Source: Sulfuricurvum kujiense DSM 16994
GTDB taxonomy: Bacteria; Campylobacterota; Campylobacteria; Campylobacterales; Sulfurimonadaceae
DNA: 64,000 nucleotides
Direction: 5' to 3'
Assembly: GCF_000183725.1 (NCBI RefSeq)
Contig: NC_014762.1
Coordinates: forward strand, 2,480,001 to 2,544,000
The notes below the pieces were generated by a model that made no database searches, was not told the origin of the DNA, and was given only the letters and a program-made list of their open reading frames with translations. The position numbers and the translations under genes are program-made. Shown piece after piece: positions 1-64,000 of the stretch. Each line of letters begins with the position of its first letter. The first letter of the stretch is position 1.

Positions 1-690
1 ACCGCCAACTGGCACAGCACTGGAGGTGACTACCAGTTTATGATGACACCGTTTTATACCCACGTGCATGATTACATCGATGCCCGCCGTACATACCCCG
101 GTGCTTCTGCTGCCAATGCAACGGCTACGAATAGTTTTGTTCGATTGCAATACGTCAATCAAGAAGCACGACTTTATGGTATCGATCTTGCCGGTAAAAT
201 GTCACTTAATAGTGCTTTCGGTCTAAAAGGTATAGTAAACTATACCAACGGTAAAAATACTGAGACAGGAGACGAGCTTTACAATATTATGCCTCTCAAC
301 GCAAAAGTCGCTCTAACCCATACATTCGATAACTGGAATAATGCCATTGAGGTTATCGGTGTCAAAGCAAAAGATAGTACATCCGATGTACGTAATGAAA
401 TCAAAACTTCAGGATACAGCCTCGTCAATATGCGCGGTAGCTATTCATGGCAGAAAGTACGCATTGATTTTGGTGTAGAAAATTTGTTTGATACCCTTTA
501 CTACCTGCCGCTCGGCGGTGCTTATACCGGAGAAGGCGCTACTATGTCACTCAATAAAGAAGCCGGTACAGTTAGCTATGCTAACGTCAATAATGGCTCT
601 TATGGCGCTTCAGGAAACACCACTATGTGGGGAACAGCTGTTCCGGGCATGGGTCGCACGCTTTATACCAGTATTAATTATAAATTCTGA
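1..690 (+). CDS. TonB-dependent outer-membrane receptor, C-terminal part (5' truncated by window)
   Basis: The reading frame is open from base 1, so the gene starts outside the window; about 229 C-terminal residues are present. The translation is rich in alternating aromatic and polar beta-strand segments, has the conserved 'VENLFDTLYY' segment found near the end of TonB receptor barrels, and ends in the outer-membrane signature 'INYKF' with a terminal Phe. Proteins of this class import siderophores, vitamins or metal chelates with energy from TonB-ExbBD. The ligand cannot be told from this fragment. A strong stem-loop follows the stop, so this gene closes its transcript; the next gene faces it. 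Confidence 0.85.
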   Translation, partial: TANWHSTGGDYQFMMTPFYTHVHDYIDARRTYPGASAANATATNSFVRLQYVNQEARLYGIDLAGKMSLNSAFGLKGIVNYTNGKNTETGDELYNIMPLNAKVALTHTFDNWNNAIEVIGVKAKDSTSDVRNEIKTSGYSLVNMRGSYSWQKVRIDFGVENLFDTLYYLPLGGAYTGEGATMSLNKEAGTVSYANVNNGSYGASGNTTMWGTAVPGMGRTLYTSINYKF

Positions 691-712
691 TTTTCTTCTT
701 TTGTATCCTCTT

Positions 713-740
713 AACGTCGGGGCTTACTCCGACGTTTTTT
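713..740 (+). terminator. Rho-independent terminator after the TonB receptor
   Basis: A perfect 8-bp stem (AACGTCGG at 713-720, CCGACGTT at 729-736) with an 8-base loop runs into a row of six T residues. It lies 23 bases after the stop of the plus-strand receptor gene. Confidence 0.85.
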
Positions 741-829
741 GTCATTTTGAAATATCTAGTCACTCTTTTGCCACACCATTTAACTTACTACCCTGTTAAA
801 TATAATAAAAAATTACATTAAAAGGGAAA

Positions 830-2905
830 TTACCATTTTCCCTCTATAGATAAAAATAGCTGTGGTTTTGTGTGCTCTTTATCCACTTGAGTTTGGGTGA
901 TTGCTCCCCCTGCATCGTACAAACGTGACGTTGTCTCTACGGTTGAAGCCGTGATATTTTTCACGTTAAGCTGCACTTTAAACGTTTTATTGAGCCGTTT
1001 ATTGGCATAGAGATCGAGTGTACCGTACCCTTTTTGTGATTGGGATATGAAATATTCCTGCGGATCATCGTATCCGCCGACATAGCGATAAGCCGCTCCA
1101 TAGGTGATTTCAGAAGCTTTTAGAGTGTGATCGAAACCGAGGTTACAGGTAAAATTCGGTGTTTGTAAAAGCTCCCGTTTGACTCCGGTGAGGGTGTTGG
1201 TGAGCGATGAATCTTGCAGCGTTGCATTTGCAAAAAGTCCGAGCCCTGAGATGTACTCTTTGAGGGATTTTTTAAACTCTAATTCAAGACCCCATAACGA
1301 CCCCTCTCCTGCATTTTCAGGGGTTTGCTCATAACGTCCCGATACGGAGTTAAACCGGATGGCATTTTCGATTTTATCATCGATGGTTCGGTAAAACCCG
1401 CCGATGCTCGCTAACCCTTTATCCTCAAAAAAGTGTTCATACCGAAGCTCATAACTCAACGCTTTTTCTTCGGTTAAATTCGGATTTCCGATCACATCGG
1501 GGCGATGGATGCTGTTTTCATCGAGGGTGCTGTTGGTACTCGCCGATAGCTGGCTGAGTCTTGGGAGACGGACGGTTTTAGCGACACTTGCACGAATATT
1601 ATCTGTTGGTGTCACCTGAAACAGTGCATGCAGAGATGGCGCGAAGTAACCCAGATTCGACGTTGCACCATAGTCTCTATTTAATGTCTCATAACGGAGT
1701 CCGGGGGTAATAACGATCCCCTCATTCAATGTATATTCGTCTTGGATATAGAGGGAGAGTTTGTCCTCTTTCATCTGGATTTTATCGTTCACCGAAGTGA
1801 CATCTACCCCGTTTAAAATCCTTGTAGTTTCATCAATCTGATCGCTTCTTTTGAGTTCAAATCCTGCTTTCATAAAATGCTCATCTCGAAGCGCGGTATA
1901 ATCCCCCTGAAAACCGTAAAACCGACTCAATACATAATCGTGCTCTTTACGATTGGTAGCAGAAGGGGTCGATAATGACTCCAAATCGCCTCTCTCTTCG
2001 AACGAGTGGATTTTTGCTTTCCACTCAAAAATATCATCTCCGAATCGGTGTTCCGCCCCCAATGCCGACCAAAGCATCGTGTTGGTAGCATCGTCATGGC
2101 TTTGATAACGGCTCGTCGGTGTAGCTGAGCCTTCGGTTAACGTCGTTGAATCAATCCTATCAGTATTGTGATTAAACGTCACCGATCCGTCATAGAGTAT
2201 TTTAAGGCGTGGAGATGCGGTGTAGTTGAGTTTAGCACGCAGCCCTACGGAGCGATTTTTGCTCCGGTCATCACGCTCTTCATCGGTCTCCAATGCTGCT
2301 TTATCGGTTGCGATGTCGGTCCGATCCTCTTTTCGATTCTCAGATGCGGTAAGGTTCACCATATACGAAACTTTATCGAGCTTCCCTTCTCGTTGAACAT
2401 ACGCGGTTTCGCTCAGATCCTCACCATAGGCACCGAGTGTCACTTTTGCAGAAGTTCGCCCCTCTGCCTTTGGTTTTTTGAGAACGACGTTGACGATTCC
2501 CCCCATCGATTCGGCAGTGTACTCCGCCGAACCGTTGCTCATCACCTCGATCCGCTCGATCATATCGGGAGAGATCTGTTCCAGTGGACTGACACGCTTA
2601 CTCGTTCCCGTCGAGGTCGCTTCGCCATCGATCATTACCACCGTATACCCCTTGCCCGGTGCGCTGGCGGGTCCTTTGCCGTTGGGGATCGTTACCCCCG
2701 GGGTGCGCCGGAGAATCTCTAACGCATTCGCATCCCCGTACTGAGTCAACTCCTCTGCCTTGATGATCCGTTTTGCGATAGAGTTATCCCGTCGCTCATC
2801 GATAGCGGTATAATCCTCCGCTATTTGTATCTTCTCCAACACAACCGTTTCTTCGGCATAAACACTTGAGGCTAAAAGGGCGGCTATTAAAAGACGTTGA
2901 TTCAT
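830..2905 (-). CDS. TonB-dependent receptor, last gene of the left cassette
   Basis: A 691-residue protein with a signal peptide of about 17 residues ending in 'SVYA', a plug domain at roughly residues 40-150 ('LRRTPGVTIPNG', 'RIEVMSNGSAEYTAESMGG') and a long beta-barrel ending 'SIEGKW'. The terminal Trp instead of Phe is a common variant. The gene starts 10 bases after the stop of the BadF/HgdC-type activator gene and has its own AAGGA ribosome site, so it is probably co-transcribed with the reductase genes upstream. Members import chelated metals, siderophores or small organic ligands. The plug resembles the catecholate/ferric-enterobactin type (FepA/IrgA-like), but the substrate is not assigned. 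Confidence 0.9.
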   Translation of the reverse strand: MNQRLLIAALLASSVYAEETVVLEKIQIAEDYTAIDERRDNSIAKRIIKAEELTQYGDANALEILRRTPGVTIPNGKGPASAPGKGYTVVMIDGEATSTGTSKRVSPLEQISPDMIERIEVMSNGSAEYTAESMGGIVNVVLKKPKAEGRTSAKVTLGAYGEDLSETAYVQREGKLDKVSYMVNLTASENRKEDRTDIATDKAALETDEERDDRSKNRSVGLRAKLNYTASPRLKILYDGSVTFNHNTDRIDSTTLTEGSATPTSRYQSHDDATNTMLWSALGAEHRFGDDIFEWKAKIHSFEERGDLESLSTPSATNRKEHDYVLSRFYGFQGDYTALRDEHFMKAGFELKRSDQIDETTRILNGVDVTSVNDKIQMKEDKLSLYIQDEYTLNEGIVITPGLRYETLNRDYGATSNLGYFAPSLHALFQVTPTDNIRASVAKTVRLPRLSQLSASTNSTLDENSIHRPDVIGNPNLTEEKALSYELRYEHFFEDKGLASIGGFYRTIDDKIENAIRFNSVSGRYEQTPENAGEGSLWGLELEFKKSLKEYISGLGLFANATLQDSSLTNTLTGVKRELLQTPNFTCNLGFDHTLKASEITYGAAYRYVGGYDDPQEYFISQSQKGYGTLDLYANKRLNKTFKVQLNVKNITASTVETTSRLYDAGGAITQTQVDKEHTKPQLFLSIEGKW

Positions 2906-2915
2906 ACTATTTTCC

Positions 2916-3725
2916 TTATTCGCTTTCTATATTGCACACATACGCATCACATGCCAATACCGCAGCTCCGTACGATGTCGTGATTTGCGGATACGATGGG
3001 ACAAAGATTTTATGCCCCAGTTCGTTTTCAATCGCACTAACCAATCCGCGGTTTAATGCGGGGCCTCCGTCGAAATAGACGTTCTCTTTCACCCCGACCC
3101 GTTTCACCAGTTTTACAATCCGTTTCGCTATCGAATAATGAACCCCCGATACGATATCTTCGACGCTGTGATTATTCCCCAGCAGTCCGATGATCTCCGA
3201 TTCGGCGAATACGGCGCACGTACTGCTGATCGAAAGAGGTGTCCCCGTCGATTTGAAATGATATTCACTCAGTTCATCCACTCCGATTTCCAGATTCATC
3301 GCGACAACATCGAGAAATTTTCCCGTTCCCGCCGCACATCGGTCGTTCATGGCGAAATTGACGACATTCCCCTCGGTATCGAGAGAAATTGCCTTGCTGT
3401 CCTGTCCGCCGATGTTGATGATCGTTTTGATCTCGCCGTAACTTTTCGCGGATTGTTGCGCCCCGATAGCGTTGGCGGTAATCTCACTGACGTTTTCATC
3501 CGCCTCTTTAAAAAGTTTCCGTCCGTATCCAGTGGCAACCGTATAGACAACCTCGCTCTCATCGATCTTCAATTCACGCAACAATTCGCTGAGTGTTTCT
3601 TGGGCGTATTTGTAAAACATACTCCCGCTCGCGCTGATCTTATGCCCGATTAGATTTTTATTCTCATCCACAATACTAATTTTGATCGCGGTAGAACCGA
3701 TATCAATCCCTGCAAAATATCTCAT
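2916..3725 (-). CDS. BadF/BadG/HgdC-family ATP-dependent activator of a double-cubane-type reductase
   Basis: A 269-residue ASKHA-fold ATPase. The N-terminal phosphate-binding motif 'DIGSTAIK' is at residues 8-15, 'GGQDSKAI' at 106-113, and the two cysteines expected to hold the dimer-bridging [4Fe-4S] cluster are C130 ('NDRCAAGTG') and C170 ('SSTCAVFAESEI'). Members of the family (HgdC, the BadF/BadG components, E. coli YjiL) use ATP to push a low-potential electron into a partner iron-sulfur enzyme. The gene overlaps the partner gene just upstream by 4 bases, which signals translational coupling. The electron donor is inferred to be a ferredoxin or the polyferredoxin of the same cassette. 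The family is clear; the physiological reaction is unknown. Confidence 0.92.
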   Translation of the reverse strand: MRYFAGIDIGSTAIKISIVDENKNLIGHKISASGSMFYKYAQETLSELLRELKIDESEVVYTVATGYGRKLFKEADENVSEITANAIGAQQSAKSYGEIKTIINIGGQDSKAISLDTEGNVVNFAMNDRCAAGTGKFLDVVAMNLEIGVDELSEYHFKSTGTPLSISSTCAVFAESEIIGLLGNNHSVEDIVSGVHYSIAKRIVKLVKRVGVKENVYFDGGPALNRGLVSAIENELGHKIFVPSYPQITTSYGAAVLACDAYVCNIESE

Positions 3726-4993
3726 TTTTTCATTCTCTTTCGATTTTTCAATGATTCTACAAATGCTTCGACCCGCGTCGTAAGCTGTCCGTGCTGTGAG
3801 GGGCTGTAATCGCTTTCTATATAAAGTATCGGGATACCCTCACGCTCCATTGCCGCAAGCACGCTGCGCTGTTCCATCTCATACACCTGACACCCAGCAA
3901 ATGCCTGATAGATCACCCCATCACCTTTATAAGTGTGAACCAGCTGGATGATCCGTCGTATACGGTCGTCATTTTGGGTGAATATCGGGCAGGTACACGC
4001 TTTGAGATATTTGTCCGAAACCGAATCGATCATGTCGTAGAGGTTCCACTCATCCACCGCAACCATGTCGTTGAACATCCGGTTCGAACTGCACGTCTCA
4101 TCGGCGACGATGATCGCATCGCTCTCTTCGATGATGAGGGGGATTTTATAATTGGGGAAAATCGGCGGTGACCCTGTATAAACAATACGCGGGCTCGCTT
4201 TGCCCGCCACATTGACACCGTCATTTACCCGCTGCTCCAACTCTGCGAGCAATTTTTCCACTGCACCGATCCACTCATCTATTTTGTCAAAGAAAAAAGC
4301 ATTGGTTACCAAGAACATATCGACACCTAAAATCGGAACCGCTTTGGCTTTTCGAAATTCGGTGAGCTTGTGATAAAGCGACTGGGCATATCCCACCTTT
4401 TTGATCGCACTCTCCAGATTAGACTTGGTCAGCTTTTTCCCCTGAAATTTAGAGAGCTTCACGGCGAAACTTTTAACACTTTCACGCCAGTAATGGCGGC
4501 TCTCTTCGCTCTCTTTGGTGCGGGGGAATCCGACATCGATCACGGTGTGACCGAAACTTCCGATGATCGCCCCCGCTTTGGTTTTTTGGTCGCACGTCGT
4601 CGGAGAAAATGTGATGTCGGGTTTATCAGAGAAATTGTCCGAGGCGAACCACCCCACGGTCGCTTTGACGAGAGGACACGACTTTTGAGGCAACAGATCA
4701 CTGCCGATCTCGTCATCTGTGTAAAACCCGTTGCACAGCCGGATCGGTATCCCCTCCAGCGCATAAATGATTTCAGAGGGGATTTGGATACACATCGTCC
4801 CGATTTTCGCTTTCCCCTCATGCAACGGTTCATGGCGGCAATAGACCTTTTCAAACAAATCGTAAAAATAGCCCATACTGCGAATAGGGGATTTAAAATC
4901 TTCTTTAAGAGCATTGAGGACACTGATTGCCTCCATCGCCTTGTGACGATTCTGCCTCTGATGCGGCGTTTCTATCGTGAGTTCAGTGTGCAT
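3722..4993 (-). CDS. Double-cubane cluster protein / 2-hydroxyacyl-CoA dehydratase (HgdB, YjiM-like) reductase subunit
   Basis: A 423-residue protein when started at the ATG at 4993, which follows a strong GAGGGGAG ribosome site; a longer in-frame start at 5032 lies inside the previous gene and is less likely. Cysteines at 68, 87, 106 ('CPLVK'), 134 ('TTCDQKTK'), 301 ('ETCSSNR'), 333/335 ('ACTC') and 368 match, as I remember it, the cysteine pattern of E. coli YjiM and of double-cubane cluster proteins, as does the C-terminal 'GQLTTRVEAF'. The family contains 2-hydroxyacyl-CoA dehydratase and benzoyl-CoA reductase subunits; the single-subunit YjiM/DCCP branch carries an Fe-S double cubane and reduces small molecules in vitro. 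Only one such subunit is encoded here, so the DCCP branch is favoured. Natural substrate unknown. Confidence 0.85.
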   Translation of the reverse strand: MHTELTIETPHQRQNRHKAMEAISVLNALKEDFKSPIRSMGYFYDLFEKVYCRHEPLHEGKAKIGTMCIQIPSEIIYALEGIPIRLCNGFYTDDEIGSDLLPQKSCPLVKATVGWFASDNFSDKPDITFSPTTCDQKTKAGAIIGSFGHTVIDVGFPRTKESEESRHYWRESVKSFAVKLSKFQGKKLTKSNLESAIKKVGYAQSLYHKLTEFRKAKAVPILGVDMFLVTNAFFFDKIDEWIGAVEKLLAELEQRVNDGVNVAGKASPRIVYTGSPPIFPNYKIPLIIEESDAIIVADETCSSNRMFNDMVAVDEWNLYDMIDSVSDKYLKACTCPIFTQNDDRIRRIIQLVHTYKGDGVIYQAFAGCQVYEMEQRSVLAAMEREGIPILYIESDYSPSQHGQLTTRVEAFVESLKNRKRMKK

Positions 4994-5993
4994 GTTTCTC
5001 CCCTCTCTGATCCATCGCCATACGAAGAACAAATCCCTCTTTGGTCGATTCGAAAATAGTAGCCCCCATAAAATTGGCTTCCAGACACCCCTCTTCGGGA
5101 CAGGCAGCGACGCATTTGAGACACAACGTGCAATCCTCCGTGACCATATTTTTCGTCGTCACGTCGTCGGCGATTTCGAGGATGTCCATGTCGCAGGCAC
5201 GATAGCAGTCCCCGCATCGGGTACATTTGGAACCGTCTTTATAGAGTTTGAGCAATGCTGGTTTCGAAAAAATATACTGCAATGCCGCCATCGGACAAAA
5301 ATAACAAAAGAACCGCTTTTTAATAAACGATCCGGCTAAAAACAGCCCAGTCATAATCATCCCAATAGTGGTCATGACGATATCGGTTTTCGATGAAAAG
5401 TCGATATAGAACTGGTTAAAGTCCCCCGTAAAAGCGGGAATCATCATCCGTCCGGGACAAATATCACAAAACGGCATCGATAAACCGTTCGGAAGTTTTG
5501 GAATGCCAAATACCGAATTGGCAATCATTACCGGTAAAAGCAACAGCAAAAAGAGCAAAATGTATTTGATACTTTTGATCTTCCCACGATTTGCCCACGA
5601 GTATTCGCTAAAGCGAATTTTCGTTTTTTCTCTAAGCATTGTAAGCCAGTCTTGCATCGTCCCAAGCGGGCAGACGAAACCGCACCACCCTTTGTTCAGT
5701 ACCCAAAACCACACCATAAACATCACCAGTGAGATCAGGAACGCATACCCGGCATATCCCATAAACACATCGATCGGGTGTTTAAGATCGTGCTGGAGCA
5801 TTCCGACATAGCATTTTCCGCCGGTTCCCTCTGCGTTGTAAACACAGGCAAACGTCGGAAGCTTATTTCCCAAATCCAACCCGATATAGCCTCCGTATAC
5901 AATAAAAGCAAATGCGGCAATTTGAAACCAAAACCGAAACCGCACCAGATTCATATTATTGACGGCACGGCGCAAGGAAAATTTATTCTTCAT
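4983..5993 (-). CDS. NapH/CcoG-like membrane polyferredoxin (left cassette)
   Basis: A 336-residue membrane protein with about five transmembrane segments, two CxxxCP motifs typical of the NapH/NosR/CcoG class ('CGFVCP' near residue 106, 'CYFCP' near 232), an extra 'CDICPGR' loop, and two C-terminal [4Fe-4S] ferredoxin motifs ('CTRCGDCYRAC', 'CTLCLKCVAAC'). Relatives move electrons between the quinone pool and periplasmic or cytoplasmic acceptors, or reduce copper (CcoG). A periplasmic loop holds C50, C61, H68 and H72, a pattern shared with the paralogue at 12356. It overlaps the gene before it by 11 bases and the DCCP-like gene after it by 11 bases, so all are one operon. Electron donor to the reductase system is an inference. 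Confidence 0.85.
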   Translation of the reverse strand: MKNKFSLRRAVNNMNLVRFRFWFQIAAFAFIVYGGYIGLDLGNKLPTFACVYNAEGTGGKCYVGMLQHDLKHPIDVFMGYAGYAFLISLVMFMVWFWVLNKGWCGFVCPLGTMQDWLTMLREKTKIRFSEYSWANRGKIKSIKYILLFLLLLLPVMIANSVFGIPKLPNGLSMPFCDICPGRMMIPAFTGDFNQFYIDFSSKTDIVMTTIGMIMTGLFLAGSFIKKRFFCYFCPMAALQYIFSKPALLKLYKDGSKCTRCGDCYRACDMDILEIADDVTTKNMVTEDCTLCLKCVAACPEEGCLEANFMGATIFESTKEGFVLRMAMDQRGEKHAH

Positions 5994-6933
5994 CGAACCA
6001 AATCTCCTTAGGCGTTTTGCGCTTGCGGCGACGGTTATAATAAAGCCCCAATGAAAATACCAGCATCACTCCGATCACGGTAGCAAACGCAAGCGTTTTG
6101 GATTCGTATTCGAGCGGCGTATCGCCAAACGAGAGAGGGATACTCATCGTATAGCGCACCGATTGATAAGACGCTCCATGATAGAGACCCGATTCGTTAA
6201 CATCATATTTGACGCTTAAGAGGAGCTTTTCGGAGCGCTTTTTGTCACCTTTCTCTTGCTCATAGGTGCTTTTGGGAATCTCCACCATCACGACACCCTC
6301 ATCGTTAGGTTTGAGGGTGTTTACCCAACCGCTCTCTAACTCCGCAACGACAGGAACATTTTTTAATAATTCCCCTTTGTAATAGACTTTCAGGGGAATA
6401 ATATCGCCGACATATAAACAACAATTGACATGATGTTTATGGATTGTTTTCTCCATCATCAACTGAAACGGCAATTGCGAAAGCGGTTCGCTAAGATACC
6501 GTGAATCAGAAGTCTTCCCACGCACTTCTTTTGTCCATGAGCATGAGAGATTCCCCTCTTTATTGTAGATGCGGTGCGAAGAAAGCTGAACATTGAATAC
6601 ACCGTCCACTACCTCTTGACGCTTTAAGAAGAGATGATAATTCCCTTTATATTGAGGAGAAAAGGTGATTTTTGAGCCTGAAAGATTGTGCTCTTCGATC
6701 TTGCCGTCCATATCGCGGATATACAACACCGAACCGCTCAAATCTTTCAGTTTTTCATTTTCCTGAAGTGAGCCCGATTTTACAGACAATTCTTTTTGAG
6801 GGGTTGATCCTAGCTTCGCTTCACAGCATTTTTTCTTTTTGGCTTCATCGAGCCAGAGTGTTTCAGCAGAAAGCACTGAAACACATACAATTAACAGTAA
6901 ATAAATACTCTTTTTTAACATATTATGATCCAT
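5983..6933 (-). CDS. Periplasmic DUF4198-like protein with C-terminal membrane anchor (left cassette)
   Basis: A 316-residue protein with a signal peptide ('LLLIVCVSVLSA'), a Cys/Lys patch just after it ('KKKKCCEAK'), a HKHH cluster followed by CC near residues 168-174, an Ig-like beta domain, and one transmembrane helix near residues 285-303 followed by a basic tail ('NRRRKRK'). The layout and the central domain match the weak DUF4198/COG5266 pattern seen better in the paralogue at 11545; some members accompany nickel or cobalt uptake. The start codon overlaps the stop of the TonB receptor gene by one base (TGATG). A role as a periplasmic metal-binding relay between receptor and polyferredoxin is inferred. 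Family assignment for this copy is moderate. Confidence 0.65.
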   Translation of the reverse strand: MDHNMLKKSIYLLLIVCVSVLSAETLWLDEAKKKKCCEAKLGSTPQKELSVKSGSLQENEKLKDLSGSVLYIRDMDGKIEEHNLSGSKITFSPQYKGNYHLFLKRQEVVDGVFNVQLSSHRIYNKEGNLSCSWTKEVRGKTSDSRYLSEPLSQLPFQLMMEKTIHKHHVNCCLYVGDIIPLKVYYKGELLKNVPVVAELESGWVNTLKPNDEGVVMVEIPKSTYEQEKGDKKRSEKLLLSVKYDVNESGLYHGASYQSVRYTMSIPLSFGDTPLEYESKTLAFATVIGVMLVFSLGLYYNRRRKRKTPKEIWFDEE

Positions 6934-9137
6934 CAGAAGGTCATAATCAGTTCAGCGGTGACATTTCTTCCCGGCAATAATGAATACTGATAGACTGTTT
7001 CATCGGTCAGATTGTTCACGGAAAGGGAAGCTTTAAGCCCTTTGTTAATCACATAATCAACTTTCGCGTTCGTCATCCAATATGCATCATAACTTCCGAA
7101 TACCCCTCCGACATCCGCAGCGTTTGACTCTGTCGAGAATACTTCATCAGAATATTTTGTTTCTACCAATCCCGACCAATTTCCGTATTTCGCCGAAAGT
7201 GCCCCACTCCACATTCGTGTCGGAGTTTGTGCTAGTTTATTCCCTACCGTTGTAGGATCAGCTTCATTTTTTAACACTTCAGAATCGATATAAGAGTATG
7301 ATAAATCAAGATTTAGCCATGACGTTAAATTCACATTGGCAGTAAGTTCAATACCTTGAACACGTGCTTCACCCGCATTCGATTTCTCCTGATGGGTGGC
7401 ATCGATTCTTTTACCGTAAATCATATCTTTCAGCGTGGTTTGGTAGAGTGAAACTCCCGTTTTAAGATCCGTAGTAGCTCTCCATTCACCCCCTATTTCA
7501 TACGTCGTTGCAACTTCAGGTTTCAGATTCGGATTACTTTGGTAATATGTACTACAACAGTAGAGTGTCCCATATAATTCATAATTATCCGGTGCGCGAA
7601 ATGATTTTCCGGCAGATGCACGCAATGTAATATCCTCTATCGGCAAATAGACCACCGATAATTTTGGGCTAAATGCGTTGTCGCTTCGTTTATCGAAGGT
7701 ATTATCATAGGCTCCCGTACCGATTTTAAAGTTGTCTCCTTCCGTCTCCCATCGATCGTACCGTCCACCTGCATAAACGGTAAATGTATCACTTAAAGCA
7801 ATCTCATCTTGGATGAATATTGAACTTGTTGCTGATTTTCCGTAAGCTCCTTCCGTAGCGGAGCCCGTTACTGAATCTTCATCTCTCCAATTTGTAAGAT
7901 TATAAACTTTACGATCCAACTCGGTATTACGCTGATTCAATCCGACAGTGATGTAATTCATATCGCTCAATGCAAATGCGGTTTGTAGCAAAATATCGAT
8001 TGCTTCGCTCGGATTTTCCTTTCTGGTCCCCACACCGGAATAAAATGTAGCGCCCGTCCCTTTTTCGGTATACTGATTGTCGATTTTTGCTTTTGCTATC
8101 TCCATTTTAGTCTTATATTGATTAGCTATTTCTCCCTCATAACCTATAAAAACACGGGTACTCCCTTGCTCCAAAGGGGAGGTATTGGCAAAATCGCTCT
8201 CAGCCAGACTAATCTTATTGCTACCATCAATGCTCATACTTGTATTGCTGCTAACGACATTACCGCTTGAATCACGTAAATAAGAATGAAAATCGCCTTG
8301 ATCGGTTTTATAAACGTTGTAATTGATTCCTCCGTAGAGTTTCGATTTAGAATCTAAATCATAGGTCAGTTTTAATGTGGCATTGTTTTGTGTCCATGCC
8401 ATTTCACCTTTATCCCCAACAGTATAGGCGGACGCTCCGGCTGGAGTTGTTGTCGGTATACCACCCGTAACAGGTGTTATTCCCGCAGTTGTACCAGGAG
8501 TTTTTACAGCGAACTCATTCACATATCCGTCACGATCTTCTCGGCTGAGTCCAAGTGTTACACCTATTCCATTTTCATAATGATTGCGGTGATACAGTGC
8601 GAAATCGTTCCCTGCCGCATCTCCAAACCCTCTTTTATATCGCACGGTTGTTTCTGGTTTATTCGATTTCTTTGTTATGATATTGATAACCCCTCCGATA
8701 GCATTACTCCCATATAATGATGAAAATGCGCCCGGTACTACTTCGATGCGCTCGACATCATCCGTCAATACGGTTCTAAAGTCGACTTTGCTGGCAAACC
8801 CGTCCACCAATGGCACCCCATCCACCAAAACTGCCGTTCTTGAGGCATTCATACCCCGTAGTGTAAAACTCCCTGCTCCAGTCCCCTGACTCATTTGACC
8901 GTTCATCGGTGTCCCCATGCTAAGACCCGGAACCATCAATAATGCATCGCTAACACGCGAGACATTTCTTTGCTTTAATTCATCATTTGAAATGACCGTC
9001 ACCGAAGCAGGCGAATCGGACAAGGCTTGTTCCGTTTTAGTTGCCGTTATCGATACATTCCCTAAATCAGCTACTTCATTAGCATAAGCGCTGCTGCAAA
9101 ACAGTACAGCGGCCAGAGATATCTTAATATAAGACAT
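6933..9137 (-). CDS. TonB-dependent receptor, first gene of the left cassette
   Basis: A 734-residue receptor: signal peptide ending 'SSAYA', a TonB-box-like 'VSITATKTEQ' near residue 28, plug domain about residues 38-155 ('PGLSMG', 'LRGMNASRTAVLVDGVPL', 'GSNAIGGVINIITKK'), then a 22-strand-type barrel with 'LRASAGKSFRAP' and the final 'ELIMTF'. The plug and barrel look like the BtuB/CirA group. A CC pair sits in an extracellular loop near residue 528 ('LYCCSTYY'), which could bind a metal or form a disulfide. It opens the minus-strand operon and is divergent from the receptor at 9277, with a dyad operator in between. Ligand unknown. Confidence 0.92.
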   Translation of the reverse strand: MSYIKISLAAVLFCSSAYANEVADLGNVSITATKTEQALSDSPASVTVISNDELKQRNVSRVSDALLMVPGLSMGTPMNGQMSQGTGAGSFTLRGMNASRTAVLVDGVPLVDGFASKVDFRTVLTDDVERIEVVPGAFSSLYGSNAIGGVINIITKKSNKPETTVRYKRGFGDAAGNDFALYHRNHYENGIGVTLGLSREDRDGYVNEFAVKTPGTTAGITPVTGGIPTTTPAGASAYTVGDKGEMAWTQNNATLKLTYDLDSKSKLYGGINYNVYKTDQGDFHSYLRDSSGNVVSSNTSMSIDGSNKISLAESDFANTSPLEQGSTRVFIGYEGEIANQYKTKMEIAKAKIDNQYTEKGTGATFYSGVGTRKENPSEAIDILLQTAFALSDMNYITVGLNQRNTELDRKVYNLTNWRDEDSVTGSATEGAYGKSATSSIFIQDEIALSDTFTVYAGGRYDRWETEGDNFKIGTGAYDNTFDKRSDNAFSPKLSVVYLPIEDITLRASAGKSFRAPDNYELYGTLYCCSTYYQSNPNLKPEVATTYEIGGEWRATTDLKTGVSLYQTTLKDMIYGKRIDATHQEKSNAGEARVQGIELTANVNLTSWLNLDLSYSYIDSEVLKNEADPTTVGNKLAQTPTRMWSGALSAKYGNWSGLVETKYSDEVFSTESNAADVGGVFGSYDAYWMTNAKVDYVINKGLKASLSVNNLTDETVYQYSLLPGRNVTAELIMTF

Positions 9138-9180
9138 TAATATCCTTGCATTAAAAAATTGAAAGGATTATTTCAAAGAA

Positions 9181-9230
9181 GTGTTACATTAGTGTTAACT
9201 TAAACCGATGAATTAACACAAATGTAACAC
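9181..9230. promoter_or_regulatory. Inverted-repeat operator between the two divergent TonB receptor operons
   Basis: The 18-base arm at 9181-9198 (GTGTTACATTAGTGTTAA) is repeated in inverse at 9213-9230 with one mismatch, around a 14-base spacer. Inside each arm the hexamer GTGTTA occurs twice at 11-base spacing, the phasing used by OmpR/PhoB-type response regulators. The position, between two start codons 139 bases apart, fits an operator controlling both cassettes. The regulator is not encoded nearby. Confidence 0.7.
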
Positions 9231-9276
9231 TCTTTTATCATAATTCTATTTATTAACATAAACTTAAGGAATTGCG

Positions 9277-11535
9277 ATGGTAAATCCCCGCCGTATCACC
9301 CACAGCATCTTACTCTCCTCTTTGATTGCAGGATCATGCTTCGGATCAGAAAATCTCGGTATTATCAATGTCGATTCGACAACGATTGATGACCGGTTCG
9401 ACTCGAAACAAACGGAAGTTTCAAATACATCGACGATCAGCGGCGAGAGTGTTGATCAAGCCCATATTGAAAATATTCAGCAAGTGCTCAATAAAATTCC
9501 CGGACTCACAACCGAGGTAACGGGGGGAGACAAATTTAAGCTTCACATTCGCGGAGTCGAAAACCAAAGATATATGGGGGAAAAACCGGGTGTTGCCGTC
9601 GTTATCGACGGTGTTCCTGTTTTTGAACGGACCGGAAGCGTCAATATCGATTTGGACAATATCGAATCGATTAAAGTGGTAAAAGGGGGAGCTTCCTACC
9701 TGTTCGGCGAAGATGCGCTAAGCGGTGCCGTCATTATCACGACGAAAAAAGGGGCAAAAAACAGTTACAGCGCCGTAGGGGCTGAAACGGGAAGTTTCGG
9801 ATTCCGAAAATATCTTGCACGTGCCGGCTACGCCAATGACAAATTGAACTTTTACGTTCAAGGGTCAAAACGGACAACCGACGGCTATTGGGAAAACGGG
9901 GGATATGACAACAAATATCTTAACTCAAAATTTCAATACTATATCGATGAAACGAGTGACATAACCGCCGGTATCGAACTCTCTGACCGTATGAAAGACA
10001 GCCACGGTACCGTCAAAGGGGCAAGCGAAGCGGAAAGCAACCCTGAAAGCGCTTATAACGGCACCGGAGATCGGGATTATTCCCGTAAATTTGACGTATC
10101 GTTGGCCAAATATTTTGTAACCTACGCCAAAGAGCTGAACTCAAACTCCAACCTCCTTGTAAACGTCTACCAATACAATGACGATACCAATTTCATCAGT
10201 GCCCCGATCAAATACGATCTAACCGGAGCCTCCGTAACCGATGACGATGCGTACGCCACCAACAACGACTATTTTCAAATCCAAAGAGGGATCAAAAGTG
10301 AGTTGAGAACTTCGGGGAATAGTTTTGCAACCCTTTTCGGGATCGACCTGCGGGATAATTATTATGAGAATAAAACCAATATCCAGCAGAGCTATTGCAC
10401 ACGTTTGAACTTTGCCGGAACCGCCTGTTATTCCGATGCCTATAAAGTATATGCGGGGACTATTACCGGAGATGATAAAACCGATGAAAACGTCTATGCT
10501 CTCTACGGTGAAGTCAAATATGCCCTCAATGATGATTTTGTCGTAACAACGAATGCCCGATATGACCGTATCGAAATGGATTATGATGATGGCTTGCACG
10601 ACATCAGACTCGACAAAAAATTTGATGTCGGTTCGTATCGATTAGGGTCCACGTATGTGTTGAACGATGCCACATCACTGTATGCCAACGTTTCGACCGG
10701 CTTTAGAACACCTACCGTCTCTCAGCTATTCTCCGGCGATATCGACCCGACCAATACCAAAGTCGAAAGCAATCACGACTTAAAACCGGAAGTATCTTAT
10801 AACTATGAGATAGGGCTTCGAGGGAATACCGCCTTCTTCGATTACGATGTCGCGGCATTCTTGATCAACAGAAATAATTACATTATGGCGAATGTCGGAC
10901 AATACTCATCAGTCGATCCGTCAAATCCTTCTTACAGCGTAACGCAGTACGATAACATCGGCGGAATGCGAAACAAAGGGATCGAACTCGCCTTAAACAC
11001 CGACAGAAAAAAAAGTGTTTATCTCGATATAGCCTATTCGTATATCGATGCAAAATTTACCGAATATGAAAATTTCAATCTGACCCTCGGAAATTCGTAC
11101 GGGCAATACAAATCGGGAGCAGCATTTACAAACCCGAGCAAACAATATACCATCGAGCACTACGATCTTACAGGAAATACCGTCCCTCGCGTTCCGAAAC
11201 ATACCCTGAACATCAGTCTCAATTACAACTACAACGACAACCTGCTTTTAAGCTCGGAAATCAATGCGAAATCGAGCTACTACGCCGATGAGATGAACAA
11301 AATCGAAATTGCGGGCCAAGCGACGTTAAACCTTCTTGCAAACTATGTTTACAAAACGGATAAAAGCAAATGGGAGTTTTTCGCCCGTGTTGATAACGTA
11401 TTCGATAAGTTCTATTACAACACGGCACGATCAAGCGGTGATGCCAACAATGACGGTGTGTTTAATTCCGAAGACTTATCCATCACCGTCAATCCGGGAC
11501 GTGTCTATACCGCAGGCTTGTCAATCAAATTTTAA
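9277..11535 (+). CDS. TonB-dependent receptor, first gene of the right cassette
   Basis: A 752-residue receptor with AAGGA ribosome site, signal peptide ending near 'AGSCFGS', plug domain about residues 45-165 ('IQQVLNKIPGL', 'IRGVENQ', 'GASYLFGEDALSGAVIITTKK') and a barrel ending 'GLSIKF'. The segment 'STGFRTPTVSQLF' and the 'ATLNLLANYVYK' and 'VDNVFDKFYYNT' segments are typical of siderophore-class receptors. Residues 721-734 form a dockerin/EF-hand-like loop ('GDANNDGVFNSEDL') with Asp or Asn at positions 1, 3, 5 and 12, placed in the last extracellular loop. It begins the plus-strand operon that runs on into a DUF4198-like protein and a polyferredoxin. Ligand not known. Confidence 0.92.
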   Translation: MVNPRRITHSILLSSLIAGSCFGSENLGIINVDSTTIDDRFDSKQTEVSNTSTISGESVDQAHIENIQQVLNKIPGLTTEVTGGDKFKLHIRGVENQRYMGEKPGVAVVIDGVPVFERTGSVNIDLDNIESIKVVKGGASYLFGEDALSGAVIITTKKGAKNSYSAVGAETGSFGFRKYLARAGYANDKLNFYVQGSKRTTDGYWENGGYDNKYLNSKFQYYIDETSDITAGIELSDRMKDSHGTVKGASEAESNPESAYNGTGDRDYSRKFDVSLAKYFVTYAKELNSNSNLLVNVYQYNDDTNFISAPIKYDLTGASVTDDDAYATNNDYFQIQRGIKSELRTSGNSFATLFGIDLRDNYYENKTNIQQSYCTRLNFAGTACYSDAYKVYAGTITGDDKTDENVYALYGEVKYALNDDFVVTTNARYDRIEMDYDDGLHDIRLDKKFDVGSYRLGSTYVLNDATSLYANVSTGFRTPTVSQLFSGDIDPTNTKVESNHDLKPEVSYNYEIGLRGNTAFFDYDVAAFLINRNNYIMANVGQYSSVDPSNPSYSVTQYDNIGGMRNKGIELALNTDRKKSVYLDIAYSYIDAKFTEYENFNLTLGNSYGQYKSGAAFTNPSKQYTIEHYDLTGNTVPRVPKHTLNISLNYNYNDNLLLSSEINAKSSYYADEMNKIEIAGQATLNLLANYVYKTDKSKWEFFARVDNVFDKFYYNTARSSGDANNDGVFNSEDLSITVNPGRVYTAGLSIKF

Positions 11536-11544
11536 GGAGACAAG

Positions 11545-12363
11545 ATGAAAAAAGCAGTTTTGACTCTCATTGCCGCCGCGACCCTTTGGGGATACGGCGA
11601 CGGTGCCGTTTATTGGGCTCCTCACGGATGCGATGAAGGAAAAGCGGCCGCATCCAAACACGGCGGCCACGGTAAAGGGGAAAGCGCCATGTTCGCCCTC
11701 ATGAACAGAGATGGAAACGCTTCGGCGCAGCTGATCCTTCCGGATCTATCTGCTAAGCCTTTGAGCTTTAAACGCAATACCGTAATGCTTCCAAAACCTC
11801 CGATGGGAGGGTATTACGCGGTAGTGGCAGAAGGTAACGGCACCAACACCGTATTTAGCGCCGTACGCTATCTTAGCCTTCAAGGGCGCCCTTCCAAAAT
11901 CTCTCCGACAAAACTCACTGCTCTGAGCAAATCCGTATTGGAAATCGTCCCCGATCCTCTGCACCGTGAGCATGACCGATATACCGCTTCCAAATCGTAC
12001 CGCTTTGTTCTCCGTTTTCACGATCAGGTGCTGGCGAACACCGCCGTATCCTTGCAGACGCATAACACTCCCGCACAAACCGTTACGACGGATGGTGCGG
12101 GAAAATTCACGATCACCCTTCCCGACGATTTTAAAAATGTACGGATCGGCAGAAGCGAAAACAAACCCTCTGAATTCCTCCTTACCGCCCAATACCGTGA
12201 GGGTGAAACACTTTATCAAAGTTCTCTGAGTATGCCCTATTCGCTTAATCCGAACGATTACTGGCAATCTCAAAGCTACGGAGCCGGAGCTATTTTTATC
12301 GGCTTCTTAGGGGGGATTTTCCTCTATCGACGAAGCAAGACCAAAGGAGCAAAACGTGGATAA
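11545..12363 (+). CDS. Periplasmic DUF4198-like protein with His-rich N-terminus and membrane anchor (right cassette)
   Basis: A 272-residue protein: signal peptide of about 20 residues, a Cys/His stretch ('APHGCDEG', 'KHGGHGKG') near residues 26-45, a beta-rich domain with the DUF4198-style 'LEIVPDPL' near residue 132 followed by 'TDGAGKFTITLPDD', and one transmembrane helix near residues 247-262 with a basic cytoplasmic tail. COG5266/DUF4198 members include periplasmic proteins of nickel and cobalt uptake. It starts 9 bases after the TonB receptor and overlaps the polyferredoxin gene by 8 bases. It has the same place in the cassette and the same topology as the protein at 5983, so the two are taken as paralogues. 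Metal binding is an inference from the His/Cys residues. Confidence 0.75.
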   Translation: MKKAVLTLIAAATLWGYGDGAVYWAPHGCDEGKAAASKHGGHGKGESAMFALMNRDGNASAQLILPDLSAKPLSFKRNTVMLPKPPMGGYYAVVAEGNGTNTVFSAVRYLSLQGRPSKISPTKLTALSKSVLEIVPDPLHREHDRYTASKSYRFVLRFHDQVLANTAVSLQTHNTPAQTVTTDGAGKFTITLPDDFKNVRIGRSENKPSEFLLTAQYREGETLYQSSLSMPYSLNPNDYWQSQSYGAGAIFIGFLGGIFLYRRSKTKGAKRG

Positions 12364-13357
12364 ATTGTTAACGTTGACGGCACTTAGACGGGTCATCCAG
12401 CTCACCGCTTTTGTCTTTTTTGTCTATGGGGCAATGATTTTCGCTACCTTTTACACCGGGGACAAACTCACCCAAAGTCTCCCCGCCCTCTCATGCGCCT
12501 ATGATCAGAGCGGGGGAGATTTTTGTGCGCTGATCCCATTACAGCATCAGATGGATCACCGAGTGTCGAGTATCTTCACCCAAGGTGAAAAAGTTCTGCC
12601 TGCATTGATGGGAACCCTCATCACACTCGGAACCGTTGCCGTACTCATCCTTATACTCAATAAAGCCTTTTGCGGATGGCTCTGTCCGCTCGGATTTTTC
12701 CAAGAGACTATAGGGATGATCGGAACCAAACTGGGCCTCACTCAGATGGGAACTCTTTCACGTGAAACGATTACGAAAATCCGCCCGATCAAATGGTTTA
12801 TATTTCTCTTTTTGGTACTCATTCTCCCCCTTTTGACCGGTATCGGCTTTCTCGGGCATGAATGGGGAAATCCGTATTGCTCGATCTGCCCCAGCCGTAT
12901 CATGACGACCGCCATGACGGGAGATATGTCGCAAGTCTATATTTCTCAGGCGAATTGGGGCTATTTTGCCCTCTCACTGATTGCCGATTTGCTGTTCGGA
13001 CTGATGATCGCTCTGGCACTGTTCGTAAGAGCACCTTTCTGTCGTATCTGTCCGATCCTGCCGATGCAGACATTGTTTAAAAAGATCGGGCTGCTCCGCC
13101 TTGTGAAAAACGGCTCGTCCAGCTGCGAATCGTGCGGTAACTGCGTCAAAGCGTGTCCTATGGATATTTACGAGATACAAGAATCGGCGGAAAATAAAAA
13201 TATTACCCATGCCGACTGTACACTCTGCGGCCGATGCATCGAGTTCTGCCCGCATGACGGTGTTATGAATTTCAAATACGGCCCTGTTACGATTCTCTCT
13301 TCGTCCAAAGAAGGATTTAAAAAACGGACAAAAATTGATAAATGGTGGAGAGGCTAA
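12356..13357 (+). CDS. NapH/CcoG-like membrane polyferredoxin (right cassette)
   Basis: A 333-residue membrane protein with a GTG start chosen because AAAGGAG lies just upstream. It has about five transmembrane segments, 'CGWLCP' near residue 104, 'CSICPSR' near 176, 'CRICP' near 226, and two C-terminal ferredoxin motifs ('CESCGNCVKAC', 'CTLCGRCIEFC'). The first periplasmic loop carries C47, C57, H64 and H68, the same Cys-Cys-His-His pattern as the paralogue at 4983. Relatives hand electrons from quinol to redox partners (NapH, NosR) or reduce Cu(II) (CcoG). Here it probably reduces the cargo of the TonB receptor or a periplasmic partner; this is inference from context. Confidence 0.85.
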   Translation: MDKLLTLTALRRVIQLTAFVFFVYGAMIFATFYTGDKLTQSLPALSCAYDQSGGDFCALIPLQHQMDHRVSSIFTQGEKVLPALMGTLITLGTVAVLILILNKAFCGWLCPLGFFQETIGMIGTKLGLTQMGTLSRETITKIRPIKWFIFLFLVLILPLLTGIGFLGHEWGNPYCSICPSRIMTTAMTGDMSQVYISQANWGYFALSLIADLLFGLMIALALFVRAPFCRICPILPMQTLFKKIGLLRLVKNGSSSCESCGNCVKACPMDIYEIQESAENKNITHADCTLCGRCIEFCPHDGVMNFKYGPVTILSSSKEGFKKRTKIDKWWRG

Positions 13358-13360
13358 GTC

Positions 13361-14011
13361 GTGGAAGCGATGACCCTACTCTCTTTATTCCTTGTTGCTC
13401 TTTCTTACGGCGCCACCGCATGCATGCTTACCTGCATGCCGCTGCTCTCACCGATTCTTTTGGCGAACAGCGCAACGCGGCAGCAAAGCCTTAAAGTGCT
13501 CCTCCCTATCAGTCTGGGTCGTATCAGCGGCTATATCGTACTATCGCTTATCGCCTTTGCAGGTTCCTCTCTCCTAAAAAATATCATAGCCGACAAAACA
13601 CTGATAGGATATTTGCTGGGGGCACTTACCATTTTTCTCGCTGGGCGCTTATGGTTTTCACTAAAAGCCGGTTCATCGTGCTGCAGCTCAACGCCCCAAC
13701 AAACGCCTCAAGGAAATTTCGCCCTATTCTTTACCGGACTTCTTCTTTCTATGTCATTGTGTGCCCCCGTCATAACCATGATGACACTGAGTGCCGCTAC
13801 CCATTCCATAGGATGGGCGATATCCTACGGAGCTGTATTCGGCCTGGGTGCGACATTGCTATGGTTTCTCTTTTTTTCCGTCGTTCTCACCGCTATTCTC
13901 AAAGAGAGCCTCGTCCATCTCTCACGCTATCGAGGATTTCTTCAACACGCGGCACCGATTCTTCTCGCAGGGATCGGAATCGCAATTATAAAAGGATGGA
14001 TATACCTATGA
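13361..14011 (+). CDS. SafE/CcdA-like polytopic membrane protein (COG2836 type)
   Basis: A 216-residue protein with about six transmembrane helices. The first helix contains 'CMLTCMP', a CxxxC pair, and a 'SSCCSS' cluster lies in the central loop near residues 103-108. This resembles the sulfite exporter TauE/SafE-CcdA superfamily, whose COG2836 branch often stands next to ccoG/ccoI copper genes. It starts at GTG 13361, 3 bases after the polyferredoxin stop; an ATG three codons later is an alternative. It could carry reductant or a thiophilic metal across the membrane. Family placement is moderate, function open. Confidence 0.65.
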   Translation: MEAMTLLSLFLVALSYGATACMLTCMPLLSPILLANSATRQQSLKVLLPISLGRISGYIVLSLIAFAGSSLLKNIIADKTLIGYLLGALTIFLAGRLWFSLKAGSSCCSSTPQQTPQGNFALFFTGLLLSMSLCAPVITMMTLSAATHSIGWAISYGAVFGLGATLLWFLFFSVVLTAILKESLVHLSRYRGFLQHAAPILLAGIGIAIIKGWIYL

Positions 14012-14709
14012 CCGCCGCACGAAAATCATTTCTCCTCTCTTTAGTGTTTCATACCCTGATGGGTTCATTGGCTTTTTTTGTTTTGATCCAAATGCGCACT
14101 CCGCCCCCTATGGTGAAAATTCCACTCCAACACATAACATTAGTCTCTTTGAGCGATAGTGCTCCCATTCCTAAAACTGAGAAAATTGTCTCACCGAAGC
14201 CTGATATTACACCGCCCATGCCGATTAAACCGCTAACGTCTCAGCCGACCCCTTCCGCCAAAGCGCAAAACTCAAAACCAACTCCCATTCAAACCGCGCC
14301 GAGTCAAACACTCTCCCCGGTTCAAACCGTATCGGCACCGCCATCATCTCAACCGAGTGTTCAAAATGCACCGGCTGCCGAAGCGGTCCAATCTCCCGCA
14401 AAACCTAAAATCGATATTGCGGCGGAAAAGAGGGCTTTTTTTGCCTCTTTGCGTTCAACGATTCAAAACCATTTGCGCTATCCGAGCGCCGCACGCCGCA
14501 GAGGAATGGAAGGAGAAGTCGGAGTCCGTTTCAGCCTTTCGAACAATGGAACCATCAATGCCATATCGATCCGACACGGAGCAGAGATTTTTCATAATTC
14601 GGCAAAAACAGCCGTTGCTTCGGCTTCCGGAATCAACGTGCCGAAAAACCTCGTAGACTCGTTGCCGATGGAGATAGAACTAACCTTGGAGTTCAGACTC
14701 AACAGCTGA
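14008..14709 (+). CDS. TonB-like energy transducer protein
   Basis: A 233-residue protein started at the ATG that overlaps the previous stop by ATGA; an ATG 12 bases upstream lacks a ribosome site, and the much longer open frame upstream lies inside the previous gene. It has one N-terminal transmembrane helix (about residues 8-27), a Pro/Ser/Thr/Gln-rich periplasmic stretch (about 33-140) and a C-terminal TonB domain ('YPSAARRRGMEGEVGVRF' near residue 155). It would couple ExbB/ExbD energy to the receptors of these cassettes. No exbB or exbD is seen in the window, so those must lie elsewhere. Confidence 0.88.
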   Translation: MTAARKSFLLSLVFHTLMGSLAFFVLIQMRTPPPMVKIPLQHITLVSLSDSAPIPKTEKIVSPKPDITPPMPIKPLTSQPTPSAKAQNSKPTPIQTAPSQTLSPVQTVSAPPSSQPSVQNAPAAEAVQSPAKPKIDIAAEKRAFFASLRSTIQNHLRYPSAARRRGMEGEVGVRFSLSNNGTINAISIRHGAEIFHNSAKTAVASASGINVPKNLVDSLPMEIELTLEFRLNS

Positions 14710-14734
14710 TTCAAAAGCCAACATTATTTAATTT

Positions 14735-14740
14735 TATGAT
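14735..14740 (+). promoter_or_regulatory. Possible -10 element upstream of the porin-like gene
   Basis: TATGAT in a T-rich context, 45 bases before the GTG start at 14786. The 76-base gap between TonB and the porin is the largest inside the plus-strand cassette, so a second promoter here is plausible. Confidence 0.35.
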
Positions 14741-14785
14741 ACTATTAGCCACTGTTTAACTGATCCATTCGTTAGAGGATTCTAC

Positions 14786-15775
14786 GTGTATCTACGATTT
14801 TTATCACTCTTTTCTCTCACACTCCTCTCACTGATACACGCAGCTGAGTATGAATTGGGACACGGTATCCGTGTCAATGATGCCATCAACGTCGGAGGCT
14901 ATTTTTCAACCGAGCTTGAATCCAATCAGCAAAGCGACACCTTTACTCTGGATGATGTGGCCGTCTTGGCATACGGCGATATCAACCCTATGGTTTCGTA
15001 TTTAGTGGAATTAGAATCGGTCGGCTTTTACCATAAAAACTTCACCGACGGAACAGAGACTCAAAGCCATAAATTTCATATCGAACGCCTCTACGGCGAT
15101 CTATGGATGTCCGATGATTTTAACATCCGTTTCGGAAAACAGATCACACCGATCGGGTATTGGAATATGGAGCCGATTAATGTTTTACGCGACACCACGT
15201 CCAGTCCCCTCTATAGCAAATTCCTTTTTCCGAAATTTCTTACCGGTATCGATATCAACGGTTATGTTCCGCAAACGCAAGGGCTGAAGTACCATCTTTT
15301 TGCTCAAAATAATCACGATATGGATGAAGAGTATATCAATATCCCCAATACCCATTTTTTCGGATTTGCCCTCGACCAAGAGATCTCTATGGATTGGAAT
15401 ACCGGAGGAAGCATTGGGGAGTACATTGCCAAAACCGGTCAGCGGACCCGTTTTATTCAGGGAAATTTCAAATACGACGACACCCGGTGGCAGGTATTGA
15501 CAGAGGCTTTAGCCGCCAAAAGCGAATACGGCGATCGTCAAGACGATTACACCTATTCTGGCTATACGCAGGCGATGTACCGTTATAGCCCCGAACATGC
15601 GCTTATAGGACGTTATGAGTATTACAACGATCACCATACCGATTATAAAGACCATATTCTAACCCTCGGATACAGCTATCGGCCGCTCTATCCCGTCTCA
15701 CTCAAAGGGGAATATCAATGGCACTCTCAAAATGATGAAAACCGTGCCCTATTCTCTTTTTCGGTGCTCTTCTGA
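14786..15775 (+). CDS. Porin-like outer-membrane beta-barrel protein
   Basis: A 329-residue protein with a signal peptide ending 'LIHAAE', followed by the beta-strand pattern of an outer-membrane barrel ('INVGGYFSTELES', 'LVELESVGFYH', 'IRFGKQITPIGYW') and a terminal 'FSVLF' ending in Phe. The 'FGKQITPIGYW' segment is typical of phosphate-selective-porin-like (OprO/OprP-like) or DUF-type porins. GTG start, with no better ATG nearby. Its stop overlaps the start of the next gene by one base. It probably gives a passive outer-membrane route for a substrate handled by this operon; which one is unknown. Confidence 0.7.
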   Translation: MYLRFLSLFSLTLLSLIHAAEYELGHGIRVNDAINVGGYFSTELESNQQSDTFTLDDVAVLAYGDINPMVSYLVELESVGFYHKNFTDGTETQSHKFHIERLYGDLWMSDDFNIRFGKQITPIGYWNMEPINVLRDTTSSPLYSKFLFPKFLTGIDINGYVPQTQGLKYHLFAQNNHDMDEEYINIPNTHFFGFALDQEISMDWNTGGSIGEYIAKTGQRTRFIQGNFKYDDTRWQVLTEALAAKSEYGDRQDDYTYSGYTQAMYRYSPEHALIGRYEYYNDHHTDYKDHILTLGYSYRPLYPVSLKGEYQWHSQNDENRALFSFSVLF

Positions 15776-16176
15776 TGAAAACGGTAATTTTATTTTTCGC
15801 GATCATGTCGACAGTTTTCGGCGCACAGTACAGCATCATCATTTCCAAAAAAATTCCTCTCTCCGGGATCACTGCCGAACAAATCCGGGATATCTATCTA
15901 CAAAAGCGCCACAGTGTCGGAGATCAAAAAATCATCCCGCTCAATTTAGTCGGCCAAGACCCCTCTCGAATCGCTTTTGAAAATGCGGTTATCGGAATGG
16001 GAAGGGATCGGTTGAATGCCTACTGGGTGAAACAGCATTTCCAAGGAAACAGTCCTCCGATCACCCAGCCTTCCCATGAGTCGATCAAGGCATTTGTACA
16101 AAATGTTGAGGGTTCGATCGGCTATATCCCCTCGTCTATGATTGACAGCAGCGTAAAGGTGATTTATGAGTTTTAA
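15775..16176 (+). CDS. Small secreted PBP-like (PstS-type) protein
   Basis: A 133-residue protein with a signal peptide of about 16 residues ('FFAIMSTVFGA'), then a short version of the phosphate-binding-protein fold ('LSGITAEQIRDIYLQKR', 'YWVKQHFQG', 'VQNVEGSIGYIPSS'). Such half-size PBP-like proteins are common next to porins and sensor proteins in this phylum. Ligand binding as an accessory to the downstream membrane HD-GYP protein, which it overlaps by 11 bases, is an inference. It starts on the stop codon of the porin gene. Confidence 0.7.
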   Translation: MKTVILFFAIMSTVFGAQYSIIISKKIPLSGITAEQIRDIYLQKRHSVGDQKIIPLNLVGQDPSRIAFENAVIGMGRDRLNAYWVKQHFQGNSPPITQPSHESIKAFVQNVEGSIGYIPSSMIDSSVKVIYEF

Positions 16177-17680
16177 ACTCAAAACGATTCTCCTTTTTTT
16201 AGGGATCAGTATTATTCCCTATGCCCTGACGATGATTCTGATGGGAAATTCCTTCCGCCAAGAACAATATGACGCCATAACCCAAGAGATGAATACACAG
16301 CTAAGCCTTACGGTAGAGCGGATTGACCAATCGCTGCAAACCCTCCAAAACGATATGGCATTTATTGCCAAATCGGAGGTTATGAACGATATTTACACGC
16401 AGGATTTGGATCGCCGAATCAGCAACCTGCTGCTTTCCAAAAAAAATGATATGAAAATGAGCGGCGATTTTTATGTCATTGATCCCAACGGAAAGATTAT
16501 CGCCTCAAGCGATTTTTCTTCCATTTCCCAAACCAAAAAACTGCATCCGTTTTTAGCGATCCCTATCCTCTCAAATTTTACCCAAACGCAGATTGCACAG
16601 CTTATCGTTACCTATCCGCTCGAAAATTTCCTCCCTTTTTTCTCCAATTCTACCGAACGCCATTATTACATCCGCCATCATGACGGTACTATTTCTCTAC
16701 GTCCCGATATTTTCGATGAATCTCTCAAAGTTTCCCGTGCTCTTAAGAACCAGCCGAAACTGACCGTTGTCCTAGAAGAGGAAAAAGGGTATGCCTACCG
16801 CCTGCTCTACAAATATGAGCAGTGGTTTATCGCTCTGCTGATTGCGGGAGCTCTTTTTATCGCCGTAGCGGCGTATTATGTCGCCACAGCGCTTATCCGT
16901 CCGATCATCGCCCTCTCCGATACCGCCAAGAAAATTACCCGAACCCAAGATTACACGCAGCAAGTATCGGTAGACCGGGAAGACGAAATCGGGCAGCTCT
17001 CCGACGCGTTCAATACGATGATCGGAGGAATGGACAAAGCACTGGATGAGATCACCACCCTTAATCATGAGATCGAAGACACCCAGCGCGAAGTCGTTTT
17101 TACGATGGGTGCAATCGGGGAAAGCCGTTCCAAAGAGACGGGCAACCACGTCAAACGGGTAGCGGAATATTCCAAACTCCTTGCCCTCTATTACGGCCTA
17201 GATAAAGAAGAAGCCGAAATGCTCAAACAGGCGTCGCCGATGCATGATATCGGAAAAGTGGCTATCCCCGATGCCGTACTCAATAAACCCGGGCGATTTG
17301 ATGAAGAAGAACGGCTTATCATGGATACCCATGCCGCTCTGGGCTACGACATGCTCAAACACTCCAATCGCCCGCTTTTGCAAATGGCCGCTATCGTGGC
17401 GTATGAACACCATGAAAAATACAACGGTACCGGATACCCTCGAGGATTAAAAGGTGATGAGATTCACATTTACGGACGTATTACCGCTTTGGCCGATGTT
17501 TTTGATGCGCTTGGAAGCGACCGTGTGTATAAGAAAGCCTGGGACGACGAACGGATTTTTACCCTCTTTAAAGAGGAGAGGGGAGAACATTTCGATCCCC
17601 GACTCGTCGATATCTTTTTTGACCATCTGGATGAGTTTCTTTCCATTCGGGAGACATTTAAAGATATGCACGAATCCTAA
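16166..17680 (+). CDS. Membrane HAMP / HD-GYP domain protein (putative c-di-GMP phosphodiesterase)
   Basis: A 504-residue protein: transmembrane helix near residues 7-26, a periplasmic sensor region to about 215, a second helix (about 219-240), HAMP domain (about 241-293) and an HD-GYP domain from about 310. Catalytic motifs are intact: 'HDIGK' near 361, 'HHEKYNGTGYP' near 420 and 'LADVFDAL' near 450. HD-GYP enzymes hydrolyse cyclic di-GMP. Coupling with the secreted PBP-like protein before it suggests a receptor pair reporting periplasmic ligand or metal state. It ends the plus-strand run and stands 4 bases from the convergent cytochrome b gene. Confidence 0.88.
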   Translation: MSFKLKTILLFLGISIIPYALTMILMGNSFRQEQYDAITQEMNTQLSLTVERIDQSLQTLQNDMAFIAKSEVMNDIYTQDLDRRISNLLLSKKNDMKMSGDFYVIDPNGKIIASSDFSSISQTKKLHPFLAIPILSNFTQTQIAQLIVTYPLENFLPFFSNSTERHYYIRHHDGTISLRPDIFDESLKVSRALKNQPKLTVVLEEEKGYAYRLLYKYEQWFIALLIAGALFIAVAAYYVATALIRPIIALSDTAKKITRTQDYTQQVSVDREDEIGQLSDAFNTMIGGMDKALDEITTLNHEIEDTQREVVFTMGAIGESRSKETGNHVKRVAEYSKLLALYYGLDKEEAEMLKQASPMHDIGKVAIPDAVLNKPGRFDEEERLIMDTHAALGYDMLKHSNRPLLQMAAIVAYEHHEKYNGTGYPRGLKGDEIHIYGRITALADVFDALGSDRVYKKAWDDERIFTLFKEERGEHFDPRLVDIFFDHLDEFLSIRETFKDMHES

Positions 17681-17684
17681 AAAA

Positions 17685-18230
17685 CTATTTACCATTGATC
17701 ATCCGCGATACCAAACCGCTTTGGTCGCTTTTTTCCGCCAGTACGACACCGACAATGTGCACAGCAATAAAAGCAAAAAGAGCCCATCCCACATATTGAT
17801 GCACCGTTTCGATACTCTCCTTCGCATCTCCTGCCAGTTTAAGATACAAAGCCAAACCGCTGATCGACATTACGGCCAAAAGCACATAAACCGCTTTATA
17901 GAGACGGTATACTTTTTGCATTGCCGCATTATCATCAAATCCGAATCCGTTTTTGAAAACCATTGCCAACCGAGCTACCAATAAAACTGCGACCGCAATC
18001 CCTAAATAGATATGCCAATCCCACATCGGAGAGCGTACGGCTTTACCGATCATTACCGCCTGTTCATCCGTGATTATTGTCCCCAACTCCGCCATTTTGG
18101 TTTGAACGATTGAGCCGATATTAGCCTTATGCATCACACTTTCGCGCAGTACAACGGTAATAAATAATCCAAACATCGCAATTGCGTTCAACCAATGCCA
18201 TACTCTAAAGGATGGTGAAAAATGTCGCAT
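17685..18230 (-). CDS. Cytochrome b561-like membrane protein
   Basis: A 181-residue protein with four transmembrane helices and histidines placed as haem b ligands: 'RVWHWLN' near residue 12, 'WDWHIYLG' near 73, 'VHQYVGWALF' near 143 and 'AVHIVG' near 157. This is the fold of cytochrome b561 and Ni-Fe hydrogenase b-type subunits, which carry electrons to or from quinone. It is alone on the minus strand, convergent with the HD-GYP gene and divergent from leuC. Partner unknown. Confidence 0.8.
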   Translation of the reverse strand: MRHFSPSFRVWHWLNAIAMFGLFITVVLRESVMHKANIGSIVQTKMAELGTIITDEQAVMIGKAVRSPMWDWHIYLGIAVAVLLVARLAMVFKNGFGFDDNAAMQKVYRLYKAVYVLLAVMSISGLALYLKLAGDAKESIETVHQYVGWALFAFIAVHIVGVVLAEKSDQSGLVSRMINGK

Positions 18231-18346
18231 GAAACTCCTTTTTTTTGATTATACTGATTTTACACGAAAATTAAAAAAGGTTCATTAACCGGATGTCAAC
18301 ATCACAATCGATTCGATATATCCAAAAATGCTAAGGCTCGATATGG

Positions 18347-18352
18347 TATAAT
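18347..18352 (+). promoter_or_regulatory. -10 element of the leuC promoter
   Basis: TATAAT 36 bases before the leuC ATG, in the gap that separates it from the divergent cytochrome b gene. No clear -35 box, as is usual in this phylum. Confidence 0.6.
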
Positions 18353-18387
18353 CGCGCCATTATTTAGCCCCTTTTGAAGGTATTATT

Positions 18388-19656
18388 ATGGGTCAGACCA
18401 TCACAGAAAAAATATTCTCCGAGCATGTCGGACATCCCGTTTATGCGGGTGAAATCGTCCGTTCGCCGATCGACATGGTTATCGGGAACGACATCACTAC
18501 TCCGATTTCCATCAAAGCGTTCGAAGATTCGGGTGCAACCAAACTTGCCAATCCGGAAGGGTTCTCGATCGTTCTAGATCACTTTATCCCTGCCAAAGAT
18601 ATCGCATCGGCGAACCAGGCCCGCATCAGCCGTGATTTCGCTAAAAAACATGCAATGAAACACTTTTTTGACGAAAAAGACATGGGGATCGAACACGCAT
18701 TGCTCCCCGAAAAAGGGCTTGTCGTCCCGGGCGACGTCATCATCGGTGCCGATTCGCATACCTGTACACACGGTGCATTAGGTGCATTCTCGACGGGGAT
18801 GGGTTCGACTGACCTCGCATTCGCAATGATCACCGGGGGGAACTGGTTCAAAGTTCCCGAGTCGATCAAAGTCGTCCTCAGCGGCAAACCCGGAACCTAT
18901 ACGACGGGAAAAGATATCATCCTCGAAGTGATCCGCATGATCGGGGTTGACGGAGCATTGTACCGCACCCTTGAATTTGTCGGCAGCACAATCCAGTACC
19001 TCAGCATGGACGACCGTTTCAGTATGTGTAACATGGCGATCGAAGCGGGGGCAAAAAGCGGTATCGTAGCCTATGATGATATCACGGCCGAGTTCCTCGC
19101 TGACAAGCCGCTTGCCCGCGAACCGAAAATCCACTATTCAGACGACGATGCGACCTACGTTCAGGTGCTCGAAATCGATGTGGGCCGCCTTGAGCCGGTT
19201 ATTGCCTATCCGTTCTTGCCGTCCAACGGCCACAGCCTAAGCCAAGCGGTAAGCGATAAAATCAAAGTCGACCAGGCCTTCATCGGCAGCTGTACCAACG
19301 GCCGCTTGAGCGACCTTAAAATCGCCGCTGAAATCCTCAAAGGCAAGCGTGTCCATCAGGATGTCCGTCTTATCGTCACTCCGGGTACGCAACGGATCGT
19401 CCGCGAAGCGACGAAACTCGGCTACATCGATATCATTATCGATGCGGGCGGCGTCGTCTCGAATCCGACCTGCGGAGCCTGCTTGGGCGGATACATGGGA
19501 ATTCTAGGAGATAACGAAGTGGCTGTTGCGACAACCAACCGTAACTTTGTAGGACGTATGGGATCACGCAGTTCAAAAGTCTACCTTGCCAACTCTGCCG
19601 TAGCCGCCGCTTCGGCTATTACCGGATATATCACCGATCCTTCCACTATCCACTAA
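18388..19656 (+). CDS. leuC: 3-isopropylmalate dehydratase large subunit
   Basis: A 422-residue aconitase-family protein of the shorter LeuC type. Substrate and cluster motifs are clear: 'GADSHTCTHG' near residue 115, 'SCTNGR' near 302 and 'CGACLGG' near 365, which give the three cysteine ligands of the [4Fe-4S] cluster. It isomerises 2- to 3-isopropylmalate in leucine synthesis together with LeuD. No leuD, leuB or leuA is next to it here. A homoaconitase role is a remote alternative because the two families are close. Confidence 0.92.
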   Translation: MGQTITEKIFSEHVGHPVYAGEIVRSPIDMVIGNDITTPISIKAFEDSGATKLANPEGFSIVLDHFIPAKDIASANQARISRDFAKKHAMKHFFDEKDMGIEHALLPEKGLVVPGDVIIGADSHTCTHGALGAFSTGMGSTDLAFAMITGGNWFKVPESIKVVLSGKPGTYTTGKDIILEVIRMIGVDGALYRTLEFVGSTIQYLSMDDRFSMCNMAIEAGAKSGIVAYDDITAEFLADKPLAREPKIHYSDDDATYVQVLEIDVGRLEPVIAYPFLPSNGHSLSQAVSDKIKVDQAFIGSCTNGRLSDLKIAAEILKGKRVHQDVRLIVTPGTQRIVREATKLGYIDIIIDAGGVVSNPTCGACLGGYMGILGDNEVAVATTNRNFVGRMGSRSSKVYLANSAVAAASAITGYITDPSTIH

Positions 19657-19659
19657 CCT

Positions 19660-19678
19660 TTTCTCCCTCAGGGAGAAA
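19660..19678. terminator. Stem-loop after leuC
   Basis: Perfect 8-bp stem TTTCTCCC / GGGAGAAA around a TCA loop directly after the leuC stop. There is no T-run after it, so it may be a weak terminator or an mRNA 3'-end stabiliser. Confidence 0.45.
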
Positions 19679-19694
19679 CACCCTCTCTTATTGC

Positions 19695-19700
19695 TATAAT
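19695..19700 (+). promoter_or_regulatory. -10 element for the DUF2780-like gene
   Basis: TATAAT followed by TTTTATAC, 28 bases before the ATG at 19728. Confidence 0.5.
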
Positions 19701-19727
19701 TTTTATACATATTTATCAGAGGTACAC

Positions 19728-20189
19728 ATGCGTTCACTTACTCTTGCAGCACTCTTGCTACTCTCAAGCAATGCCGGCGCTTTTGATTTCGGGTCGATGA
19801 TGCAAAATGTCGCTCCGGTCGCGAATGCCGTAGCTCCGGTTGCGGATGAGAAACTGCTTTCCAATCCGTTAATCAAAAATCTTACAACTACACTGGGCGT
19901 CACTCCGACCCAAGCGATTGGCGGTACGGCCGCTATCCTCAATGATACAAAAGCAAAAATGAGCCCTGCCGATTTCATGGCTCTGACCAAACAAGTCCCC
20001 CAAGCGGGAACACTTCTTGCCGCAGCTCCTGCAGGGATGCTCAAACTAGGCGGTGTCGGATCGCAGTTCTCATTTTTAGGGATGGATCCGTCGATGGTGA
20101 CCAAATTTTCGCCGCTAGTGCTCGAATACCTCCAAAGCGGTGCAACACCGGGTATGGATAAAATCCTCTCAGCCGCATTTGCCCAGTAA
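19728..20189 (+). CDS. Secreted DUF2780-like protein
   Basis: A 153-residue protein with a signal peptide ending 'SSNAGA', then an Ala/Gly/Pro-rich helical domain ('LGVTPTQAIGGTAAIL', 'FLGMDPSMVTKFSPLVLEYL') that matches the DUF2780 pattern (short helical secreted proteins, related in fold to YidB-like domains). Function unknown. It has its own promoter-like -10 box and a stem-loop after it, so it is likely a single-gene unit. Confidence 0.7.
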   Translation: MRSLTLAALLLLSSNAGAFDFGSMMQNVAPVANAVAPVADEKLLSNPLIKNLTTTLGVTPTQAIGGTAAILNDTKAKMSPADFMALTKQVPQAGTLLAAAPAGMLKLGGVGSQFSFLGMDPSMVTKFSPLVLEYLQSGATPGMDKILSAAFAQ

Positions 20190-20203
20190 TTTTCTCAATT
20201 TTT

Positions 20204-20232
20204 AATCTCCTCTTCGCTCGAAGAAGGAGATT
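20204..20232. terminator. Strong stem-loop after the DUF2780-like gene
   Basis: AATCTCCTCTTCG pairs with CGAAG-A-AGGAGATT: 13 pairs with one bulged A and a two-base loop. Short T-rich tracts lie on both sides, so it may act in either direction. Confidence 0.6.
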
Positions 20233-20284
20233 TCCTTAGCCCTTCAAGCCTACACTATTGGCCATATTTCGTTACAATGGTTTC

Positions 20285-21400
20285 ATGAGTACGATGATTT
20301 TATTTCCGTTAATCCTGACCATCCTGTTTGGTTTGATTCACTCCCTGACCTATACCCGTATTGTCAAACATTTGCATATCAAATCCTCAACCCGCCGATT
20401 TTTAAAATACCTCTTGATCGCCAATATGATCGCCGTCTTAGGGTATCTCGCAAGCCGCTATTTTCTCAGTATCCCGAAGTTTCTCTATTTCTTCCTTTCG
20501 CTCAGCATCGGAATCGGCTTTGTCCTGTTTATGGGAATTATTCTGTATGAGCTGCTTCATCTCCTGCAGCGGATCGCTCCGTTTAAAGAGGAGAAGCGGC
20601 TCTTTTTCAAACGCTCTACCGATTTGGGGTTTTTAGCCCTGGGCAGCGCTTTTGTGGGTGCCGGAATCGTTGAGGGGGCAAAAGAACCGATTGTCACTTA
20701 TGTTGATATCCTGCAAAACCGATTCAACGGAAATCATTACACGATTGCCCAAATCAGCGATTTCCACATCGGCGGATTAATCGATAAAGAATTTGTCACC
20801 AAGAGTGTGGCGGCGATCAACCGACTCGATCCCGATTTGATAGTCATCACAGGCGATTTGTCCGATGCGCATGTTGATACGCTCAAAGAGGCGATCGATG
20901 AGCTGCAGCATCTTAAAAGCCGTTACGGAACCTACTATATCGTGGGGAACCATGAATATTTTCACTCTCTCGAAGATACCATCGCCTATGTGAAACAAAT
21001 CGGCATCCATGTACTGGAAAACAGCTCGGTTAAAATCAACGATTTTTATATTGCCGGAGTCTATGACCTATTCGGGTACCGTGCCAAAACCCATATTCCC
21101 GATATTGATCAGGCGATGCGCGGCATTCCCCCCGATGCACCGACCCTTCTGCTGGCCCATCAGCCCAAGTATATTCAATACCTTCAAGATTACACCCCCT
21201 CGCTCATCCTTAGCGGACATACCCACGGCGGTCAGATTTGGCCTTTTGGCTATTTGGTCTCCCTGGCACAGCCCTATGTCAAAGGACTTCATTCATTAGG
21301 TGAAAACCGCCATATTTATGTCAACAGCGGTATCGGTTTTTGGGGGCCGCCGATGCGGCTCGGCTCGCACGCTGAAATCACTTGCATCACATGGTCGTGA
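20285..21400 (+). CDS. Membrane-anchored metallophosphoesterase (YaeI-like)
   Basis: A 371-residue protein started at the ATG at 20285, just after a TACAAT -10-like box; a TTG nine codons upstream is in frame but would lie in the promoter. The N-terminal third has three or four transmembrane helices. The calcineurin-type phosphoesterase domain (about residues 145-371) shows all metal motifs: 'SDFHIGG', 'GDLSDA', 'GNHEYF', 'AHQP' and 'GHTHGGQ'. Relatives remove phosphate from lipids or nucleotides at the membrane (YaeI, LpxH-like). Precise substrate not known. Confidence 0.85.
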   Translation: MSTMILFPLILTILFGLIHSLTYTRIVKHLHIKSSTRRFLKYLLIANMIAVLGYLASRYFLSIPKFLYFFLSLSIGIGFVLFMGIILYELLHLLQRIAPFKEEKRLFFKRSTDLGFLALGSAFVGAGIVEGAKEPIVTYVDILQNRFNGNHYTIAQISDFHIGGLIDKEFVTKSVAAINRLDPDLIVITGDLSDAHVDTLKEAIDELQHLKSRYGTYYIVGNHEYFHSLEDTIAYVKQIGIHVLENSSVKINDFYIAGVYDLFGYRAKTHIPDIDQAMRGIPPDAPTLLLAHQPKYIQYLQDYTPSLILSGHTHGGQIWPFGYLVSLAQPYVKGLHSLGENRHIYVNSGIGFWGPPMRLGSHAEITCITWS

Positions 21401-21430
21401 TACAATGCTATTTTATTTTAGGAGTTGATT

Positions 21431-22015
21431 TTGTTTGATATGCACTGTGTTATCTTTGCCGGAGGCAAAAGCTCACGGATGGGAGAAGATAAATCGCTTC
21501 TTCCGTTTGGCGGTTTTTCTACTCTCGCCGAGTTTCAATATACCCGCCTTTCCAAACTTTTTAAATACGTTTCCATCTCTACCAAAAACGCAGATAAATT
21601 TGATTTCCAAGCTGATTTCATCCTTGATCCCGAAGGGATAGATTATGCACCTACCGTAGGATTCGTAACTGCGTTTAAAACATTGAAAAATGAACGGCTT
21701 ATGATTTTGAGCGTTGATACCCCATTTATCGATGAAACGATTTTTCAAGCATTGCTTGATGCCGACAATGAAAATTTAGATGCGGTGATAGCGAAAACAA
21801 AAGGGGGAAGCCATCCGTTGTGCGGTCTTTATCACCGAAGCCTGGCAAAAGAATTTGAAAGGATGTTGGACGAAAACGATCATCGTCTCGGTAAGCTGTT
21901 AGCCTCCTCTTCAACCGCTTATGTGAATTTTGAAGAAGAGGAGTTATTCGCTAATCTCAATCATCCTCATGAGTATCAAGAGGCACTTTCTCGCTTTTGC
22001 GTACCAAATAGATAA
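21431..22015 (+). CDS. mobA: Molybdenum cofactor guanylyltransferase
   Basis: A 194-residue protein. TTG at 21431 is chosen as start because AGGAG ends 6 bases before it; an ATG at 21440 is too far from that site. The nucleotidyltransferase signature 'FAGGKSSRMGEDKSLLPF' lies at residues 8-25, 'SVDTPFI' binds metal near 96, and 'CGLYHRS' follows. MobA adds GMP to molybdopterin to form the bis-MGD cofactor used by DMSO-reductase-family enzymes such as the one encoded at 29276-32188. Its last 59 bases overlap the convergent gene on the other strand. Confidence 0.93.
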   Translation: MFDMHCVIFAGGKSSRMGEDKSLLPFGGFSTLAEFQYTRLSKLFKYVSISTKNADKFDFQADFILDPEGIDYAPTVGFVTAFKTLKNERLMILSVDTPFIDETIFQALLDADNENLDAVIAKTKGGSHPLCGLYHRSLAKEFERMLDENDHRLGKLLASSSTAYVNFEEEELFANLNHPHEYQEALSRFCVPNR

Positions 22016-22838
22016 ATACGCCGAAAACCAAAAGCAAAAAAGCGAGTGAAGCGATCAACGTCGAAGCATACGGAAGGTCTTTATAATTGTGAATCGAAAT
22101 TTTAAAGACAACCAGCAACGCCTCGATCAATAAAGCGATAATGATTGAAACCGAAAAATTCATCAGCGTTTTCGCATTGAACGTATCACTGATATGCTGA
22201 GTCCGAGGCAATACCTCCTGCTCGAAAATCGTTTTTCCCAAATCATAGACCGCTAATCCCAACGTCAATGCAATGATCGGTTTAAACACCGCATCGATCG
22301 AAAGCGGTTCGCTGGCAAACAGATACCCCCCGAACGTATAGAAGCCGTAAACGACAACAAACACGCCGAAAAAGAGCAGTCCCCCGCCGATAATCGCATA
22401 GGATGAGCGGTTCATGTATTTAAACAGATTGTTTTTTTCGATCAAATCGAACCGTTCCAGCAATTTACGGACTCTGAAATCAAAAAACAGATATCCCTCT
22501 TCCACTGCATACACGACCGTTATACACAAATGTCCCGTTGCCGTCGAAATATAAGGCTCGCTGATGTAATACCCTTGCTGTAGCGCAATTTCATCGACGA
22601 GATAGGATCGATCGGCCCCGACATGATAATGTTCTTCTTTATTCAGATAAACATTCGGGGAAGTTTGGACAAATCCTTCATCCGTCTTATAAATAAGTTC
22701 CAAACTCGGAAACGTTTTATACAGGTTGGCTGAAAGGTGCATATTAAACGCTTTAGGGCTTGCTTTTGCCAACGTTGTTAAAATAAATTTTTGTATTAGC
22801 GGGGCATTGGCATTGTAGCTTCGTACTAAATTTTGCAT
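21957..22838 (-). CDS. PDC-sensor-like membrane protein of unknown function
   Basis: A 293-residue protein. Residues 1-135 resemble a PDC/Cache sensor ('EGFVQTSPNVYLNKE', 'GYYISEPYISTATGHLCITV'), but no transmembrane helix precedes it, so this domain is cytoplasmic or of odd topology. The C-terminal half has four transmembrane helices (about 150-170, 185-200, 225-245, 262-282). Proteins with this layout are found widely in this phylum and are annotated as PDC-sensor or general glycosylation-pathway proteins. Its 3' end is antisense to the last 59 bases of mobA. Confidence 0.6.
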   Translation of the reverse strand: MQNLVRSYNANAPLIQKFILTTLAKASPKAFNMHLSANLYKTFPSLELIYKTDEGFVQTSPNVYLNKEEHYHVGADRSYLVDEIALQQGYYISEPYISTATGHLCITVVYAVEEGYLFFDFRVRKLLERFDLIEKNNLFKYMNRSSYAIIGGGLLFFGVFVVVYGFYTFGGYLFASEPLSIDAVFKPIIALTLGLAVYDLGKTIFEQEVLPRTQHISDTFNAKTLMNFSVSIIIALLIEALLVVFKISIHNYKDLPYASTLIASLAFLLLVFGVFIYLVRKSEKVPLDTHEDD

Positions 22839-22991
22839 GATGTTTTCCTCCCCTTTTTTTATAATTTTGTTACGAGCCCCTTGGACTTACCCGCTCTATA
22901 GCGGCCCCAAAGACTCATGGCAAAACTATAGCCCAATTTTTAGTCTTGATATGGTTATTTTTTGATCAATGCTCGATTAACTACTATGAGC

Positions 22992-22997
22992 TATAAT
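22992..22997 (+). promoter_or_regulatory. -10 element of the moaC promoter
   Basis: TATAAT 28 bases before the ATG at 23025. Its place shows that ATG codons at 22986 and earlier are upstream of the transcript and not starts. Confidence 0.6.
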
Positions 22998-23024
22998 AAT
23001 AAAAAGAATTATGAAGAGTCACTA

Positions 23025-23510
23025 ATGAATTTAACCCACCTAGATGAGCGCGATCGTCCGAAAATGGTCGATGTTTCCGATAAAAATACTACCTCGCGCG
23101 TTGCCGTTGCCAGCGGCTTGATAACGATGAGCCGTTCGGCATTTAATGCCGTCGTCAATCAAACCGCCAAAAAAGGGCCGGTACTCCAGACCGCCGTTAT
23201 TGCCGCGATTATGGGGACAAAAAAAACATCGGACCTCATCCCGATGTGCCACCCTCTCAACCTCAGCGGTGTCCATTGCGATATCGAAGAGTACCCAGAA
23301 CTGCCGGGCTTTAAGCTCATCGTCACGGCTAAACTCAGCGGTCAGACGGGAGTAGAGATGGAAGCGCTTACCGGTACGAGCATCGGCCTGCTCACCATTT
23401 ATGACATGCTCAAAGCGATCGATAAAGGGATGGTCATCGGTCCGATTCAACTCGAAACCAAATCAGGAGGCAAAAGTGGTGATTATCAACGAAACGACTC
23501 AAAAGCTTGA
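23025..23510 (+). CDS. moaC: Cyclic pyranopterin monophosphate synthase
   Basis: A 161-residue protein starting '[17 protein letters not shown]'; upstream in-frame ATGs are rejected because of the -10 box at 22992. Family motifs '[14 protein letters not shown]' and '[12 protein letters not shown]' are intact and 'VEMEALTG' precedes the second. MoaC converts the MoaA product into cyclic pyranopterin monophosphate in molybdenum cofactor synthesis. It overlaps the DUF493 gene that follows by 35 bases and is near mobA, so the locus is partly a cofactor supply site for the Mo enzyme downstream. Confidence 0.94.
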
Positions 23511-23745
23511 GTTGGAATACCCTTGCAACTGGTGCTATAAAGTAGTTGCCCATGAACGGGCGGGCATAGAGATTGCGGCATTGGAAATATTTACCGAACG
23601 CCGATACACGCTCACCCCGTCCAATAGCAGCAAAAGCGGAAAATATATCAGCATGAACTTAGAACTATTGGTTCATAATGAAGACGAACGAACCTATTTC
23701 TATGAAACGCTAAAGGCTCATCCTCATATCAAAATGGTGTTATAA
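23476..23745 (+). CDS. DUF493 (YbeD/HP0495-like) small protein
   Basis: An 89-residue protein started at GTG 23476, five bases after AGGAGG; the next codon is also GTG and is an equal alternative. The sequence '[15 protein letters not shown]', '[19 protein letters not shown]' and the C-terminal 'IKMVL' fit the DUF493 ferredoxin-like alpha/beta fold known from E. coli YbeD and H. pylori HP0495. These are possible small regulatory domains. The gene is nested on the end of moaC and precedes the coiled-coil gene by 9 bases. Confidence 0.8.
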
Positions 23746-23754
23746 AGGATATTT

Positions 23755-24804
23755 ATGAATTTAGAAACTCTAAAACGCGATATTAAAACGCGATATCGAA
23801 GTTATGCAGGACAGGATATCGATTCCAAAGTCGCATCGGTCGCTGATGCCCTTAACTCTGAGTGGTCGATGAGCACTCAAGGGCTCTCACTCCAAGAGCT
23901 TAAAACCCTTGCCAGCGCTATGCTCGAAGAGGAAGGACAGACTCTTCATGACGAGCTTGAAGATTTAATCGCCCAAAAAGAGCGTTTAGAGCGCCAAATC
24001 ATACGCAAAGGCGAAGAGCTGCAGCATCTTAAATATTCTCTTTTTGACTCTCTTGAAAAGCATATCGGGAACTCGGATGAGATGCTTGAAAAACTCCATC
24101 AAGTCAAACTTCAATCGGTTGATCTTCTCGACATCCTTGAAGAAATTACGGAAAGTGCCATTATTACAACCCTTGAAAAAGGGTCCGATATCGAGGATAC
24201 CCTGCATGAGATTATCAAAGATATTACCTTCGAAACACTCAATGCCAATGTTCTCAACGCCGTCCGTATCCGTCGCATCTTGGCCAGTATCCTGCAAAGT
24301 GCCATCAATGTCGCCGAAGCGACGCCCAATCAGTCAAATACAATTTTCCGCGGAACATTGCTGGGAATCCGCAGCGCACTGATCAAATCGATCGAAAAAT
24401 TCCATCAGTATCTTCTCTACGTTCCCGAAGAGGTAAAAGCACTTTATCGTGACGAGTACAAAACGATCGAAACCGAACTAGACCGTATCGATACCCTCTT
24501 TACGCAGGTTCTCAATTCGCTAAAGAGCCACAACTCACACTCCATTGTCGAGAATCTTGAGCGGATCAGCAATGAGATCTACGCCCAATCCGATGAACTC
24601 ACCAATCTCTCAAAAGAGACCGTTGAACTGCTTCGAAACCGCCTCTCTAAAATCAAACGCGGTGTTACAATGCAAGGAACAAAGCTATTGAACTCAAAAT
24701 CGGCTCAAGAAGCCAAAGCGATGGGTGTACGCGCTTGGAGTGTCGCCAAATCGGCTATGGAAGGGGCGATAAAAGGGGCAAAAGACGCTATGGAGAAAAA
24801 ATAA
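23755..24804 (+). CDS. Coiled-coil protein of unknown function
   Basis: A 349-residue, strongly helical, highly charged protein. A heptad-rich coiled coil is evident at about residues 60-105 ('LEDLIAQKERLERQIIRK') and more helices follow; residues 240-300 form another amphipathic stretch. The C-terminus is Ala/Lys-rich ('AMEGAIKGAKDAMEKK'), like apolipoprotein-type amphipathic helices. No signal peptide or transmembrane segment. It follows the DUF493 gene by 9 bases and is convergent with the polyferredoxin gene. I do not recognise a named family. Confidence 0.75.
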   Translation: MNLETLKRDIKTRYRSYAGQDIDSKVASVADALNSEWSMSTQGLSLQELKTLASAMLEEEGQTLHDELEDLIAQKERLERQIIRKGEELQHLKYSLFDSLEKHIGNSDEMLEKLHQVKLQSVDLLDILEEITESAIITTLEKGSDIEDTLHEIIKDITFETLNANVLNAVRIRRILASILQSAINVAEATPNQSNTIFRGTLLGIRSALIKSIEKFHQYLLYVPEEVKALYRDEYKTIETELDRIDTLFTQVLNSLKSHNSHSIVENLERISNEIYAQSDELTNLSKETVELLRNRLSKIKRGVTMQGTKLLNSKSAQEAKAMGVRAWSVAKSAMEGAIKGAKDAMEKK

Positions 24805-24813
24805 CTTTCTCTC

Positions 24814-25899
24814 CTATAAATCTTTGGCCAAAGTGAACATAGTGCTAAACTGTTTTGTATAGCTCTCACACCGGTCGCAGATCGGCTCTCCCCCCTTATA
24901 CGGGAATGGGCAGCGGCATTCATGACACATCACCATTTCATAATGGACTAGCTGCTCTGCTCTATCAAATGCGATACTCACCAAATCGAATCCCTCTTTG
25001 GCTTTAATCGCTTTTGGTTTGCATATATCTTCACAGATACCGCATCCGATACATTTTCCTTGACTAAAATATATTCCTTGTTTATCCGACGTTGGAAAGA
25101 GCGCATCGGTCGGACAAAACTGTGTACACTCACCGCAGTTTGTACAGGTTTGAAAATCGATTTGTTTGTTAAAAAAAAGGGGACTGTTTTCGCTAAACGC
25201 TGTCGTCTCCAGATTCCCGACAATCTCTTTGAGGGAATTTTTGAGCATTACCCGCTTTAGCGGCATTCTCATATCCGGGAGCTGATGGTGTGCCGTCGTC
25301 ATAGCAACGTGTGCTTGCGATTCGTTGGCAACCGACTCTTTAATTTTTTCAAACCCTTTTCGAAAGAGGGCGCGCCGATCGGCTTGTTCCTCTTTTTCTT
25401 CTATGGTCTCGATGCGATGAGCGCTTTGGATTTTTTCCAAAAGATCATTCGCCGTATCGATTTTCGAACGGATCGATTGTTCTAATTTGCCGTTTTCATT
25501 CAGAATGCACCCCGCACAATGGCTCATATCACACGTTACGCTCTTATCGCCTCGAAGTGCCATAACCGTATAATGTTCTACGTCAAATACACCCAAACAC
25601 GGCGTGGATACTTTACATGAAAGGGTCAACTCTTTTTGATATTGATACGACGCGGCAAATCCGTTGGGATCAAAGCTCTCTATCTCCAAAGCTTCAGTCG
25701 GACAACTTCCGATACATCCCGCGCACTCAACACACTCGTTCTCAAACAATGTGAGTTTATTCCGGATAATGTGAAAGGCACCTTTTGGACATAAATCGAT
25801 ACAAATACGGCAATCATTGTGAAAATACTCGTTTCTTAGACAGCGTGTTCCCGTAAAAGAGAAAAGATTGCTCTTTTGAATAAAGTTCATATTACCCAT
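24814..25899 (-). CDS. Polyferredoxin linked to the Mo-enzyme operon
   Basis: A 361-residue protein started at the ATG at 25899, six bases after AGGAA; longer starts up to 25935 lack that spacing. Four [4Fe-4S] motifs are visible: 'CRICIDLCP', 'CVECAGCIGSCP', 'CTNCGECTQFCP' and 'CIGCGICEDICKP'. A 'TCDMSHCAGC' segment sits between the pairs, and a C-terminal zinc-ribbon-like region has 'CHECRCP' and 'CDRC'. It overlaps the TorD-type chaperone gene by 8 bases and ends the seven-gene operon. It is cytoplasmic (no signal). A role in electron supply or in cofactor and subunit maturation of the Mo enzyme is inferred. Confidence 0.82.
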   Translation of the reverse strand: MGNMNFIQKSNLFSFTGTRCLRNEYFHNDCRICIDLCPKGAFHIIRNKLTLFENECVECAGCIGSCPTEALEIESFDPNGFAASYQYQKELTLSCKVSTPCLGVFDVEHYTVMALRGDKSVTCDMSHCAGCILNENGKLEQSIRSKIDTANDLLEKIQSAHRIETIEEKEEQADRRALFRKGFEKIKESVANESQAHVAMTTAHHQLPDMRMPLKRVMLKNSLKEIVGNLETTAFSENSPLFFNKQIDFQTCTNCGECTQFCPTDALFPTSDKQGIYFSQGKCIGCGICEDICKPKAIKAKEGFDLVSIAFDRAEQLVHYEMVMCHECRCPFPYKGGEPICDRCESYTKQFSTMFTLAKDL

Positions 25900-26464
25900 T
25901 GGCATTTCCTGCTGAGAGATACTCGTAATCGGCACTTAAAAATTCGATAATAAAATCGCACATATCTCTGTAAAACGGTGTCTCCGCCATACTTTTCATA
26001 CCCATCATATACGGCACGACCCATGGAAATAGATGCTGATCCAAAAACTCCAACTGCGGCTTGAGTTCATTACGATAAATCAGTGTTTGCATAAACGCAA
26101 ACTCAATTCCCAAATGATCCGGCGCCATAATGTCCGTTTGATCCATATTGACTTCAAAACCGTGGGTAAAATAAAAAGCCATTACCGGGTTTTGCAGCCC
26201 GACCAGCGTCTCGTTTTTAGCATCGAGGACAAACGATTCGACCGGTTGCGTATTGAGGATATACATGGATGAATAGTCGATATTCAGTGCCTCATAAAGC
26301 GCATCTTCATCGCTCTCTTTGACCCATTGATATGTCTCTTCACCGATAATCTCCAAAAGCGACTCATTGTTTTTGAGGTCATGGATAAAGCGACGGTCAG
26401 GTATATTGCTCATAACACGTGACAAAAAAGCATAGATATAAAGACGGTATTCGTTGTTCATCAA
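25892..26464 (-). CDS. TorD/DmsD-family chaperone for the Mo enzyme
   Basis: A 190-residue all-helical protein with the TorD-type segment 'MAPDHLGIEFAFMQTLI' near residue 113 and 'HLFPWVVPYMMGM' near 146. Such chaperones bind the Tat signal of DMSO-reductase-family catalytic subunits and aid cofactor insertion. The catalytic subunit at 29276 has a Tat motif, so this is its probable client. It lies fifth-to-last in the operon order, after a stem-loop at 26535-26555, and overlaps the polyferredoxin gene. Confidence 0.85.
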   Translation of the reverse strand: MMNNEYRLYIYAFLSRVMSNIPDRRFIHDLKNNESLLEIIGEETYQWVKESDEDALYEALNIDYSSMYILNTQPVESFVLDAKNETLVGLQNPVMAFYFTHGFEVNMDQTDIMAPDHLGIEFAFMQTLIYRNELKPQLEFLDQHLFPWVVPYMMGMKSMAETPFYRDMCDFIIEFLSADYEYLSAGNANG

Positions 26465-26534
26465 AAGTTCCTAAAAAAAGTAAGGGATTGTGTCATATGA
26501 GGGCTTTGAGACAGCAAAGTTTAGACAATTAAGA

Positions 26535-26555
26535 GTCTAACCCATGGGGTTAGAC
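26535..26555 (-). promoter_or_regulatory. Intra-operon stem-loop before the TorD-type gene
   Basis: GTCTAACCC and GGGTTAGAC form a perfect 9-bp stem around ATG. There is no T-run after it on the minus strand. It separates the structural genes from the accessory genes, so it could be an RNA processing or stability element that lowers expression of the last two genes. Confidence 0.5.
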
Positions 26556-26562
26556 GGTGGTG

Positions 26563-26967
26563 TTATAAACACCCTTTGAAAAATGATTTTTTCGGCGGAG
26601 GAGGCGCTTTAAATTCTGTTGCCGCAATCGTATTGGTCTTCTCATCAAGAATACCGACGATGACAACGCCGTTTTTATTCATCCCCTCACCTAACTCAGA
26701 AACTTTAAGTTTCGAAGTATCGATATTGTACACTTTCCCGCTGTTGTGCTGGAAAAGAGCCAATTTCGGGTGGGTAGTTTCACCAGGCTGAATCTTTTTA
26801 AAACAACCGTCTGATCCACATGTATAGTTCTCCAAATAACAATCAGAGAATGCACCTTGCGCGGCACATCCTGGTGTTGTTAAGAGCCCTTCGAACTCTT
26901 GCCCTTCCGGTTCAGCTGCAAAAGCACTGAAAACGAGTGCAGCAGCAATCAAGATAATCTTTTTCAT
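26563..26967 (-). CDS. Small secreted Cys-rich protein of the Mo-enzyme operon
   Basis: A 134-residue protein with a signal peptide ('LVFSAFAAE'), four cysteines in a short span (C33, C43, C50, C55; 'TTPGC', 'SDCYLENYTCGSDGC') and a fifth near the C-terminus ('FKGCL'). The middle part ('FQHNSGKVYNIDTSKLKV', 'GVVIVGILDEKTNTI') looks like a small beta-barrel or OB-like fold. Not recognised as a named family. It starts where the cytochrome gene ends (1-base overlap), so it is probably a periplasmic accessory or minor subunit of the enzyme. Disulfides or metal binding are possible. Confidence 0.75.
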   Translation of the reverse strand: MKKIILIAAALVFSAFAAEPEGQEFEGLLTTPGCAAQGAFSDCYLENYTCGSDGCFKKIQPGETTHPKLALFQHNSGKVYNIDTSKLKVSELGEGMNKNGVVIVGILDEKTNTIAATEFKAPPPPKKSFFKGCL

Positions 26968-28169
26968 TATTCTACCTCCACTTTTAGGGTTTTGAGGTAC
27001 GCTACGATATCATCAACCGTCCCTTTATCCAAGAAACTGTAATCGGTCATCGTAGAAACACGTTTCCCTTTTTCAATAGTATACCACGGTGTATTGGCAT
27101 GCGCATTACGATTGTAACCTGGCACAACAACCGCAGACGGTTTTAAGATTGACTCCCGCAAATATGCAGCGGTTGAATAGCCGCCGATATTTACAAGCGA
27201 TGGAGCCATAGTCCCGGCAGGAGCTGATTTATCTATTTGGTGACATCCGGCACATCCGTTTGTCTCAGCTGCCAGCTTACCTTTTACCGCATCTCCCTTA
27301 GATACTTCTGTCGCTTCAGCAACAACGGCATTGTTTGCTTTTGAGCCTTCAAGGTTGATCGCAACCCATGAAGAGAGAAGTTTCAATCCGTTACGTCCGT
27401 GCTTAGCACCGTCCCAAACTGCGATTGCAACCGGTAGTGTTCCTGATGCAGAGATATAATCATCTTTTAAAGGACGGACAAGCGTACCGGTCCAGCCTTT
27501 GTTTTCATACTTCATCGATGCGTTCGATTTAACCGATTTGTCTTTGATTTCCGTCAATGAACGGAACCCTTCACCCACGAATACACGCTCAAAATCGGTA
27601 TTTGCCAAAGAAGCGACTTTTGCATCATACTCAGCCAATTCTTTACCGAAAACACCCGTTTGTTGACGGTTGATTTGGGTAGAAACATCTTTGTTTCCGT
27701 TTGGTTCATACACTTTTTCAGTCGCTTTTTGAAGATGAACGACTACCGGACGCCCCTCAGACCCCATACCGATATACGGAAGAGGCTGAGCTTTTTTAGT
27801 CGAACCGGCGAACTGAAGTGCAAATCCGTCACTGTAGGTATCGGTACATTTGATCCCTTGAACATTTTTGCTGCCGTCAGCCCATTTGACAAGAACAGCG
27901 ATTTCGCTTCCGTTGTGAAGAGCCGCAACTTGGACTTTTTTCCCTTTGTTCGCTTTATTGGCTTCAATCGCCTCTTTGTCATTAAATTCGATAGCGGTTT
28001 GCGGATACAAATCAACCGTTGAAAACTTTGCTTTGCTCCAAAGGGCAGAATCTGCACTCACGGTATCGAGTTTATCACTCACTTTTACCGCTGTAAGGCT
28101 CAAATCACCCGCCAGTGCCGCAGAAGCGGCAACACCCAATGAAAGAATAGTTGTTAGAAGCTTTTTCAT
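26967..28169 (-). CDS. Haem-binding gamma subunit fused to cytochrome c (type II Mo enzyme)
   Basis: A 400-residue secreted protein (signal ending 'SAALAGD'). Residues about 22-280 match the ethylbenzene-dehydrogenase/DMSO-reductase gamma-type haem b domain, including 'YIGMGSEGRPVVV' near residue 132 and 'VAIAVWDGAKHGRNGLK' near 247. Residues about 285-400 form a class I cytochrome c with 'CAGCH' at 306-310 and a late Met in 'STMTDYSF'. Separate gamma subunits and cytochromes are usual; here they are one chain, giving a built-in electron path out of or into the enzyme. It overlaps its neighbours by one base on both sides. Confidence 0.85.
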   Translation of the reverse strand: MKKLLTTILSLGVAASAALAGDLSLTAVKVSDKLDTVSADSALWSKAKFSTVDLYPQTAIEFNDKEAIEANKANKGKKVQVAALHNGSEIAVLVKWADGSKNVQGIKCTDTYSDGFALQFAGSTKKAQPLPYIGMGSEGRPVVVHLQKATEKVYEPNGNKDVSTQINRQQTGVFGKELAEYDAKVASLANTDFERVFVGEGFRSLTEIKDKSVKSNASMKYENKGWTGTLVRPLKDDYISASGTLPVAIAVWDGAKHGRNGLKLLSSWVAINLEGSKANNAVVAEATEVSKGDAVKGKLAAETNGCAGCHQIDKSAPAGTMAPSLVNIGGYSTAAYLRESILKPSAVVVPGYNRNAHANTPWYTIEKGKRVSTMTDYSFLDKGTVDDIVAYLKTLKVEVE

Positions 28170-29266
28170 TAGTGGTGTCCTCCAGCTTTAGTAAACTTAC
28201 CTGCGATATAACGTGTATCGACCGGAGCCAATGGGTTTCGTTTATTCTCTTTCGCTACTTGCTGATAGTAGTTGTTGTCCAAACGGAACATATCGGAGTG
28301 CTGATACGCGATCAATAGATCCATTAATTCACTCACCCCGGTTTCTTTACGTTTTTTCATCTCCGCTTTAAGCGTTTTGATAGAATCATGTACGGCCGGA
28401 CCGAACAATTTTTCAAGCTCTTCAATCGGAAGACGGGTTGAACCTTCGATAATTTTCCCTTCTGCGTCAAATTTTGCAGGAGATTCGGTCGGAGGGATAT
28501 AGTATACATTCGGCTGTGTTCCGTAATCTGAACGAAGACCGATGGCTACTTTATATTTGTGTACCAATTTGTATACTTGTGATTCTTCATCATCCAAGAA
28601 ACCTACAAAGCGGATACGTCCGACACATTGTTGAGCACATGCCGGCGGTAAGCCCTGCTCGATACGTGGGAAACAAAGGATACATTTCTCTGATTTAGAG
28701 ATTTTCGGATTGAAATAGATTTTTTTGTAAGGACATCCCGCGATACAATAGCGGTAACCTTGACAGCGATCCAAATCGACCAATACAACCCCGTCTTCTT
28801 CACGTTTGAAGATCGCATCCCGCGGACACGCACTCAAACATCCCGGATTTGTACAGTGGTTACAAATACGCGGCAAGTAGAAGAAATAGTTGTCTTGTGG
28901 GAATGCTCCGGCACCTTGGTCTTCATCCCAGTTCGGTCCCCATGTCGGAGAAACATGCGGATGAAAAGTATTGCTATCAGCCATACCGCCCATCAACGAT
29001 TCATAGTTGTAATCCCAAGGTACCCCGTAATCGGCTTCGAGGTTAGGGATGACACCCGGCTGAAGGTCGCCTGCCGCGTCAAATCCGCCGCCAAGCTCCA
29101 TCCAGTTTTTTGGATAGCCGGTACCCGGATAGGTCTCGACATTATTCCAATACATATATTCACGACCGTTACGGTTCGTCCATTGCGTTTTACATGCTAC
29201 GGTACATGTTTGGCACCCGATACATTTGTTCAGGTCCATTACCATTGCTAATTGTCTTTTAGACAT
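28169..29266 (-). CDS. Four-cluster iron-sulfur beta subunit (type II DMSO-reductase family)
   Basis: A 365-residue protein with 'CIGCQTCTVAC' at residues 15-25, then 'CNHCTNPGCLSACP', 'CQGYRYCIAGCP' and 'CILCFPRIEQGLPPAC', the NarH/SerB/PcrB-type arrangement. In the third motif the usual second cysteine is replaced by Tyr ('CQGYRYC'); a Trp or Tyr at this site marks a [3Fe-4S] cluster in this group. It passes electrons between the Mo subunit and the haem gamma subunit. No signal peptide is present, so export would be by hitch-hiking on the Tat signal of the catalytic subunit. Confidence 0.9.
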   Translation of the reverse strand: MSKRQLAMVMDLNKCIGCQTCTVACKTQWTNRNGREYMYWNNVETYPGTGYPKNWMELGGGFDAAGDLQPGVIPNLEADYGVPWDYNYESLMGGMADSNTFHPHVSPTWGPNWDEDQGAGAFPQDNYFFYLPRICNHCTNPGCLSACPRDAIFKREEDGVVLVDLDRCQGYRYCIAGCPYKKIYFNPKISKSEKCILCFPRIEQGLPPACAQQCVGRIRFVGFLDDEESQVYKLVHKYKVAIGLRSDYGTQPNVYYIPPTESPAKFDAEGKIIEGSTRLPIEELEKLFGPAVHDSIKTLKAEMKKRKETGVSELMDLLIAYQHSDMFRLDNNYYQQVAKENKRNPLAPVDTRYIAGKFTKAGGHH

Positions 29267-29275
29267 CTAAACCCC

Positions 29276-32188
29276 TTAATACTGTACGTCTTTTGCTTTT
29301 TCGTAATTCACGGCGCCATCATAAGCGTACTGATTACCGTCCCACAGACCACCAAATTTAAGGTGACCCCAACCGTCTGCCATTTCAAGAAGATTCAATG
29401 ATGTCGGTACAACTTCATTGTGCCCTTTGTTTTTCAAATACATGTACGGTTCCCATCCGTGTTCCAATACCAAACCGTCAGCCGGTGCGGAAGATGAGAG
29501 TTTCGCCATTGCATAAAATTCACCCAAAGCGTTATAAATACGGATAGTATCACCGTCTTTGATCCCTTTTGCTTCGGCAACCACACGGTTTACCTGAATC
29601 GCAGGTACACCACGCTGCAAGCGGAGCAATGTACGTGACGTTTTGTAGTTCGAGTGGATAGACCAACGAGCATGCGGTGTCATAAATACGTACGGATAGT
29701 CTTTAGACTGAGGACGGATCCCTTCCATACCTGTATTCGTTGCCGCGCCCATTTTGATGTACATATCGTGGTCAACATAGAATGTTTGACGACCCGAGAG
29801 TGTTTCAAGGCGCTCGAATTTATAGAGGTGGAACTCCATTGAACTGTACGGACGGTCTGAATACAACGGAGAAGATTTCGCCGCTTTTTCATTGATCAGC
29901 AAGAATCCGCCCACTTTGTACATTTTTTCCATTGTCCACGGCTCATACTGCTCACATTTCTCCAATGCAGCTTGTACCGCCATTTTATCGGTGCCAAGAT
30001 AGTTTTCACCCGCACCCTCAGATTCTGGGTCAGTATTGGTGTACTCTTTGTGGAAAATCGTCAAGTCATGGAAACCCGGTTTCGCATATTTCGGATGATC
30101 TTTTACTTTTGCTTTTCCAATATTTTCCGGTCGGTTTGCCAACTCTTCCATTTTTTTAGCAAGGAATGTAAACATTGACCACTCATCCATCGCTTCACCG
30201 ACATTTTTAATGTTTGCAACCGGCTGAGCCAAGTTGGTAAAACGGTGGTAACCAGGACTTGTACGTAAGTCATAAACTTCATAGTGTGATTTTGCCGGTA
30301 GCAATACGTCGGCAAATTGTGCCGCTTCAGACATACGATAATCCACATATCCGTAGAATTTCGTTTTATTCAAGAACGCTTTACGGTATTCAGATCCCTT
30401 ATTACGGCGGAATTTAGAGTCCGCTACGATAAGAGCACAATCCGGTTGCCACCACGGTTTATTGACATTACCGTGATGTGCTTCCAAGTTTTTCGTATTG
30501 TTTTTGCCTTGACCTAGCATCTCTTCGAGAACGGCCATATACTCTTTTTTGGACATACCGTTTTGAGCACGTTTAACATCTTCGTCACCGAAATATTGGT
30601 CGAATGTTTTCATTCCGTCGCCGAATACGAACTCACCGACAAAACCTGATCCGAAACGAGCATTGTATTTACCGCTGAATCCGGCAAGAACACCGAGACC
30701 TGAGAGGGTAAATTCATTTTCCGTGTTCAATCCGCCGTATGGTCCCATACGCCCTGTCAATCCGCAGATAGATGAGATGTTCCAAATTGACATAACACCA
30801 TTGAAGTATTTATTCAATGAGAATCCGGTTGTGATCTCAACAACTTTCGGCAATGCGATATCGCGTGCCAATTGACGTGTTGTATCCGGATGAACGCCCG
30901 TTACGTCTTTAATCGCTTCAGGGGCAAATTTTGCCGCTGATTTTTTAAGCATTTCAAATACGGTCGTTACGGTACGTTTGTCACCGTGCATATCGGTAAT
31001 CGTCCACGTTCCTTCGAGTTCAGGTTCAATCCCTTGCTCGTCAAGACGCAACGATTTGATTTTAGATCCCTCTGTACCCGGCATCAAAGCGACTTTTCCG
31101 GTCGCTTTATTCATACAATAGAACTCTTCTTCAAATTTATAATGATCTTCATCATTTGCCGCGTGTTCCATTTCAGAGCGGCGGATCATTTTTTGTGTTT
31201 TTACATCGACCAAGAACGGAAGGTCGGTAAATGTTTTCATAAACTCAGGTTTGTAGAGTTTTTCGTTCAAGATGACGTTGATAACACCCATTGCAAGGAT
31301 ATTGTCCGAGCCTGCTTTGATTGGTATCCAAAGGTCGGCAGATTTAGCCGTCGCATTGAATTCAGGGGTAATAACGATAATTTTTGCTCCGTTATATTTC
31401 CCTTCCCATACGAAGTGAGCATCCGGAATACGTGAAACCGACGGATTTCCACCCCACATAACCGCAGTATCGACGTTATACATGAAATCCCATGTACAAC
31501 CGACGTTACCTTCACCGTATGCGATCGCCGCACCTGAGAACATATCCCCGAGGTAAGAAGACGGATAAATACGAATTGCACCGAGTTGAGTCGAGAAACG
31601 TAACGGCGCTCCACGGCGACCTTCAGTCAAAAGACCTGTTCCCGCGTGAACCATCAATTTATCCGGACCGCGTTCAGGATCGGTCATACAATCGAAAATC
31701 TCTTGACATACACGCTCTGCCGCTTCGTCCCAGCTAACACGTTTCCATTTACCTTCACCGCGTTCACCGACACGAACCATCGGGTAAAGGATACGGTCTT
31801 TTTGGTACATCACTTGTGAGTGCTGAACCCCTTTGTTACATCCGCGCGGATTGAAGTCAGGAATTTTAGCATTGATTACCGGATAGCGTGCCGATTGGTT
31901 TTCACGAGTAACTACACCGTTGTTTGACCAAACTTCCCACGCACAGTTACCTTGACAGTTTACACAGTGGTATGCGAAACCGTGTTCCTCTTTTTTACCG
32001 TACGTAAAGCCGAATTCGTTGCGGTACATATCTTCAGTATAGTTGGTATTAGGATAATTCTCTTTACCGTTTTCTACCGAGATCACATTAGTCTTAGCGA
32101 ATAGTGAGCCTTGTGAAGCTACTAGCGCTGCCGTCATCCCCGAAACTTTCAAGAAGTCGCGGCGTTGATTGTTCATTACTTTTGTCAT
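29276..32188 (-). CDS. Type II DMSO-reductase-family molybdopterin catalytic subunit
   Basis: A 970-residue protein with a Tat motif ('QRRDFLKVSG', residues 8-17). The [4Fe-4S] ligand set is H74-x3-C78-x3-C82-x34-C117, the His-first pattern and spacing of NarG-type enzymes; D215 in 'YLGDMFSG' is the candidate Mo ligand. 'RVGERGEGKWKRVSWDEA' and 'NPRGCNKG' are shared with perchlorate, selenate and nitrate reductases. The Tat signal and the haem subunit put it in the periplasm, unlike NarG. Substrate not determined: selenate, (per)chlorate, a sulfur oxyanion or a hydrocarbon are all open; the rhodanese upstream favours sulfur chemistry (inference). Confidence 0.88.
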   Translation of the reverse strand: MTKVMNNQRRDFLKVSGMTAALVASQGSLFAKTNVISVENGKENYPNTNYTEDMYRNEFGFTYGKKEEHGFAYHCVNCQGNCAWEVWSNNGVVTRENQSARYPVINAKIPDFNPRGCNKGVQHSQVMYQKDRILYPMVRVGERGEGKWKRVSWDEAAERVCQEIFDCMTDPERGPDKLMVHAGTGLLTEGRRGAPLRFSTQLGAIRIYPSSYLGDMFSGAAIAYGEGNVGCTWDFMYNVDTAVMWGGNPSVSRIPDAHFVWEGKYNGAKIIVITPEFNATAKSADLWIPIKAGSDNILAMGVINVILNEKLYKPEFMKTFTDLPFLVDVKTQKMIRRSEMEHAANDEDHYKFEEEFYCMNKATGKVALMPGTEGSKIKSLRLDEQGIEPELEGTWTITDMHGDKRTVTTVFEMLKKSAAKFAPEAIKDVTGVHPDTTRQLARDIALPKVVEITTGFSLNKYFNGVMSIWNISSICGLTGRMGPYGGLNTENEFTLSGLGVLAGFSGKYNARFGSGFVGEFVFGDGMKTFDQYFGDEDVKRAQNGMSKKEYMAVLEEMLGQGKNNTKNLEAHHGNVNKPWWQPDCALIVADSKFRRNKGSEYRKAFLNKTKFYGYVDYRMSEAAQFADVLLPAKSHYEVYDLRTSPGYHRFTNLAQPVANIKNVGEAMDEWSMFTFLAKKMEELANRPENIGKAKVKDHPKYAKPGFHDLTIFHKEYTNTDPESEGAGENYLGTDKMAVQAALEKCEQYEPWTMEKMYKVGGFLLINEKAAKSSPLYSDRPYSSMEFHLYKFERLETLSGRQTFYVDHDMYIKMGAATNTGMEGIRPQSKDYPYVFMTPHARWSIHSNYKTSRTLLRLQRGVPAIQVNRVVAEAKGIKDGDTIRIYNALGEFYAMAKLSSSAPADGLVLEHGWEPYMYLKNKGHNEVVPTSLNLLEMADGWGHLKFGGLWDGNQYAYDGAVNYEKAKDVQY

Positions 32189-32198
32189 AGCTATAGCC

Positions 32199-33320
32199 TT
32201 ATCGTTTAATCGGAAGGTTCATATCGTTACCCCAAACATCCCAGCTTCCTGTGAAGACTTTGACGTTTTTGTAACCCAACAATTGAAGCGCAGTGATGTG
32301 TTCCGAGCTTCGTCCCGCACCTACGTGGCAGTACGCATAAATTGTTTTGTCTTTTGTGATTCCGTAGTTGTCGTACACTTTTTGAAGTTCTTCCGCTGAA
32401 CGGAAAGAGAGTTTTTTATCGGCATCAGAGATTTGACTCCACTCGATAAAGGTAGCTCCCGGTACGTGACCGCCGCGCGCGACGTTATCCATTTTACGTT
32501 CACCGATGATCTCAGCGATACCCCGTGAATCAATGATAACGTATTTAGAATTTTTCCCGTTTTTGAGAATATCTTCCATAGCGTGCTTCACTTCATTTTT
32601 ATCCGCAATTACGCTGTATTTGATTTTTTTAGGGTCAATTTTATACTTTTTAGGTGCTACAACCTCATCCCCTTTGACAACAAGGAGACGTTTTTCAACG
32701 ATTGCCATTTTTTCTTGAAGCGCTTTTGCATCTTCATCTGCTTTTTTAATGGCCGCTTCCAACGCCGCTTTATCAGCGCCCTCTTTTTTAAGTGCCTCTT
32801 TCGATTCTTTTGCTACTTTTTTAGCGGCTTTAAGATCTTTATTCAACGCATCGTACTCTTTTTGAGCCGGGTCGATTGCCATCATAGCTGCACGTCCGCC
32901 GTTTAGAACTTTGACGTTCTTGTGGCCGTAACTGTCAAAAAACGAGTAAACACCCGTCGCATTCGGACCTTTAAAGTCATCGTATGCGATAACCATCATA
33001 TCGTTGCTGATCCCTTTTTTACCGATTGTTTGTTCGGCATCGTCAATACAGCGGTACAATGGTGCACAATGCATTTCACCATCGATATCTGAATGGTGAA
33101 GGTGGTGAGCATACATCTCTACCGACCCTTTAATATGACCGAGTTTATAAATATCTTCGTTATCACCTGATACGAACATCACTTTTGGATTGCCAACCAG
33201 CTTGACCGCTTCTTCGGCAGAAATAAGAATTGAATTATTCTTATACCCATCAGCAGCCATTAAGATGGTCGATGCCGACAGTGATGCCGCAACACATAGT
33301 GTTTTTAGCAATCTGTTCAT
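32199..33320 (-). CDS. Periplasmic two-domain rhodanese, first gene of the Mo-enzyme operon
   Basis: A 373-residue secreted protein (signal ending 'TILMAAD'). The N-terminal rhodanese domain (about residues 32-150) has lost the catalytic Cys ('AYDDFKGP' at that site). A charged Ala/Lys/Glu helix of about 60 residues (155-212) links it to the second domain (about 235-373), whose active site 'YCHVGAGRSS' has C331. It would move sulfane sulfur, for example from thiosulfate or polysulfide. It starts 10 bases before the Mo catalytic gene and shares its promoter at 33386, so sulfur transfer is likely part of the enzyme's pathway. Confidence 0.88.
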   Translation of the reverse strand: MNRLLKTLCVAASLSASTILMAADGYKNNSILISAEEAVKLVGNPKVMFVSGDNEDIYKLGHIKGSVEMYAHHLHHSDIDGEMHCAPLYRCIDDAEQTIGKKGISNDMMVIAYDDFKGPNATGVYSFFDSYGHKNVKVLNGGRAAMMAIDPAQKEYDALNKDLKAAKKVAKESKEALKKEGADKAALEAAIKKADEDAKALQEKMAIVEKRLLVVKGDEVVAPKKYKIDPKKIKYSVIADKNEVKHAMEDILKNGKNSKYVIIDSRGIAEIIGERKMDNVARGGHVPGATFIEWSQISDADKKLSFRSAEELQKVYDNYGITKDKTIYAYCHVGAGRSSEHITALQLLGYKNVKVFTGSWDVWGNDMNLPIKR

Positions 33321-33385
33321 CCGTGCTCCTTCTTCTATTTTGAATATGCACCCATGGTGCGTTAATTTACGGAATTACCGCATAC

Positions 33386-33391
33386 ATTATA
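33386..33391 (-). promoter_or_regulatory. -10 element of the Mo-enzyme operon promoter
   Basis: On the minus strand the sequence reads TATAAT, 66 bases before the rhodanese ATG. There is no good -35 box (CTGCTT at the expected place), as expected of an activator-dependent promoter. Confidence 0.6.
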
Positions 33392-33432
33392 AAGGTGAGA
33401 CTCTTAATAAGCAGTAAACAATGTAATATAAT

Positions 33433-33448
33433 TGTAACATTGATTACA
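33433..33448. promoter_or_regulatory. CRP/FNR-type operator TGTAA-N6-TTACA
   Basis: A perfect palindrome with CRP-type half-site spacing. It is nested in a larger inverted repeat TGTAACATT (33433-33441) / AATGTTACA (33450-33458). If transcription starts 7 bases after the -10 box at 33386-33391, the centre is at about -61.5, the class I activator position. Confidence 0.6.
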
Positions 33449-33626
33449 AAATGTTACATTCTTATCACAATTTAGAGACAATACATTATTCGTCGTTATT
33501 TTACGTTTTCTTATACGTCCAAACTCTGTTATTACCCTTATATAGTATGATTAATACTTGCAATTTAATCACTTTTTGATAGTATGACGATTATTTTTAT
33601 CACATATTTAATGCAAAAGGAGCTAT

Positions 33627-34232
33627 ATGAGCGCCGAAAAAATTCAAAATGCCATTACTCAGTCCGATACAGCCGTACTTATCGAGCTCTTAGAAGACAA
33701 AACCCTTCCGATCGAGGAGGTAGAAAAAATCTATCAAGCATACAAAAATGACAAACTGATTGTAGGCCAAGTCGCCATGAACCTATCTTTGCGAACATCC
33801 GTATATGAGCGTGAGAAAGAATACAGCCCTATCATGGTTTCACTTTTAATCGATATTGCAAGCAACCCTGTCGACATGGGGGCACGCTGGGCCGTTGCCA
33901 AAAATCCCCACACCCCGGTTGAAGTGCTCCGCCATCTCTCTGCTGATCCGATCAACCTCGTTCGTGCTTTGGTTGCCGCAAATCCCTCTACTCCGAGCGA
34001 TATCTTGGAAAAATTCTTCAGTGATGAGAAAATTGTCCGAGACGGACTTTCGGGCAATCCGAATACCCCCGCCAAGTTGCTAAAAATTTTATGTGACGAC
34101 AACGATAAAATGGTGCGAATGCGTCTTGCCGAAAACCGTTCCGCCCCGACAGACATTATACAAATTCTTGTGAATGACAGTGATGTCGATGTCAGTAAAG
34201 CTGCGGAAGCAAACCTTGGAGAACGTCAATGA
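33627..34232 (+). CDS. Leucine-rich-repeat-variant (LRV) protein
   Basis: A 201-residue protein made of helical repeats of about 24 residues of the LRV type: 'ARWAVAKNPHTPVEVLRHL', 'VRALVAANPSTPSDILEKF', 'VRDGLSGNPNTPAKLLKIL' and 'VRMRLAENRSAPTDIIQIL'. The Azotobacter LRV protein carries an N-terminal [4Fe-4S] cluster; this one has a single Cys, so that cluster is absent. The gene overlaps the next by ATGA and so is in one operon with the small hypothetical protein and Mrp. A scaffold or adaptor role is likely but not shown. Confidence 0.85.
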   Translation: MSAEKIQNAITQSDTAVLIELLEDKTLPIEEVEKIYQAYKNDKLIVGQVAMNLSLRTSVYEREKEYSPIMVSLLIDIASNPVDMGARWAVAKNPHTPVEVLRHLSADPINLVRALVAANPSTPSDILEKFFSDEKIVRDGLSGNPNTPAKLLKILCDDNDKMVRMRLAENRSAPTDIIQILVNDSDVDVSKAAEANLGERQ

Positions 34233-34603
34233 AACAGCGTCATTTTGAGGAACGAAGCCAGTTTATGAGCCTCGAAAATCACTTTCTGAATACTTTTTTT
34301 TCAGGCCTTTATCTCAGTGCCGGTGATTTTATAGCGGTCGGACGTGCGAATGGAGTTGATTTGCAAATGCATTCTCGAGAAATGCTGATCAAAGATTTAT
34401 TAAACGAATCCAACAAAGCCGGAAGCCTCAGCGGCGTTATCGCATCATTGAATACGCTTATCGATGAACGCATCAGCACCTGTCATCGTCTCAGTCTCGA
34501 ATATCCTCATGCTCGAACGCCTCTTGCAAAACTGGCGCAAAAAGCAACCGGGAGCAAAGCTCTTTTAGCCCGTGAAGCCAGAGGAAATCCGTATGAACAC
34601 TAA
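34229..34603 (+). CDS. Small hypothetical protein between LRV and Mrp
   Basis: A 124-residue, mainly helical protein with no signal, transmembrane segment or known motif; one Cys only ('ISTCHRL'). It is coupled by overlap to both neighbours: ATGA with the LRV gene and 11 bases with Mrp. It resembles short factors that travel with TorD or Mrp genes in size only, and no family is recognised. Confidence 0.7.
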   Translation: MKQRHFEERSQFMSLENHFLNTFFSGLYLSAGDFIAVGRANGVDLQMHSREMLIKDLLNESNKAGSLSGVIASLNTLIDERISTCHRLSLEYPHARTPLAKLAQKATGSKALLAREARGNPYEH

Positions 34604-35633
34604 AAAATTGCTTGAAGCTCTAAATGCACTCCCCTACCCCGGCCTCAGTCGTACATTGGGAGAACTTAAACTCATTTCAACCGTAAAAGTCGTAGATAAT
34701 AGTGCATCTATCGAACTTCTTACTGTCAGTGACGATTCCTATTTGACGGTAAAATCTGCCATTGAAACCGCTTTTGAAAAAGAGTTTACTGCACTTAATA
34801 TCACCAAAAAAGCGCTCGTCCAAAAAGATACCAACTACGGCAACAGTGCCGCACCGAATAACCGTGCACCCTATGCCGCAAACGTTATCGCCGTTACCAG
34901 CGGTAAAGGGGGAGTCGGTAAAAGTACAGTCAGCGTCAATCTGGCCATCGCTCTCGCACAGAAAGGGTATCGTGTAGGAATTTTGGATGCCGATGTTTAC
35001 GGCCCCAATGTACCGCGTCTGACCAATACCGACTTGGAAAAAATCAAATGGAATGATGACAACCAAATCGTACCGAGTGAGAATTACGGTATTAAAATCA
35101 TGAGCGTCGCACTCACTACACCTACTTCCGATACCCCACTCGTGTGGCGCTCGTCGGTTGCCGTGTCGGCATTGATCCAATTTTTGGAAGACGTGGCATG
35201 GGGAGAACTTGATTTCCTCGTCATCGATATGCCTCCGGGAACCGGCGACATCCAGCTCACTATGGCGCAAGAGCTCCCGATCAGTGCGGGCGTCATCGTG
35301 ACAACACCTCAACTGGTCGCCAGTGATGACGTCAGCCGAGCCATTCGGATGTTTCAGGATATTCATGTCCCGATGGCAGGATTGGTAGAGAATATGAGCT
35401 ATTTCGTCGCCCCCGACACCGGAACCCGTTATAATATTTTCGGCAGCGGCGGCGGAGAGCGATTGGCGGAGCGTTATAACATCCCGTTACTGGGTCAAAT
35501 CCCTTTAAATATGGATATTCGCGAAGGGAGCGATAACGGTGAGCCTCCGGTTGTTTTGGGCAATAATACGTTAAAAAGCTATTATAAAGAGATCGTAGAA
35601 AATATGCTAAAAGCGGTGAAGTTTAAAGTTTAG
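34593..35633 (+). CDS. mrp: Mrp/ApbC iron-sulfur carrier ATPase
   Basis: A 346-residue protein starting at ATG 34593, after GAGGA; a GTG seven codons upstream is less well placed. The N-terminal MIP18-like domain (about 1-85) is followed by a deviant Walker A P-loop 'SGKGGVGKSTVSVNLA' near residue 103, 'DADVYGPN' near 131 and 'DMPPGTGD' near 214. Mrp/ApbC proteins bind and hand over [4Fe-4S] clusters to target enzymes. The usual CxxC near the C-terminus of NBP35-type relatives is not seen, which is normal in some short Mrp forms. It ends at a bidirectional terminator. Confidence 0.92.
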   Translation: MNTKKLLEALNALPYPGLSRTLGELKLISTVKVVDNSASIELLTVSDDSYLTVKSAIETAFEKEFTALNITKKALVQKDTNYGNSAAPNNRAPYAANVIAVTSGKGGVGKSTVSVNLAIALAQKGYRVGILDADVYGPNVPRLTNTDLEKIKWNDDNQIVPSENYGIKIMSVALTTPTSDTPLVWRSSVAVSALIQFLEDVAWGELDFLVIDMPPGTGDIQLTMAQELPISAGVIVTTPQLVASDDVSRAIRMFQDIHVPMAGLVENMSYFVAPDTGTRYNIFGSGGGERLAERYNIPLLGQIPLNMDIREGSDNGEPPVVLGNNTLKSYYKEIVENMLKAVKFKV

Positions 35634-35641
35634 AAGATGGT

Positions 35642-35666
35642 AAGTTTCCACATAATGTGGAAACTT
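35642..35666. terminator. Bidirectional terminator between mrp and the convergent lipoprotein gene
   Basis: AAGTTTCCACAT and ATGTGGAAACTT form a perfect 12-bp stem with one central base. T-rich sequence follows on the plus strand, and A-rich flanks serve the minus strand. The genes on both sides end here. Confidence 0.85.
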
Positions 35667-35673
35667 TACTTAT

Positions 35674-36507
35674 TTATTTGAAAATTTTCTTCAAATCTAC
35701 TTCAACTGCACCCGGTACGGTTGCAATCGTCATAAATTCACTCATCGTGAGCAGCGGATAACTGATCGCAATAAAATACTTCGCACTCAGCGCTTTCGCT
35801 TGGCCGTTTTCAATCAATACGGCCCATGGCAATAATTCACTGTTTTGAGTTCCGATCTTTTTAACAAATCCGTTTGTACGGCGATCTAGACTTACAAACG
35901 CTACATAGCGGTCATCTCCGAGTTTAACAACAGCCGTTGTCCCTTTGGCTTTTTGCGCTTTCGCAACCAAATCTGCGGTCGTGCCTTCACCGACAACGCT
36001 CATGTCTTCATAATACGGCATACCGACCATAAAATGATATCCTGCCAAACCGTCAAATTCCCATTTATCGGCTGAATCTTTTAATGGACCGAATGCTTTT
36101 TCTAGTGATGCAAGCGTTGCTGCAGCTGTAGCATGGTTATACTCTTTTTGCATGAACGCTTTTCCGAAATAAACCGGGTTTGCAATACTGATTTGCTTGT
36201 TCTCATCATCAACCAAAATACGTCCTACAGCAGCAAGCCCACGTGTAGGTTTATTCGCCGTATCTTTCATTTTAGCGTTTGTATAAAGCACTGTTGTTCC
36301 TGCATCGCCTTTATACGTACCGACTACTTCGAATCCCGCAGCAGAGAGTTTAGATTTTGTACTCTCTACATCATTGTATGCTCCGATTTTATAGGCAGAA
36401 ACAACTTTTTCTACTTTAACGCCTGCTTCAGCTGACGGAGTCGTACCGGCACACCCGCAAAATCCGATAACGAGTGCACTCATGATCAGTGTATAGAATT
36501 TTTTCAT
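35674..36507 (-). CDS. Probable lipoprotein paired with a DUF302 protein
   Basis: A 277-residue secreted protein whose signal ends in 'IGFCGCAG', an imperfect lipobox with Cys 19 as the likely lipid site. The rest is a mixed alpha/beta domain with 'YNDVESTKSKLSAAGFEVVG' near residue 44, a DUF302-like first motif, and 'IAISYPLLTMSEFM' near the end. No catalytic residues are recognised. It overlaps the DUF302 gene upstream by 4 bases. A periplasmic accessory pair is the simplest view. Confidence 0.65.
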   Translation of the reverse strand: MKKFYTLIMSALVIGFCGCAGTTPSAEAGVKVEKVVSAYKIGAYNDVESTKSKLSAAGFEVVGTYKGDAGTTVLYTNAKMKDTANKPTRGLAAVGRILVDDENKQISIANPVYFGKAFMQKEYNHATAAATLASLEKAFGPLKDSADKWEFDGLAGYHFMVGMPYYEDMSVVGEGTTADLVAKAQKAKGTTAVVKLGDDRYVAFVSLDRRTNGFVKKIGTQNSELLPWAVLIENGQAKALSAKYFIAISYPLLTMSEFMTIATVPGAVEVDLKKIFK

Positions 36508-37454
36508 AGCTCTTTTGCTCCCAATCCGGTCATGATTTCAATAATTTCTTTATCCAAAGCAACGATTGAATCGTTCATTTTCTGATCGTTGATTCCCATA
36601 ACCGCTGTCCATGTTGCAAGACGAGGCATACCGATCATAAGCTTGTTTGATCCTTTTTCAACATACATGTACATTGAACACGGTGCGAATGCTCCTGCAT
36701 CCGGACGACCTTGATTGAAAATCCCTTCTGAGAATTTAAAATGACAGAGAGAATAAACCCAATACGCATCAAAACGGCCAAACTCGATATTATTATCAGT
36801 CATAGACCCTTTAATATCTTTATATCCTGCAATGATATATTGGTTTGCTTCAAACGCTTCTTCGAATTTCCCTTGGAAATCACTGATAAAAGCATCCAAA
36901 CTAGCCCCTCGCTCAAACGGAAGTTCAAACGTCATCATCGGTTTTGCCGGTAATGCACTGTACTCTACGATTTGAACTTTGTTCCCGATCTCTTTTTCGA
37001 TCATTGCATCGAGTTCAGGAAATGTCGCGATAAATTTAGCACGTACGTCTGCATCTTTTACCCCTGTAATATCAAGCATGGTTTCAGGAGTGATGTGCCC
37101 TACGTAGGTTTTATCTTCAGATTGCTTTTTCCATACATGGAGGTTAAACGGACTGAATCCACCCAATGACGGCTCTTTCAAAAGCAATGGCCCGACTGCT
37201 GCATCTTTGGTAACTGAGAAAAACCCGAGATTATCGAGATTTGTCCCGCCGTATTTTGTTTTATACCCATCGTTAATACGCTCATGCGGATCGGAGAGGA
37301 CAAAACCGATCGTCTGGATCTTTTCATTCACGAGGCCCATAAATTCTTTTTCTTTATCGCCTTCACCGATATAGAATTTTGCCCCTTGGGCACCAAAAGC
37401 CATTGAAGCGGCTAGTGAAAGTGCAGCTGCACCCATTAATAGTCTATTAAACAT
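36504..37454 (-). CDS. Secreted DUF302-domain protein
   Basis: A 316-residue protein with a signal ending 'SMAFGAQ'. The C-terminal half shows the DUF302 pattern: 'DAYWVYSLCHFKFS' near residue 231 and 'AFAPCSMYMYVEKG' near 256, with Cys in both. The N-terminal half has a second, weaker copy. DUF302 proteins are small alpha/beta domains often secreted by sulfur and metal oxidisers; function unknown. The start follows GAGGAG and it is coupled to the lipoprotein gene. Confidence 0.72.
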   Translation of the reverse strand: MFNRLLMGAAALSLAASMAFGAQGAKFYIGEGDKEKEFMGLVNEKIQTIGFVLSDPHERINDGYKTKYGGTNLDNLGFFSVTKDAAVGPLLLKEPSLGGFSPFNLHVWKKQSEDKTYVGHITPETMLDITGVKDADVRAKFIATFPELDAMIEKEIGNKVQIVEYSALPAKPMMTFELPFERGASLDAFISDFQGKFEEAFEANQYIIAGYKDIKGSMTDNNIEFGRFDAYWVYSLCHFKFSEGIFNQGRPDAGAFAPCSMYMYVEKGSNKLMIGMPRLATWTAVMGINDQKMNDSIVALDKEIIEIMTGLGAKEL

Positions 37455-37615
37455 TTGATTCTCCTCTAAGTAATCGCTTATGAGCTGTGTGCCCTTTTTT
37501 GTTCAGGGGATATTCTATCACAAAGACATCAAATAAACGATAATAACAGCATAAGATTTTTGAACTCTTATTATTGTTGAAAAAAGTGGACGGATTGTGA
37601 ATTATATATACCGTC

Positions 37616-37640
37616 ATTGCGGACTAGATCCGCAATTTTA
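37616..37640 (+). terminator. Stem-loop with T-run between the FadL-type and DUF302 genes
   Basis: ATTGCGGA / TCCGCAAT, perfect 8-bp stem, five-base loop, then TTTTA on the plus strand. Both flanking genes are on the minus strand, where no T-run follows, so its direction is odd; it may block read-through from the other side or act as an insulator. Confidence 0.45.
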
Positions 37641-37679
37641 AGATACTGAATCTACCCTTTCAGGATAACGTAAAACATA

Positions 37680-38978
37680 CTAGAAGTTAAATTTTACAGC
37701 TAGTGTAAGTGCTTGTTGTGAATGTTTTGTATTAGTGGCACTACCAGTTGCAACAGTAGTGGTTTCAACAGTATCACTCACTTCAGGACTATATGTGTAT
37801 GCCATATCTAATGCTAAAGTTTCATTTATAGAATATCCTCCACCAATAGTATAAGCTTCTTCAACAGTTGCAGGGAACATTGCATAATTAAATAAGTTCA
37901 TGGTATCACCATCTGTATTATAAGCTGGGTTACCATTTACAGGTACATTGCTTTTATTATTAGGAACAGGATTTTTCCCATAGTTATAACCGAGACCTAG
38001 CCAATAAGAATCTGCTGAATATTTTAAACCAAGAGCATAAACTGTTTGATCATCCCAACCAAAATCTTTATACCCTTTTGCATCAGACCATTTAATCTCT
38101 TTAACATCCATTGTAGCCGTAAACTTATCCAACTCATATGATACACCTATTCCATATTCTTCAGGTTGCTCTAAATGGTCAGATTTTGCCGGCAATGCAA
38201 GAGGATTCGAACCATAGCCGTATGCTTCAGCCGCATCAGATATTTGATTTTTATATTCCATATCAATTGCTGATTTATATACAGCACCAATTGTTAAAGA
38301 TTTCGTCGGATTATAGTAACCTCCAAGTTGAAAACCAAATCCAATATCATTTGAGACACCACTACCAATATGTTTAGCATTTGTTGCTGCATCATTTGTA
38401 TCATAATCTACACTTAGAGCACCATATTGAACAATTCCTGTAAGACCTAAACCATAAATATCATTCCCATATGCTAAAGATGGAGTAAATTGCATCAACA
38501 TTAATGAGGATCTCATATTATATAAATCAACTTTACCGTTATAATTCTGGATTAATGATTTATCTGTACCTCTCCAATCAGTGCCCATACCAGCAGTACC
38601 ATACATACCAAGTCCAAATACAAGATCATCGTTGATTCTATGTGCTAAAGAAATAGCCGGAATTACACTTGCATCTTCAGCACTAGTCATATCTACACCC
38701 TTAGTTGGGTCATTGACACTCCCAGCATTTGTACTAACTTGTACATCTGAATCAAATATAGTTCCAGCAAAAATAAATTCATCTTTACCTTTCAACTTAG
38801 CTAAAAGCGCGGGATTCGTTAATGCATTTGCAGAACCCATATTGTGAGCGATACCAGTTCCACCCAAAGCTCTAGACTCAGCACTCAGCCCTATCATATG
38901 ATCCCCGTTTGTTGCGAATGCTGATGTAGCACTAAGAGCGATAGCAGCAGCGACCGCGATTTTGATTGAACGTTTCAT
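37680..38978 (-). CDS. FadL/OmpP1/TodX-family outer-membrane transport protein
   Basis: A 432-residue protein with a signal peptide ending 'SATSAFATNG'; the mature N-terminus 'NGDHMIGLSAESRALGGTGIA' region is the typical FadL N-terminal plug, and the chain ends 'LAVKFNF'. FadL-type channels take up hydrophobic compounds such as fatty acids or aromatic hydrocarbons. The gene is clearly richer in A+T than its neighbours (in two 60-base rows I counted 19 and 17 G+C, against 32 in a row of pyrG), so it may be a later acquisition. It has a promoter with a TTAACA dyad upstream. Confidence 0.88.
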   Translation of the reverse strand: MKRSIKIAVAAAIALSATSAFATNGDHMIGLSAESRALGGTGIAHNMGSANALTNPALLAKLKGKDEFIFAGTIFDSDVQVSTNAGSVNDPTKGVDMTSAEDASVIPAISLAHRINDDLVFGLGMYGTAGMGTDWRGTDKSLIQNYNGKVDLYNMRSSLMLMQFTPSLAYGNDIYGLGLTGIVQYGALSVDYDTNDAATNAKHIGSGVSNDIGFGFQLGGYYNPTKSLTIGAVYKSAIDMEYKNQISDAAEAYGYGSNPLALPAKSDHLEQPEEYGIGVSYELDKFTATMDVKEIKWSDAKGYKDFGWDDQTVYALGLKYSADSYWLGLGYNYGKNPVPNNKSNVPVNGNPAYNTDGDTMNLFNYAMFPATVEEAYTIGGGYSINETLALDMAYTYSPEVSDTVETTTVATGSATNTKHSQQALTLAVKFNF

Positions 38979-39034
38979 TAATTCTCCTCGATAAGTTTAT
39001 AGATTGAACCACTGAGTGGCTCGCTTACAACATC

Positions 39035-39070
39035 ATTATAGGTCTGTTAAAATTAATCGAAACTTAACAC
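39035..39070 (-). promoter_or_regulatory. Promoter of the FadL-type gene with TGTTAA-N13-TTAACA dyad
   Basis: On the minus strand TATAAT lies at 39040-39035, 57 bases before the ATG. TGTTAA (39045-39050) and TTAACA (39064-39069) form an inverted repeat over the -35 region, with the same half-sites as the inner part of the operator at 9181-9230. Confidence 0.5.
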
Positions 39071-39240
39071 AAAACGATCAAACTATTGCATTTTCTTATA
39101 ATAGAGATCACATCTGTAATATGACGATTTATTTCATTTAGTTATGGTCAATAAAGCGTCAAAAGGAGCAATAAAAGACGTTTTATCCGCTATTAGTCTT
39201 AAAAACAATCTTTTACCTAAGTTAATGAATGAATAACGAA

Positions 39241-39281
39241 ATTGTCACATTGTATCAAATAGTAACACTATGCGTGACAAT
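39241..39281. repeat. Inverted repeat ATTGTCAC / GTGACAAT
   Basis: Two perfect 8-base arms (39241-39248 and 39274-39281) with a 25-base spacer, 43 bases before a small open frame. It could be an operator; there is no known gene close downstream. Confidence 0.35.
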
Positions 39282-39323
39282 TTTGTGATAGGTTGCCCAT
39301 AAGAGGGTGTAAAATTGTAGTTT

Positions 39324-39434
39324 ATGTGGAAGGGTAAAGAGATACTGGCGGCAAATGTGCTCACCTGCAAGCCGTTGGATCCTGCCGTACAAAAAAGTGC
39401 ATTCGTAAAAAAGTCAATAAGGGTTGTAAAGTAA
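39324..39434 (+). CDS. Possible 36-residue small protein
   Basis: An ATG-started frame of 36 codons ending in TAA, translating to a basic peptide that begins 'MWKGKEILAANV' and ends 'SIRVVK', with one Cys. A TAAAAT box lies just upstream, but there is no clear ribosome site. It may equally be chance or the remnant of a gene. Confidence 0.2.
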   Translation: MWKGKEILAANVLTCKPLDPAVQKSAFVKKSIRVVK

Positions 39435-39490
39435 AAGTTTTGCTGTGATTGGTAAAAAAGGGGATTAAAAGTAAAAGAAGAAAAATCTGA

Positions 39491-39608
39491 GAGCCAGGCG
39501 GCGACCTACGTTTCCACACCTGAAAGATGCAGTATTATGAGCGATGAGGGTCTTAGCTTCCGGGTTCGGAATGGGACCGGGCGTTTCCCCCTCTCTATAG
39601 CCACCTGA
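39491..39608 (-). rRNA. rrf: 5S ribosomal RNA
   Basis: The minus strand carries the 5S core (CCGAACCCGGAAG, GGGAAACGCC) and closing stem CAGGTGGC / GCCGCCTG at its ends. It is the last gene of the rRNA operon; ends are estimated to within a few bases. Confidence 0.93.
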
Positions 39609-39670
39609 ACACTCAGAAGAGGATCTATCGAGATAGACTCTATTCTGAGAGTTTTGTTAGATGTATTTTC

Positions 39671-39688
39671 ATTGTTAAGTCGTCAACT
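39671..39688. repeat. Outer processing-stem arm, 3' side of pre-23S rRNA
   Basis: An 18-base sequence that is the exact inverse complement of 42781-42798. In the minus-strand transcript the two arms pair and form the outer part of the pre-23S stalk cut by RNase III. Confidence 0.75.
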
Positions 39689-39720
39689 TTTCGTAACTTC
39701 ATGCACATTCCACACTTATG

Positions 39721-39738
39721 CTTAATAAGGCGGTGAGC
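39721..39738. repeat. Inner processing-stem arm, 3' side of pre-23S rRNA
   Basis: CTTAATAAGGCGGTGAGC is the exact inverse complement of 42668-42685 and brackets the 23S gene closely. Confidence 0.8.
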
Positions 39739-42667
<2,929 letters not shown>

Positions 42668-42685
42668 GCTCACCGCCTTATTAAG
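42668..42685. repeat. Inner processing-stem arm, 5' side of pre-23S rRNA
   Basis: Pairs over 18 bases without mismatch with 39721-39738. Its CACCGC also pairs locally with GCGGTG at 42692-42697, giving a possible alternative hairpin. Confidence 0.8.
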
Positions 42686-42780
42686 AATAAAGCGGTGAAA
42701 TGTGTTTGTAGTTACGTTGTATAGTTATTCACTATACTGTAAATGTATTCGTCATAGATTTCTCTATGTCAAACATATTT

Positions 42781-42798
42781 AGTTGACGACTTAACAAT
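42781..42798. repeat. Outer processing-stem arm, 5' side of pre-23S rRNA
   Basis: Pairs over 18 bases without mismatch with 39671-39688. Confidence 0.75.
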
Positions 42799-42882
42799 AA
42801 TAATTCAAATAACGTTAGACTTTAAAAGTCTAATTCAAATACAACAAACTTGTACTTGAATCAGACTTTTTATTCTGATCTC

Positions 42883-42958
42883 TGGTGGAGAATAGCGGGA
42901 TCGAACCGCTGACCTCCTGCGTGCAAAGCAGGCGCTCTCCCAGCTGAGCTAATTCCCC
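42883..42958 (-). tRNA. tRNA-Ala (anticodon TGC)
   Basis: A 76-base cloverleaf on the minus strand: acceptor GGGGAAT / ATTCTCC, D arm GCTCAGCTGGGAGAGC, anticodon loop TTTGCAC with TGC, T arm GGTTCGATC and an encoded CCA end. It lies in the 16S-23S spacer next to tRNA-Ile. Confidence 0.97.
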
Positions 42959-42974
42959 AGATAAGTGATACATA

Positions 42975-43051
42975 TGGTGGGTTTGAATGGACTCGAACCA
43001 TCGACCTCACCCTTATCAGGGGTGTGCTCTAACCAGCTGAGCTACAAACCC
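42975..43051 (-). tRNA. tRNA-Ile (anticodon GAT)
   Basis: A 77-base cloverleaf on the minus strand: acceptor GGGTTTG, D arm GCTCAGCTGGTTAGAGC, anticodon loop TGATAA with GAT, T arm GGTTCGAGTCC and an encoded CCA end. First tRNA of the rRNA spacer. Confidence 0.97.
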
Positions 43052-43073
43052 AATTGTTAAATCAAATAACATG

Positions 43074-43096
43074 GATCACTGAAAACTAAGTAGGTT
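43074..43096. repeat. Processing-stem arm, 3' side of pre-16S rRNA
   Basis: Twenty-three bases that pair with 44843-44865 in the transcript; the single mismatch in DNA is a G-U pair in RNA. It forms the RNase III stalk of 16S. Confidence 0.8.
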
Positions 43097-43165
43097 AACG
43101 GTCAAGACAATACTCTGTGAGATTTTAAGATGACGCAGTCAAATGAATGACTCGTCGTTACTCTT

Positions 43166-44677
<1,512 letters not shown>

Positions 44678-44842
44678 ATTGGTGTTCAATCCTATGACCC
44701 AAGATGTTAAAATCATTGGCTTCATAAATTGTTATCTATTTTACTTTTTGGTGATTGGTTAACCCAACCAAAGTAAATAGACGGTTGTTGTATTGTGTTG
44801 ACATTAAAGGTCAACGTCTTCGAGATTGTCTCGAAACCGCTA

Positions 44843-44865
44843 AACCTACTTAGTTTTCAATGATC
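44843..44865. repeat. Processing-stem arm, 5' side of pre-16S rRNA
   Basis: Pairs with 43074-43096 (22 Watson-Crick pairs and one G-U). Confidence 0.8.
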
Positions 44866-44919
44866 GCAAACTCAAACTCTAAACCTTAACTCAAGGCCTA
44901 TCAGCGTTTGTGGACGGGA

Positions 44920-44948
44920 ATTATAGGGGAAAATAGAATAGATGTCAA
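44920..44948 (-). promoter_or_regulatory. rrn P: Sigma70 promoter of the rRNA operon
   Basis: On the minus strand TTGACA (44948-44943) and TATAAT (44925-44920) are both exact consensus with a 17-base spacer, followed by a GC-poor start region. A run of A/T tracts upstream could bind the alpha subunit. Confidence 0.9.
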
Positions 44949-45095
44949 GAGGTTTTCGAAAGAAAATCGAAAATATGGCAAAAAAATTTCATTTTTTATT
45001 TTGAGCCTTACATTATGTAACGAATATACTCATTTTGCTCCTCTAAAACTCTTTTTTTACTCCGACGAACAAATAAACGATTAATGAAACTCATG

Positions 45096-45101
45096 TATAA
45101 T
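45096..45101 (+). promoter_or_regulatory. -10 element of the BI-1 gene
   Basis: TATAAT 33 bases before the ATG at 45135. It makes the in-frame ATG at 45084 unusable as start. Confidence 0.6.
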
Positions 45102-45134
45102 CCTTTTTGTAAAATCCCTATTAAGGAAAAAGCT

Positions 45135-45842
45135 ATGGCTTTATATGATCGAGAATACGCACGTCAAGGTGCTTTTGGTTACGAGAGCGCAAATCGAGAT
45201 GAAGCGCAGATCGTATCGTTTGTCAAGGAAACCTATAAATTGTTTGCTGCTTCAATGCTGGCAGGCGGTGTAGGTGCTTATGTCGGAATGCCGTTCGCGG
45301 GTATCGTTGCGGCAAATTACTGGTGGATCGCTATCCCATGGATGTTATTCGGTATGTTCGGTCTTCAAATGATCAAAAACAAACCGGGTGTCAACATGAT
45401 CGGATTGTTTACCTTTACTTTTGCGAGCGGTGTTATCATCACTCCGCTTCTCAGCCATATCCTCGGAATGGCCGGAGGAGCGACAATCGTCGGTAATGCG
45501 TTTTTTATGACGGCGGCCTTGTTCGGAGGTCTTAGTTTCTTTGCCATTAAAAGCGCAAAGGATTTCACAACATGGACCAAACCGATCATGATTGCTTTCT
45601 TTATTATATTAGCGGTATCGTTGATCAACGTCTTTTTCTTGAAAAGCCCGATGATCTACGTTGCGATTCAGGCAATTTTCTTGCTTGTTATCAGCATCAT
45701 GGTATTGATCGACACTCAAAACGTTATCCGCGGTGCGTATGAAACGCCGATGGACGGTGCAGTTGCGCTCTATCTTGATTTCTTTAACCTATTCGTTACG
45801 TTGCTCCAACTCTTCGGAATCTTCGGAAGCAGTGATGAGTAA
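45135..45842 (+). CDS. Bax inhibitor-1 (BI-1/YbhL) family membrane protein
   Basis: A 235-residue protein started at ATG 45135 after AAGGA. It has seven transmembrane helices and the BI-1 end pattern 'LIDTQNVIRGAYETPMDGAVALYLDFFNLFVTL' region with the conserved Asp pair thought to gate proton or calcium flow (D near 'LIDTQ' and 'YLDFFN'). Members act as pH-dependent calcium leak channels or membrane stress factors. The ThiD2-like gene overlaps its end by 8 bases. Confidence 0.9.
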   Translation: MALYDREYARQGAFGYESANRDEAQIVSFVKETYKLFAASMLAGGVGAYVGMPFAGIVAANYWWIAIPWMLFGMFGLQMIKNKPGVNMIGLFTFTFASGVIITPLLSHILGMAGGATIVGNAFFMTAALFGGLSFFAIKSAKDFTTWTKPIMIAFFIILAVSLINVFFLKSPMIYVAIQAIFLLVISIMVLIDTQNVIRGAYETPMDGAVALYLDFFNLFVTLLQLFGIFGSSDE

Positions 45843-46248
45843 CCCTCTTCCCCCGGAGCTTCTCCGGGTGGTCGATGCCAATCTCAACCGCCTCAAAGAG
45901 GGTATCCGTGTGATTGAGGATATAGCGCGCTATGTTCACAATGACAAGGAACTCTCCACTTCTCTTAAAAATCTCCGCCACCAATGCCGTATCGAACCCC
46001 TCGAAGAGCTCCTCGCTTCGCGTGACAGTGTTAATGACGTACTTCGCCCTACGATGAAAAGCGAAATGAACCGTACCGATCTGCGTTCTATATTAATAGC
46101 AAACTATAAACGGGGACAAGAATCTTCACGTGTTTTGGAAGAGCTCTATAAGATAGTGGAACCTGCTTTGAGCGAACGGTTTAAAAACATCCGCTATGAA
46201 CTCTATACATTAGAGAAGAAAAACCTATTATCTGATTTGAATGCCTAA
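45835..46248 (+). CDS. ThiD2-like thiamine-phosphate pyrophosphorylase-related protein
   Basis: A 137-residue protein started at ATG 45835 inside the end of the BI-1 gene. The signature 'VVDANLNRLKEGIRVIEDIARY' region, 'LKNLRHQC', 'LLASRDSVNDV' and 'NYKRGQESSRVLEELYKI' match, from memory, the ThiD2-type helical domain that precedes ThiE in some bacteria; here it stands alone. Role in thiamine phosphate handling is inferred from that family only. Confidence 0.7.
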   Translation: MSNPLPPELLRVVDANLNRLKEGIRVIEDIARYVHNDKELSTSLKNLRHQCRIEPLEELLASRDSVNDVLRPTMKSEMNRTDLRSILIANYKRGQESSRVLEELYKIVEPALSERFKNIRYELYTLEKKNLLSDLNA

Positions 46249-46253
46249 GAGAT

Positions 46254-46284
46254 AAAAGCTTGCCTCTTGAGAGGCAGAACTTTT
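46254..46284. terminator. Bidirectional terminator between convergent genes
   Basis: GCCTCT-TG-AGAGGC core with AAAAG on the left and CTTTT on the right, so that a T-run follows the stem in both directions. Confidence 0.8.
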
Positions 46285-46657
46285 AGTGGCGGCACTCGCC
46301 GTCGTGGCAATGCATTTGCTTCTCGACATACTCATCAGAAATATGAAGATTGGTGCAGGAATCAAGAAGCCCGTAAAGCTCCATCTCCGCTCCGCTGACA
46401 TGACGGACAATATTTCCCTCTCCGTCAATAAAGACAAACGTCTCGTACTTATGCTCATTCTTTTTAATATGGTGAGAAAAAATAACATATTCAGCTTTTA
46501 CGAGTTCGGGAAAGTGGCTGCACGAAGCGATGTATTTTTCACATTCCCTGTTAATCTTTTTGATTTCCAGAAATTCGGATTGAATTGCGTCCCGAAGAAC
46601 CGGCATGAGATTAGGGATGACATCTTTTAGGTTATCGTATTTTTCGATCCCCTTCAT
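46283..46657 (-). CDS. Small hypothetical protein with His/Cys C-terminus
   Basis: A 124-residue soluble protein; 'KYIASCSHFPELVKAEYVI' and 'YETFVFIDGEGNIVRHVSG' suggest an alpha/beta fold. The C-terminus 'QMHCHDGECRH' has three His and two Cys and could bind a metal. No family is recognised. It shares its upstream gap of about 100 bases with the divergent LRR-kinase gene. Confidence 0.65.
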   Translation of the reverse strand: MKGIEKYDNLKDVIPNLMPVLRDAIQSEFLEIKKINRECEKYIASCSHFPELVKAEYVIFSHHIKKNEHKYETFVFIDGEGNIVRHVSGAEMELYGLLDSCTNLHISDEYVEKQMHCHDGECRH

Positions 46658-46757
46658 AATACACTCCTCATTGGTATTCTATATAATAGGGATAGTATAT
46701 CGCTTTAGTTCAAATAACGGTAAAATTCCGACACTAACTGATTTGGAAAAGGGCTTT

Positions 46758-48011
46758 ATGCACACATTGGCACAATTGCGCTCCGGTGAACTCAAAGGGG
46801 CAACACGGCTAACTCTCCGTGAGAACCTCACCTCTTTCCCCGAAGAGATATTCGATCTGGCCGATACTTTAGAGATTCTGGATCTGAGCAACAACCGCCT
46901 CTCTTCGCTTCCAAATGATATAAACAGACTGAAAAAACTGAAAATAGCCTTCTTCTCCAATAACCGCTTTACCTCCCTCCCCTCGTTCAAAGGGTGCGAA
47001 CACCTTTATATGGTAGGATTTAAAAGCAATCAGATCGAAACCTTTGACGAAGAAGTTCTTCCTGAGTCTATCAGCTGGCTCATTCTGACCGACAACCGCC
47101 TCGTAAACCTTCCCCGCTCTATCGGAAACTTGTGCAAACTGCAAAAATGTGCACTGGCAGGGAACCAACTCGAATCACTCCCCGACGAGATGGCCTCATG
47201 CCGGAACTTAGAGCTTCTCCGCCTCTCGGCGAATAACCTCCATGAGATCCCCTCATGGCTATGGAATCTGCCGAAACTCTCATGGCTCGCCTTTTCGGGG
47301 AATCCGTGCAGTCCGAAGGCTCAGTTTGAACTTCAAGAGATTGCCTACGAATCGTTAGAGGTGAAAGAAAAATTGGGTTCGGGGGCTTCGGGGGATATTT
47401 ACAAAGCCTACTCAAACGCGGATGAACAGTCCGTTGCCCTGAAACTCTTCAAAGGTGCCATCACGAGCGACGGCTATGCCCACGATGAGATGAACGCCAC
47501 CATGAGTACCGGGGAGCATCCGAACCTCATCAAAGTCCTCTCGAAAGTAGCGGGGGATGAGCGTCTGGGGCTGGTACTCGAATACATCCCCGATGTATAC
47601 CGCAATCTCGGACTTCCCCCCGATTTTGAGACCTGCACCCGCGATACGTTCACCGAAGAGACCTCATTTTCTATCGAAACCGTCTACGCCGTCGCAAAAG
47701 CTATTGCCTCTGCAGCGGCACACCTGCACGCACGAGGGCTGATGCACGGCGATCTCTACGCCCACAACATCCTCATCAACGACGATGACCACTGCTATCT
47801 TGGGGATTTCGGCGCGGCGAGCTTTTACGAACCGTGCGAAAAAGCATTTGAGAAAATCGAAGTGCGGGCATTCGGATGCCTTATCGAAGATATGCTCTCG
47901 CTCTGCCCTGCCAAAGAGGGAGCTATCTATACTATGTTAGAAGAGCTAAGAGAGAAATGTATGAATGAAGCAGTAGAAGAGAGACCGCTATTTAGTGAGA
48001 TGGGGTTGTAA
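46758..48011 (+). CDS. Leucine-rich-repeat protein kinase
   Basis: A 417-residue protein started at ATG 46758 after AAAAGGG; longer frames upstream cross the promoter area. Residues about 15-220 hold eight or so LRRs ('LEILDLSNNRLSSLP', 'LQKCALAGNQLESLP'). Residues about 235-417 form a Ser/Thr kinase fold: 'LGSGASGDIYKA' P-loop, 'ALKLF' Lys, 'HGDLYAHNILI' catalytic loop (Asp and Asn present, with GD in place of RD) and 'LGDFGAAS' (DFG). This eukaryote-like fusion is scattered in bacteria and points to transfer. It overlaps the convergent bioC by 20 bases. Confidence 0.88.
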   Translation: MHTLAQLRSGELKGATRLTLRENLTSFPEEIFDLADTLEILDLSNNRLSSLPNDINRLKKLKIAFFSNNRFTSLPSFKGCEHLYMVGFKSNQIETFDEEVLPESISWLILTDNRLVNLPRSIGNLCKLQKCALAGNQLESLPDEMASCRNLELLRLSANNLHEIPSWLWNLPKLSWLAFSGNPCSPKAQFELQEIAYESLEVKEKLGSGASGDIYKAYSNADEQSVALKLFKGAITSDGYAHDEMNATMSTGEHPNLIKVLSKVAGDERLGLVLEYIPDVYRNLGLPPDFETCTRDTFTEETSFSIETVYAVAKAIASAAAHLHARGLMHGDLYAHNILINDDDHCYLGDFGAASFYEPCEKAFEKIEVRAFGCLIEDMLSLCPAKEGAIYTMLEELREKCMNEAVEERPLFSEMGL

Positions 48012-48687
48012 TAAACACAACCTCAAATTCGAGATAGTTCAGCGGATACGTTTCCATCAGTTTTTTCGTCTGCGTAAAATCAAGAACTCTGCGTCCTCCG
48101 CTCACCCCGCTGCGCTTGATATAGCGAAACATCTCTCTGACCGAATCAAATTCTAACGTCGTGTGGAGCACTTCGAACCGTGCGTCCAGATATTTCTCGG
48201 CAATAGCCATCACCTCGTCGCTCGAACGCAATAGAGGGGTGACCCCCGCAGATTCGTGAAGGGTTTTAAAAGTTCCTGCGGTGAAGATTGCCAATGACAT
48301 CGGGGTGTTGAGTGAAGCGAGAGAACATATAACGCTATCTAAATCATCCGCCCACTGCAATGCCGAGGCGGAATAGATCCGATCATACTGTTCCTCTTTC
48401 AATCTCTCAAACAATAGCGGATCGTTAAAGTCACCCAACACTAATTCGACATTCGATGACGAAGGGTGATGTTCCAGCATTGACGCGGAGAAATCAACGC
48501 CGACAAACCGCTCAATCTCCCAATCGATCAGAGAATAGAGAGTGCCGTTCCCGCATCCCAAATCCACAATAGACTTTGGTTTATCTGAGGTAGAGGCGAT
48601 CAGCTTTTCGGCAACATGGCGCTGGATAACATTGCGGCTGCCGTATTCGGCGGCGTAGCGTGAGAATTCATGGCAGGCGCTGCTCAT
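47992..48687 (-). CDS. bioC: Malonyl-ACP O-methyltransferase (BioC-like)
   Basis: A 231-residue class I SAM-dependent methyltransferase: N-terminal 'FSRYAAEYGSRNVIQRHVAE' region, SAM motif 'VDLGCGNGTLYSL' near residue 41, and 'YSASALQWADDL' near 105, which is the BioC pattern. BioC caps malonyl-ACP to start pimelate synthesis for biotin. The gene overlaps znuB upstream by 4 bases, an unusual partner for biotin synthesis, and the symbol rests on the family pattern only. Confidence 0.75.
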   Translation of the reverse strand: MSSACHEFSRYAAEYGSRNVIQRHVAEKLIASTSDKPKSIVDLGCGNGTLYSLIDWEIERFVGVDFSASMLEHHPSSSNVELVLGDFNDPLLFERLKEEQYDRIYSASALQWADDLDSVICSLASLNTPMSLAIFTAGTFKTLHESAGVTPLLRSSDEVMAIAEKYLDARFEVLHTTLEFDSVREMFRYIKRSGVSGGRRVLDFTQTKKLMETYPLNYLEFEVVFITTPSH

Positions 48688-49481
48688 CGGCGATTAACCG
48701 CCAATGCCACAATAAACAATCCCAAAAGTACAAGGACGATCGCCGCGCCGCTGGGGAGTGCAAAGAAATACGAGGCGATTAGTCCGATAACCACCGAGAT
48801 AAGAGCGATTACAACCGAGAGAAGCGCGGTAGGATAAAACCCCATCCCGAATCGGATCGCCGCAACGGGAGGGATCACCATCAGCGCACCGATCAAAAGC
48901 GTCCCGACCACCCGAATAGAGAGGGCAATAATAATCGCAATCACGCTGACAAGCATGAAGTTGAGCATCGTGACGCGGATACCTCCCGCCCGGGCGACAT
49001 CCTCATCAAAAGCGATAAAGTAAAGCTCTTTGAAAAAAGCCAAAAGGAGCGCCATCGCCAAAGAGCCGAATATCCCCATCACCCACAAATCTTCAACACT
49101 GACCGAGAGGATCGAACCGAAAAGATAGCTAAAGAGCGAAGCGTTAAACGATCCCGCCAGTGAGACGATGACAATGGCAAGGGCGAGTGAACCCGAGAGA
49201 AAAATAGCAAGTACCGAATCCGAATACATCCCGTGGACGCTCCGCAGATACTCGATAAGCCATGAGGCGACGAGTGACGCAGCAACAGCCATCCATAGCG
49301 GGCTGAGACCGAACAATAGCCCAACCGATACCCCGACGAGTGAGACATGTGCCAATGTTTCGCTCAGCAGTGAATAGCGCCGAAGGACGATAAACGATCC
49401 CCCCAGCGAGGCGAGAACCGCGATCATAAGCCCGGCGATAAAAGCCCGCTGCATAAAGGGGTAATCAAGCATTTCTAACAT
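48684..49481 (-). CDS. znuB: Zinc (or manganese) ABC transporter permease
   Basis: A 265-residue inner-membrane permease with about eight helices: 'SLGGSFIVLRRYSLLSETLAHVSLVGV' region near the start is the ABC-3 family signature ('GD/G..L.HA..PG'-like coupling helix) and 'VVGTLLIGALMVIPPVAA' near residue 187 is the conserved late motif. It is third in the znuA-znuC-znuB operon, 12 bases after znuC. Confidence 0.9.
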   Translation of the reverse strand: MLEMLDYPFMQRAFIAGLMIAVLASLGGSFIVLRRYSLLSETLAHVSLVGVSVGLLFGLSPLWMAVAASLVASWLIEYLRSVHGMYSDSVLAIFLSGSLALAIVIVSLAGSFNASLFSYLFGSILSVSVEDLWVMGIFGSLAMALLLAFFKELYFIAFDEDVARAGGIRVTMLNFMLVSVIAIIIALSIRVVGTLLIGALMVIPPVAAIRFGMGFYPTALLSVVIALISVVIGLIASYFFALPSGAAIVLVLLGLFIVALAVNRR

Positions 49482-49493
49482 CTCTTACCTCCT

Positions 49494-50255
49494 TCAATGA
49501 TTATGGCACACGACGTGCGCCGGTGTGCCGTAGAGTCGGCTCATCTCGTCGCATCGGACGACTTCCGCCGGGTTCTGGGAAACCAATAGCGTTTGGTTGA
49601 CAAACAATACGCGGGTAATATCCTCGGCAATCACCCCGATATCGTGGGTGATAAAGAGGATGGAAAGCTTTTTGGTACGGTTGAGGGTACGCAGAAGCTC
49701 ATAAAAACGGTGCTGCGATTCGACATCAATCCCCGTGTTGGGTTCATCAACAATCAAGACATCGGGATTGGAGGCTAATGCACGGGCGATCATCACCCGC
49801 TGACGCTGTCCCCCTGAGAGGTTTCCGATGAGGCGGTCGGATAAATCGGCTACCCCCATCAGCTCCATCGCTTCAACGATAGCCGATTTATCTTCGGAAG
49901 ATTCAAATCCAAAAATACCCCGTCTGGCGTAGCGCCCCATTCCGACCACTTCACGAACGGTTGCCGGAAACGAACCGTCAACAAGGGCAGAACGTTGGGG
50001 AACGTACCCGATACGGTTCCAATCGCGAAACCGCTTTTGGGATGTTCCGAAAAGTTTTATCTCGCCTGAAGTCGGTTTTTCCAGCCCCAGCAAAAGACGG
50101 ATAAGAGTCGTTTTTCCTCCGCCGTTAGGTCCGATAATAGCGCAATATTCCCCCGGCAAGATTTGAAACGTCGCCCCCTTGAGGACAAGATTTCCGTGCC
50201 GCTCAAAGTTAAGGTTGTTTACGTCAAAAAGGCTGGGGGAGAATTTCAACGGCAC
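49494..50255 (-). CDS. znuC: Zinc ABC transporter ATP-binding protein
   Basis: A 253-residue ABC ATPase: Walker A 'GPNGGGKTT' near residue 43, signature 'LSGGQRQR' near 146, Walker B 'VLIVDEP' near 166 and switch His in 'FITHDIG' near 200. It overlaps znuA by 10 bases. It drives uptake of the metal delivered by the ZnuA-type binding protein. Confidence 0.92.
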   Translation of the reverse strand: MPLKFSPSLFDVNNLNFERHGNLVLKGATFQILPGEYCAIIGPNGGGKTTLIRLLLGLEKPTSGEIKLFGTSQKRFRDWNRIGYVPQRSALVDGSFPATVREVVGMGRYARRGIFGFESSEDKSAIVEAMELMGVADLSDRLIGNLSGGQRQRVMIARALASNPDVLIVDEPNTGIDVESQHRFYELLRTLNRTKKLSILFITHDIGVIAEDITRVLFVNQTLLVSQNPAEVVRCDEMSRLYGTPAHVVCHNH

Positions 50256-51202
50256 TCCATCGCTTCACGCAATTTTTTCAGATTCTCACGCATGATCGTG
50301 AGATAGGTTTGATGGGATTTTAACTCATCTTGGCTAATATTTTCCAGCGGCTGCAATGCTACCGCTTTGGCTCCCGTCTCTTTGGCAATCGTTTGGGAGA
50401 CGTTGTCGTTTATAAATTCCTCGAAAAAGATCGTTTTCACGCCGTGCTTATTGATCGTTGCAATAATATCGGCGATATTTTTGGCGCTCGGCTGTTCATC
50501 CGAAGAGAGTCCGATGACCGATACGTTTTCGAGCTTGTTTGCCGAAGCAAGATAGCCGAACGCGTCATGGTTGGAGACGAGAGTGCGGTTTTTACACTCG
50601 GTTAGACCTGATGCGTATTCGGCTTTCAGTCGTTGAAGCTCTCCGATATAGGTGGCGGCGTTACCGTGAAACACCTCCGCTTCGGCGGGGAGAAGTTTAG
50701 AAAACTCCGCATCAAAAATTTGGGTCATTTTGATCATATTGTCGATATCGAGCCAGTAATGGGGGTCAAACGCACCTTCATGATGATGTTCTCCGTCCGT
50801 CTCTTCGCCATGATGGTCGGCTTCGCCTTTCAACAAAACAACATGCCCGCTCATATCGATCACCTGGGTCGTTTTAGGGAGGGTATTTTTAAGATTTTCC
50901 GCCCAGCTTTCAAATCCCGCACCGTTGTAGACGAACAGTGAAGATTTAGAAATATCGGCAACTTGGGAAGGGTTCGGCGTGAACATGTGGGCATCCGTAC
51001 CCAGCGGAATGATCGGGTGTACTTCTACCGAATCTCCCGCAACCGTCTTGGCAATTTCATACAATGCAAACGTACTGACGGAAATAATCGGCTTCGTTTG
51101 AGACGATACCTCTTTACTTTGAGGCTTTGGCGAAAAGAAACTGACCCCGATCACGATTACGGCGATAATACCGCCAAAAATTATCAGTCGTTTGGTATCC
51201 AT
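50246..51202 (-). CDS. znuA: Zinc-binding periplasmic protein
   Basis: A 318-residue cluster 9 (TroA/ZnuA) binding protein with an N-terminal membrane-type signal. Metal ligands are at 'GTDAHMF' (His near 68), 'FDPHYWLD' (His near 148) and 'VSNHDAFGYL' (His near 212). A His/Glu/Asp-rich loop ('ADHHGEE', 'GEHHHEG') near residue 127-142 marks a zinc-specific protein. The gene is divergent from the Zur-like regulator with a palindrome between them. Confidence 0.93.
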   Translation of the reverse strand: MDTKRLIIFGGIIAVIVIGVSFFSPKPQSKEVSSQTKPIISVSTFALYEIAKTVAGDSVEVHPIIPLGTDAHMFTPNPSQVADISKSSLFVYNGAGFESWAENLKNTLPKTTQVIDMSGHVVLLKGEADHHGEETDGEHHHEGAFDPHYWLDIDNMIKMTQIFDAEFSKLLPAEAEVFHGNAATYIGELQRLKAEYASGLTECKNRTLVSNHDAFGYLASANKLENVSVIGLSSDEQPSAKNIADIIATINKHGVKTIFFEEFINDNVSQTIAKETGAKAVALQPLENISQDELKSHQTYLTIMRENLKKLREAMECR

Positions 51203-51242
51203 ACTTCAGTTTCCTTATAATAAAATTCGGATACCATTCTAA

Positions 51243-51257
51243 TGCAACTCAGTTGCA
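51243..51257. promoter_or_regulatory. Probable Zur operator between znuA and the Fur-family gene
   Basis: TGCAACT-C-AGTTGCA, a perfect 15-base palindrome in an 87-base divergent gap. Zinc regulators of the Fur family often act on palindromes of this kind, here able to control both operons. Confidence 0.7.
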
Positions 51258-51289
51258 ATAAACCTTAAATTTTAAGAAGTCTTATCAAA

Positions 51290-51661
51290 ATGACACTCGA
51301 TGAAAAAATCAGCGCCAACGGATTTCGACTCACCGCTCCGCGCAAAAAAATCCTCACAATCCTCTCCGATCAAAAACAGCCGATCAGTTTCGAGGAGTAC
51401 AGCGCCCTGGATCCGATGATCGACAAAAGTACCTTTTATAGAACCATGCAAGCCTTTGAATCAGCCCAAATCATTAGCGGGATCGAATCAGATGCCGGAA
51501 AACGGTATTTTGAACTCTCCGATACTATCCATCCCCATTTTATATGCCAAAACTGTCATGCTATCACCTGCCTGCATCCCCAGCCGATCATTTCCCCCAG
51601 CGGATATACCATCGATTCAGTCATCTACAAAGGGCAATGCCCTCTATGCTCCGCTTCGTAA
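51290..51661 (+). CDS. zur: Fur-family zinc uptake regulator (Zur-like)
   Basis: A 123-residue protein, at the short end for Fur/Zur. It has the winged helix ('GFRLTAPRKKIL', 'STFYRTMQAFESAQII') and a zinc-binding C-terminal part with 'HPHFICQNC' and 'GQCPLC', the two CxxC pairs of the structural site. It lies beside znuABC with a shared palindrome, so zinc-dependent repression of that operon is likely. Peroxide or iron roles are less likely from context. Confidence 0.85.
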   Translation: MTLDEKISANGFRLTAPRKKILTILSDQKQPISFEEYSALDPMIDKSTFYRTMQAFESAQIISGIESDAGKRYFELSDTIHPHFICQNCHAITCLHPQPIISPSGYTIDSVIYKGQCPLCSAS

Positions 51662-51675
51662 ATTCAGCGTCTCTT

Positions 51676-51768
51676 TTACTGCGTATAATAAACCCAATAA
51701 GCAAAAGAGGTTATGGCAATACCGACAGCCAACCCGAGTTTTTTCTTCAATGTACATTTTGAACACAC
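51676..51768 (-). CDS. Thirty-residue membrane peptide with CxxC
   Basis: GTG start eight bases after AGGAG, 30 codons, TAA. The peptide begins 'MCSKCTLKKK' and then has one hydrophobic helix ('LGLAVGIAITSFAYWVYY'). The CxxC and Lys patch before the helix look like a real small membrane protein. It is convergent with the Zur-like gene and divergent from secG. No family recognised. Confidence 0.5.
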   Translation of the reverse strand: MCSKCTLKKKLGLAVGIAITSFAYWVYYTQ

Positions 51769-51851
51769 AACGTTGTCTCCTATCTAAAAGAAGCATCTTA
51801 ATCACTCTCTCATTAAACTAAAGCTTCATCGGCCTCTTATAAACACTATGC

Positions 51852-51857
51852 TATAAT
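51852..51857 (+). promoter_or_regulatory. -10 element of the secG operon
   Basis: TATAAT 32 bases before the secG ATG. Confidence 0.6.
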
Positions 51858-51889
51858 CGCGAACTTTTTTACTAATATCAAGGATTAAC

Positions 51890-52207
51890 ATGACAGGTAT
51901 ACTGCTCATCGTGCAGATCGTTTTGGTCGTTATGATCACCATCGCGGTACTGCTCCAAAAAAGCTCAAGCATCGGTTTAGGAGCTTACAGCGGCTCTAAC
52001 GAATCGGTCTTCGGAGCTAAAGGACCGGGAAGCTTTTTAGCTAAAGTAACCTTTTTTCTAGGGTTTGTATTTATCGTTAATACGGTTGCTTTGGGCTATT
52101 TCTATGCTCAGCAGAAAAATGAATCCGTTGTAGATGCAATGGTTGAAAAAACTGATGTTGCCGCTCCGACGATTAATATCGTCAACGATGCCAACACTAC
52201 AAAATAA
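51890..52207 (+). CDS. secG: Preprotein translocase subunit SecG
   Basis: A 105-residue protein with two transmembrane helices and the SecG loop 'LLQKSSSIGLGAYSGSNES' with 'VFGAKGPGSFLAKVT', the most conserved part of the family. It is part of the SecYEG channel in the inner membrane. The frr start lies 18 bases after its stop, so secG-frr-pyrE form an operon. Confidence 0.93.
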   Translation: MTGILLIVQIVLVVMITIAVLLQKSSSIGLGAYSGSNESVFGAKGPGSFLAKVTFFLGFVFIVNTVALGYFYAQQKNESVVDAMVEKTDVAAPTINIVNDANTTK

Positions 52208-52225
52208 TTGCCGGAGAAAAAACCT

Positions 52226-52783
52226 ATGTTAGACGAAGTGTATCAATTTTGCGAAGAAAAAATGCAAGGAAGCTGTGATCATATGATCCACAACTTCCGA
52301 ACTCTCCGTACCGGTAGAGTAACGACCAAAATTTTGGACAACGTCCGTGTAGAAAACTACGGGTCAATGGTGCCGCTTGATCAGGCAGCCAGCGTATTGG
52401 CAACCGATGCGACGACCATCACCATCTCTCCGTGGGATAAATCGATGCTTTCCGTCATCGAAAAAGCGATCCAAAAAGCCGATATCGGGGTCAATCCGAA
52501 CAACAACGGAACCGACATCAAACTCTTCTTCCCTCCGATGACGGTAGAACAGCGCCAAGAGACGGCGAAAAAAGCCAAAGGGATGGCGGAAGATGCCAAA
52601 GTCGGCGTCCGTAACGACCGCAAAAAAGCAAATGACAAAATCAAAGTGCTCGAAAAAGACAAACTGATCACTGCGGATGAATCTAAAGGGGCTCAGGACA
52701 AAGTCCAAAAGATCACCGATAAATACATCTCTAAAATCGAAGACCTGCTCAAAGCTAAAGAGCAAGACATCTTGACGGTATAA
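52226..52783 (+). CDS. frr: Ribosome recycling factor
   Basis: A 185-residue protein from '[14 protein letters not shown]'; a TTG six codons earlier overlaps the ribosome site CCGGAG and is rejected. Core motifs are '[20 protein letters not shown]', '[16 protein letters not shown]' and the late '[13 protein letters not shown]'. RRF splits the post-termination ribosome with EF-G. Confidence 0.96.
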
Positions 52784-52785
52784 TC

Positions 52786-53394
52786 ATGGATATCAAAGCT
52801 ATTTACATGAACGCCAATGCCATGCTTGAGGGGCATTTCAAACTCAGCTCAGGCAATCATTCGCAGTATTATCTCCAATCGGCGAAAGTACTCGAAGACC
52901 CTAAAACGGCAAAGCTTCTTGCCGATGCATTGAGCGATAAAATCAAAGCAAACGGCATTGTCATCGATACCGTATGTGCACCCGCTTTGGGCGGTTTGAT
53001 CGCAGGATTCGCCCTCGCGACCGCACTGGACAAACGTTCTATCTTTGCGGAGCGTGTCAACGGTGAGATGCAGATCCGCCGCGGATTCGAGATCACTCCG
53101 GGCGAAAAAGTCCTCATCTGTGAAGACATCATCACCACAGGCGGCTCGGCGATGGAAGCGGCCAAAGCGATCGAAGCGCTCGGCGGCGTCGTCGTCGGAT
53201 TTGCCGCTCTTGCCAACCGCGGTTTTTGCAAACGCGACGGAAGTGCGCTGGAGCGTAAAGCCAACTGTGCATTGCCATCCGACAAACCGCTTTTTGCCCT
53301 CGCCGATTTCGATTTTGAAATGTACGCACCGGATAACTGTCCGTTGTGTGCCGATGGAAGCGAAGCAATTAAGCCGGGGTCACGAGGAAACTAG
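52786..53394 (+). CDS. pyrE: Orotate phosphoribosyltransferase
   Basis: A 202-residue type I PRTase with the PRPP-binding motif '[19 protein letters not shown]' near residue 109 and '[15 protein letters not shown]' near 65. The C-terminal Cys pair ('NCPLCADG') is usual in this phylum. It makes OMP in pyrimidine synthesis, and starts 2 bases after frr stops. Confidence 0.95.
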
Positions 53395-53403
53395 TTTTAA
53401 TAC

Positions 53404-53480
53404 GCCATCGGAGCAAAGCCCCGATTGGCTACGCTAACGCTGAGTTTCGCTCGGCGCGAAGCCCACGCACGCCTGCGTGC
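53404..53480 (+). ncRNA. Row of three hairpins between pyrE and the next gene
   Basis: Three successive stems in 77 bases: 53404-53429 (8 pairs with one bulge), 53438-53456 (7 pairs, one G-U) and 53467-53480 (GCACGC / GCGTGC). No T-run follows. This could be an RNA leader, an intergenic structured repeat or a small RNA. It is GC-rich compared with other gaps here. Confidence 0.4.
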
Positions 53481-53505
53481 TTATCAATCCAATCAAAGCT
53501 GTAAA

Positions 53506-53820
53506 ATGAACAATCCAGAAAACTTTAAAGTCGATATGGCGCATCTGCAAAAGGTGCAGCGGACGATTCGCAAAGCGGGGAATATCTTCCCAAATGAAAC
53601 CGAACTGGTCAATACGCTCGAAGATTTAATCATCAAAGCACAGGACGATACGGCACTCAATACCTATTACTCTATGGCACAATATCTCAAGCAGCGTGTT
53701 CGCGAACTCAAAACGAATCTCCCGAAACCGGTGGAAGAGATTGATATTGCGCTTGAAGATCTCAGCTGGTCTATCCGCTATCTTCAGTGGCTGGTTTCCG
53801 AACAGCCAAAAGAGTCATAA
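53506..53820 (+). CDS. Small helical hypothetical protein
   Basis: A 104-residue, helical soluble protein starting at ATG 53506; the frame is open further up, but that part is the hairpin row. It has 'LQKVQRTIRKAGNIFPNE' and ends 'LQWLVSEQPKES'. No known family seen. It overlaps the convergent antiporter gene by 6 bases. Confidence 0.65.
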   Translation: MNNPENFKVDMAHLQKVQRTIRKAGNIFPNETELVNTLEDLIIKAQDDTALNTYYSMAQYLKQRVRELKTNLPKPVEEIDIALEDLSWSIRYLQWLVSEQPKES

Positions 53821-55425
53821 CTCACACGTAACGGCTTCGCTCACCAGACGTGAAGCTACCTCTTTCTTCCCGTCAATCGTTATCGAGATGGGGAGTCCTC
53901 TTAACGCCCGTTTCTCTTCCAGACTCACTACTTTTACTACCAACTTCACTTCAGGCGCATAGCGGATAATCGCTTCGCAGATCAGTCTTTTCTTCTCAAG
54001 ATTGTCCAAGGTAATGATGACGCTGACTGAATCCTTGGTACACAGCTTATCCAAAATAGCCGTTTTGGACATATCTCCGAAATAGACCTCTTGTCCATCC
54101 CGCAGCGCCTCTTGAACATGTTTATAGCTGTTATCGGCTACAACGTAATCGACTCCCGAAGCACGGAGCTCTTTAGCGACGAATTTCCCGACGACGCCGT
54201 ACCCGCAGACAATAATGTGGTGATTCCGCCCCGGGAGCATCGCAAACGTCTCCGTAACGCTGACGTCTTTGAAAAAATAGCCGCTGATACGTGATAGATT
54301 CGCCAGAATAAAAGGGGTTGCGATGATAGAAAGGACGACAACCAGAACCAAAATCTGAGAGAGCTCGGAAGGGATGAGTTCCTGATTCCCCGCTAAAGCA
54401 AAAATTGCAAATGAGAATTCCCCGACCTGAGAGAGGGCTATCGCCGTTTTAAAGGCGACTTTGGATTGTGATTTCATCCGCACAACACCAAAAATGACGA
54501 TCGCTTTAACTGCCAATACCGCGAACAAGATTGCAATAACATCGTCCATATGTTGCACAAACAATCCCAAGTCAATCTTCATCCCGACCGTAACGAAAAA
54601 GGTCCCCAGCAGCAAATCTTTAAACGGAGCAATATCCGATTCGACTTTATGGTGGTAGCGGGTTTCGGCTATGATCATCCCCGCGACAAACGCCCCCAGC
54701 GAATAGGTAAATCCGGCATAGGATGCAAGCAGCGACGAGGCGACGACGATGACCAAGACCGATCCCATGAAGAGCTCATCGACTTCACTGGTGGAAGAAA
54801 AATGAAGAAGCCATGTCATCACACGTTTGCCGACTATAAACAGTGATCCGACAATCACGACCGCACTAATCGCCGTTTGGATCAAAACATCGCCGATATC
54901 TTTACCGTCAGAACTCAAAAAACCGATCAAAATCAAAATCGGGATGACGGCAAGATCTTGAAAAATTAAAATCCCGGTCGCTTTTTGACCGTAAGGACGG
55001 GCAATCTCTTTCGTCGATTTAAGATAGCTCAATACCACGGCGGTCGAAGAGAGCGAAAGTGCCATAGAGATGATGATTGCCGTCGCCAACGAAACAGAGA
55101 GGATTCCGTACGCAATTGCAAAAAAGATGACGGCGGAGAGGATAACCTGAAACGATCCGTTAAAAAACACATCGGTTTTCATCGTGGAAAGACGCTGCAA
55201 TGAAACCTCAAGCCCGATCGTAAACATCAAAAAGACGACGCCGAACTCGGCAATTATCTCCAAGGTATGCGAATCCGCCATATGCCGCAGATCAAATCCA
55301 TACGCAACCGTCACCCCGGTTAAAATGTAACCGATAATCTGGGAAATGCCGAATCGTTTTAAAATAAGATTCACGACGATAGAAAATCCCAATGCTATCG
55401 TGACGTAATAAAGAGCCGATTCCAT
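53815..55425 (-). CDS. KefB-type cation/proton antiporter with TrkA-N domain
   Basis: A 536-residue protein: CPA2-type membrane domain of 12 or so helices (residues about 1-375; 'DLAVIPILILIG', 'GAFVAGMIIAET') and a cytoplasmic Rossmann domain at about 400-520 with the NAD-binding 'CGYGVVGKFVAKEL'. Such proteins exchange potassium or sodium for protons and are gated by NADH or thiol adducts. It is convergent to the small gene and divergent from pyrG. Confidence 0.88.
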   Translation of the reverse strand: MESALYYVTIALGFSIVVNLILKRFGISQIIGYILTGVTVAYGFDLRHMADSHTLEIIAEFGVVFLMFTIGLEVSLQRLSTMKTDVFFNGSFQVILSAVIFFAIAYGILSVSLATAIIISMALSLSSTAVVLSYLKSTKEIARPYGQKATGILIFQDLAVIPILILIGFLSSDGKDIGDVLIQTAISAVVIVGSLFIVGKRVMTWLLHFSSTSEVDELFMGSVLVIVVASSLLASYAGFTYSLGAFVAGMIIAETRYHHKVESDIAPFKDLLLGTFFVTVGMKIDLGLFVQHMDDVIAILFAVLAVKAIVIFGVVRMKSQSKVAFKTAIALSQVGEFSFAIFALAGNQELIPSELSQILVLVVVLSIIATPFILANLSRISGYFFKDVSVTETFAMLPGRNHHIIVCGYGVVGKFVAKELRASGVDYVVADNSYKHVQEALRDGQEVYFGDMSKTAILDKLCTKDSVSVIITLDNLEKKRLICEAIIRYAPEVKLVVKVVSLEEKRALRGLPISITIDGKKEVASRLVSEAVTCEL

Positions 55426-55568
55426 AAATTTCCATTTTTCAAACGTTTTTATAAGTGTTAAAAGTATATAATACGTTCCTTAAGAAGAGCGGCAATAGTC
55501 GACGTTTTGGATCATCACGACCCATTTAACCCCATCGTAAAATACGCAAACAGCTAAGGAATGATTCA

Positions 55569-57203
55569 ATGACCAAATATATTTTTGTCACCGGCGGAGT
55601 TCTGAGTTCACTTGGAAAAGGGATTACGGCAGCCAGTATCGGCGCACTCCTCAAACACTCCGGCAAACAGGTCGGCATGCTCAAAATCGATCCGTACATC
55701 AACGTCGATCCAGGAACCATGAGTCCGTTGGAGCACGGTGAAGTATTTGTTACCAAAGACGGGGCAGAGACCGATTTGGATATCGGAAACTACGAGCGCT
55801 TTCTCGATGCCTCTTTTTTACGTACCAGCAACTTCACAACGGGTCAGGTCTACAGCTCGGTCATCGAACGCGAACGCAGCGGCGGATACTTGGGTCAAAC
55901 GATCCAAGTCGTCCCCCACATCGTCGGTGAAATCGTCGATCGGATCAAAAAAGCGGGCGAGGGGCATGAAATTCTCGTTGTCGAGCTCGGCGGTACCGTC
56001 GGTGATATCGAAGGGTTGCCGTATATGGAAGCGATCCGAATGATGAAACATGACGACGAGGTTGAGGGGACGTTTTTTATCCACGTCACCCTGATCCCGT
56101 TTATCAAAGCGGCAGGCGAGCACAAAAGCAAACCAACCCAGCACTCGGTTCAGGAGCTTCGCCGTATCGGTATTACCCCGCAAATGATTATCGCCCGCAG
56201 CGAAGAGCGCCTGCCGAAAACGTTTAAGAAAAAACTGGCCCTTGCGTGTGATGTCAGCAACGACAGTATCATCGAAGCGATGGACGAACAGACCATCTAT
56301 GCCGTTCCGCTCAGCTTCCTGCAACAAAACATCCTCGCTCCGATCAGCAAAGAGCTGGAGCTAGGCGAACTCAAACCCGATATGGAACAATGGGACTCTT
56401 TGGTCAAAAAAATCGTCTCTCCGAAATACCACGTTACCATCGGCTTCGTCGGAAAATATCTGGAGCTCAAAGAGTCGTATAAATCACTTATCGAAGCGCT
56501 GATCCACTCGGGTGCCCATCTCGATACCCGCGTTGCGATCCACTGGGTTGACAGTGAAAAAATCGAAACCCAAGGGGCGGAAGCGCTTCTTCGCGACTGC
56601 GATTCGGTTCTCGTAGCCGGCGGATTCGGAAATCGCGGGGTTGAGGGGAAAATCGAAGCGATTCGATATGCCCGCGAAAACAATATGCCGTATTTGGGAA
56701 TCTGTCTGGGAATGCAGCTCTCGATCGTCGAGTATGCCCGTAACGTTTTAGGCTACGAAGATGCCAACTCGATCGAGTTTAACCCGACAACGACCCATCC
56801 GATGATCTACCTCATCGATAACTTTATCGACCAATCGGGCGAAACGCAGCTGAGAACCCACCACTCGCCGATGGGCGGAACACTCCGTTTGGGCGAATAT
56901 CCGTGCGAAACCAAAGCGGGATCAAAACTTCGCGCCGCGTATAACAACGAACCGCTCATTTACGAGCGCCACCGTCACCGCTACGAAGCCAATCCGACCT
57001 ACCGTGAAGCACTTGAAAATGCGGGAATGATCGTAACGGGCGAATCTCACGGACTTATCGAAGCCGTCGAAATTCCAAAGCATCCGTGGTTTTTAGGGGT
57101 ACAGTTCCATCCGGAGTTCACCTCTCGCCTCCAAAGCCCGAATGCCTCTATCCTAGGGTTCGTAAAAGCGACATTCGATCATGCCAACCCGAATCCTGCC
57201 TGA
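55569..57203 (+). CDS. pyrG: CTP synthase
   Basis: A 544-residue protein of normal length. The synthase domain opens with '[18 protein letters not shown]'; the glutaminase domain has the nucleophile '[16 protein letters not shown]' near residue 378 and the closing His/Glu in '[11 protein letters not shown]' near 511. It makes CTP from UTP and glutamine. It is the first of a tightly packed plus-strand chain; recJ starts 23 bases before its stop. Confidence 0.96.
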
Positions 57204-58782
57204 GGTTCCCCTTCTCGATCACACAGCACTCGGGAGTTTTTTAGCGAGCCGATTTGAATCGCAAAGTGAAAAACTCTCCGATATTCCCCATCCTTCCAAT
57301 CTAAAAGATGCGCAAAAGGGGGCCGATCGGCTCGCTCGCGCCATCCGCAACCATGAACGTATCGCTCTCGTCGGTGATTATGATGTTGACGGCGTCACCT
57401 CTACCGCTATCGTCAAGCGTTTTTTCGACCTCATCTCTTATCCCCTTATCACGACGATACCGAACCGATTCAGCGACGGATACGGCGTCTCTAAAAACGT
57501 TTTGGAACGGCTCGATGCCGATGTGATCTTTACCGTTGACAACGGGATCAATGCCATCGAAGCCGCAGAAGTATGCAAAACACGGGGGATCGATCTGATC
57601 ATCACCGACCACCACACTCCCGGAGACACTCTCCCCAATGCCTATGCAATCATCAATCCGAAACAAAGCGACTGCCCCTATCCGTTTAAAGAGATATGCG
57701 GTGCACAGGTGGGATGGCTTTTTATGGGGCTTCTCAAACAAGAACTGAATCTCTCCATCGACATGCGTCAGTTTTTTCCGTTCTTGGCCCTTGCGATCAT
57801 CGCTGACGTTATGCCCCTTGTGGGAATTAACCGCGCTATCGTCAAAACGGGGCTTGATATGATGCAAACCTCGTCTCTCTCACCGTTTGTCATGATCCGT
57901 GATTTCCTCAACCGATCCGCCGTCTCTTCGGAGGATATCGCTTTTCAGATCGCTCCGCGCATCAATTCGGCTGGACGGCTCGAAGATGCATCCATCGCCC
58001 TTGAGTTTCTCATGGCCGATACGACAGAAAAAGCCTATCACCAGTTTGAACTCCTCACCGCGCTCAATACGCTGCGTAAAGAGACCGAAGCTCAGACAAC
58101 TGCCGAAGCCATGCTGCACGTCAACCCGAAAGAACAGATCATCGTCGTTGCGGGGGAGCATTGGAACGAAGGAGTCGTAGGAATCGTCGCTTCACGGCTG
58201 GTAAACCATTTTCAAAAACCGGCCATCGTCCTCAGCGTCCATAACGGCATTGCCAAAGGAAGCGGGCGAAGCATCGGAAATGTCGATCTCTACTCCCTGA
58301 TCAAATCGCAAGAGAAACATCTGCAAAAATTCGGCGGTCACAAAATGGCGGCGGGGCTGTCTATGAGCAGTGATGCGATCGAAGCGTTTCGTCTGGGAAT
58401 CAACGAAGCCGCAAAACAGATCAATCCGGCCGACTTCATCCCCCATAGCGATATCATCGGCGAACTCGAACACGAAATGATCAATTTTCAGCTGTTGGAG
58501 CTTCTGGAGCGATTTGAACCTTACGGTGAGGGGAATCCCCGTCCGAGATTTTTAATCCGGGAGGCCGACGTCGTAACGGTCAAACTCTTCGGAAGCGACC
58601 AGTCCCACAGCCGTTTGGAGCTGCGCCCTTCCCGGCTCAGTCCGAAAACACTGGAGCTGATCGCGTTTCGGCGGACACTGGAGTGTCCCGAAAATAAAAA
58701 AATGTCGTGCAGCTATACCGTCAATAAGAACGAGTGGAACGGGCGGGTCTCGATTCAGCTTATGGTAGAGAGGGTATTTTAA
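57181..58782 (+). CDS. recJ: Single-stranded-DNA-specific exonuclease RecJ
   Basis: A 533-residue DHH-family nuclease: '[11 protein letters not shown]' near residue 62, '[12 protein letters not shown]' near 118, 'ITDHHTPGD' near 141 and DHHA1 '[15 protein letters not shown]' near 361 with '[12 protein letters not shown]'. It resects 5' ends in recombination and repair. The ATG lies inside the end of pyrG and has no strong ribosome site, so it is probably coupled to it. Its stop overlaps the next start by one base. Confidence 0.93.
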
Positions 58783-59246
58783 TGTTCCGGTTATCCTCTT
58801 TAGTGCTTTTTGCCCTCTTGATAAACGGCTGCGATACGCCGAATAGATCTTTGCCCTACGCCCTGAGCATTACCGAAGAGGGGCTTGGTTCTTTGCACCC
58901 CGATACCCCGTTTAGCCAGGTAAACACCTCCCTGAGCGGCTTTGAATTCGAAAAATTGAGCCAAATCACCCCGGGCCAAAACGAAATGATTTTCCTGATG
59001 AAACGGGGGGAGAAAATACTCGCCCAAATTGTTTCCGATCCCTCCGGCAAAAAAATTGCCGAAATTCAGATCACCTCCGAACTGATCAAAAACAGATACA
59101 ATCAGGGACTTGGGGATCCGCTTCCCACCGGTAAAACACTGCACTGCAAAGGTGACATCTGCCAAAATGAGAATGAGCCTTCCGTACATTATCGAATCGA
59201 TCAAAAAACACGAATCATTAAAGAAATAACCTTTTCACGGCTATAA
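58782..59246 (+). CDS. Lipoprotein, possibly DUF1131-like
   Basis: A 154-residue protein started at ATG 58782, on the last base of the recJ stop, after AGAGGG. The signal ends in a lipobox 'LLINGC'. The mature part ('ITEEGLGSLHPDTPF', 'ITSELIKNRYNQGLGDPLPTG', 'LHCKGDIC') recalls the RpoE-linked DUF1131 lipoproteins such as E. coli YfeY, but only loosely. Function unknown. Confidence 0.6.
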   Translation: MFRLSSLVLFALLINGCDTPNRSLPYALSITEEGLGSLHPDTPFSQVNTSLSGFEFEKLSQITPGQNEMIFLMKRGEKILAQIVSDPSGKKIAEIQITSELIKNRYNQGLGDPLPTGKTLHCKGDICQNENEPSVHYRIDQKTRIIKEITFSRL

Positions 59247-59252
59247 TACGAC

Positions 59253-60296
59253 ATGGACACATTTTTTATTGAATTTCGCGACCCTCTTTTCGGTATCGTC
59301 GTCTTTTTTATCCTCCTTTTTATCCTCTCCTTTTTGAGCTATTGGTGGGGGCGCTATAAAGCGGCTAAAGAGCATACCGATCTTAAATCTTTTCTAGGAA
59401 AATTCGAGTCTCTCGGCGAAGGGGACAAACTGGCCGAGCAGGTGCAAACCAACTCTCTAACGAGCGAATCGTGGCTTCTGCTGGCACAAAGTTTTGAACA
59501 TCAGGGGAATTACGAGAAAAGCGTCGAGATCTATCATGCGCTCCTCTCCAAAAACCGTGATCCCATTTTCCAAAAAGACGCCCTTTTACTACTGGGAAAA
59601 AGCTTTTTCAAGGCAGGGTTTTTAGAGCGTGCGCGTCAAACGTTTATGCAGATTCTTCACAATTCTCCCCGTACACCGCAGGCATTGCATTATCTGATTC
59701 TCATTTATGAGCAGCTACAGCAATACGACAAAGCCCTGGAGGTAATGGAATCGCTGCAGGAGCTCTCTCCCGGAACCTCGAATGAGAAACTCTATATTGA
59801 ATGCCGGATTCTGCTCAATGACCACCGAATCGACATCGATGAAAAAGCCCAAAAACTGCTCGAACTCTACAGCACGCACCGCCAACTGGGGTACATGATT
59901 TTTGAGTGGCTCTTTACCTACCGCCCGGCATTGGCATGGCGGCACTACGACCAATCGCTGAGCCAGCGGCTGAGTGATGTTTTATGGCGGCTCAGAGATG
60001 AAAATCTCGATTTGGATATAATTGCAAGCAATACTTTCTTGCGCGAACTGTTCACGGCAAAAGGATCAGTCGATCTTTGCTTGGGAAGCTCGGTTTTCGA
60101 ACTCGACGTCCTAATCGCCCTTCGCCGCTGCGGCGTTGCCAAAGCGGCATTGCAGTTTGAATATTCGTGTGACGAATGTAATACGATATCATTTTTGCCG
60201 TTTCACCGCTGTCCGCACTGTCATGCGATTGATTCTCTGCAAAGCATTATGAATCTCTCAAAGGAACGATTTGAAGAAAATAACTCTCTTCAGTGA
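59253..60296 (+). CDS. Membrane-anchored TPR protein with C-terminal zinc ribbon (LapB-like)
   Basis: A 347-residue protein: one N-terminal transmembrane helix (about residues 11-33), four or more TPR-like repeats ('SWLLLAQSFEHQGNYEKSVEIY' region near 75, 'ALLLLGKSFFKAGFLERARQ' near 110) and a C-terminal rubredoxin-like ribbon with CDEC and CPHC. This is the layout of E. coli LapB/YciM, which controls LPS synthesis through FtsH and LpxC. A similar role is an inference from the domain order. It overlaps rnhA by 26 bases. Confidence 0.75.
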   Translation: MDTFFIEFRDPLFGIVVFFILLFILSFLSYWWGRYKAAKEHTDLKSFLGKFESLGEGDKLAEQVQTNSLTSESWLLLAQSFEHQGNYEKSVEIYHALLSKNRDPIFQKDALLLLGKSFFKAGFLERARQTFMQILHNSPRTPQALHYLILIYEQLQQYDKALEVMESLQELSPGTSNEKLYIECRILLNDHRIDIDEKAQKLLELYSTHRQLGYMIFEWLFTYRPALAWRHYDQSLSQRLSDVLWRLRDENLDLDIIASNTFLRELFTAKGSVDLCLGSSVFELDVLIALRRCGVAKAALQFEYSCDECNTISFLPFHRCPHCHAIDSLQSIMNLSKERFEENNSLQ

Positions 60297-60705
60297 CGGA
60301 TCGGCACTCGGGAATCCGGGGCCGGGAGGCTATGGGGCCATCTTGCGCTACGGAGACAAAGAGCGCATCATCCGAGGCGGAGAAGCCCATACGACCAATA
60401 ACCGCATGGAGCTGCTCGGAGTGATAGAGGGATTGCGGGCGCTTAAAGAGCCGTGCGACGTCACTATCATCTCCGATTCGAGCTATGTCATCAAAGGGAT
60501 CAACGAGTGGCTGGAAGGGTGGATCAAACGCAACTTCGCCAAAGTCAAAAACCCCGACCTCTGGCAGGAGTATATCCGGGTTTCTGCTCCCCACCGCATT
60601 GAGGGTGTCTGGGTTCGCGGCCATAACGGCCATATCGAAAACGAACAATGCGACGTAATCGCCAAAGAAGAGGCGGAAAAATTCAAAAAAGGATTGAACA
60701 ACTAA
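60271..60705 (+). CDS. rnhA: Ribonuclease HI
   Basis: A 144-residue protein with a TTG start after AAGGA. Catalytic acids are in '[18 protein letters not shown]' (D9), '[13 protein letters not shown]' (E48), '[11 protein letters not shown]' (D70) and '[12 protein letters not shown]' (D128). It removes RNA from RNA-DNA hybrids. Its stop overlaps the rnc start by one base (TAATG). Confidence 0.95.
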
Positions 60706-61385
60706 TGGACAATTTACAAGCCCTGCAAGAACGCTTAGGGTACACATTTCAAAACAAAGAGCTCCTTATTGAAGCGCTGACGCATAAAAGCTACAAACAG
60801 CCCTACAATAATGAGCGGCTGGAGTTTTTGGGAGACGCGGTACTCGATTTGATCGTCGGAGAATATCTTTACAAAAAATTCCGCGGCTATGATGAGGGGA
60901 AACTCTCCAAAATGCGTGCATCTCTCGTCAACGAGGGGGGATTTACCTCACTGGCCAATCATCTTAACCTCGGAGAGCATATTTTTCTCTCCAATGCCGA
61001 AGAAAACAACAGCGGCCGGACCAAAAGCTCTTTGTTATCAAATGCTTTTGAGGCCGTCATGGGGGCGATGTACCTTGAAACCGGATTGGGAAAAGTGCAG
61101 GAGATCACCGTTTCTCTTCTCGAACACGTCCATCCCGATATTTCACTCGATTCGCTCTTTAAAGACTACAAAACCTCTTTACAAGAGCTGACGCAGGCAC
61201 ACTACGGAACGACTCCCGAATATCAGCTTATCGCCGCACACGGGCCGGATCATAAAAAAGAGTTTGAAGTTGCTGTCATTATCGATGGCAAACGCTACGC
61301 CTCCGCTCAGGGGAAAAGCAAAAAACAAGCTCAGCAGGAAGCGGCACAGATCGCTCTTGAAATGCTGTCCAAGGAGCTCAAATGA
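60705..61385 (+). CDS. rnc: Ribonuclease III
   Basis: A 226-residue protein starting at ATG 60705. The nuclease motif '[20 protein letters not shown]' is near residue 36, '[18 protein letters not shown]' near 108 and the dsRNA-binding domain is at about 155-223 ('[10 protein letters not shown]', '[17 protein letters not shown]'). It would cut the pre-rRNA stems described around 16S and 23S. Confidence 0.96.
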
Positions 61386-62455
61386 ATCGGTTCGGAGAAC
61401 GTTTTACGATCACCACCTTCGGTGAATCGCACGGCAAAGCGATCGGCTGTGTTCTCGACGGTGTCCCGGCAGGGCTTTTGATTGACGAAGATTACATCCA
61501 AAGTGAGTTGGATCGCCGCAAACCGGGTCAAAACGAATTTGCCACCGCCCGTAAAGAGGCAGATTGTGTCGAAATTCTCAGCGGCGTATTCGAAGGGCTC
61601 AGCACGGGTACACCGATTATGATGGTGATCTATAACACCGATCAAAAAAGCGGAGACTACTCAAACGTCAAAGATATTTTCCGCCCCGGTCATGCCGACT
61701 TTACCTATTTTCACAAATACGGTCTGCGCGATTACCGAGGCGGCGGACGCTCTAGCGCACGTGAAACCGCCGCTCGCGTTGCAGGCGGTGCGGTGGCAAA
61801 ACTGATGCTTTCACAACTCGGCATTACATTTCAAAGCGGTATCAGCGCTATACACGGTATCGAAGCACAGTCTCTCGATTTTACCTACCCCCAAAATAGC
61901 CCGATCTATGCGCTCGATGCAAGCGTAGAAGAGGCACAAAAAGCGGCCATTCTAGAGGCTAAAAATTCCCATGACTCCGTCGGCGGCGTGTGCACGGTCA
62001 AAATCAGCGGCCTTCCGATCGGTCTGGGTGAAGGGCTTTATTACAAACTCGATGCCGTACTGGCAGAGGCAATGATGGGGATCAATGCCGTCAAAGCGGT
62101 TGAAATAGGAGAAGGTATCCGAAGCGGCGAGCTTCTGGCATCGCAAAACAACGATGCTATCACCCCAAAGGGTTTTAAAACTAATCATGCGGGAGGAATT
62201 TTGGGTGGAATGAGCAACGGTGATGACGTTCTCGTCCGTGTCCATTTTAAGCCGACCCCGTCGATCTTTATCGATCAGGAAAGCGTTAATACCGAGAATG
62301 AGAGTGTTAATGTCTCTTTAAAAGGGCGGCATGATCCGTGTGTCGCCGTACGCGGTTCGGTCGTCGCCGAATCGATGGCGGCACTGGTATGTGCCGATAT
62401 GGTTTTGCTCAATATGGGTTCTACCATGAACGGAATCAAAGGGTATTACCTCTAA
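61382..62455 (+). CDS. aroC: Chorismate synthase
   Basis: A 357-residue protein with the family motifs '[18 protein letters not shown]' near residue 13, '[20 protein letters not shown]' near 102 and '[15 protein letters not shown]'. It forms chorismate from EPSP with reduced FMN, last step of the shikimate pathway. It is coupled to rnc by an ATGA overlap. Confidence 0.96.
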
Positions 62456-62515
62456 TTTCAATATATTTAAGCTTTGTTTCACTACCATAAAGGATTCCTA
62501 TAAAAAGGGTTCTTT

Positions 62516-63982
62516 GTGACGAGTCCAACTCAAAACTGCTACCTTCTCGATACCTCTGTTATCTTAGATGATCCAACCAACATTTTACGAATCAGTGACG
62601 AAAACCAAAACGGCATCGTTATCACTAATATCGTTTTGGCCGAACTTAACAGTAAAAAAGACGATATGCGTTCCGAAGCCGGTTTTCAGGCTAGAGAATT
62701 TTTCCGTCTCGCCGATGCGGCATGGGGAGAGCCGATCAGTTTTATTGAGCTTCCCGAATGCGTCCGCAGCCATGTCGATGTCGAAGAGTGTAAAAACGAC
62801 AGATACTACCGTTTATCGCTCAATTTTGACCGATCATTGCATGGAGGGGAGGCAAACCTTATTGACCTCTTTATCGTCCACCGTGAACAATACCGCGTAG
62901 CCCATAATTTTTCCGAGCCCAAAGGGATCAACGACGCCAAAATCGGTGAAATTGCCGATGATTATGACCTTATCCTTCTCTCTAACGACATGTCGTTTCG
63001 GATTGCAGCCGAGATTCGCGGTATCCGTACCCAAAGTATCCGAAACAGCAGCGTCGAGGCTCCCGAACAAATCGATTTTACCTATACTTATGAGTATGAA
63101 GATGTCCCCGCTCTCCCGACCGATGCAGAACACCACAATTTTGATCAAATCACGTTTATCCAAAAAGCGCAAAGTACCACGTCAGAGATGTACGAAACGG
63201 GAATTCAACGTCACGCTTTTGCATTCAACAACCAGATAGAATGGTGCGATTTCGATCGACGTTTCGGGGAATATTTCAATGAAGAGCTTGTCCGTCCGCT
63301 CAACTTGGAACAAAAGTTCTATTATGCGATGATGACCCATCCGCAAAACTACGTCACCGTCGTTTCCGGCTCTACCGGATCGGGGAAAACGCTCGTTGCC
63401 CTGCAAGCGGGATTGGAGTTGGTTGAAGAGGGGATCGTCGAGGGGATCGTCTATGCCCGTAACACCGTCACCTCTAACGATCAGGCGGCGGAACTTGGAT
63501 TTCGTAAAGGGGATGAGGAACAAAAACTCGGATACTTTATGTACCCTCTTTATGCAGCGGTCAATTTCACCATTGAGCACCAAAGCAAGCGTTCGATCGA
63601 CGCACGTGTCGAATATACCGGCAACACCAATTCGGTCAAACGGGAAAATGCGACCGAAGTGTTTATGAAAAAATACAACATTGAAGTGATGGATATTGCC
63701 CACTTGCGCGGTACGACGATTTCGCGCAAATTCGTCATTATCGACGAGGCTCAAAATATGACTAATGCCACGTTAAAGCTTATCGGAACCCGTATGGGGG
63801 ATGAAACACGTCTCGTCGTGATGGGGGACCCCGGACAAATCGACCATCCGTTTCTCTCCAAACGCCGCAATGCCCTTGTCAGTTTGCTCAACAAAGCGCA
63901 GCATAACAATTTTATCGCAGGGATTCAGTTGCGCCATACGATCCGTAGTACGGTTGCCGACTGGTTTGATAAAAACTTTTAA
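62516..63982 (+). CDS. PIN-domain / PhoH-like ATPase (PhoH2, YlaK-type)
   Basis: A 488-residue protein started at GTG. The N-terminal PIN nuclease domain (about residues 7-185) has the acids in 'YLLDTSVILDDP', 'VLAELN' and 'LLSNDMSFRI'. The C-terminal PhoH ATPase (about 260-488) has Walker A 'SGSTGSGKT' near residue 285 and Walker B 'KFVIIDEAQNM' near 407. PhoH2 proteins unwind and cut RNA. It lies alone 60 bases after aroC with a weak ribosome site, and ends 18 bases before the window edge. Confidence 0.92.
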   Translation: MTSPTQNCYLLDTSVILDDPTNILRISDENQNGIVITNIVLAELNSKKDDMRSEAGFQAREFFRLADAAWGEPISFIELPECVRSHVDVEECKNDRYYRLSLNFDRSLHGGEANLIDLFIVHREQYRVAHNFSEPKGINDAKIGEIADDYDLILLSNDMSFRIAAEIRGIRTQSIRNSSVEAPEQIDFTYTYEYEDVPALPTDAEHHNFDQITFIQKAQSTTSEMYETGIQRHAFAFNNQIEWCDFDRRFGEYFNEELVRPLNLEQKFYYAMMTHPQNYVTVVSGSTGSGKTLVALQAGLELVEEGIVEGIVYARNTVTSNDQAAELGFRKGDEEQKLGYFMYPLYAAVNFTIEHQSKRSIDARVEYTGNTNSVKRENATEVFMKKYNIEVMDIAHLRGTTISRKFVIIDEAQNMTNATLKLIGTRMGDETRLVVMGDPGQIDHPFLSKRRNALVSLLNKAQHNNFIAGIQLRHTIRSTVADWFDKNF

Positions 63983-64000
63983 TTCTTTTCTTGTCGCCAA

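Follow-up and report, generated by a model that had tools for sequence, protein, structure and literature searches.

The closest described relatives of the reductase reported here are DCCP with its activator (6ENO, 7YYL) and E. coli YjiM/YjiL, which likewise pair a single-subunit PF06050 protein carrying all of the cluster cysteines with a BadF-type ATPase. The biological function of DCCPs is described as unknown, and the only reactions known for DCCP are reductions of small compounds, acetylene, azide and hydrazine among them (PMC11971306). The class I benzoyl-CoA reductase BzdNO and the 2-hydroxyacyl-CoA dehydratase HadBC have the same fold and an ATP-dependent activator, and BzdN also carries [8Fe-9S] (PMC11971306), but both are heterodimers that act on CoA thioesters.

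A second group of relatives comes from metal uptake. Genes for DUF4198 proteins adjoin TonB receptor genes, and the one such protein tested binds Ni with a Kd of 18 nM (PMC12537917). The reduction of iron in the periplasm has been connected with DUF4198 and PepSY proteins together (PMC8238504, PMC11870441), and in Caulobacter CCNA_03155-03159, hiuABC, FoxB and VciB an inner-membrane reductase frees the metal, together with a receptor and sometimes a DUF4198 protein (PMC8238504, PMC11870441, PMC12424826). The copper TonB systems CrtA/CrpH and the copper reductase CcoG (Bordetella, Rhodobacter) combine TonB import with a membrane metal reductase, as is proposed for the locus below, but neither an ATPase nor a double-cubane protein is named for them in the available part of the source (PMC13038864). 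Our search of the open-access literature (PMC) found no paper describing the gene set reported here, in agreement with the first-pass annotation of this DNA, which knew of no such system.

A reductase operon and its divergent neighbour

We analyzed a 64,000-nucleotide stretch of Sulfuricurvum kujiense DSM 16994 (NC_014762.1, positions 2,480,001 to 2,544,000), hereafter the window, from whose first base all coordinates are counted. Open reading frames and profile searches recovered, on the minus strand, all six genes that had been proposed to form an operon. They are part of a larger unit with a divergent operon (9277-14709) for a TonB receptor, a DUF4198-like anchored protein, a NapH-like protein, a DsbD_2 protein and TonB, and the intergenic operator is common to both operons.

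6933-9137, minus strand: TonB-dependent receptor with which the operon begins (PF00593 and PF07715)
5983-6933, minus strand: ANCH, an anchored periplasmic protein with a signal/transmembrane helix, two periplasmic beta-sandwich domains and a C-terminal transmembrane helix
4983-5993, minus strand: NapH-like membrane polyferredoxin (PF12801, PF13237)
3722-5032, minus strand: double-cubane-type reductase (PF06050, 4.8e-90)
2916-3725, minus strand: BadF/HgdC-type ATPase activator (PF01869; TIGR00241 above cut-off)
830-2905, minus strand: second TonB-dependent receptor (PF00593/PF14905)
9181-9230, no strand: divergent operator with two TTAACAC-N4-GTAACAC boxes in inverted orientation (at 9181-9198 and 9213-9230)
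9277-11535, plus strand: divergent TonB-dependent receptor (PF00593 and PF07715)
11545-12363, plus strand: another anchored periplasmic protein, of 272 aa and distantly similar to ANCH
12356-13357, plus strand: second NapH-like polyferredoxin, in one blast cluster with the gene at 4983-5993
13361-14011, plus strand: DsbD_2 (CcdA/DsbD-like) membrane protein (PF13386, 8.1e-16)
13651-14709, plus strand: TonB protein (PF03544, 5.3e-11)

As first described, the six genes are joined by overlaps or short gaps: the junctions overlap, in gene order, by 1, 11, about 11 (with the reductase taken from 4993) and 4 bp, and a 10-bp gap separates the activator gene from that of the second receptor. This sixth gene falls outside the range of 2916-9137 originally given for all six, and it is not constant across the layouts of related loci. 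The reductase frame as listed opens with TTG at 5032; going by its homologues, the true start is likely the ATG at 4993. The TonB frame overlaps the DsbD_2 gene, so its true start is probably further in. The 272-aa protein was without a Pfam or NCBIfam match, and its look-alikes in G217 and G338 match the ANCH profile weakly and have a similar gene order.

A DCCP-like reductase and its activator

In a phylogenetic tree the reductase belonged to a clade beside DCCP/YjiM, split from HadC, MbdN and BzdN with support of 97/95 (long branches flagged), and its fold agreed with that of DCCP at a TM of 0.86-0.90 and 31-32% identity. On NF040772, the DCCP equivalog, it scored 327.8 bits, under the cut-off of 350 that other clade members straddle (L049, 328; L104, 358.9; L082, 369.4). 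By sequence, then, it represents a DCCP-like sister clade and is not filed as a DCCP equivalog. Because of its place in the tree, and because it is the only PF06050 match in a profile search of the genome, it is on sequence criteria of the single-subunit type and not a CoA dehydratase, which sets it apart from BzdNO and HadBC. The first-pass annotation had named a YjiM/HgdB-like reductase with a BadF/HgdC ATPase and doubted CoA-thioester dehydration; both judgements stand, with the reductase outside the true CoA dehydratases and no second PF06050 subunit found in the genome. The activator scored 233.5 bits on TIGR00241 (cut-off, 125.4), and its C130 and C170, presumably the residues that bind the bridging cluster, were present in 66 of 66 homologues.

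The reductase has nine cysteines, as counted earlier (65, 81, 100, 119, 147, 314, 346, 348 and 381), of which seven, rather than the proposed seven or eight, are at family places. C81, C119, C147, C314, C348 and C381 are at the ligand places of the BzdN [8Fe-9S] cluster in 81 of 81 clade members, and Cys100 is common to DCCP; Cys65 and Cys346 were without a counterpart in the reference sequences compared. From the invariant BzdN ligand places, an [8Fe-9S] cluster is predicted. What distinguishes the clade from DCCP/YjiM is the extra invariant Cys346 and altered neighbours of the cluster cysteines: N101, Q149, S315, N317 and C346 adjoin them in sequence and are invariant in the clade yet unlike DCCP, while Q149 and S315, and also R98, are common to BzdN.

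These residues suggest one conserved reaction distinct from that of DCCP. They thereby favour an alternative, put forward in the first-pass annotation, in which the reductase has as its cytoplasmic substrate an organic compound taken up from outside (a corrinoid, or one that is unsaturated or N-N bonded) and the envelope proteins do no more than import it or feed electrons in. The small-molecule reductions of DCCP (PMC11971306) and the resemblance of the receptor to BtuB, among others, are in keeping with it. However, the operon has no conserved inner-membrane importer for a compound of this kind, the predicted fold of ANCH is that of a metal binder, and a quinol-linked polyferredoxin would be ill suited to reduce a BadF activator; we therefore regard this alternative as unlikely. 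The solved chains nearest to the first receptor (Cir, PhuR, the enantio-pyochelin receptor and BtuB) do not discriminate, and reading the substrate from them was rejected.

Co-inheritance and regulation of the gene set

We compared 62 non-redundant full-flank loci of the reductase clade, a set that omits short stretches (L001-L031, L112-L123), the E. coli locus and also L088 and L158, duplicates when judged on 120 bases from the core of the reductase gene, and that retains close relatives; gene calls came from a simple script for open reading frames, and many loci are metagenome bins. The NapH-like polyferredoxin and ANCH were each found by tblastn in 62 of 62 loci, where cross-matches are possible since NapH and long ANCH share the polyferredoxin region, although in most loci the separate clusters and the layouts place the two genes next to each other. 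The activator was present in 58, the DsbD_2 protein in 57 and a TonB receptor in 56 (missing from 6), and ExbB, ExbD and TonB in 25, 23 and 21. In contrast, 20 ordinary DCCP stretches, picked from 46 such matches and with flanks of ∼5 kb (one with 1 kb downstream) against ∼9 kb for most clade loci, had the activator in all 20, a TonB receptor in none and weak NapH/ANCH matches in one, so that these stretches, but for those weak matches, lack the fixed TonB/ANCH/NapH neighbourhood of the clade. Among 397 genomes of the class, 27 have the reductase clade, and these 27 and no others gave strong matches to the ANCH profile, which was built from reductase-linked loci and favours that subfamily. The co-occurrence counts confirm a gene association beyond chance, and the import-plus-reduction set first noticed in the window is thus conserved in other genomes.

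The operator repeat is PhoB/OmpR-like and occurs at many loci. TTAACAC-N4-TTAACAC (≤3 mismatches) was found upstream in 38 of 71 stretches, compared with a mean of 3.65 and a maximum of 8 in shuffles (n = 40), the motif being derived from the very stretches counted and related loci being counted separately. Fur regulation was rejected: the highest scores for Fur-like boxes, at 9-14 of 19 bases, were inside the shuffle range (7-15), which differs from the Fur-regulated PepSY_TM analogues. A PhoB/OmpR-like operator, together with the 17 response-regulator genes of cluster c10, spread over 15 loci, and an RND permease in 20 of the 62 loci, accompanied here and there by MFP and OMF, would fit detoxification or respiration of a metal or metalloid complex by import, reduction and RND export as a defence. 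But RND was not found in the other 42 loci, and active TonB-dependent import of a toxin is unlikely, which leaves this explanation very improbable.

ANCH and a probable metal cargo

ANCH of the window was without a Pfam match (E ≤ 0.001, and also E ≤ 0.01), PF10670 included, and the ANCH profile gave no useful match among PDB sequences. DUF4198 matches were obtained for 15 of 28 short and mid forms (E ≤ 0.01) and 23 of 34 long forms (E ≤ 0.001) among its homologues, and its AF2 model (pLDDT 78) aligned to Zcp with Z 17.1 and to a Ni-bound DUF4198 protein with Z 15.9, the next unrelated entries being at ∼6. The early description as DUF4198-like is thus borne out by homologues and model fold, though not by a Pfam match of the protein itself, and we claim a predicted DUF4198/Zcp-like fold and nothing beyond. 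Most DUF4198 proteins have an N-terminal His; this ANCH has none after the signal/anchor helix and instead has Cys/His clusters (KKCC, HKHHVNCC), and mapping of the Zcp metal ligands failed to place them. Because the modelled fold is of a metal-binder type, it speaks for a metal rather than a corrinoid or an N-N bonded compound, and we lean towards a metal complex as the cargo, with Cu or Fe the favoured metal. Among the substrates originally suggested, a metal chelate remains a candidate, whereas a corrinoid or N-N bonded molecule is disfavoured.

In all 34 long forms ANCH is fused to a Fer4_5 polyferredoxin, and 13 of these, but neither the other 21 nor the window's own form, have a NosL domain. 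By analogy with NosR/NosL, the super-reductase could instead serve metalloprotein or cofactor maturation, resetting or inserting the metal site of an enzyme in the periplasm, for which the imported metal would be the raw material. We consider this quite unlikely, as the loci had no constant partner metalloenzyme and neither NosZ nor NifH follows the distribution of the system. A copper supply for N2O reductase was rejected, as was a NifH link, in a rough comparison of 27 positive genomes spanning six families with 21 negatives all of the window's own family: NosZ was over cut-off in 14 of 27 and 10 of 21, and NifH in 12 of 27, with a partial match in one further genome, and 12 of 21.

A proposed model of ATP-driven reductive metal acquisition

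The polyferredoxin, which like the NapH/NosR-like trans-membrane electron carriers is of the Fer4_5 type, has a CX3CP, two CX2CP and two 4Fe-4S motifs, extra Cys50 and Cys61, and Gln67-His68. These cysteines, Cys50 and Cys61 included, and Q67/H68 were found in 60 of 60 length-filtered homologues encoded next to the reductase, a set that excludes 7 encoded elsewhere, so both membrane and cytoplasmic Fe-S motifs are kept. It is not NapH proper, with 68.1 bits on that equivalog (far under the cut-off of 234) and no FMN-binding domain among the matches listed. CcoG we take to be a related polyferredoxin. Judging from redox potentials, a NapH-type protein linked to quinol would be unable on its own to reduce a BadF-type activator; for this reason electron flow outward, from cytoplasm to periplasm, seems likelier than inward, although we place it somewhat short of even odds. 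Thus the uptake-plus-reduction line first read from the gene order has its import and reduction genes conserved, but the electron entry through the membrane ferredoxin that it included would be better replaced by outward supply.

We propose, with a probability of about 0.42, that the locus serves the reductive acquisition of a metal or metallophore, dependent on TonB and driven by ATP. Chelated metal would enter the periplasm through the receptor, and the membrane-anchored DUF4198/Zcp-fold protein would bind the metal or its complex there. In the cytoplasm the BadF-type ATPase would feed single electrons, one by one, into the double-cubane reductase, from which they would pass through the membrane polyferredoxin to the periplasmic side and reduce a metal complex closed to ordinary reductants. 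The DsbD_2 protein, whose family has Cys19, Cys23 and Cys130 (L041 numbering) in 55 of 55 sequences, may keep periplasmic cysteines reduced, and in some genomes the RND pump may expel the emptied carrier. The need for an ATP-driven reductant is argued on energetic grounds. That this nitrogenase-like reductase works as a cytoplasmic electron pump, with the polyferredoxin sending super-reduced electrons across the inner membrane to free metal from tight chelates, is doubtful; it would be a novel route to such release. Besides the fold of ANCH and the DUF4198 precedents, the metal reading is favoured by the NosL domain of 13 long ANCH forms, the PepSY_TM match in one operon and the RND, ExbB, ExbD and TonB genes of part of the loci. 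Points against the metal reading are the Fur boxes at background, the lack of a constant inner-membrane metal importer in the operons, the loci without a receptor, the window form and 21 long forms without NosL, the missing N-terminal His and unplaced Zcp ligands of the window's ANCH, and the restriction of known DCCP substrates to small molecules.

Such a system would differ from the haem PepSY iron-reduction systems in its donor, a polyferredoxin with an ATP-driven double-cubane reductase. If the electron-pump reading is true, a free-standing DCCP-like protein would for the first time have a physiological role, and metallophore reductases would have their first member gated by ATP. If the proposal is correct, cells would spend ATP on nitrogenase-grade reductant for release of a nutrient metal, which would extend the chemistry of TonB-dependent uptake as well as the part played by double-cubane clusters. 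A DCCP-like clade with invariant co-inherited partners makes the question of DCCP function testable, as metal acquisition.

Other features of the loci

A PepSY_TM match (Pfam) was found in one operon (L035), and loci of the TonB/DUF4198/PepSY_TM type exist in the host's class (L190, L192 and L193, PepSY being read from sequence). Anti-phage defence was rejected, the four core proteins having no PADLOC match. Among known RNAs, rRNA and tRNA alone reached the gathering score in the window. A separate leader-RNA candidate, which matched no known RNA family in 3 loci (of 6 then known to have it), lies upstream of some related receptors.

A conserved gene set around the reductase

The first-pass annotation had placed six genes in one operon. 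All six were present as described. Pfam and NCBIfam identified the PF06050 reductase and its BadF-type activator, the polyferredoxin and the receptors; the sixth gene (a receptor) lies just outside the stated span.

830-2905, receptor
2916..3725 (-), activator, a BadF/HgdC-type ATPase
3722..5032 (-), double-cubane-type PF06050 reductase
4983..5993 (-), NapH-like membrane polyferredoxin
5983..6933 (-), ANCH, an anchored periplasmic protein
6933..9137 (-), TonB-dependent receptor
9181..9230, operator between the reductase operon and a divergent operon (9277-14709)

The observation that these genes form a set was confirmed in other genomes. We kept 80 of 92 loci with relatives on GTDB contigs, those most similar to the window's coming from Sulfuricurvum MAGs, and searched 397 genomes of the same class, 70 of which had a match at E <= 1e-10 and 27 of these the close clade (identity >= 57%). 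The recurring order was receptor, often DsbD_2, ANCH, polyferredoxin, reductase and activator, then DsbD_2, RND or ExbB/ExbD/TonB. Among 93 non-redundant loci, 62 had full flanks (upstream >5 kb, downstream >3 kb), and these contained NapH and ANCH without exception (62/62 each), the activator in 58, DsbD_2 in 57, a receptor in 56, ExbB in 25, ExbD in 23, TonB in 21 and RND in 20. Control stretches with ordinary DCCPs had the activator in 20 of 20, a receptor in 0 of 20, and in a single stretch, L144, weak matches to NapH and ANCH of 70 and 54 bits. The set was also common to relatives in Pseudomonadota and Acidobacteriota bins, and no paper describing such a set was listed in searches of open-access literature. 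A contig binned as Petrimonas (L045) holds a Campylobacterota-like copy, 78% identical; its coverage is low and it is probably misbinned. Candidate links of the system to NosZ and NifH showed no association. Downstream in the window (26967-32188) lies a large oxidoreductase set of molybdopterin type, with proteins of 970, 365 and 400 aa, named by eye only.

The four full-flank reductase loci with no adjacent activator (L039, L040, L146 and L149) come from genomes that each carry another reductase locus (L055, L108, L147 and L150, respectively). The activator was seen in the layouts of L055 and L108, and L147 and L150 were not among the loci flagged as being without it. In each of these four two-locus genomes the activator gene adjoins only one locus, and therefore one activator may serve both reductases.

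The reductase groups beside DCCP

The closest solved proteins by sequence were DCCP (E 1.7e-64), then BzdN, HadC and MbdN. The six BzdN cysteines given in a 2025 paper (PMC11971306) as ligands of the [8Fe-9S] cluster map to C81, C119, C147, C314, C348 and C381 of the window reductase. In an alignment of 100 length-filtered sequences (84 distinct: 81 clade members and 3 ordinary DCCPs), each of the six was invariant in the clade (81/81), as were C100, also common to DCCP, and C346, absent from all eight reference sequences; C65 was kept in 77 of 81. A tree of 27 hand-picked rows (19 clade members, 3 ordinary DCCPs and 5 references) placed the clade next to DCCP, YjiM and the ordinary DCCPs of Campylobacterota, separated from BzdN/HadC/MbdN at 97/95 support; long branches were flagged. 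The AlphaFold model (pLDDT 89.9) gave TM 0.86-0.90 against DCCP, 0.76 against BzdN and 0.72 against HadC (the latter two query-normalised). Because the 2.8-Mb genome carries a single PF06050 match, no partner subunit was found, as the annotation had held. Clade scores straddle the NF040772 cut-off, and we call the clade a DCCP-like sister clade.

In all 60 reductase-adjacent polyferredoxins (seven non-adjacent homologues left out), the cysteines of the five motifs, the pair Cys50/Cys61 and Gln67-His68 were conserved; activators kept C130 and C170 (66/66), and DsbD_2 proteins kept CX3CxP and a third Cys (55/55).

ANCH and the direction of electron flow

A 28-row ANCH profile made from reductase-linked loci matched strongly (E <= 8.1e-48) in all 27 class genomes with the reductase clade and in none of the remaining 370; seven others matched weakly and only in part (E 1.4e-9 to 7.2e-6). 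Because the 27 genomes, which span six families, are kin to one another, they do not represent 27 independent events. The window ANCH model (mean pLDDT 78) shows two beta-sandwich domains between an N-terminal helix and a C-terminal membrane helix. Its best structural match was Zcp (Z 17.1, 3.3 A, 201 residues), solved with Zn, Cu and Co, followed at Z 15.9 by a DUF4198 protein with bound Ni; all others were near Z 6. Long ANCH forms (750-919 aa) carry an extra N-terminal polyferredoxin (Fer4_5, 34/34), and 13 of 34 a NosL domain.

Nickel binding is reported for one DUF4198 protein, and members of the family adjoin TonB receptors (PMC12537917). In Caulobacter, two DUF4198 genes rank with those most strongly induced by iron limitation (PMC3751524). 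DUF4198 genes also occur together with PepSY membrane proteins that are linked to iron reduction in the periplasm (PMC8238504, PMC11870441). Weak ANCH matches in the same class led to operons of receptor, DUF4198 and PepSY-like protein (L190, L192 and L193), one with FeoA/FeoB-like genes; PepSY and Feo names were read from sequence, and DUF4198 was confirmed in L192.

The annotation had read the operon as uptake plus reduction with electrons entering through the membrane ferredoxin, an interpretation partly supported overall. Because the reductase is accompanied by a membrane polyferredoxin and by a periplasmic protein with a metal-binder fold, we prefer outward to inward electron flow. We infer that electrons would pass from activator to double-cubane reductase, to polyferredoxin and on to a metal complex that ANCH holds. 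For some chelates the reduction potential is lower than that of NAD(P)H; this would account for the ATP cost. Once emptied, the carrier could be recycled by an RND pump, for which pyoverdine recycling is a parallel. L144, a separate locus where a DCCP lies next to a NapH-like protein and a periplasmic binding protein, fits the same pairing. Several observations argue against this mechanism: the loci had no constant inner-membrane importer and no Fur box, the window ANCH had no NosL domain, the canonical DUF4198 ligands were not found, and 6 of 62 full-flank loci had no receptor.

L144 (4246-8657) thereby shows a further DCCP gene set: an ordinary DCCP and activator adjoin a NapH-like polyferredoxin, a solute-binding protein of the periplasm and a radical-SAM protein whose NifB score is 330.5 against a cut-off of 343.65.

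Regulation and a leader element

Of 71 upstream stretches, 38 contained a TTAACAC-N4-TTAACAC box (<=3 mismatches), a motif read from these same stretches; across 40 shuffles the mean was 3.65 and the maximum 8. In the window the box is present as an inverted pair in the region that separates the divergent operons. Its 11-bp repeat is typical of PhoB/OmpR-type regulators; response regulators lie near some loci (cluster c10), one a Pfam-confirmed OmpR type. The loci showed no Fur signal.

A leader element lies upstream of TonB receptors in L037, L039, L040, L048, L052 and L054, and also in L112, L116-L118, L121 and L123; in L122 the downstream gene is not a receptor. It was not found in the window, and three loci tested had no Rfam match. 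In L195 (5061-8557), from a genome without the reductase clade, the element occurs with a TonB receptor and a stand-alone protein that resembles the polyferredoxin at the N terminus of long ANCH. Of the 397 class genomes, a model built from five training sequences matched 11 at E <= 0.01, four of these only at 0.003-0.008. The loop, AGTTTGG(C/T)GAC, is near-invariant, and its closing stem varies in sequence between genomes, with 10-15 uninterrupted bp in 9 of 13 distinct instances and only 7-8 in four (shuffled mean 6.2). We regard the element as a candidate new structured RNA.
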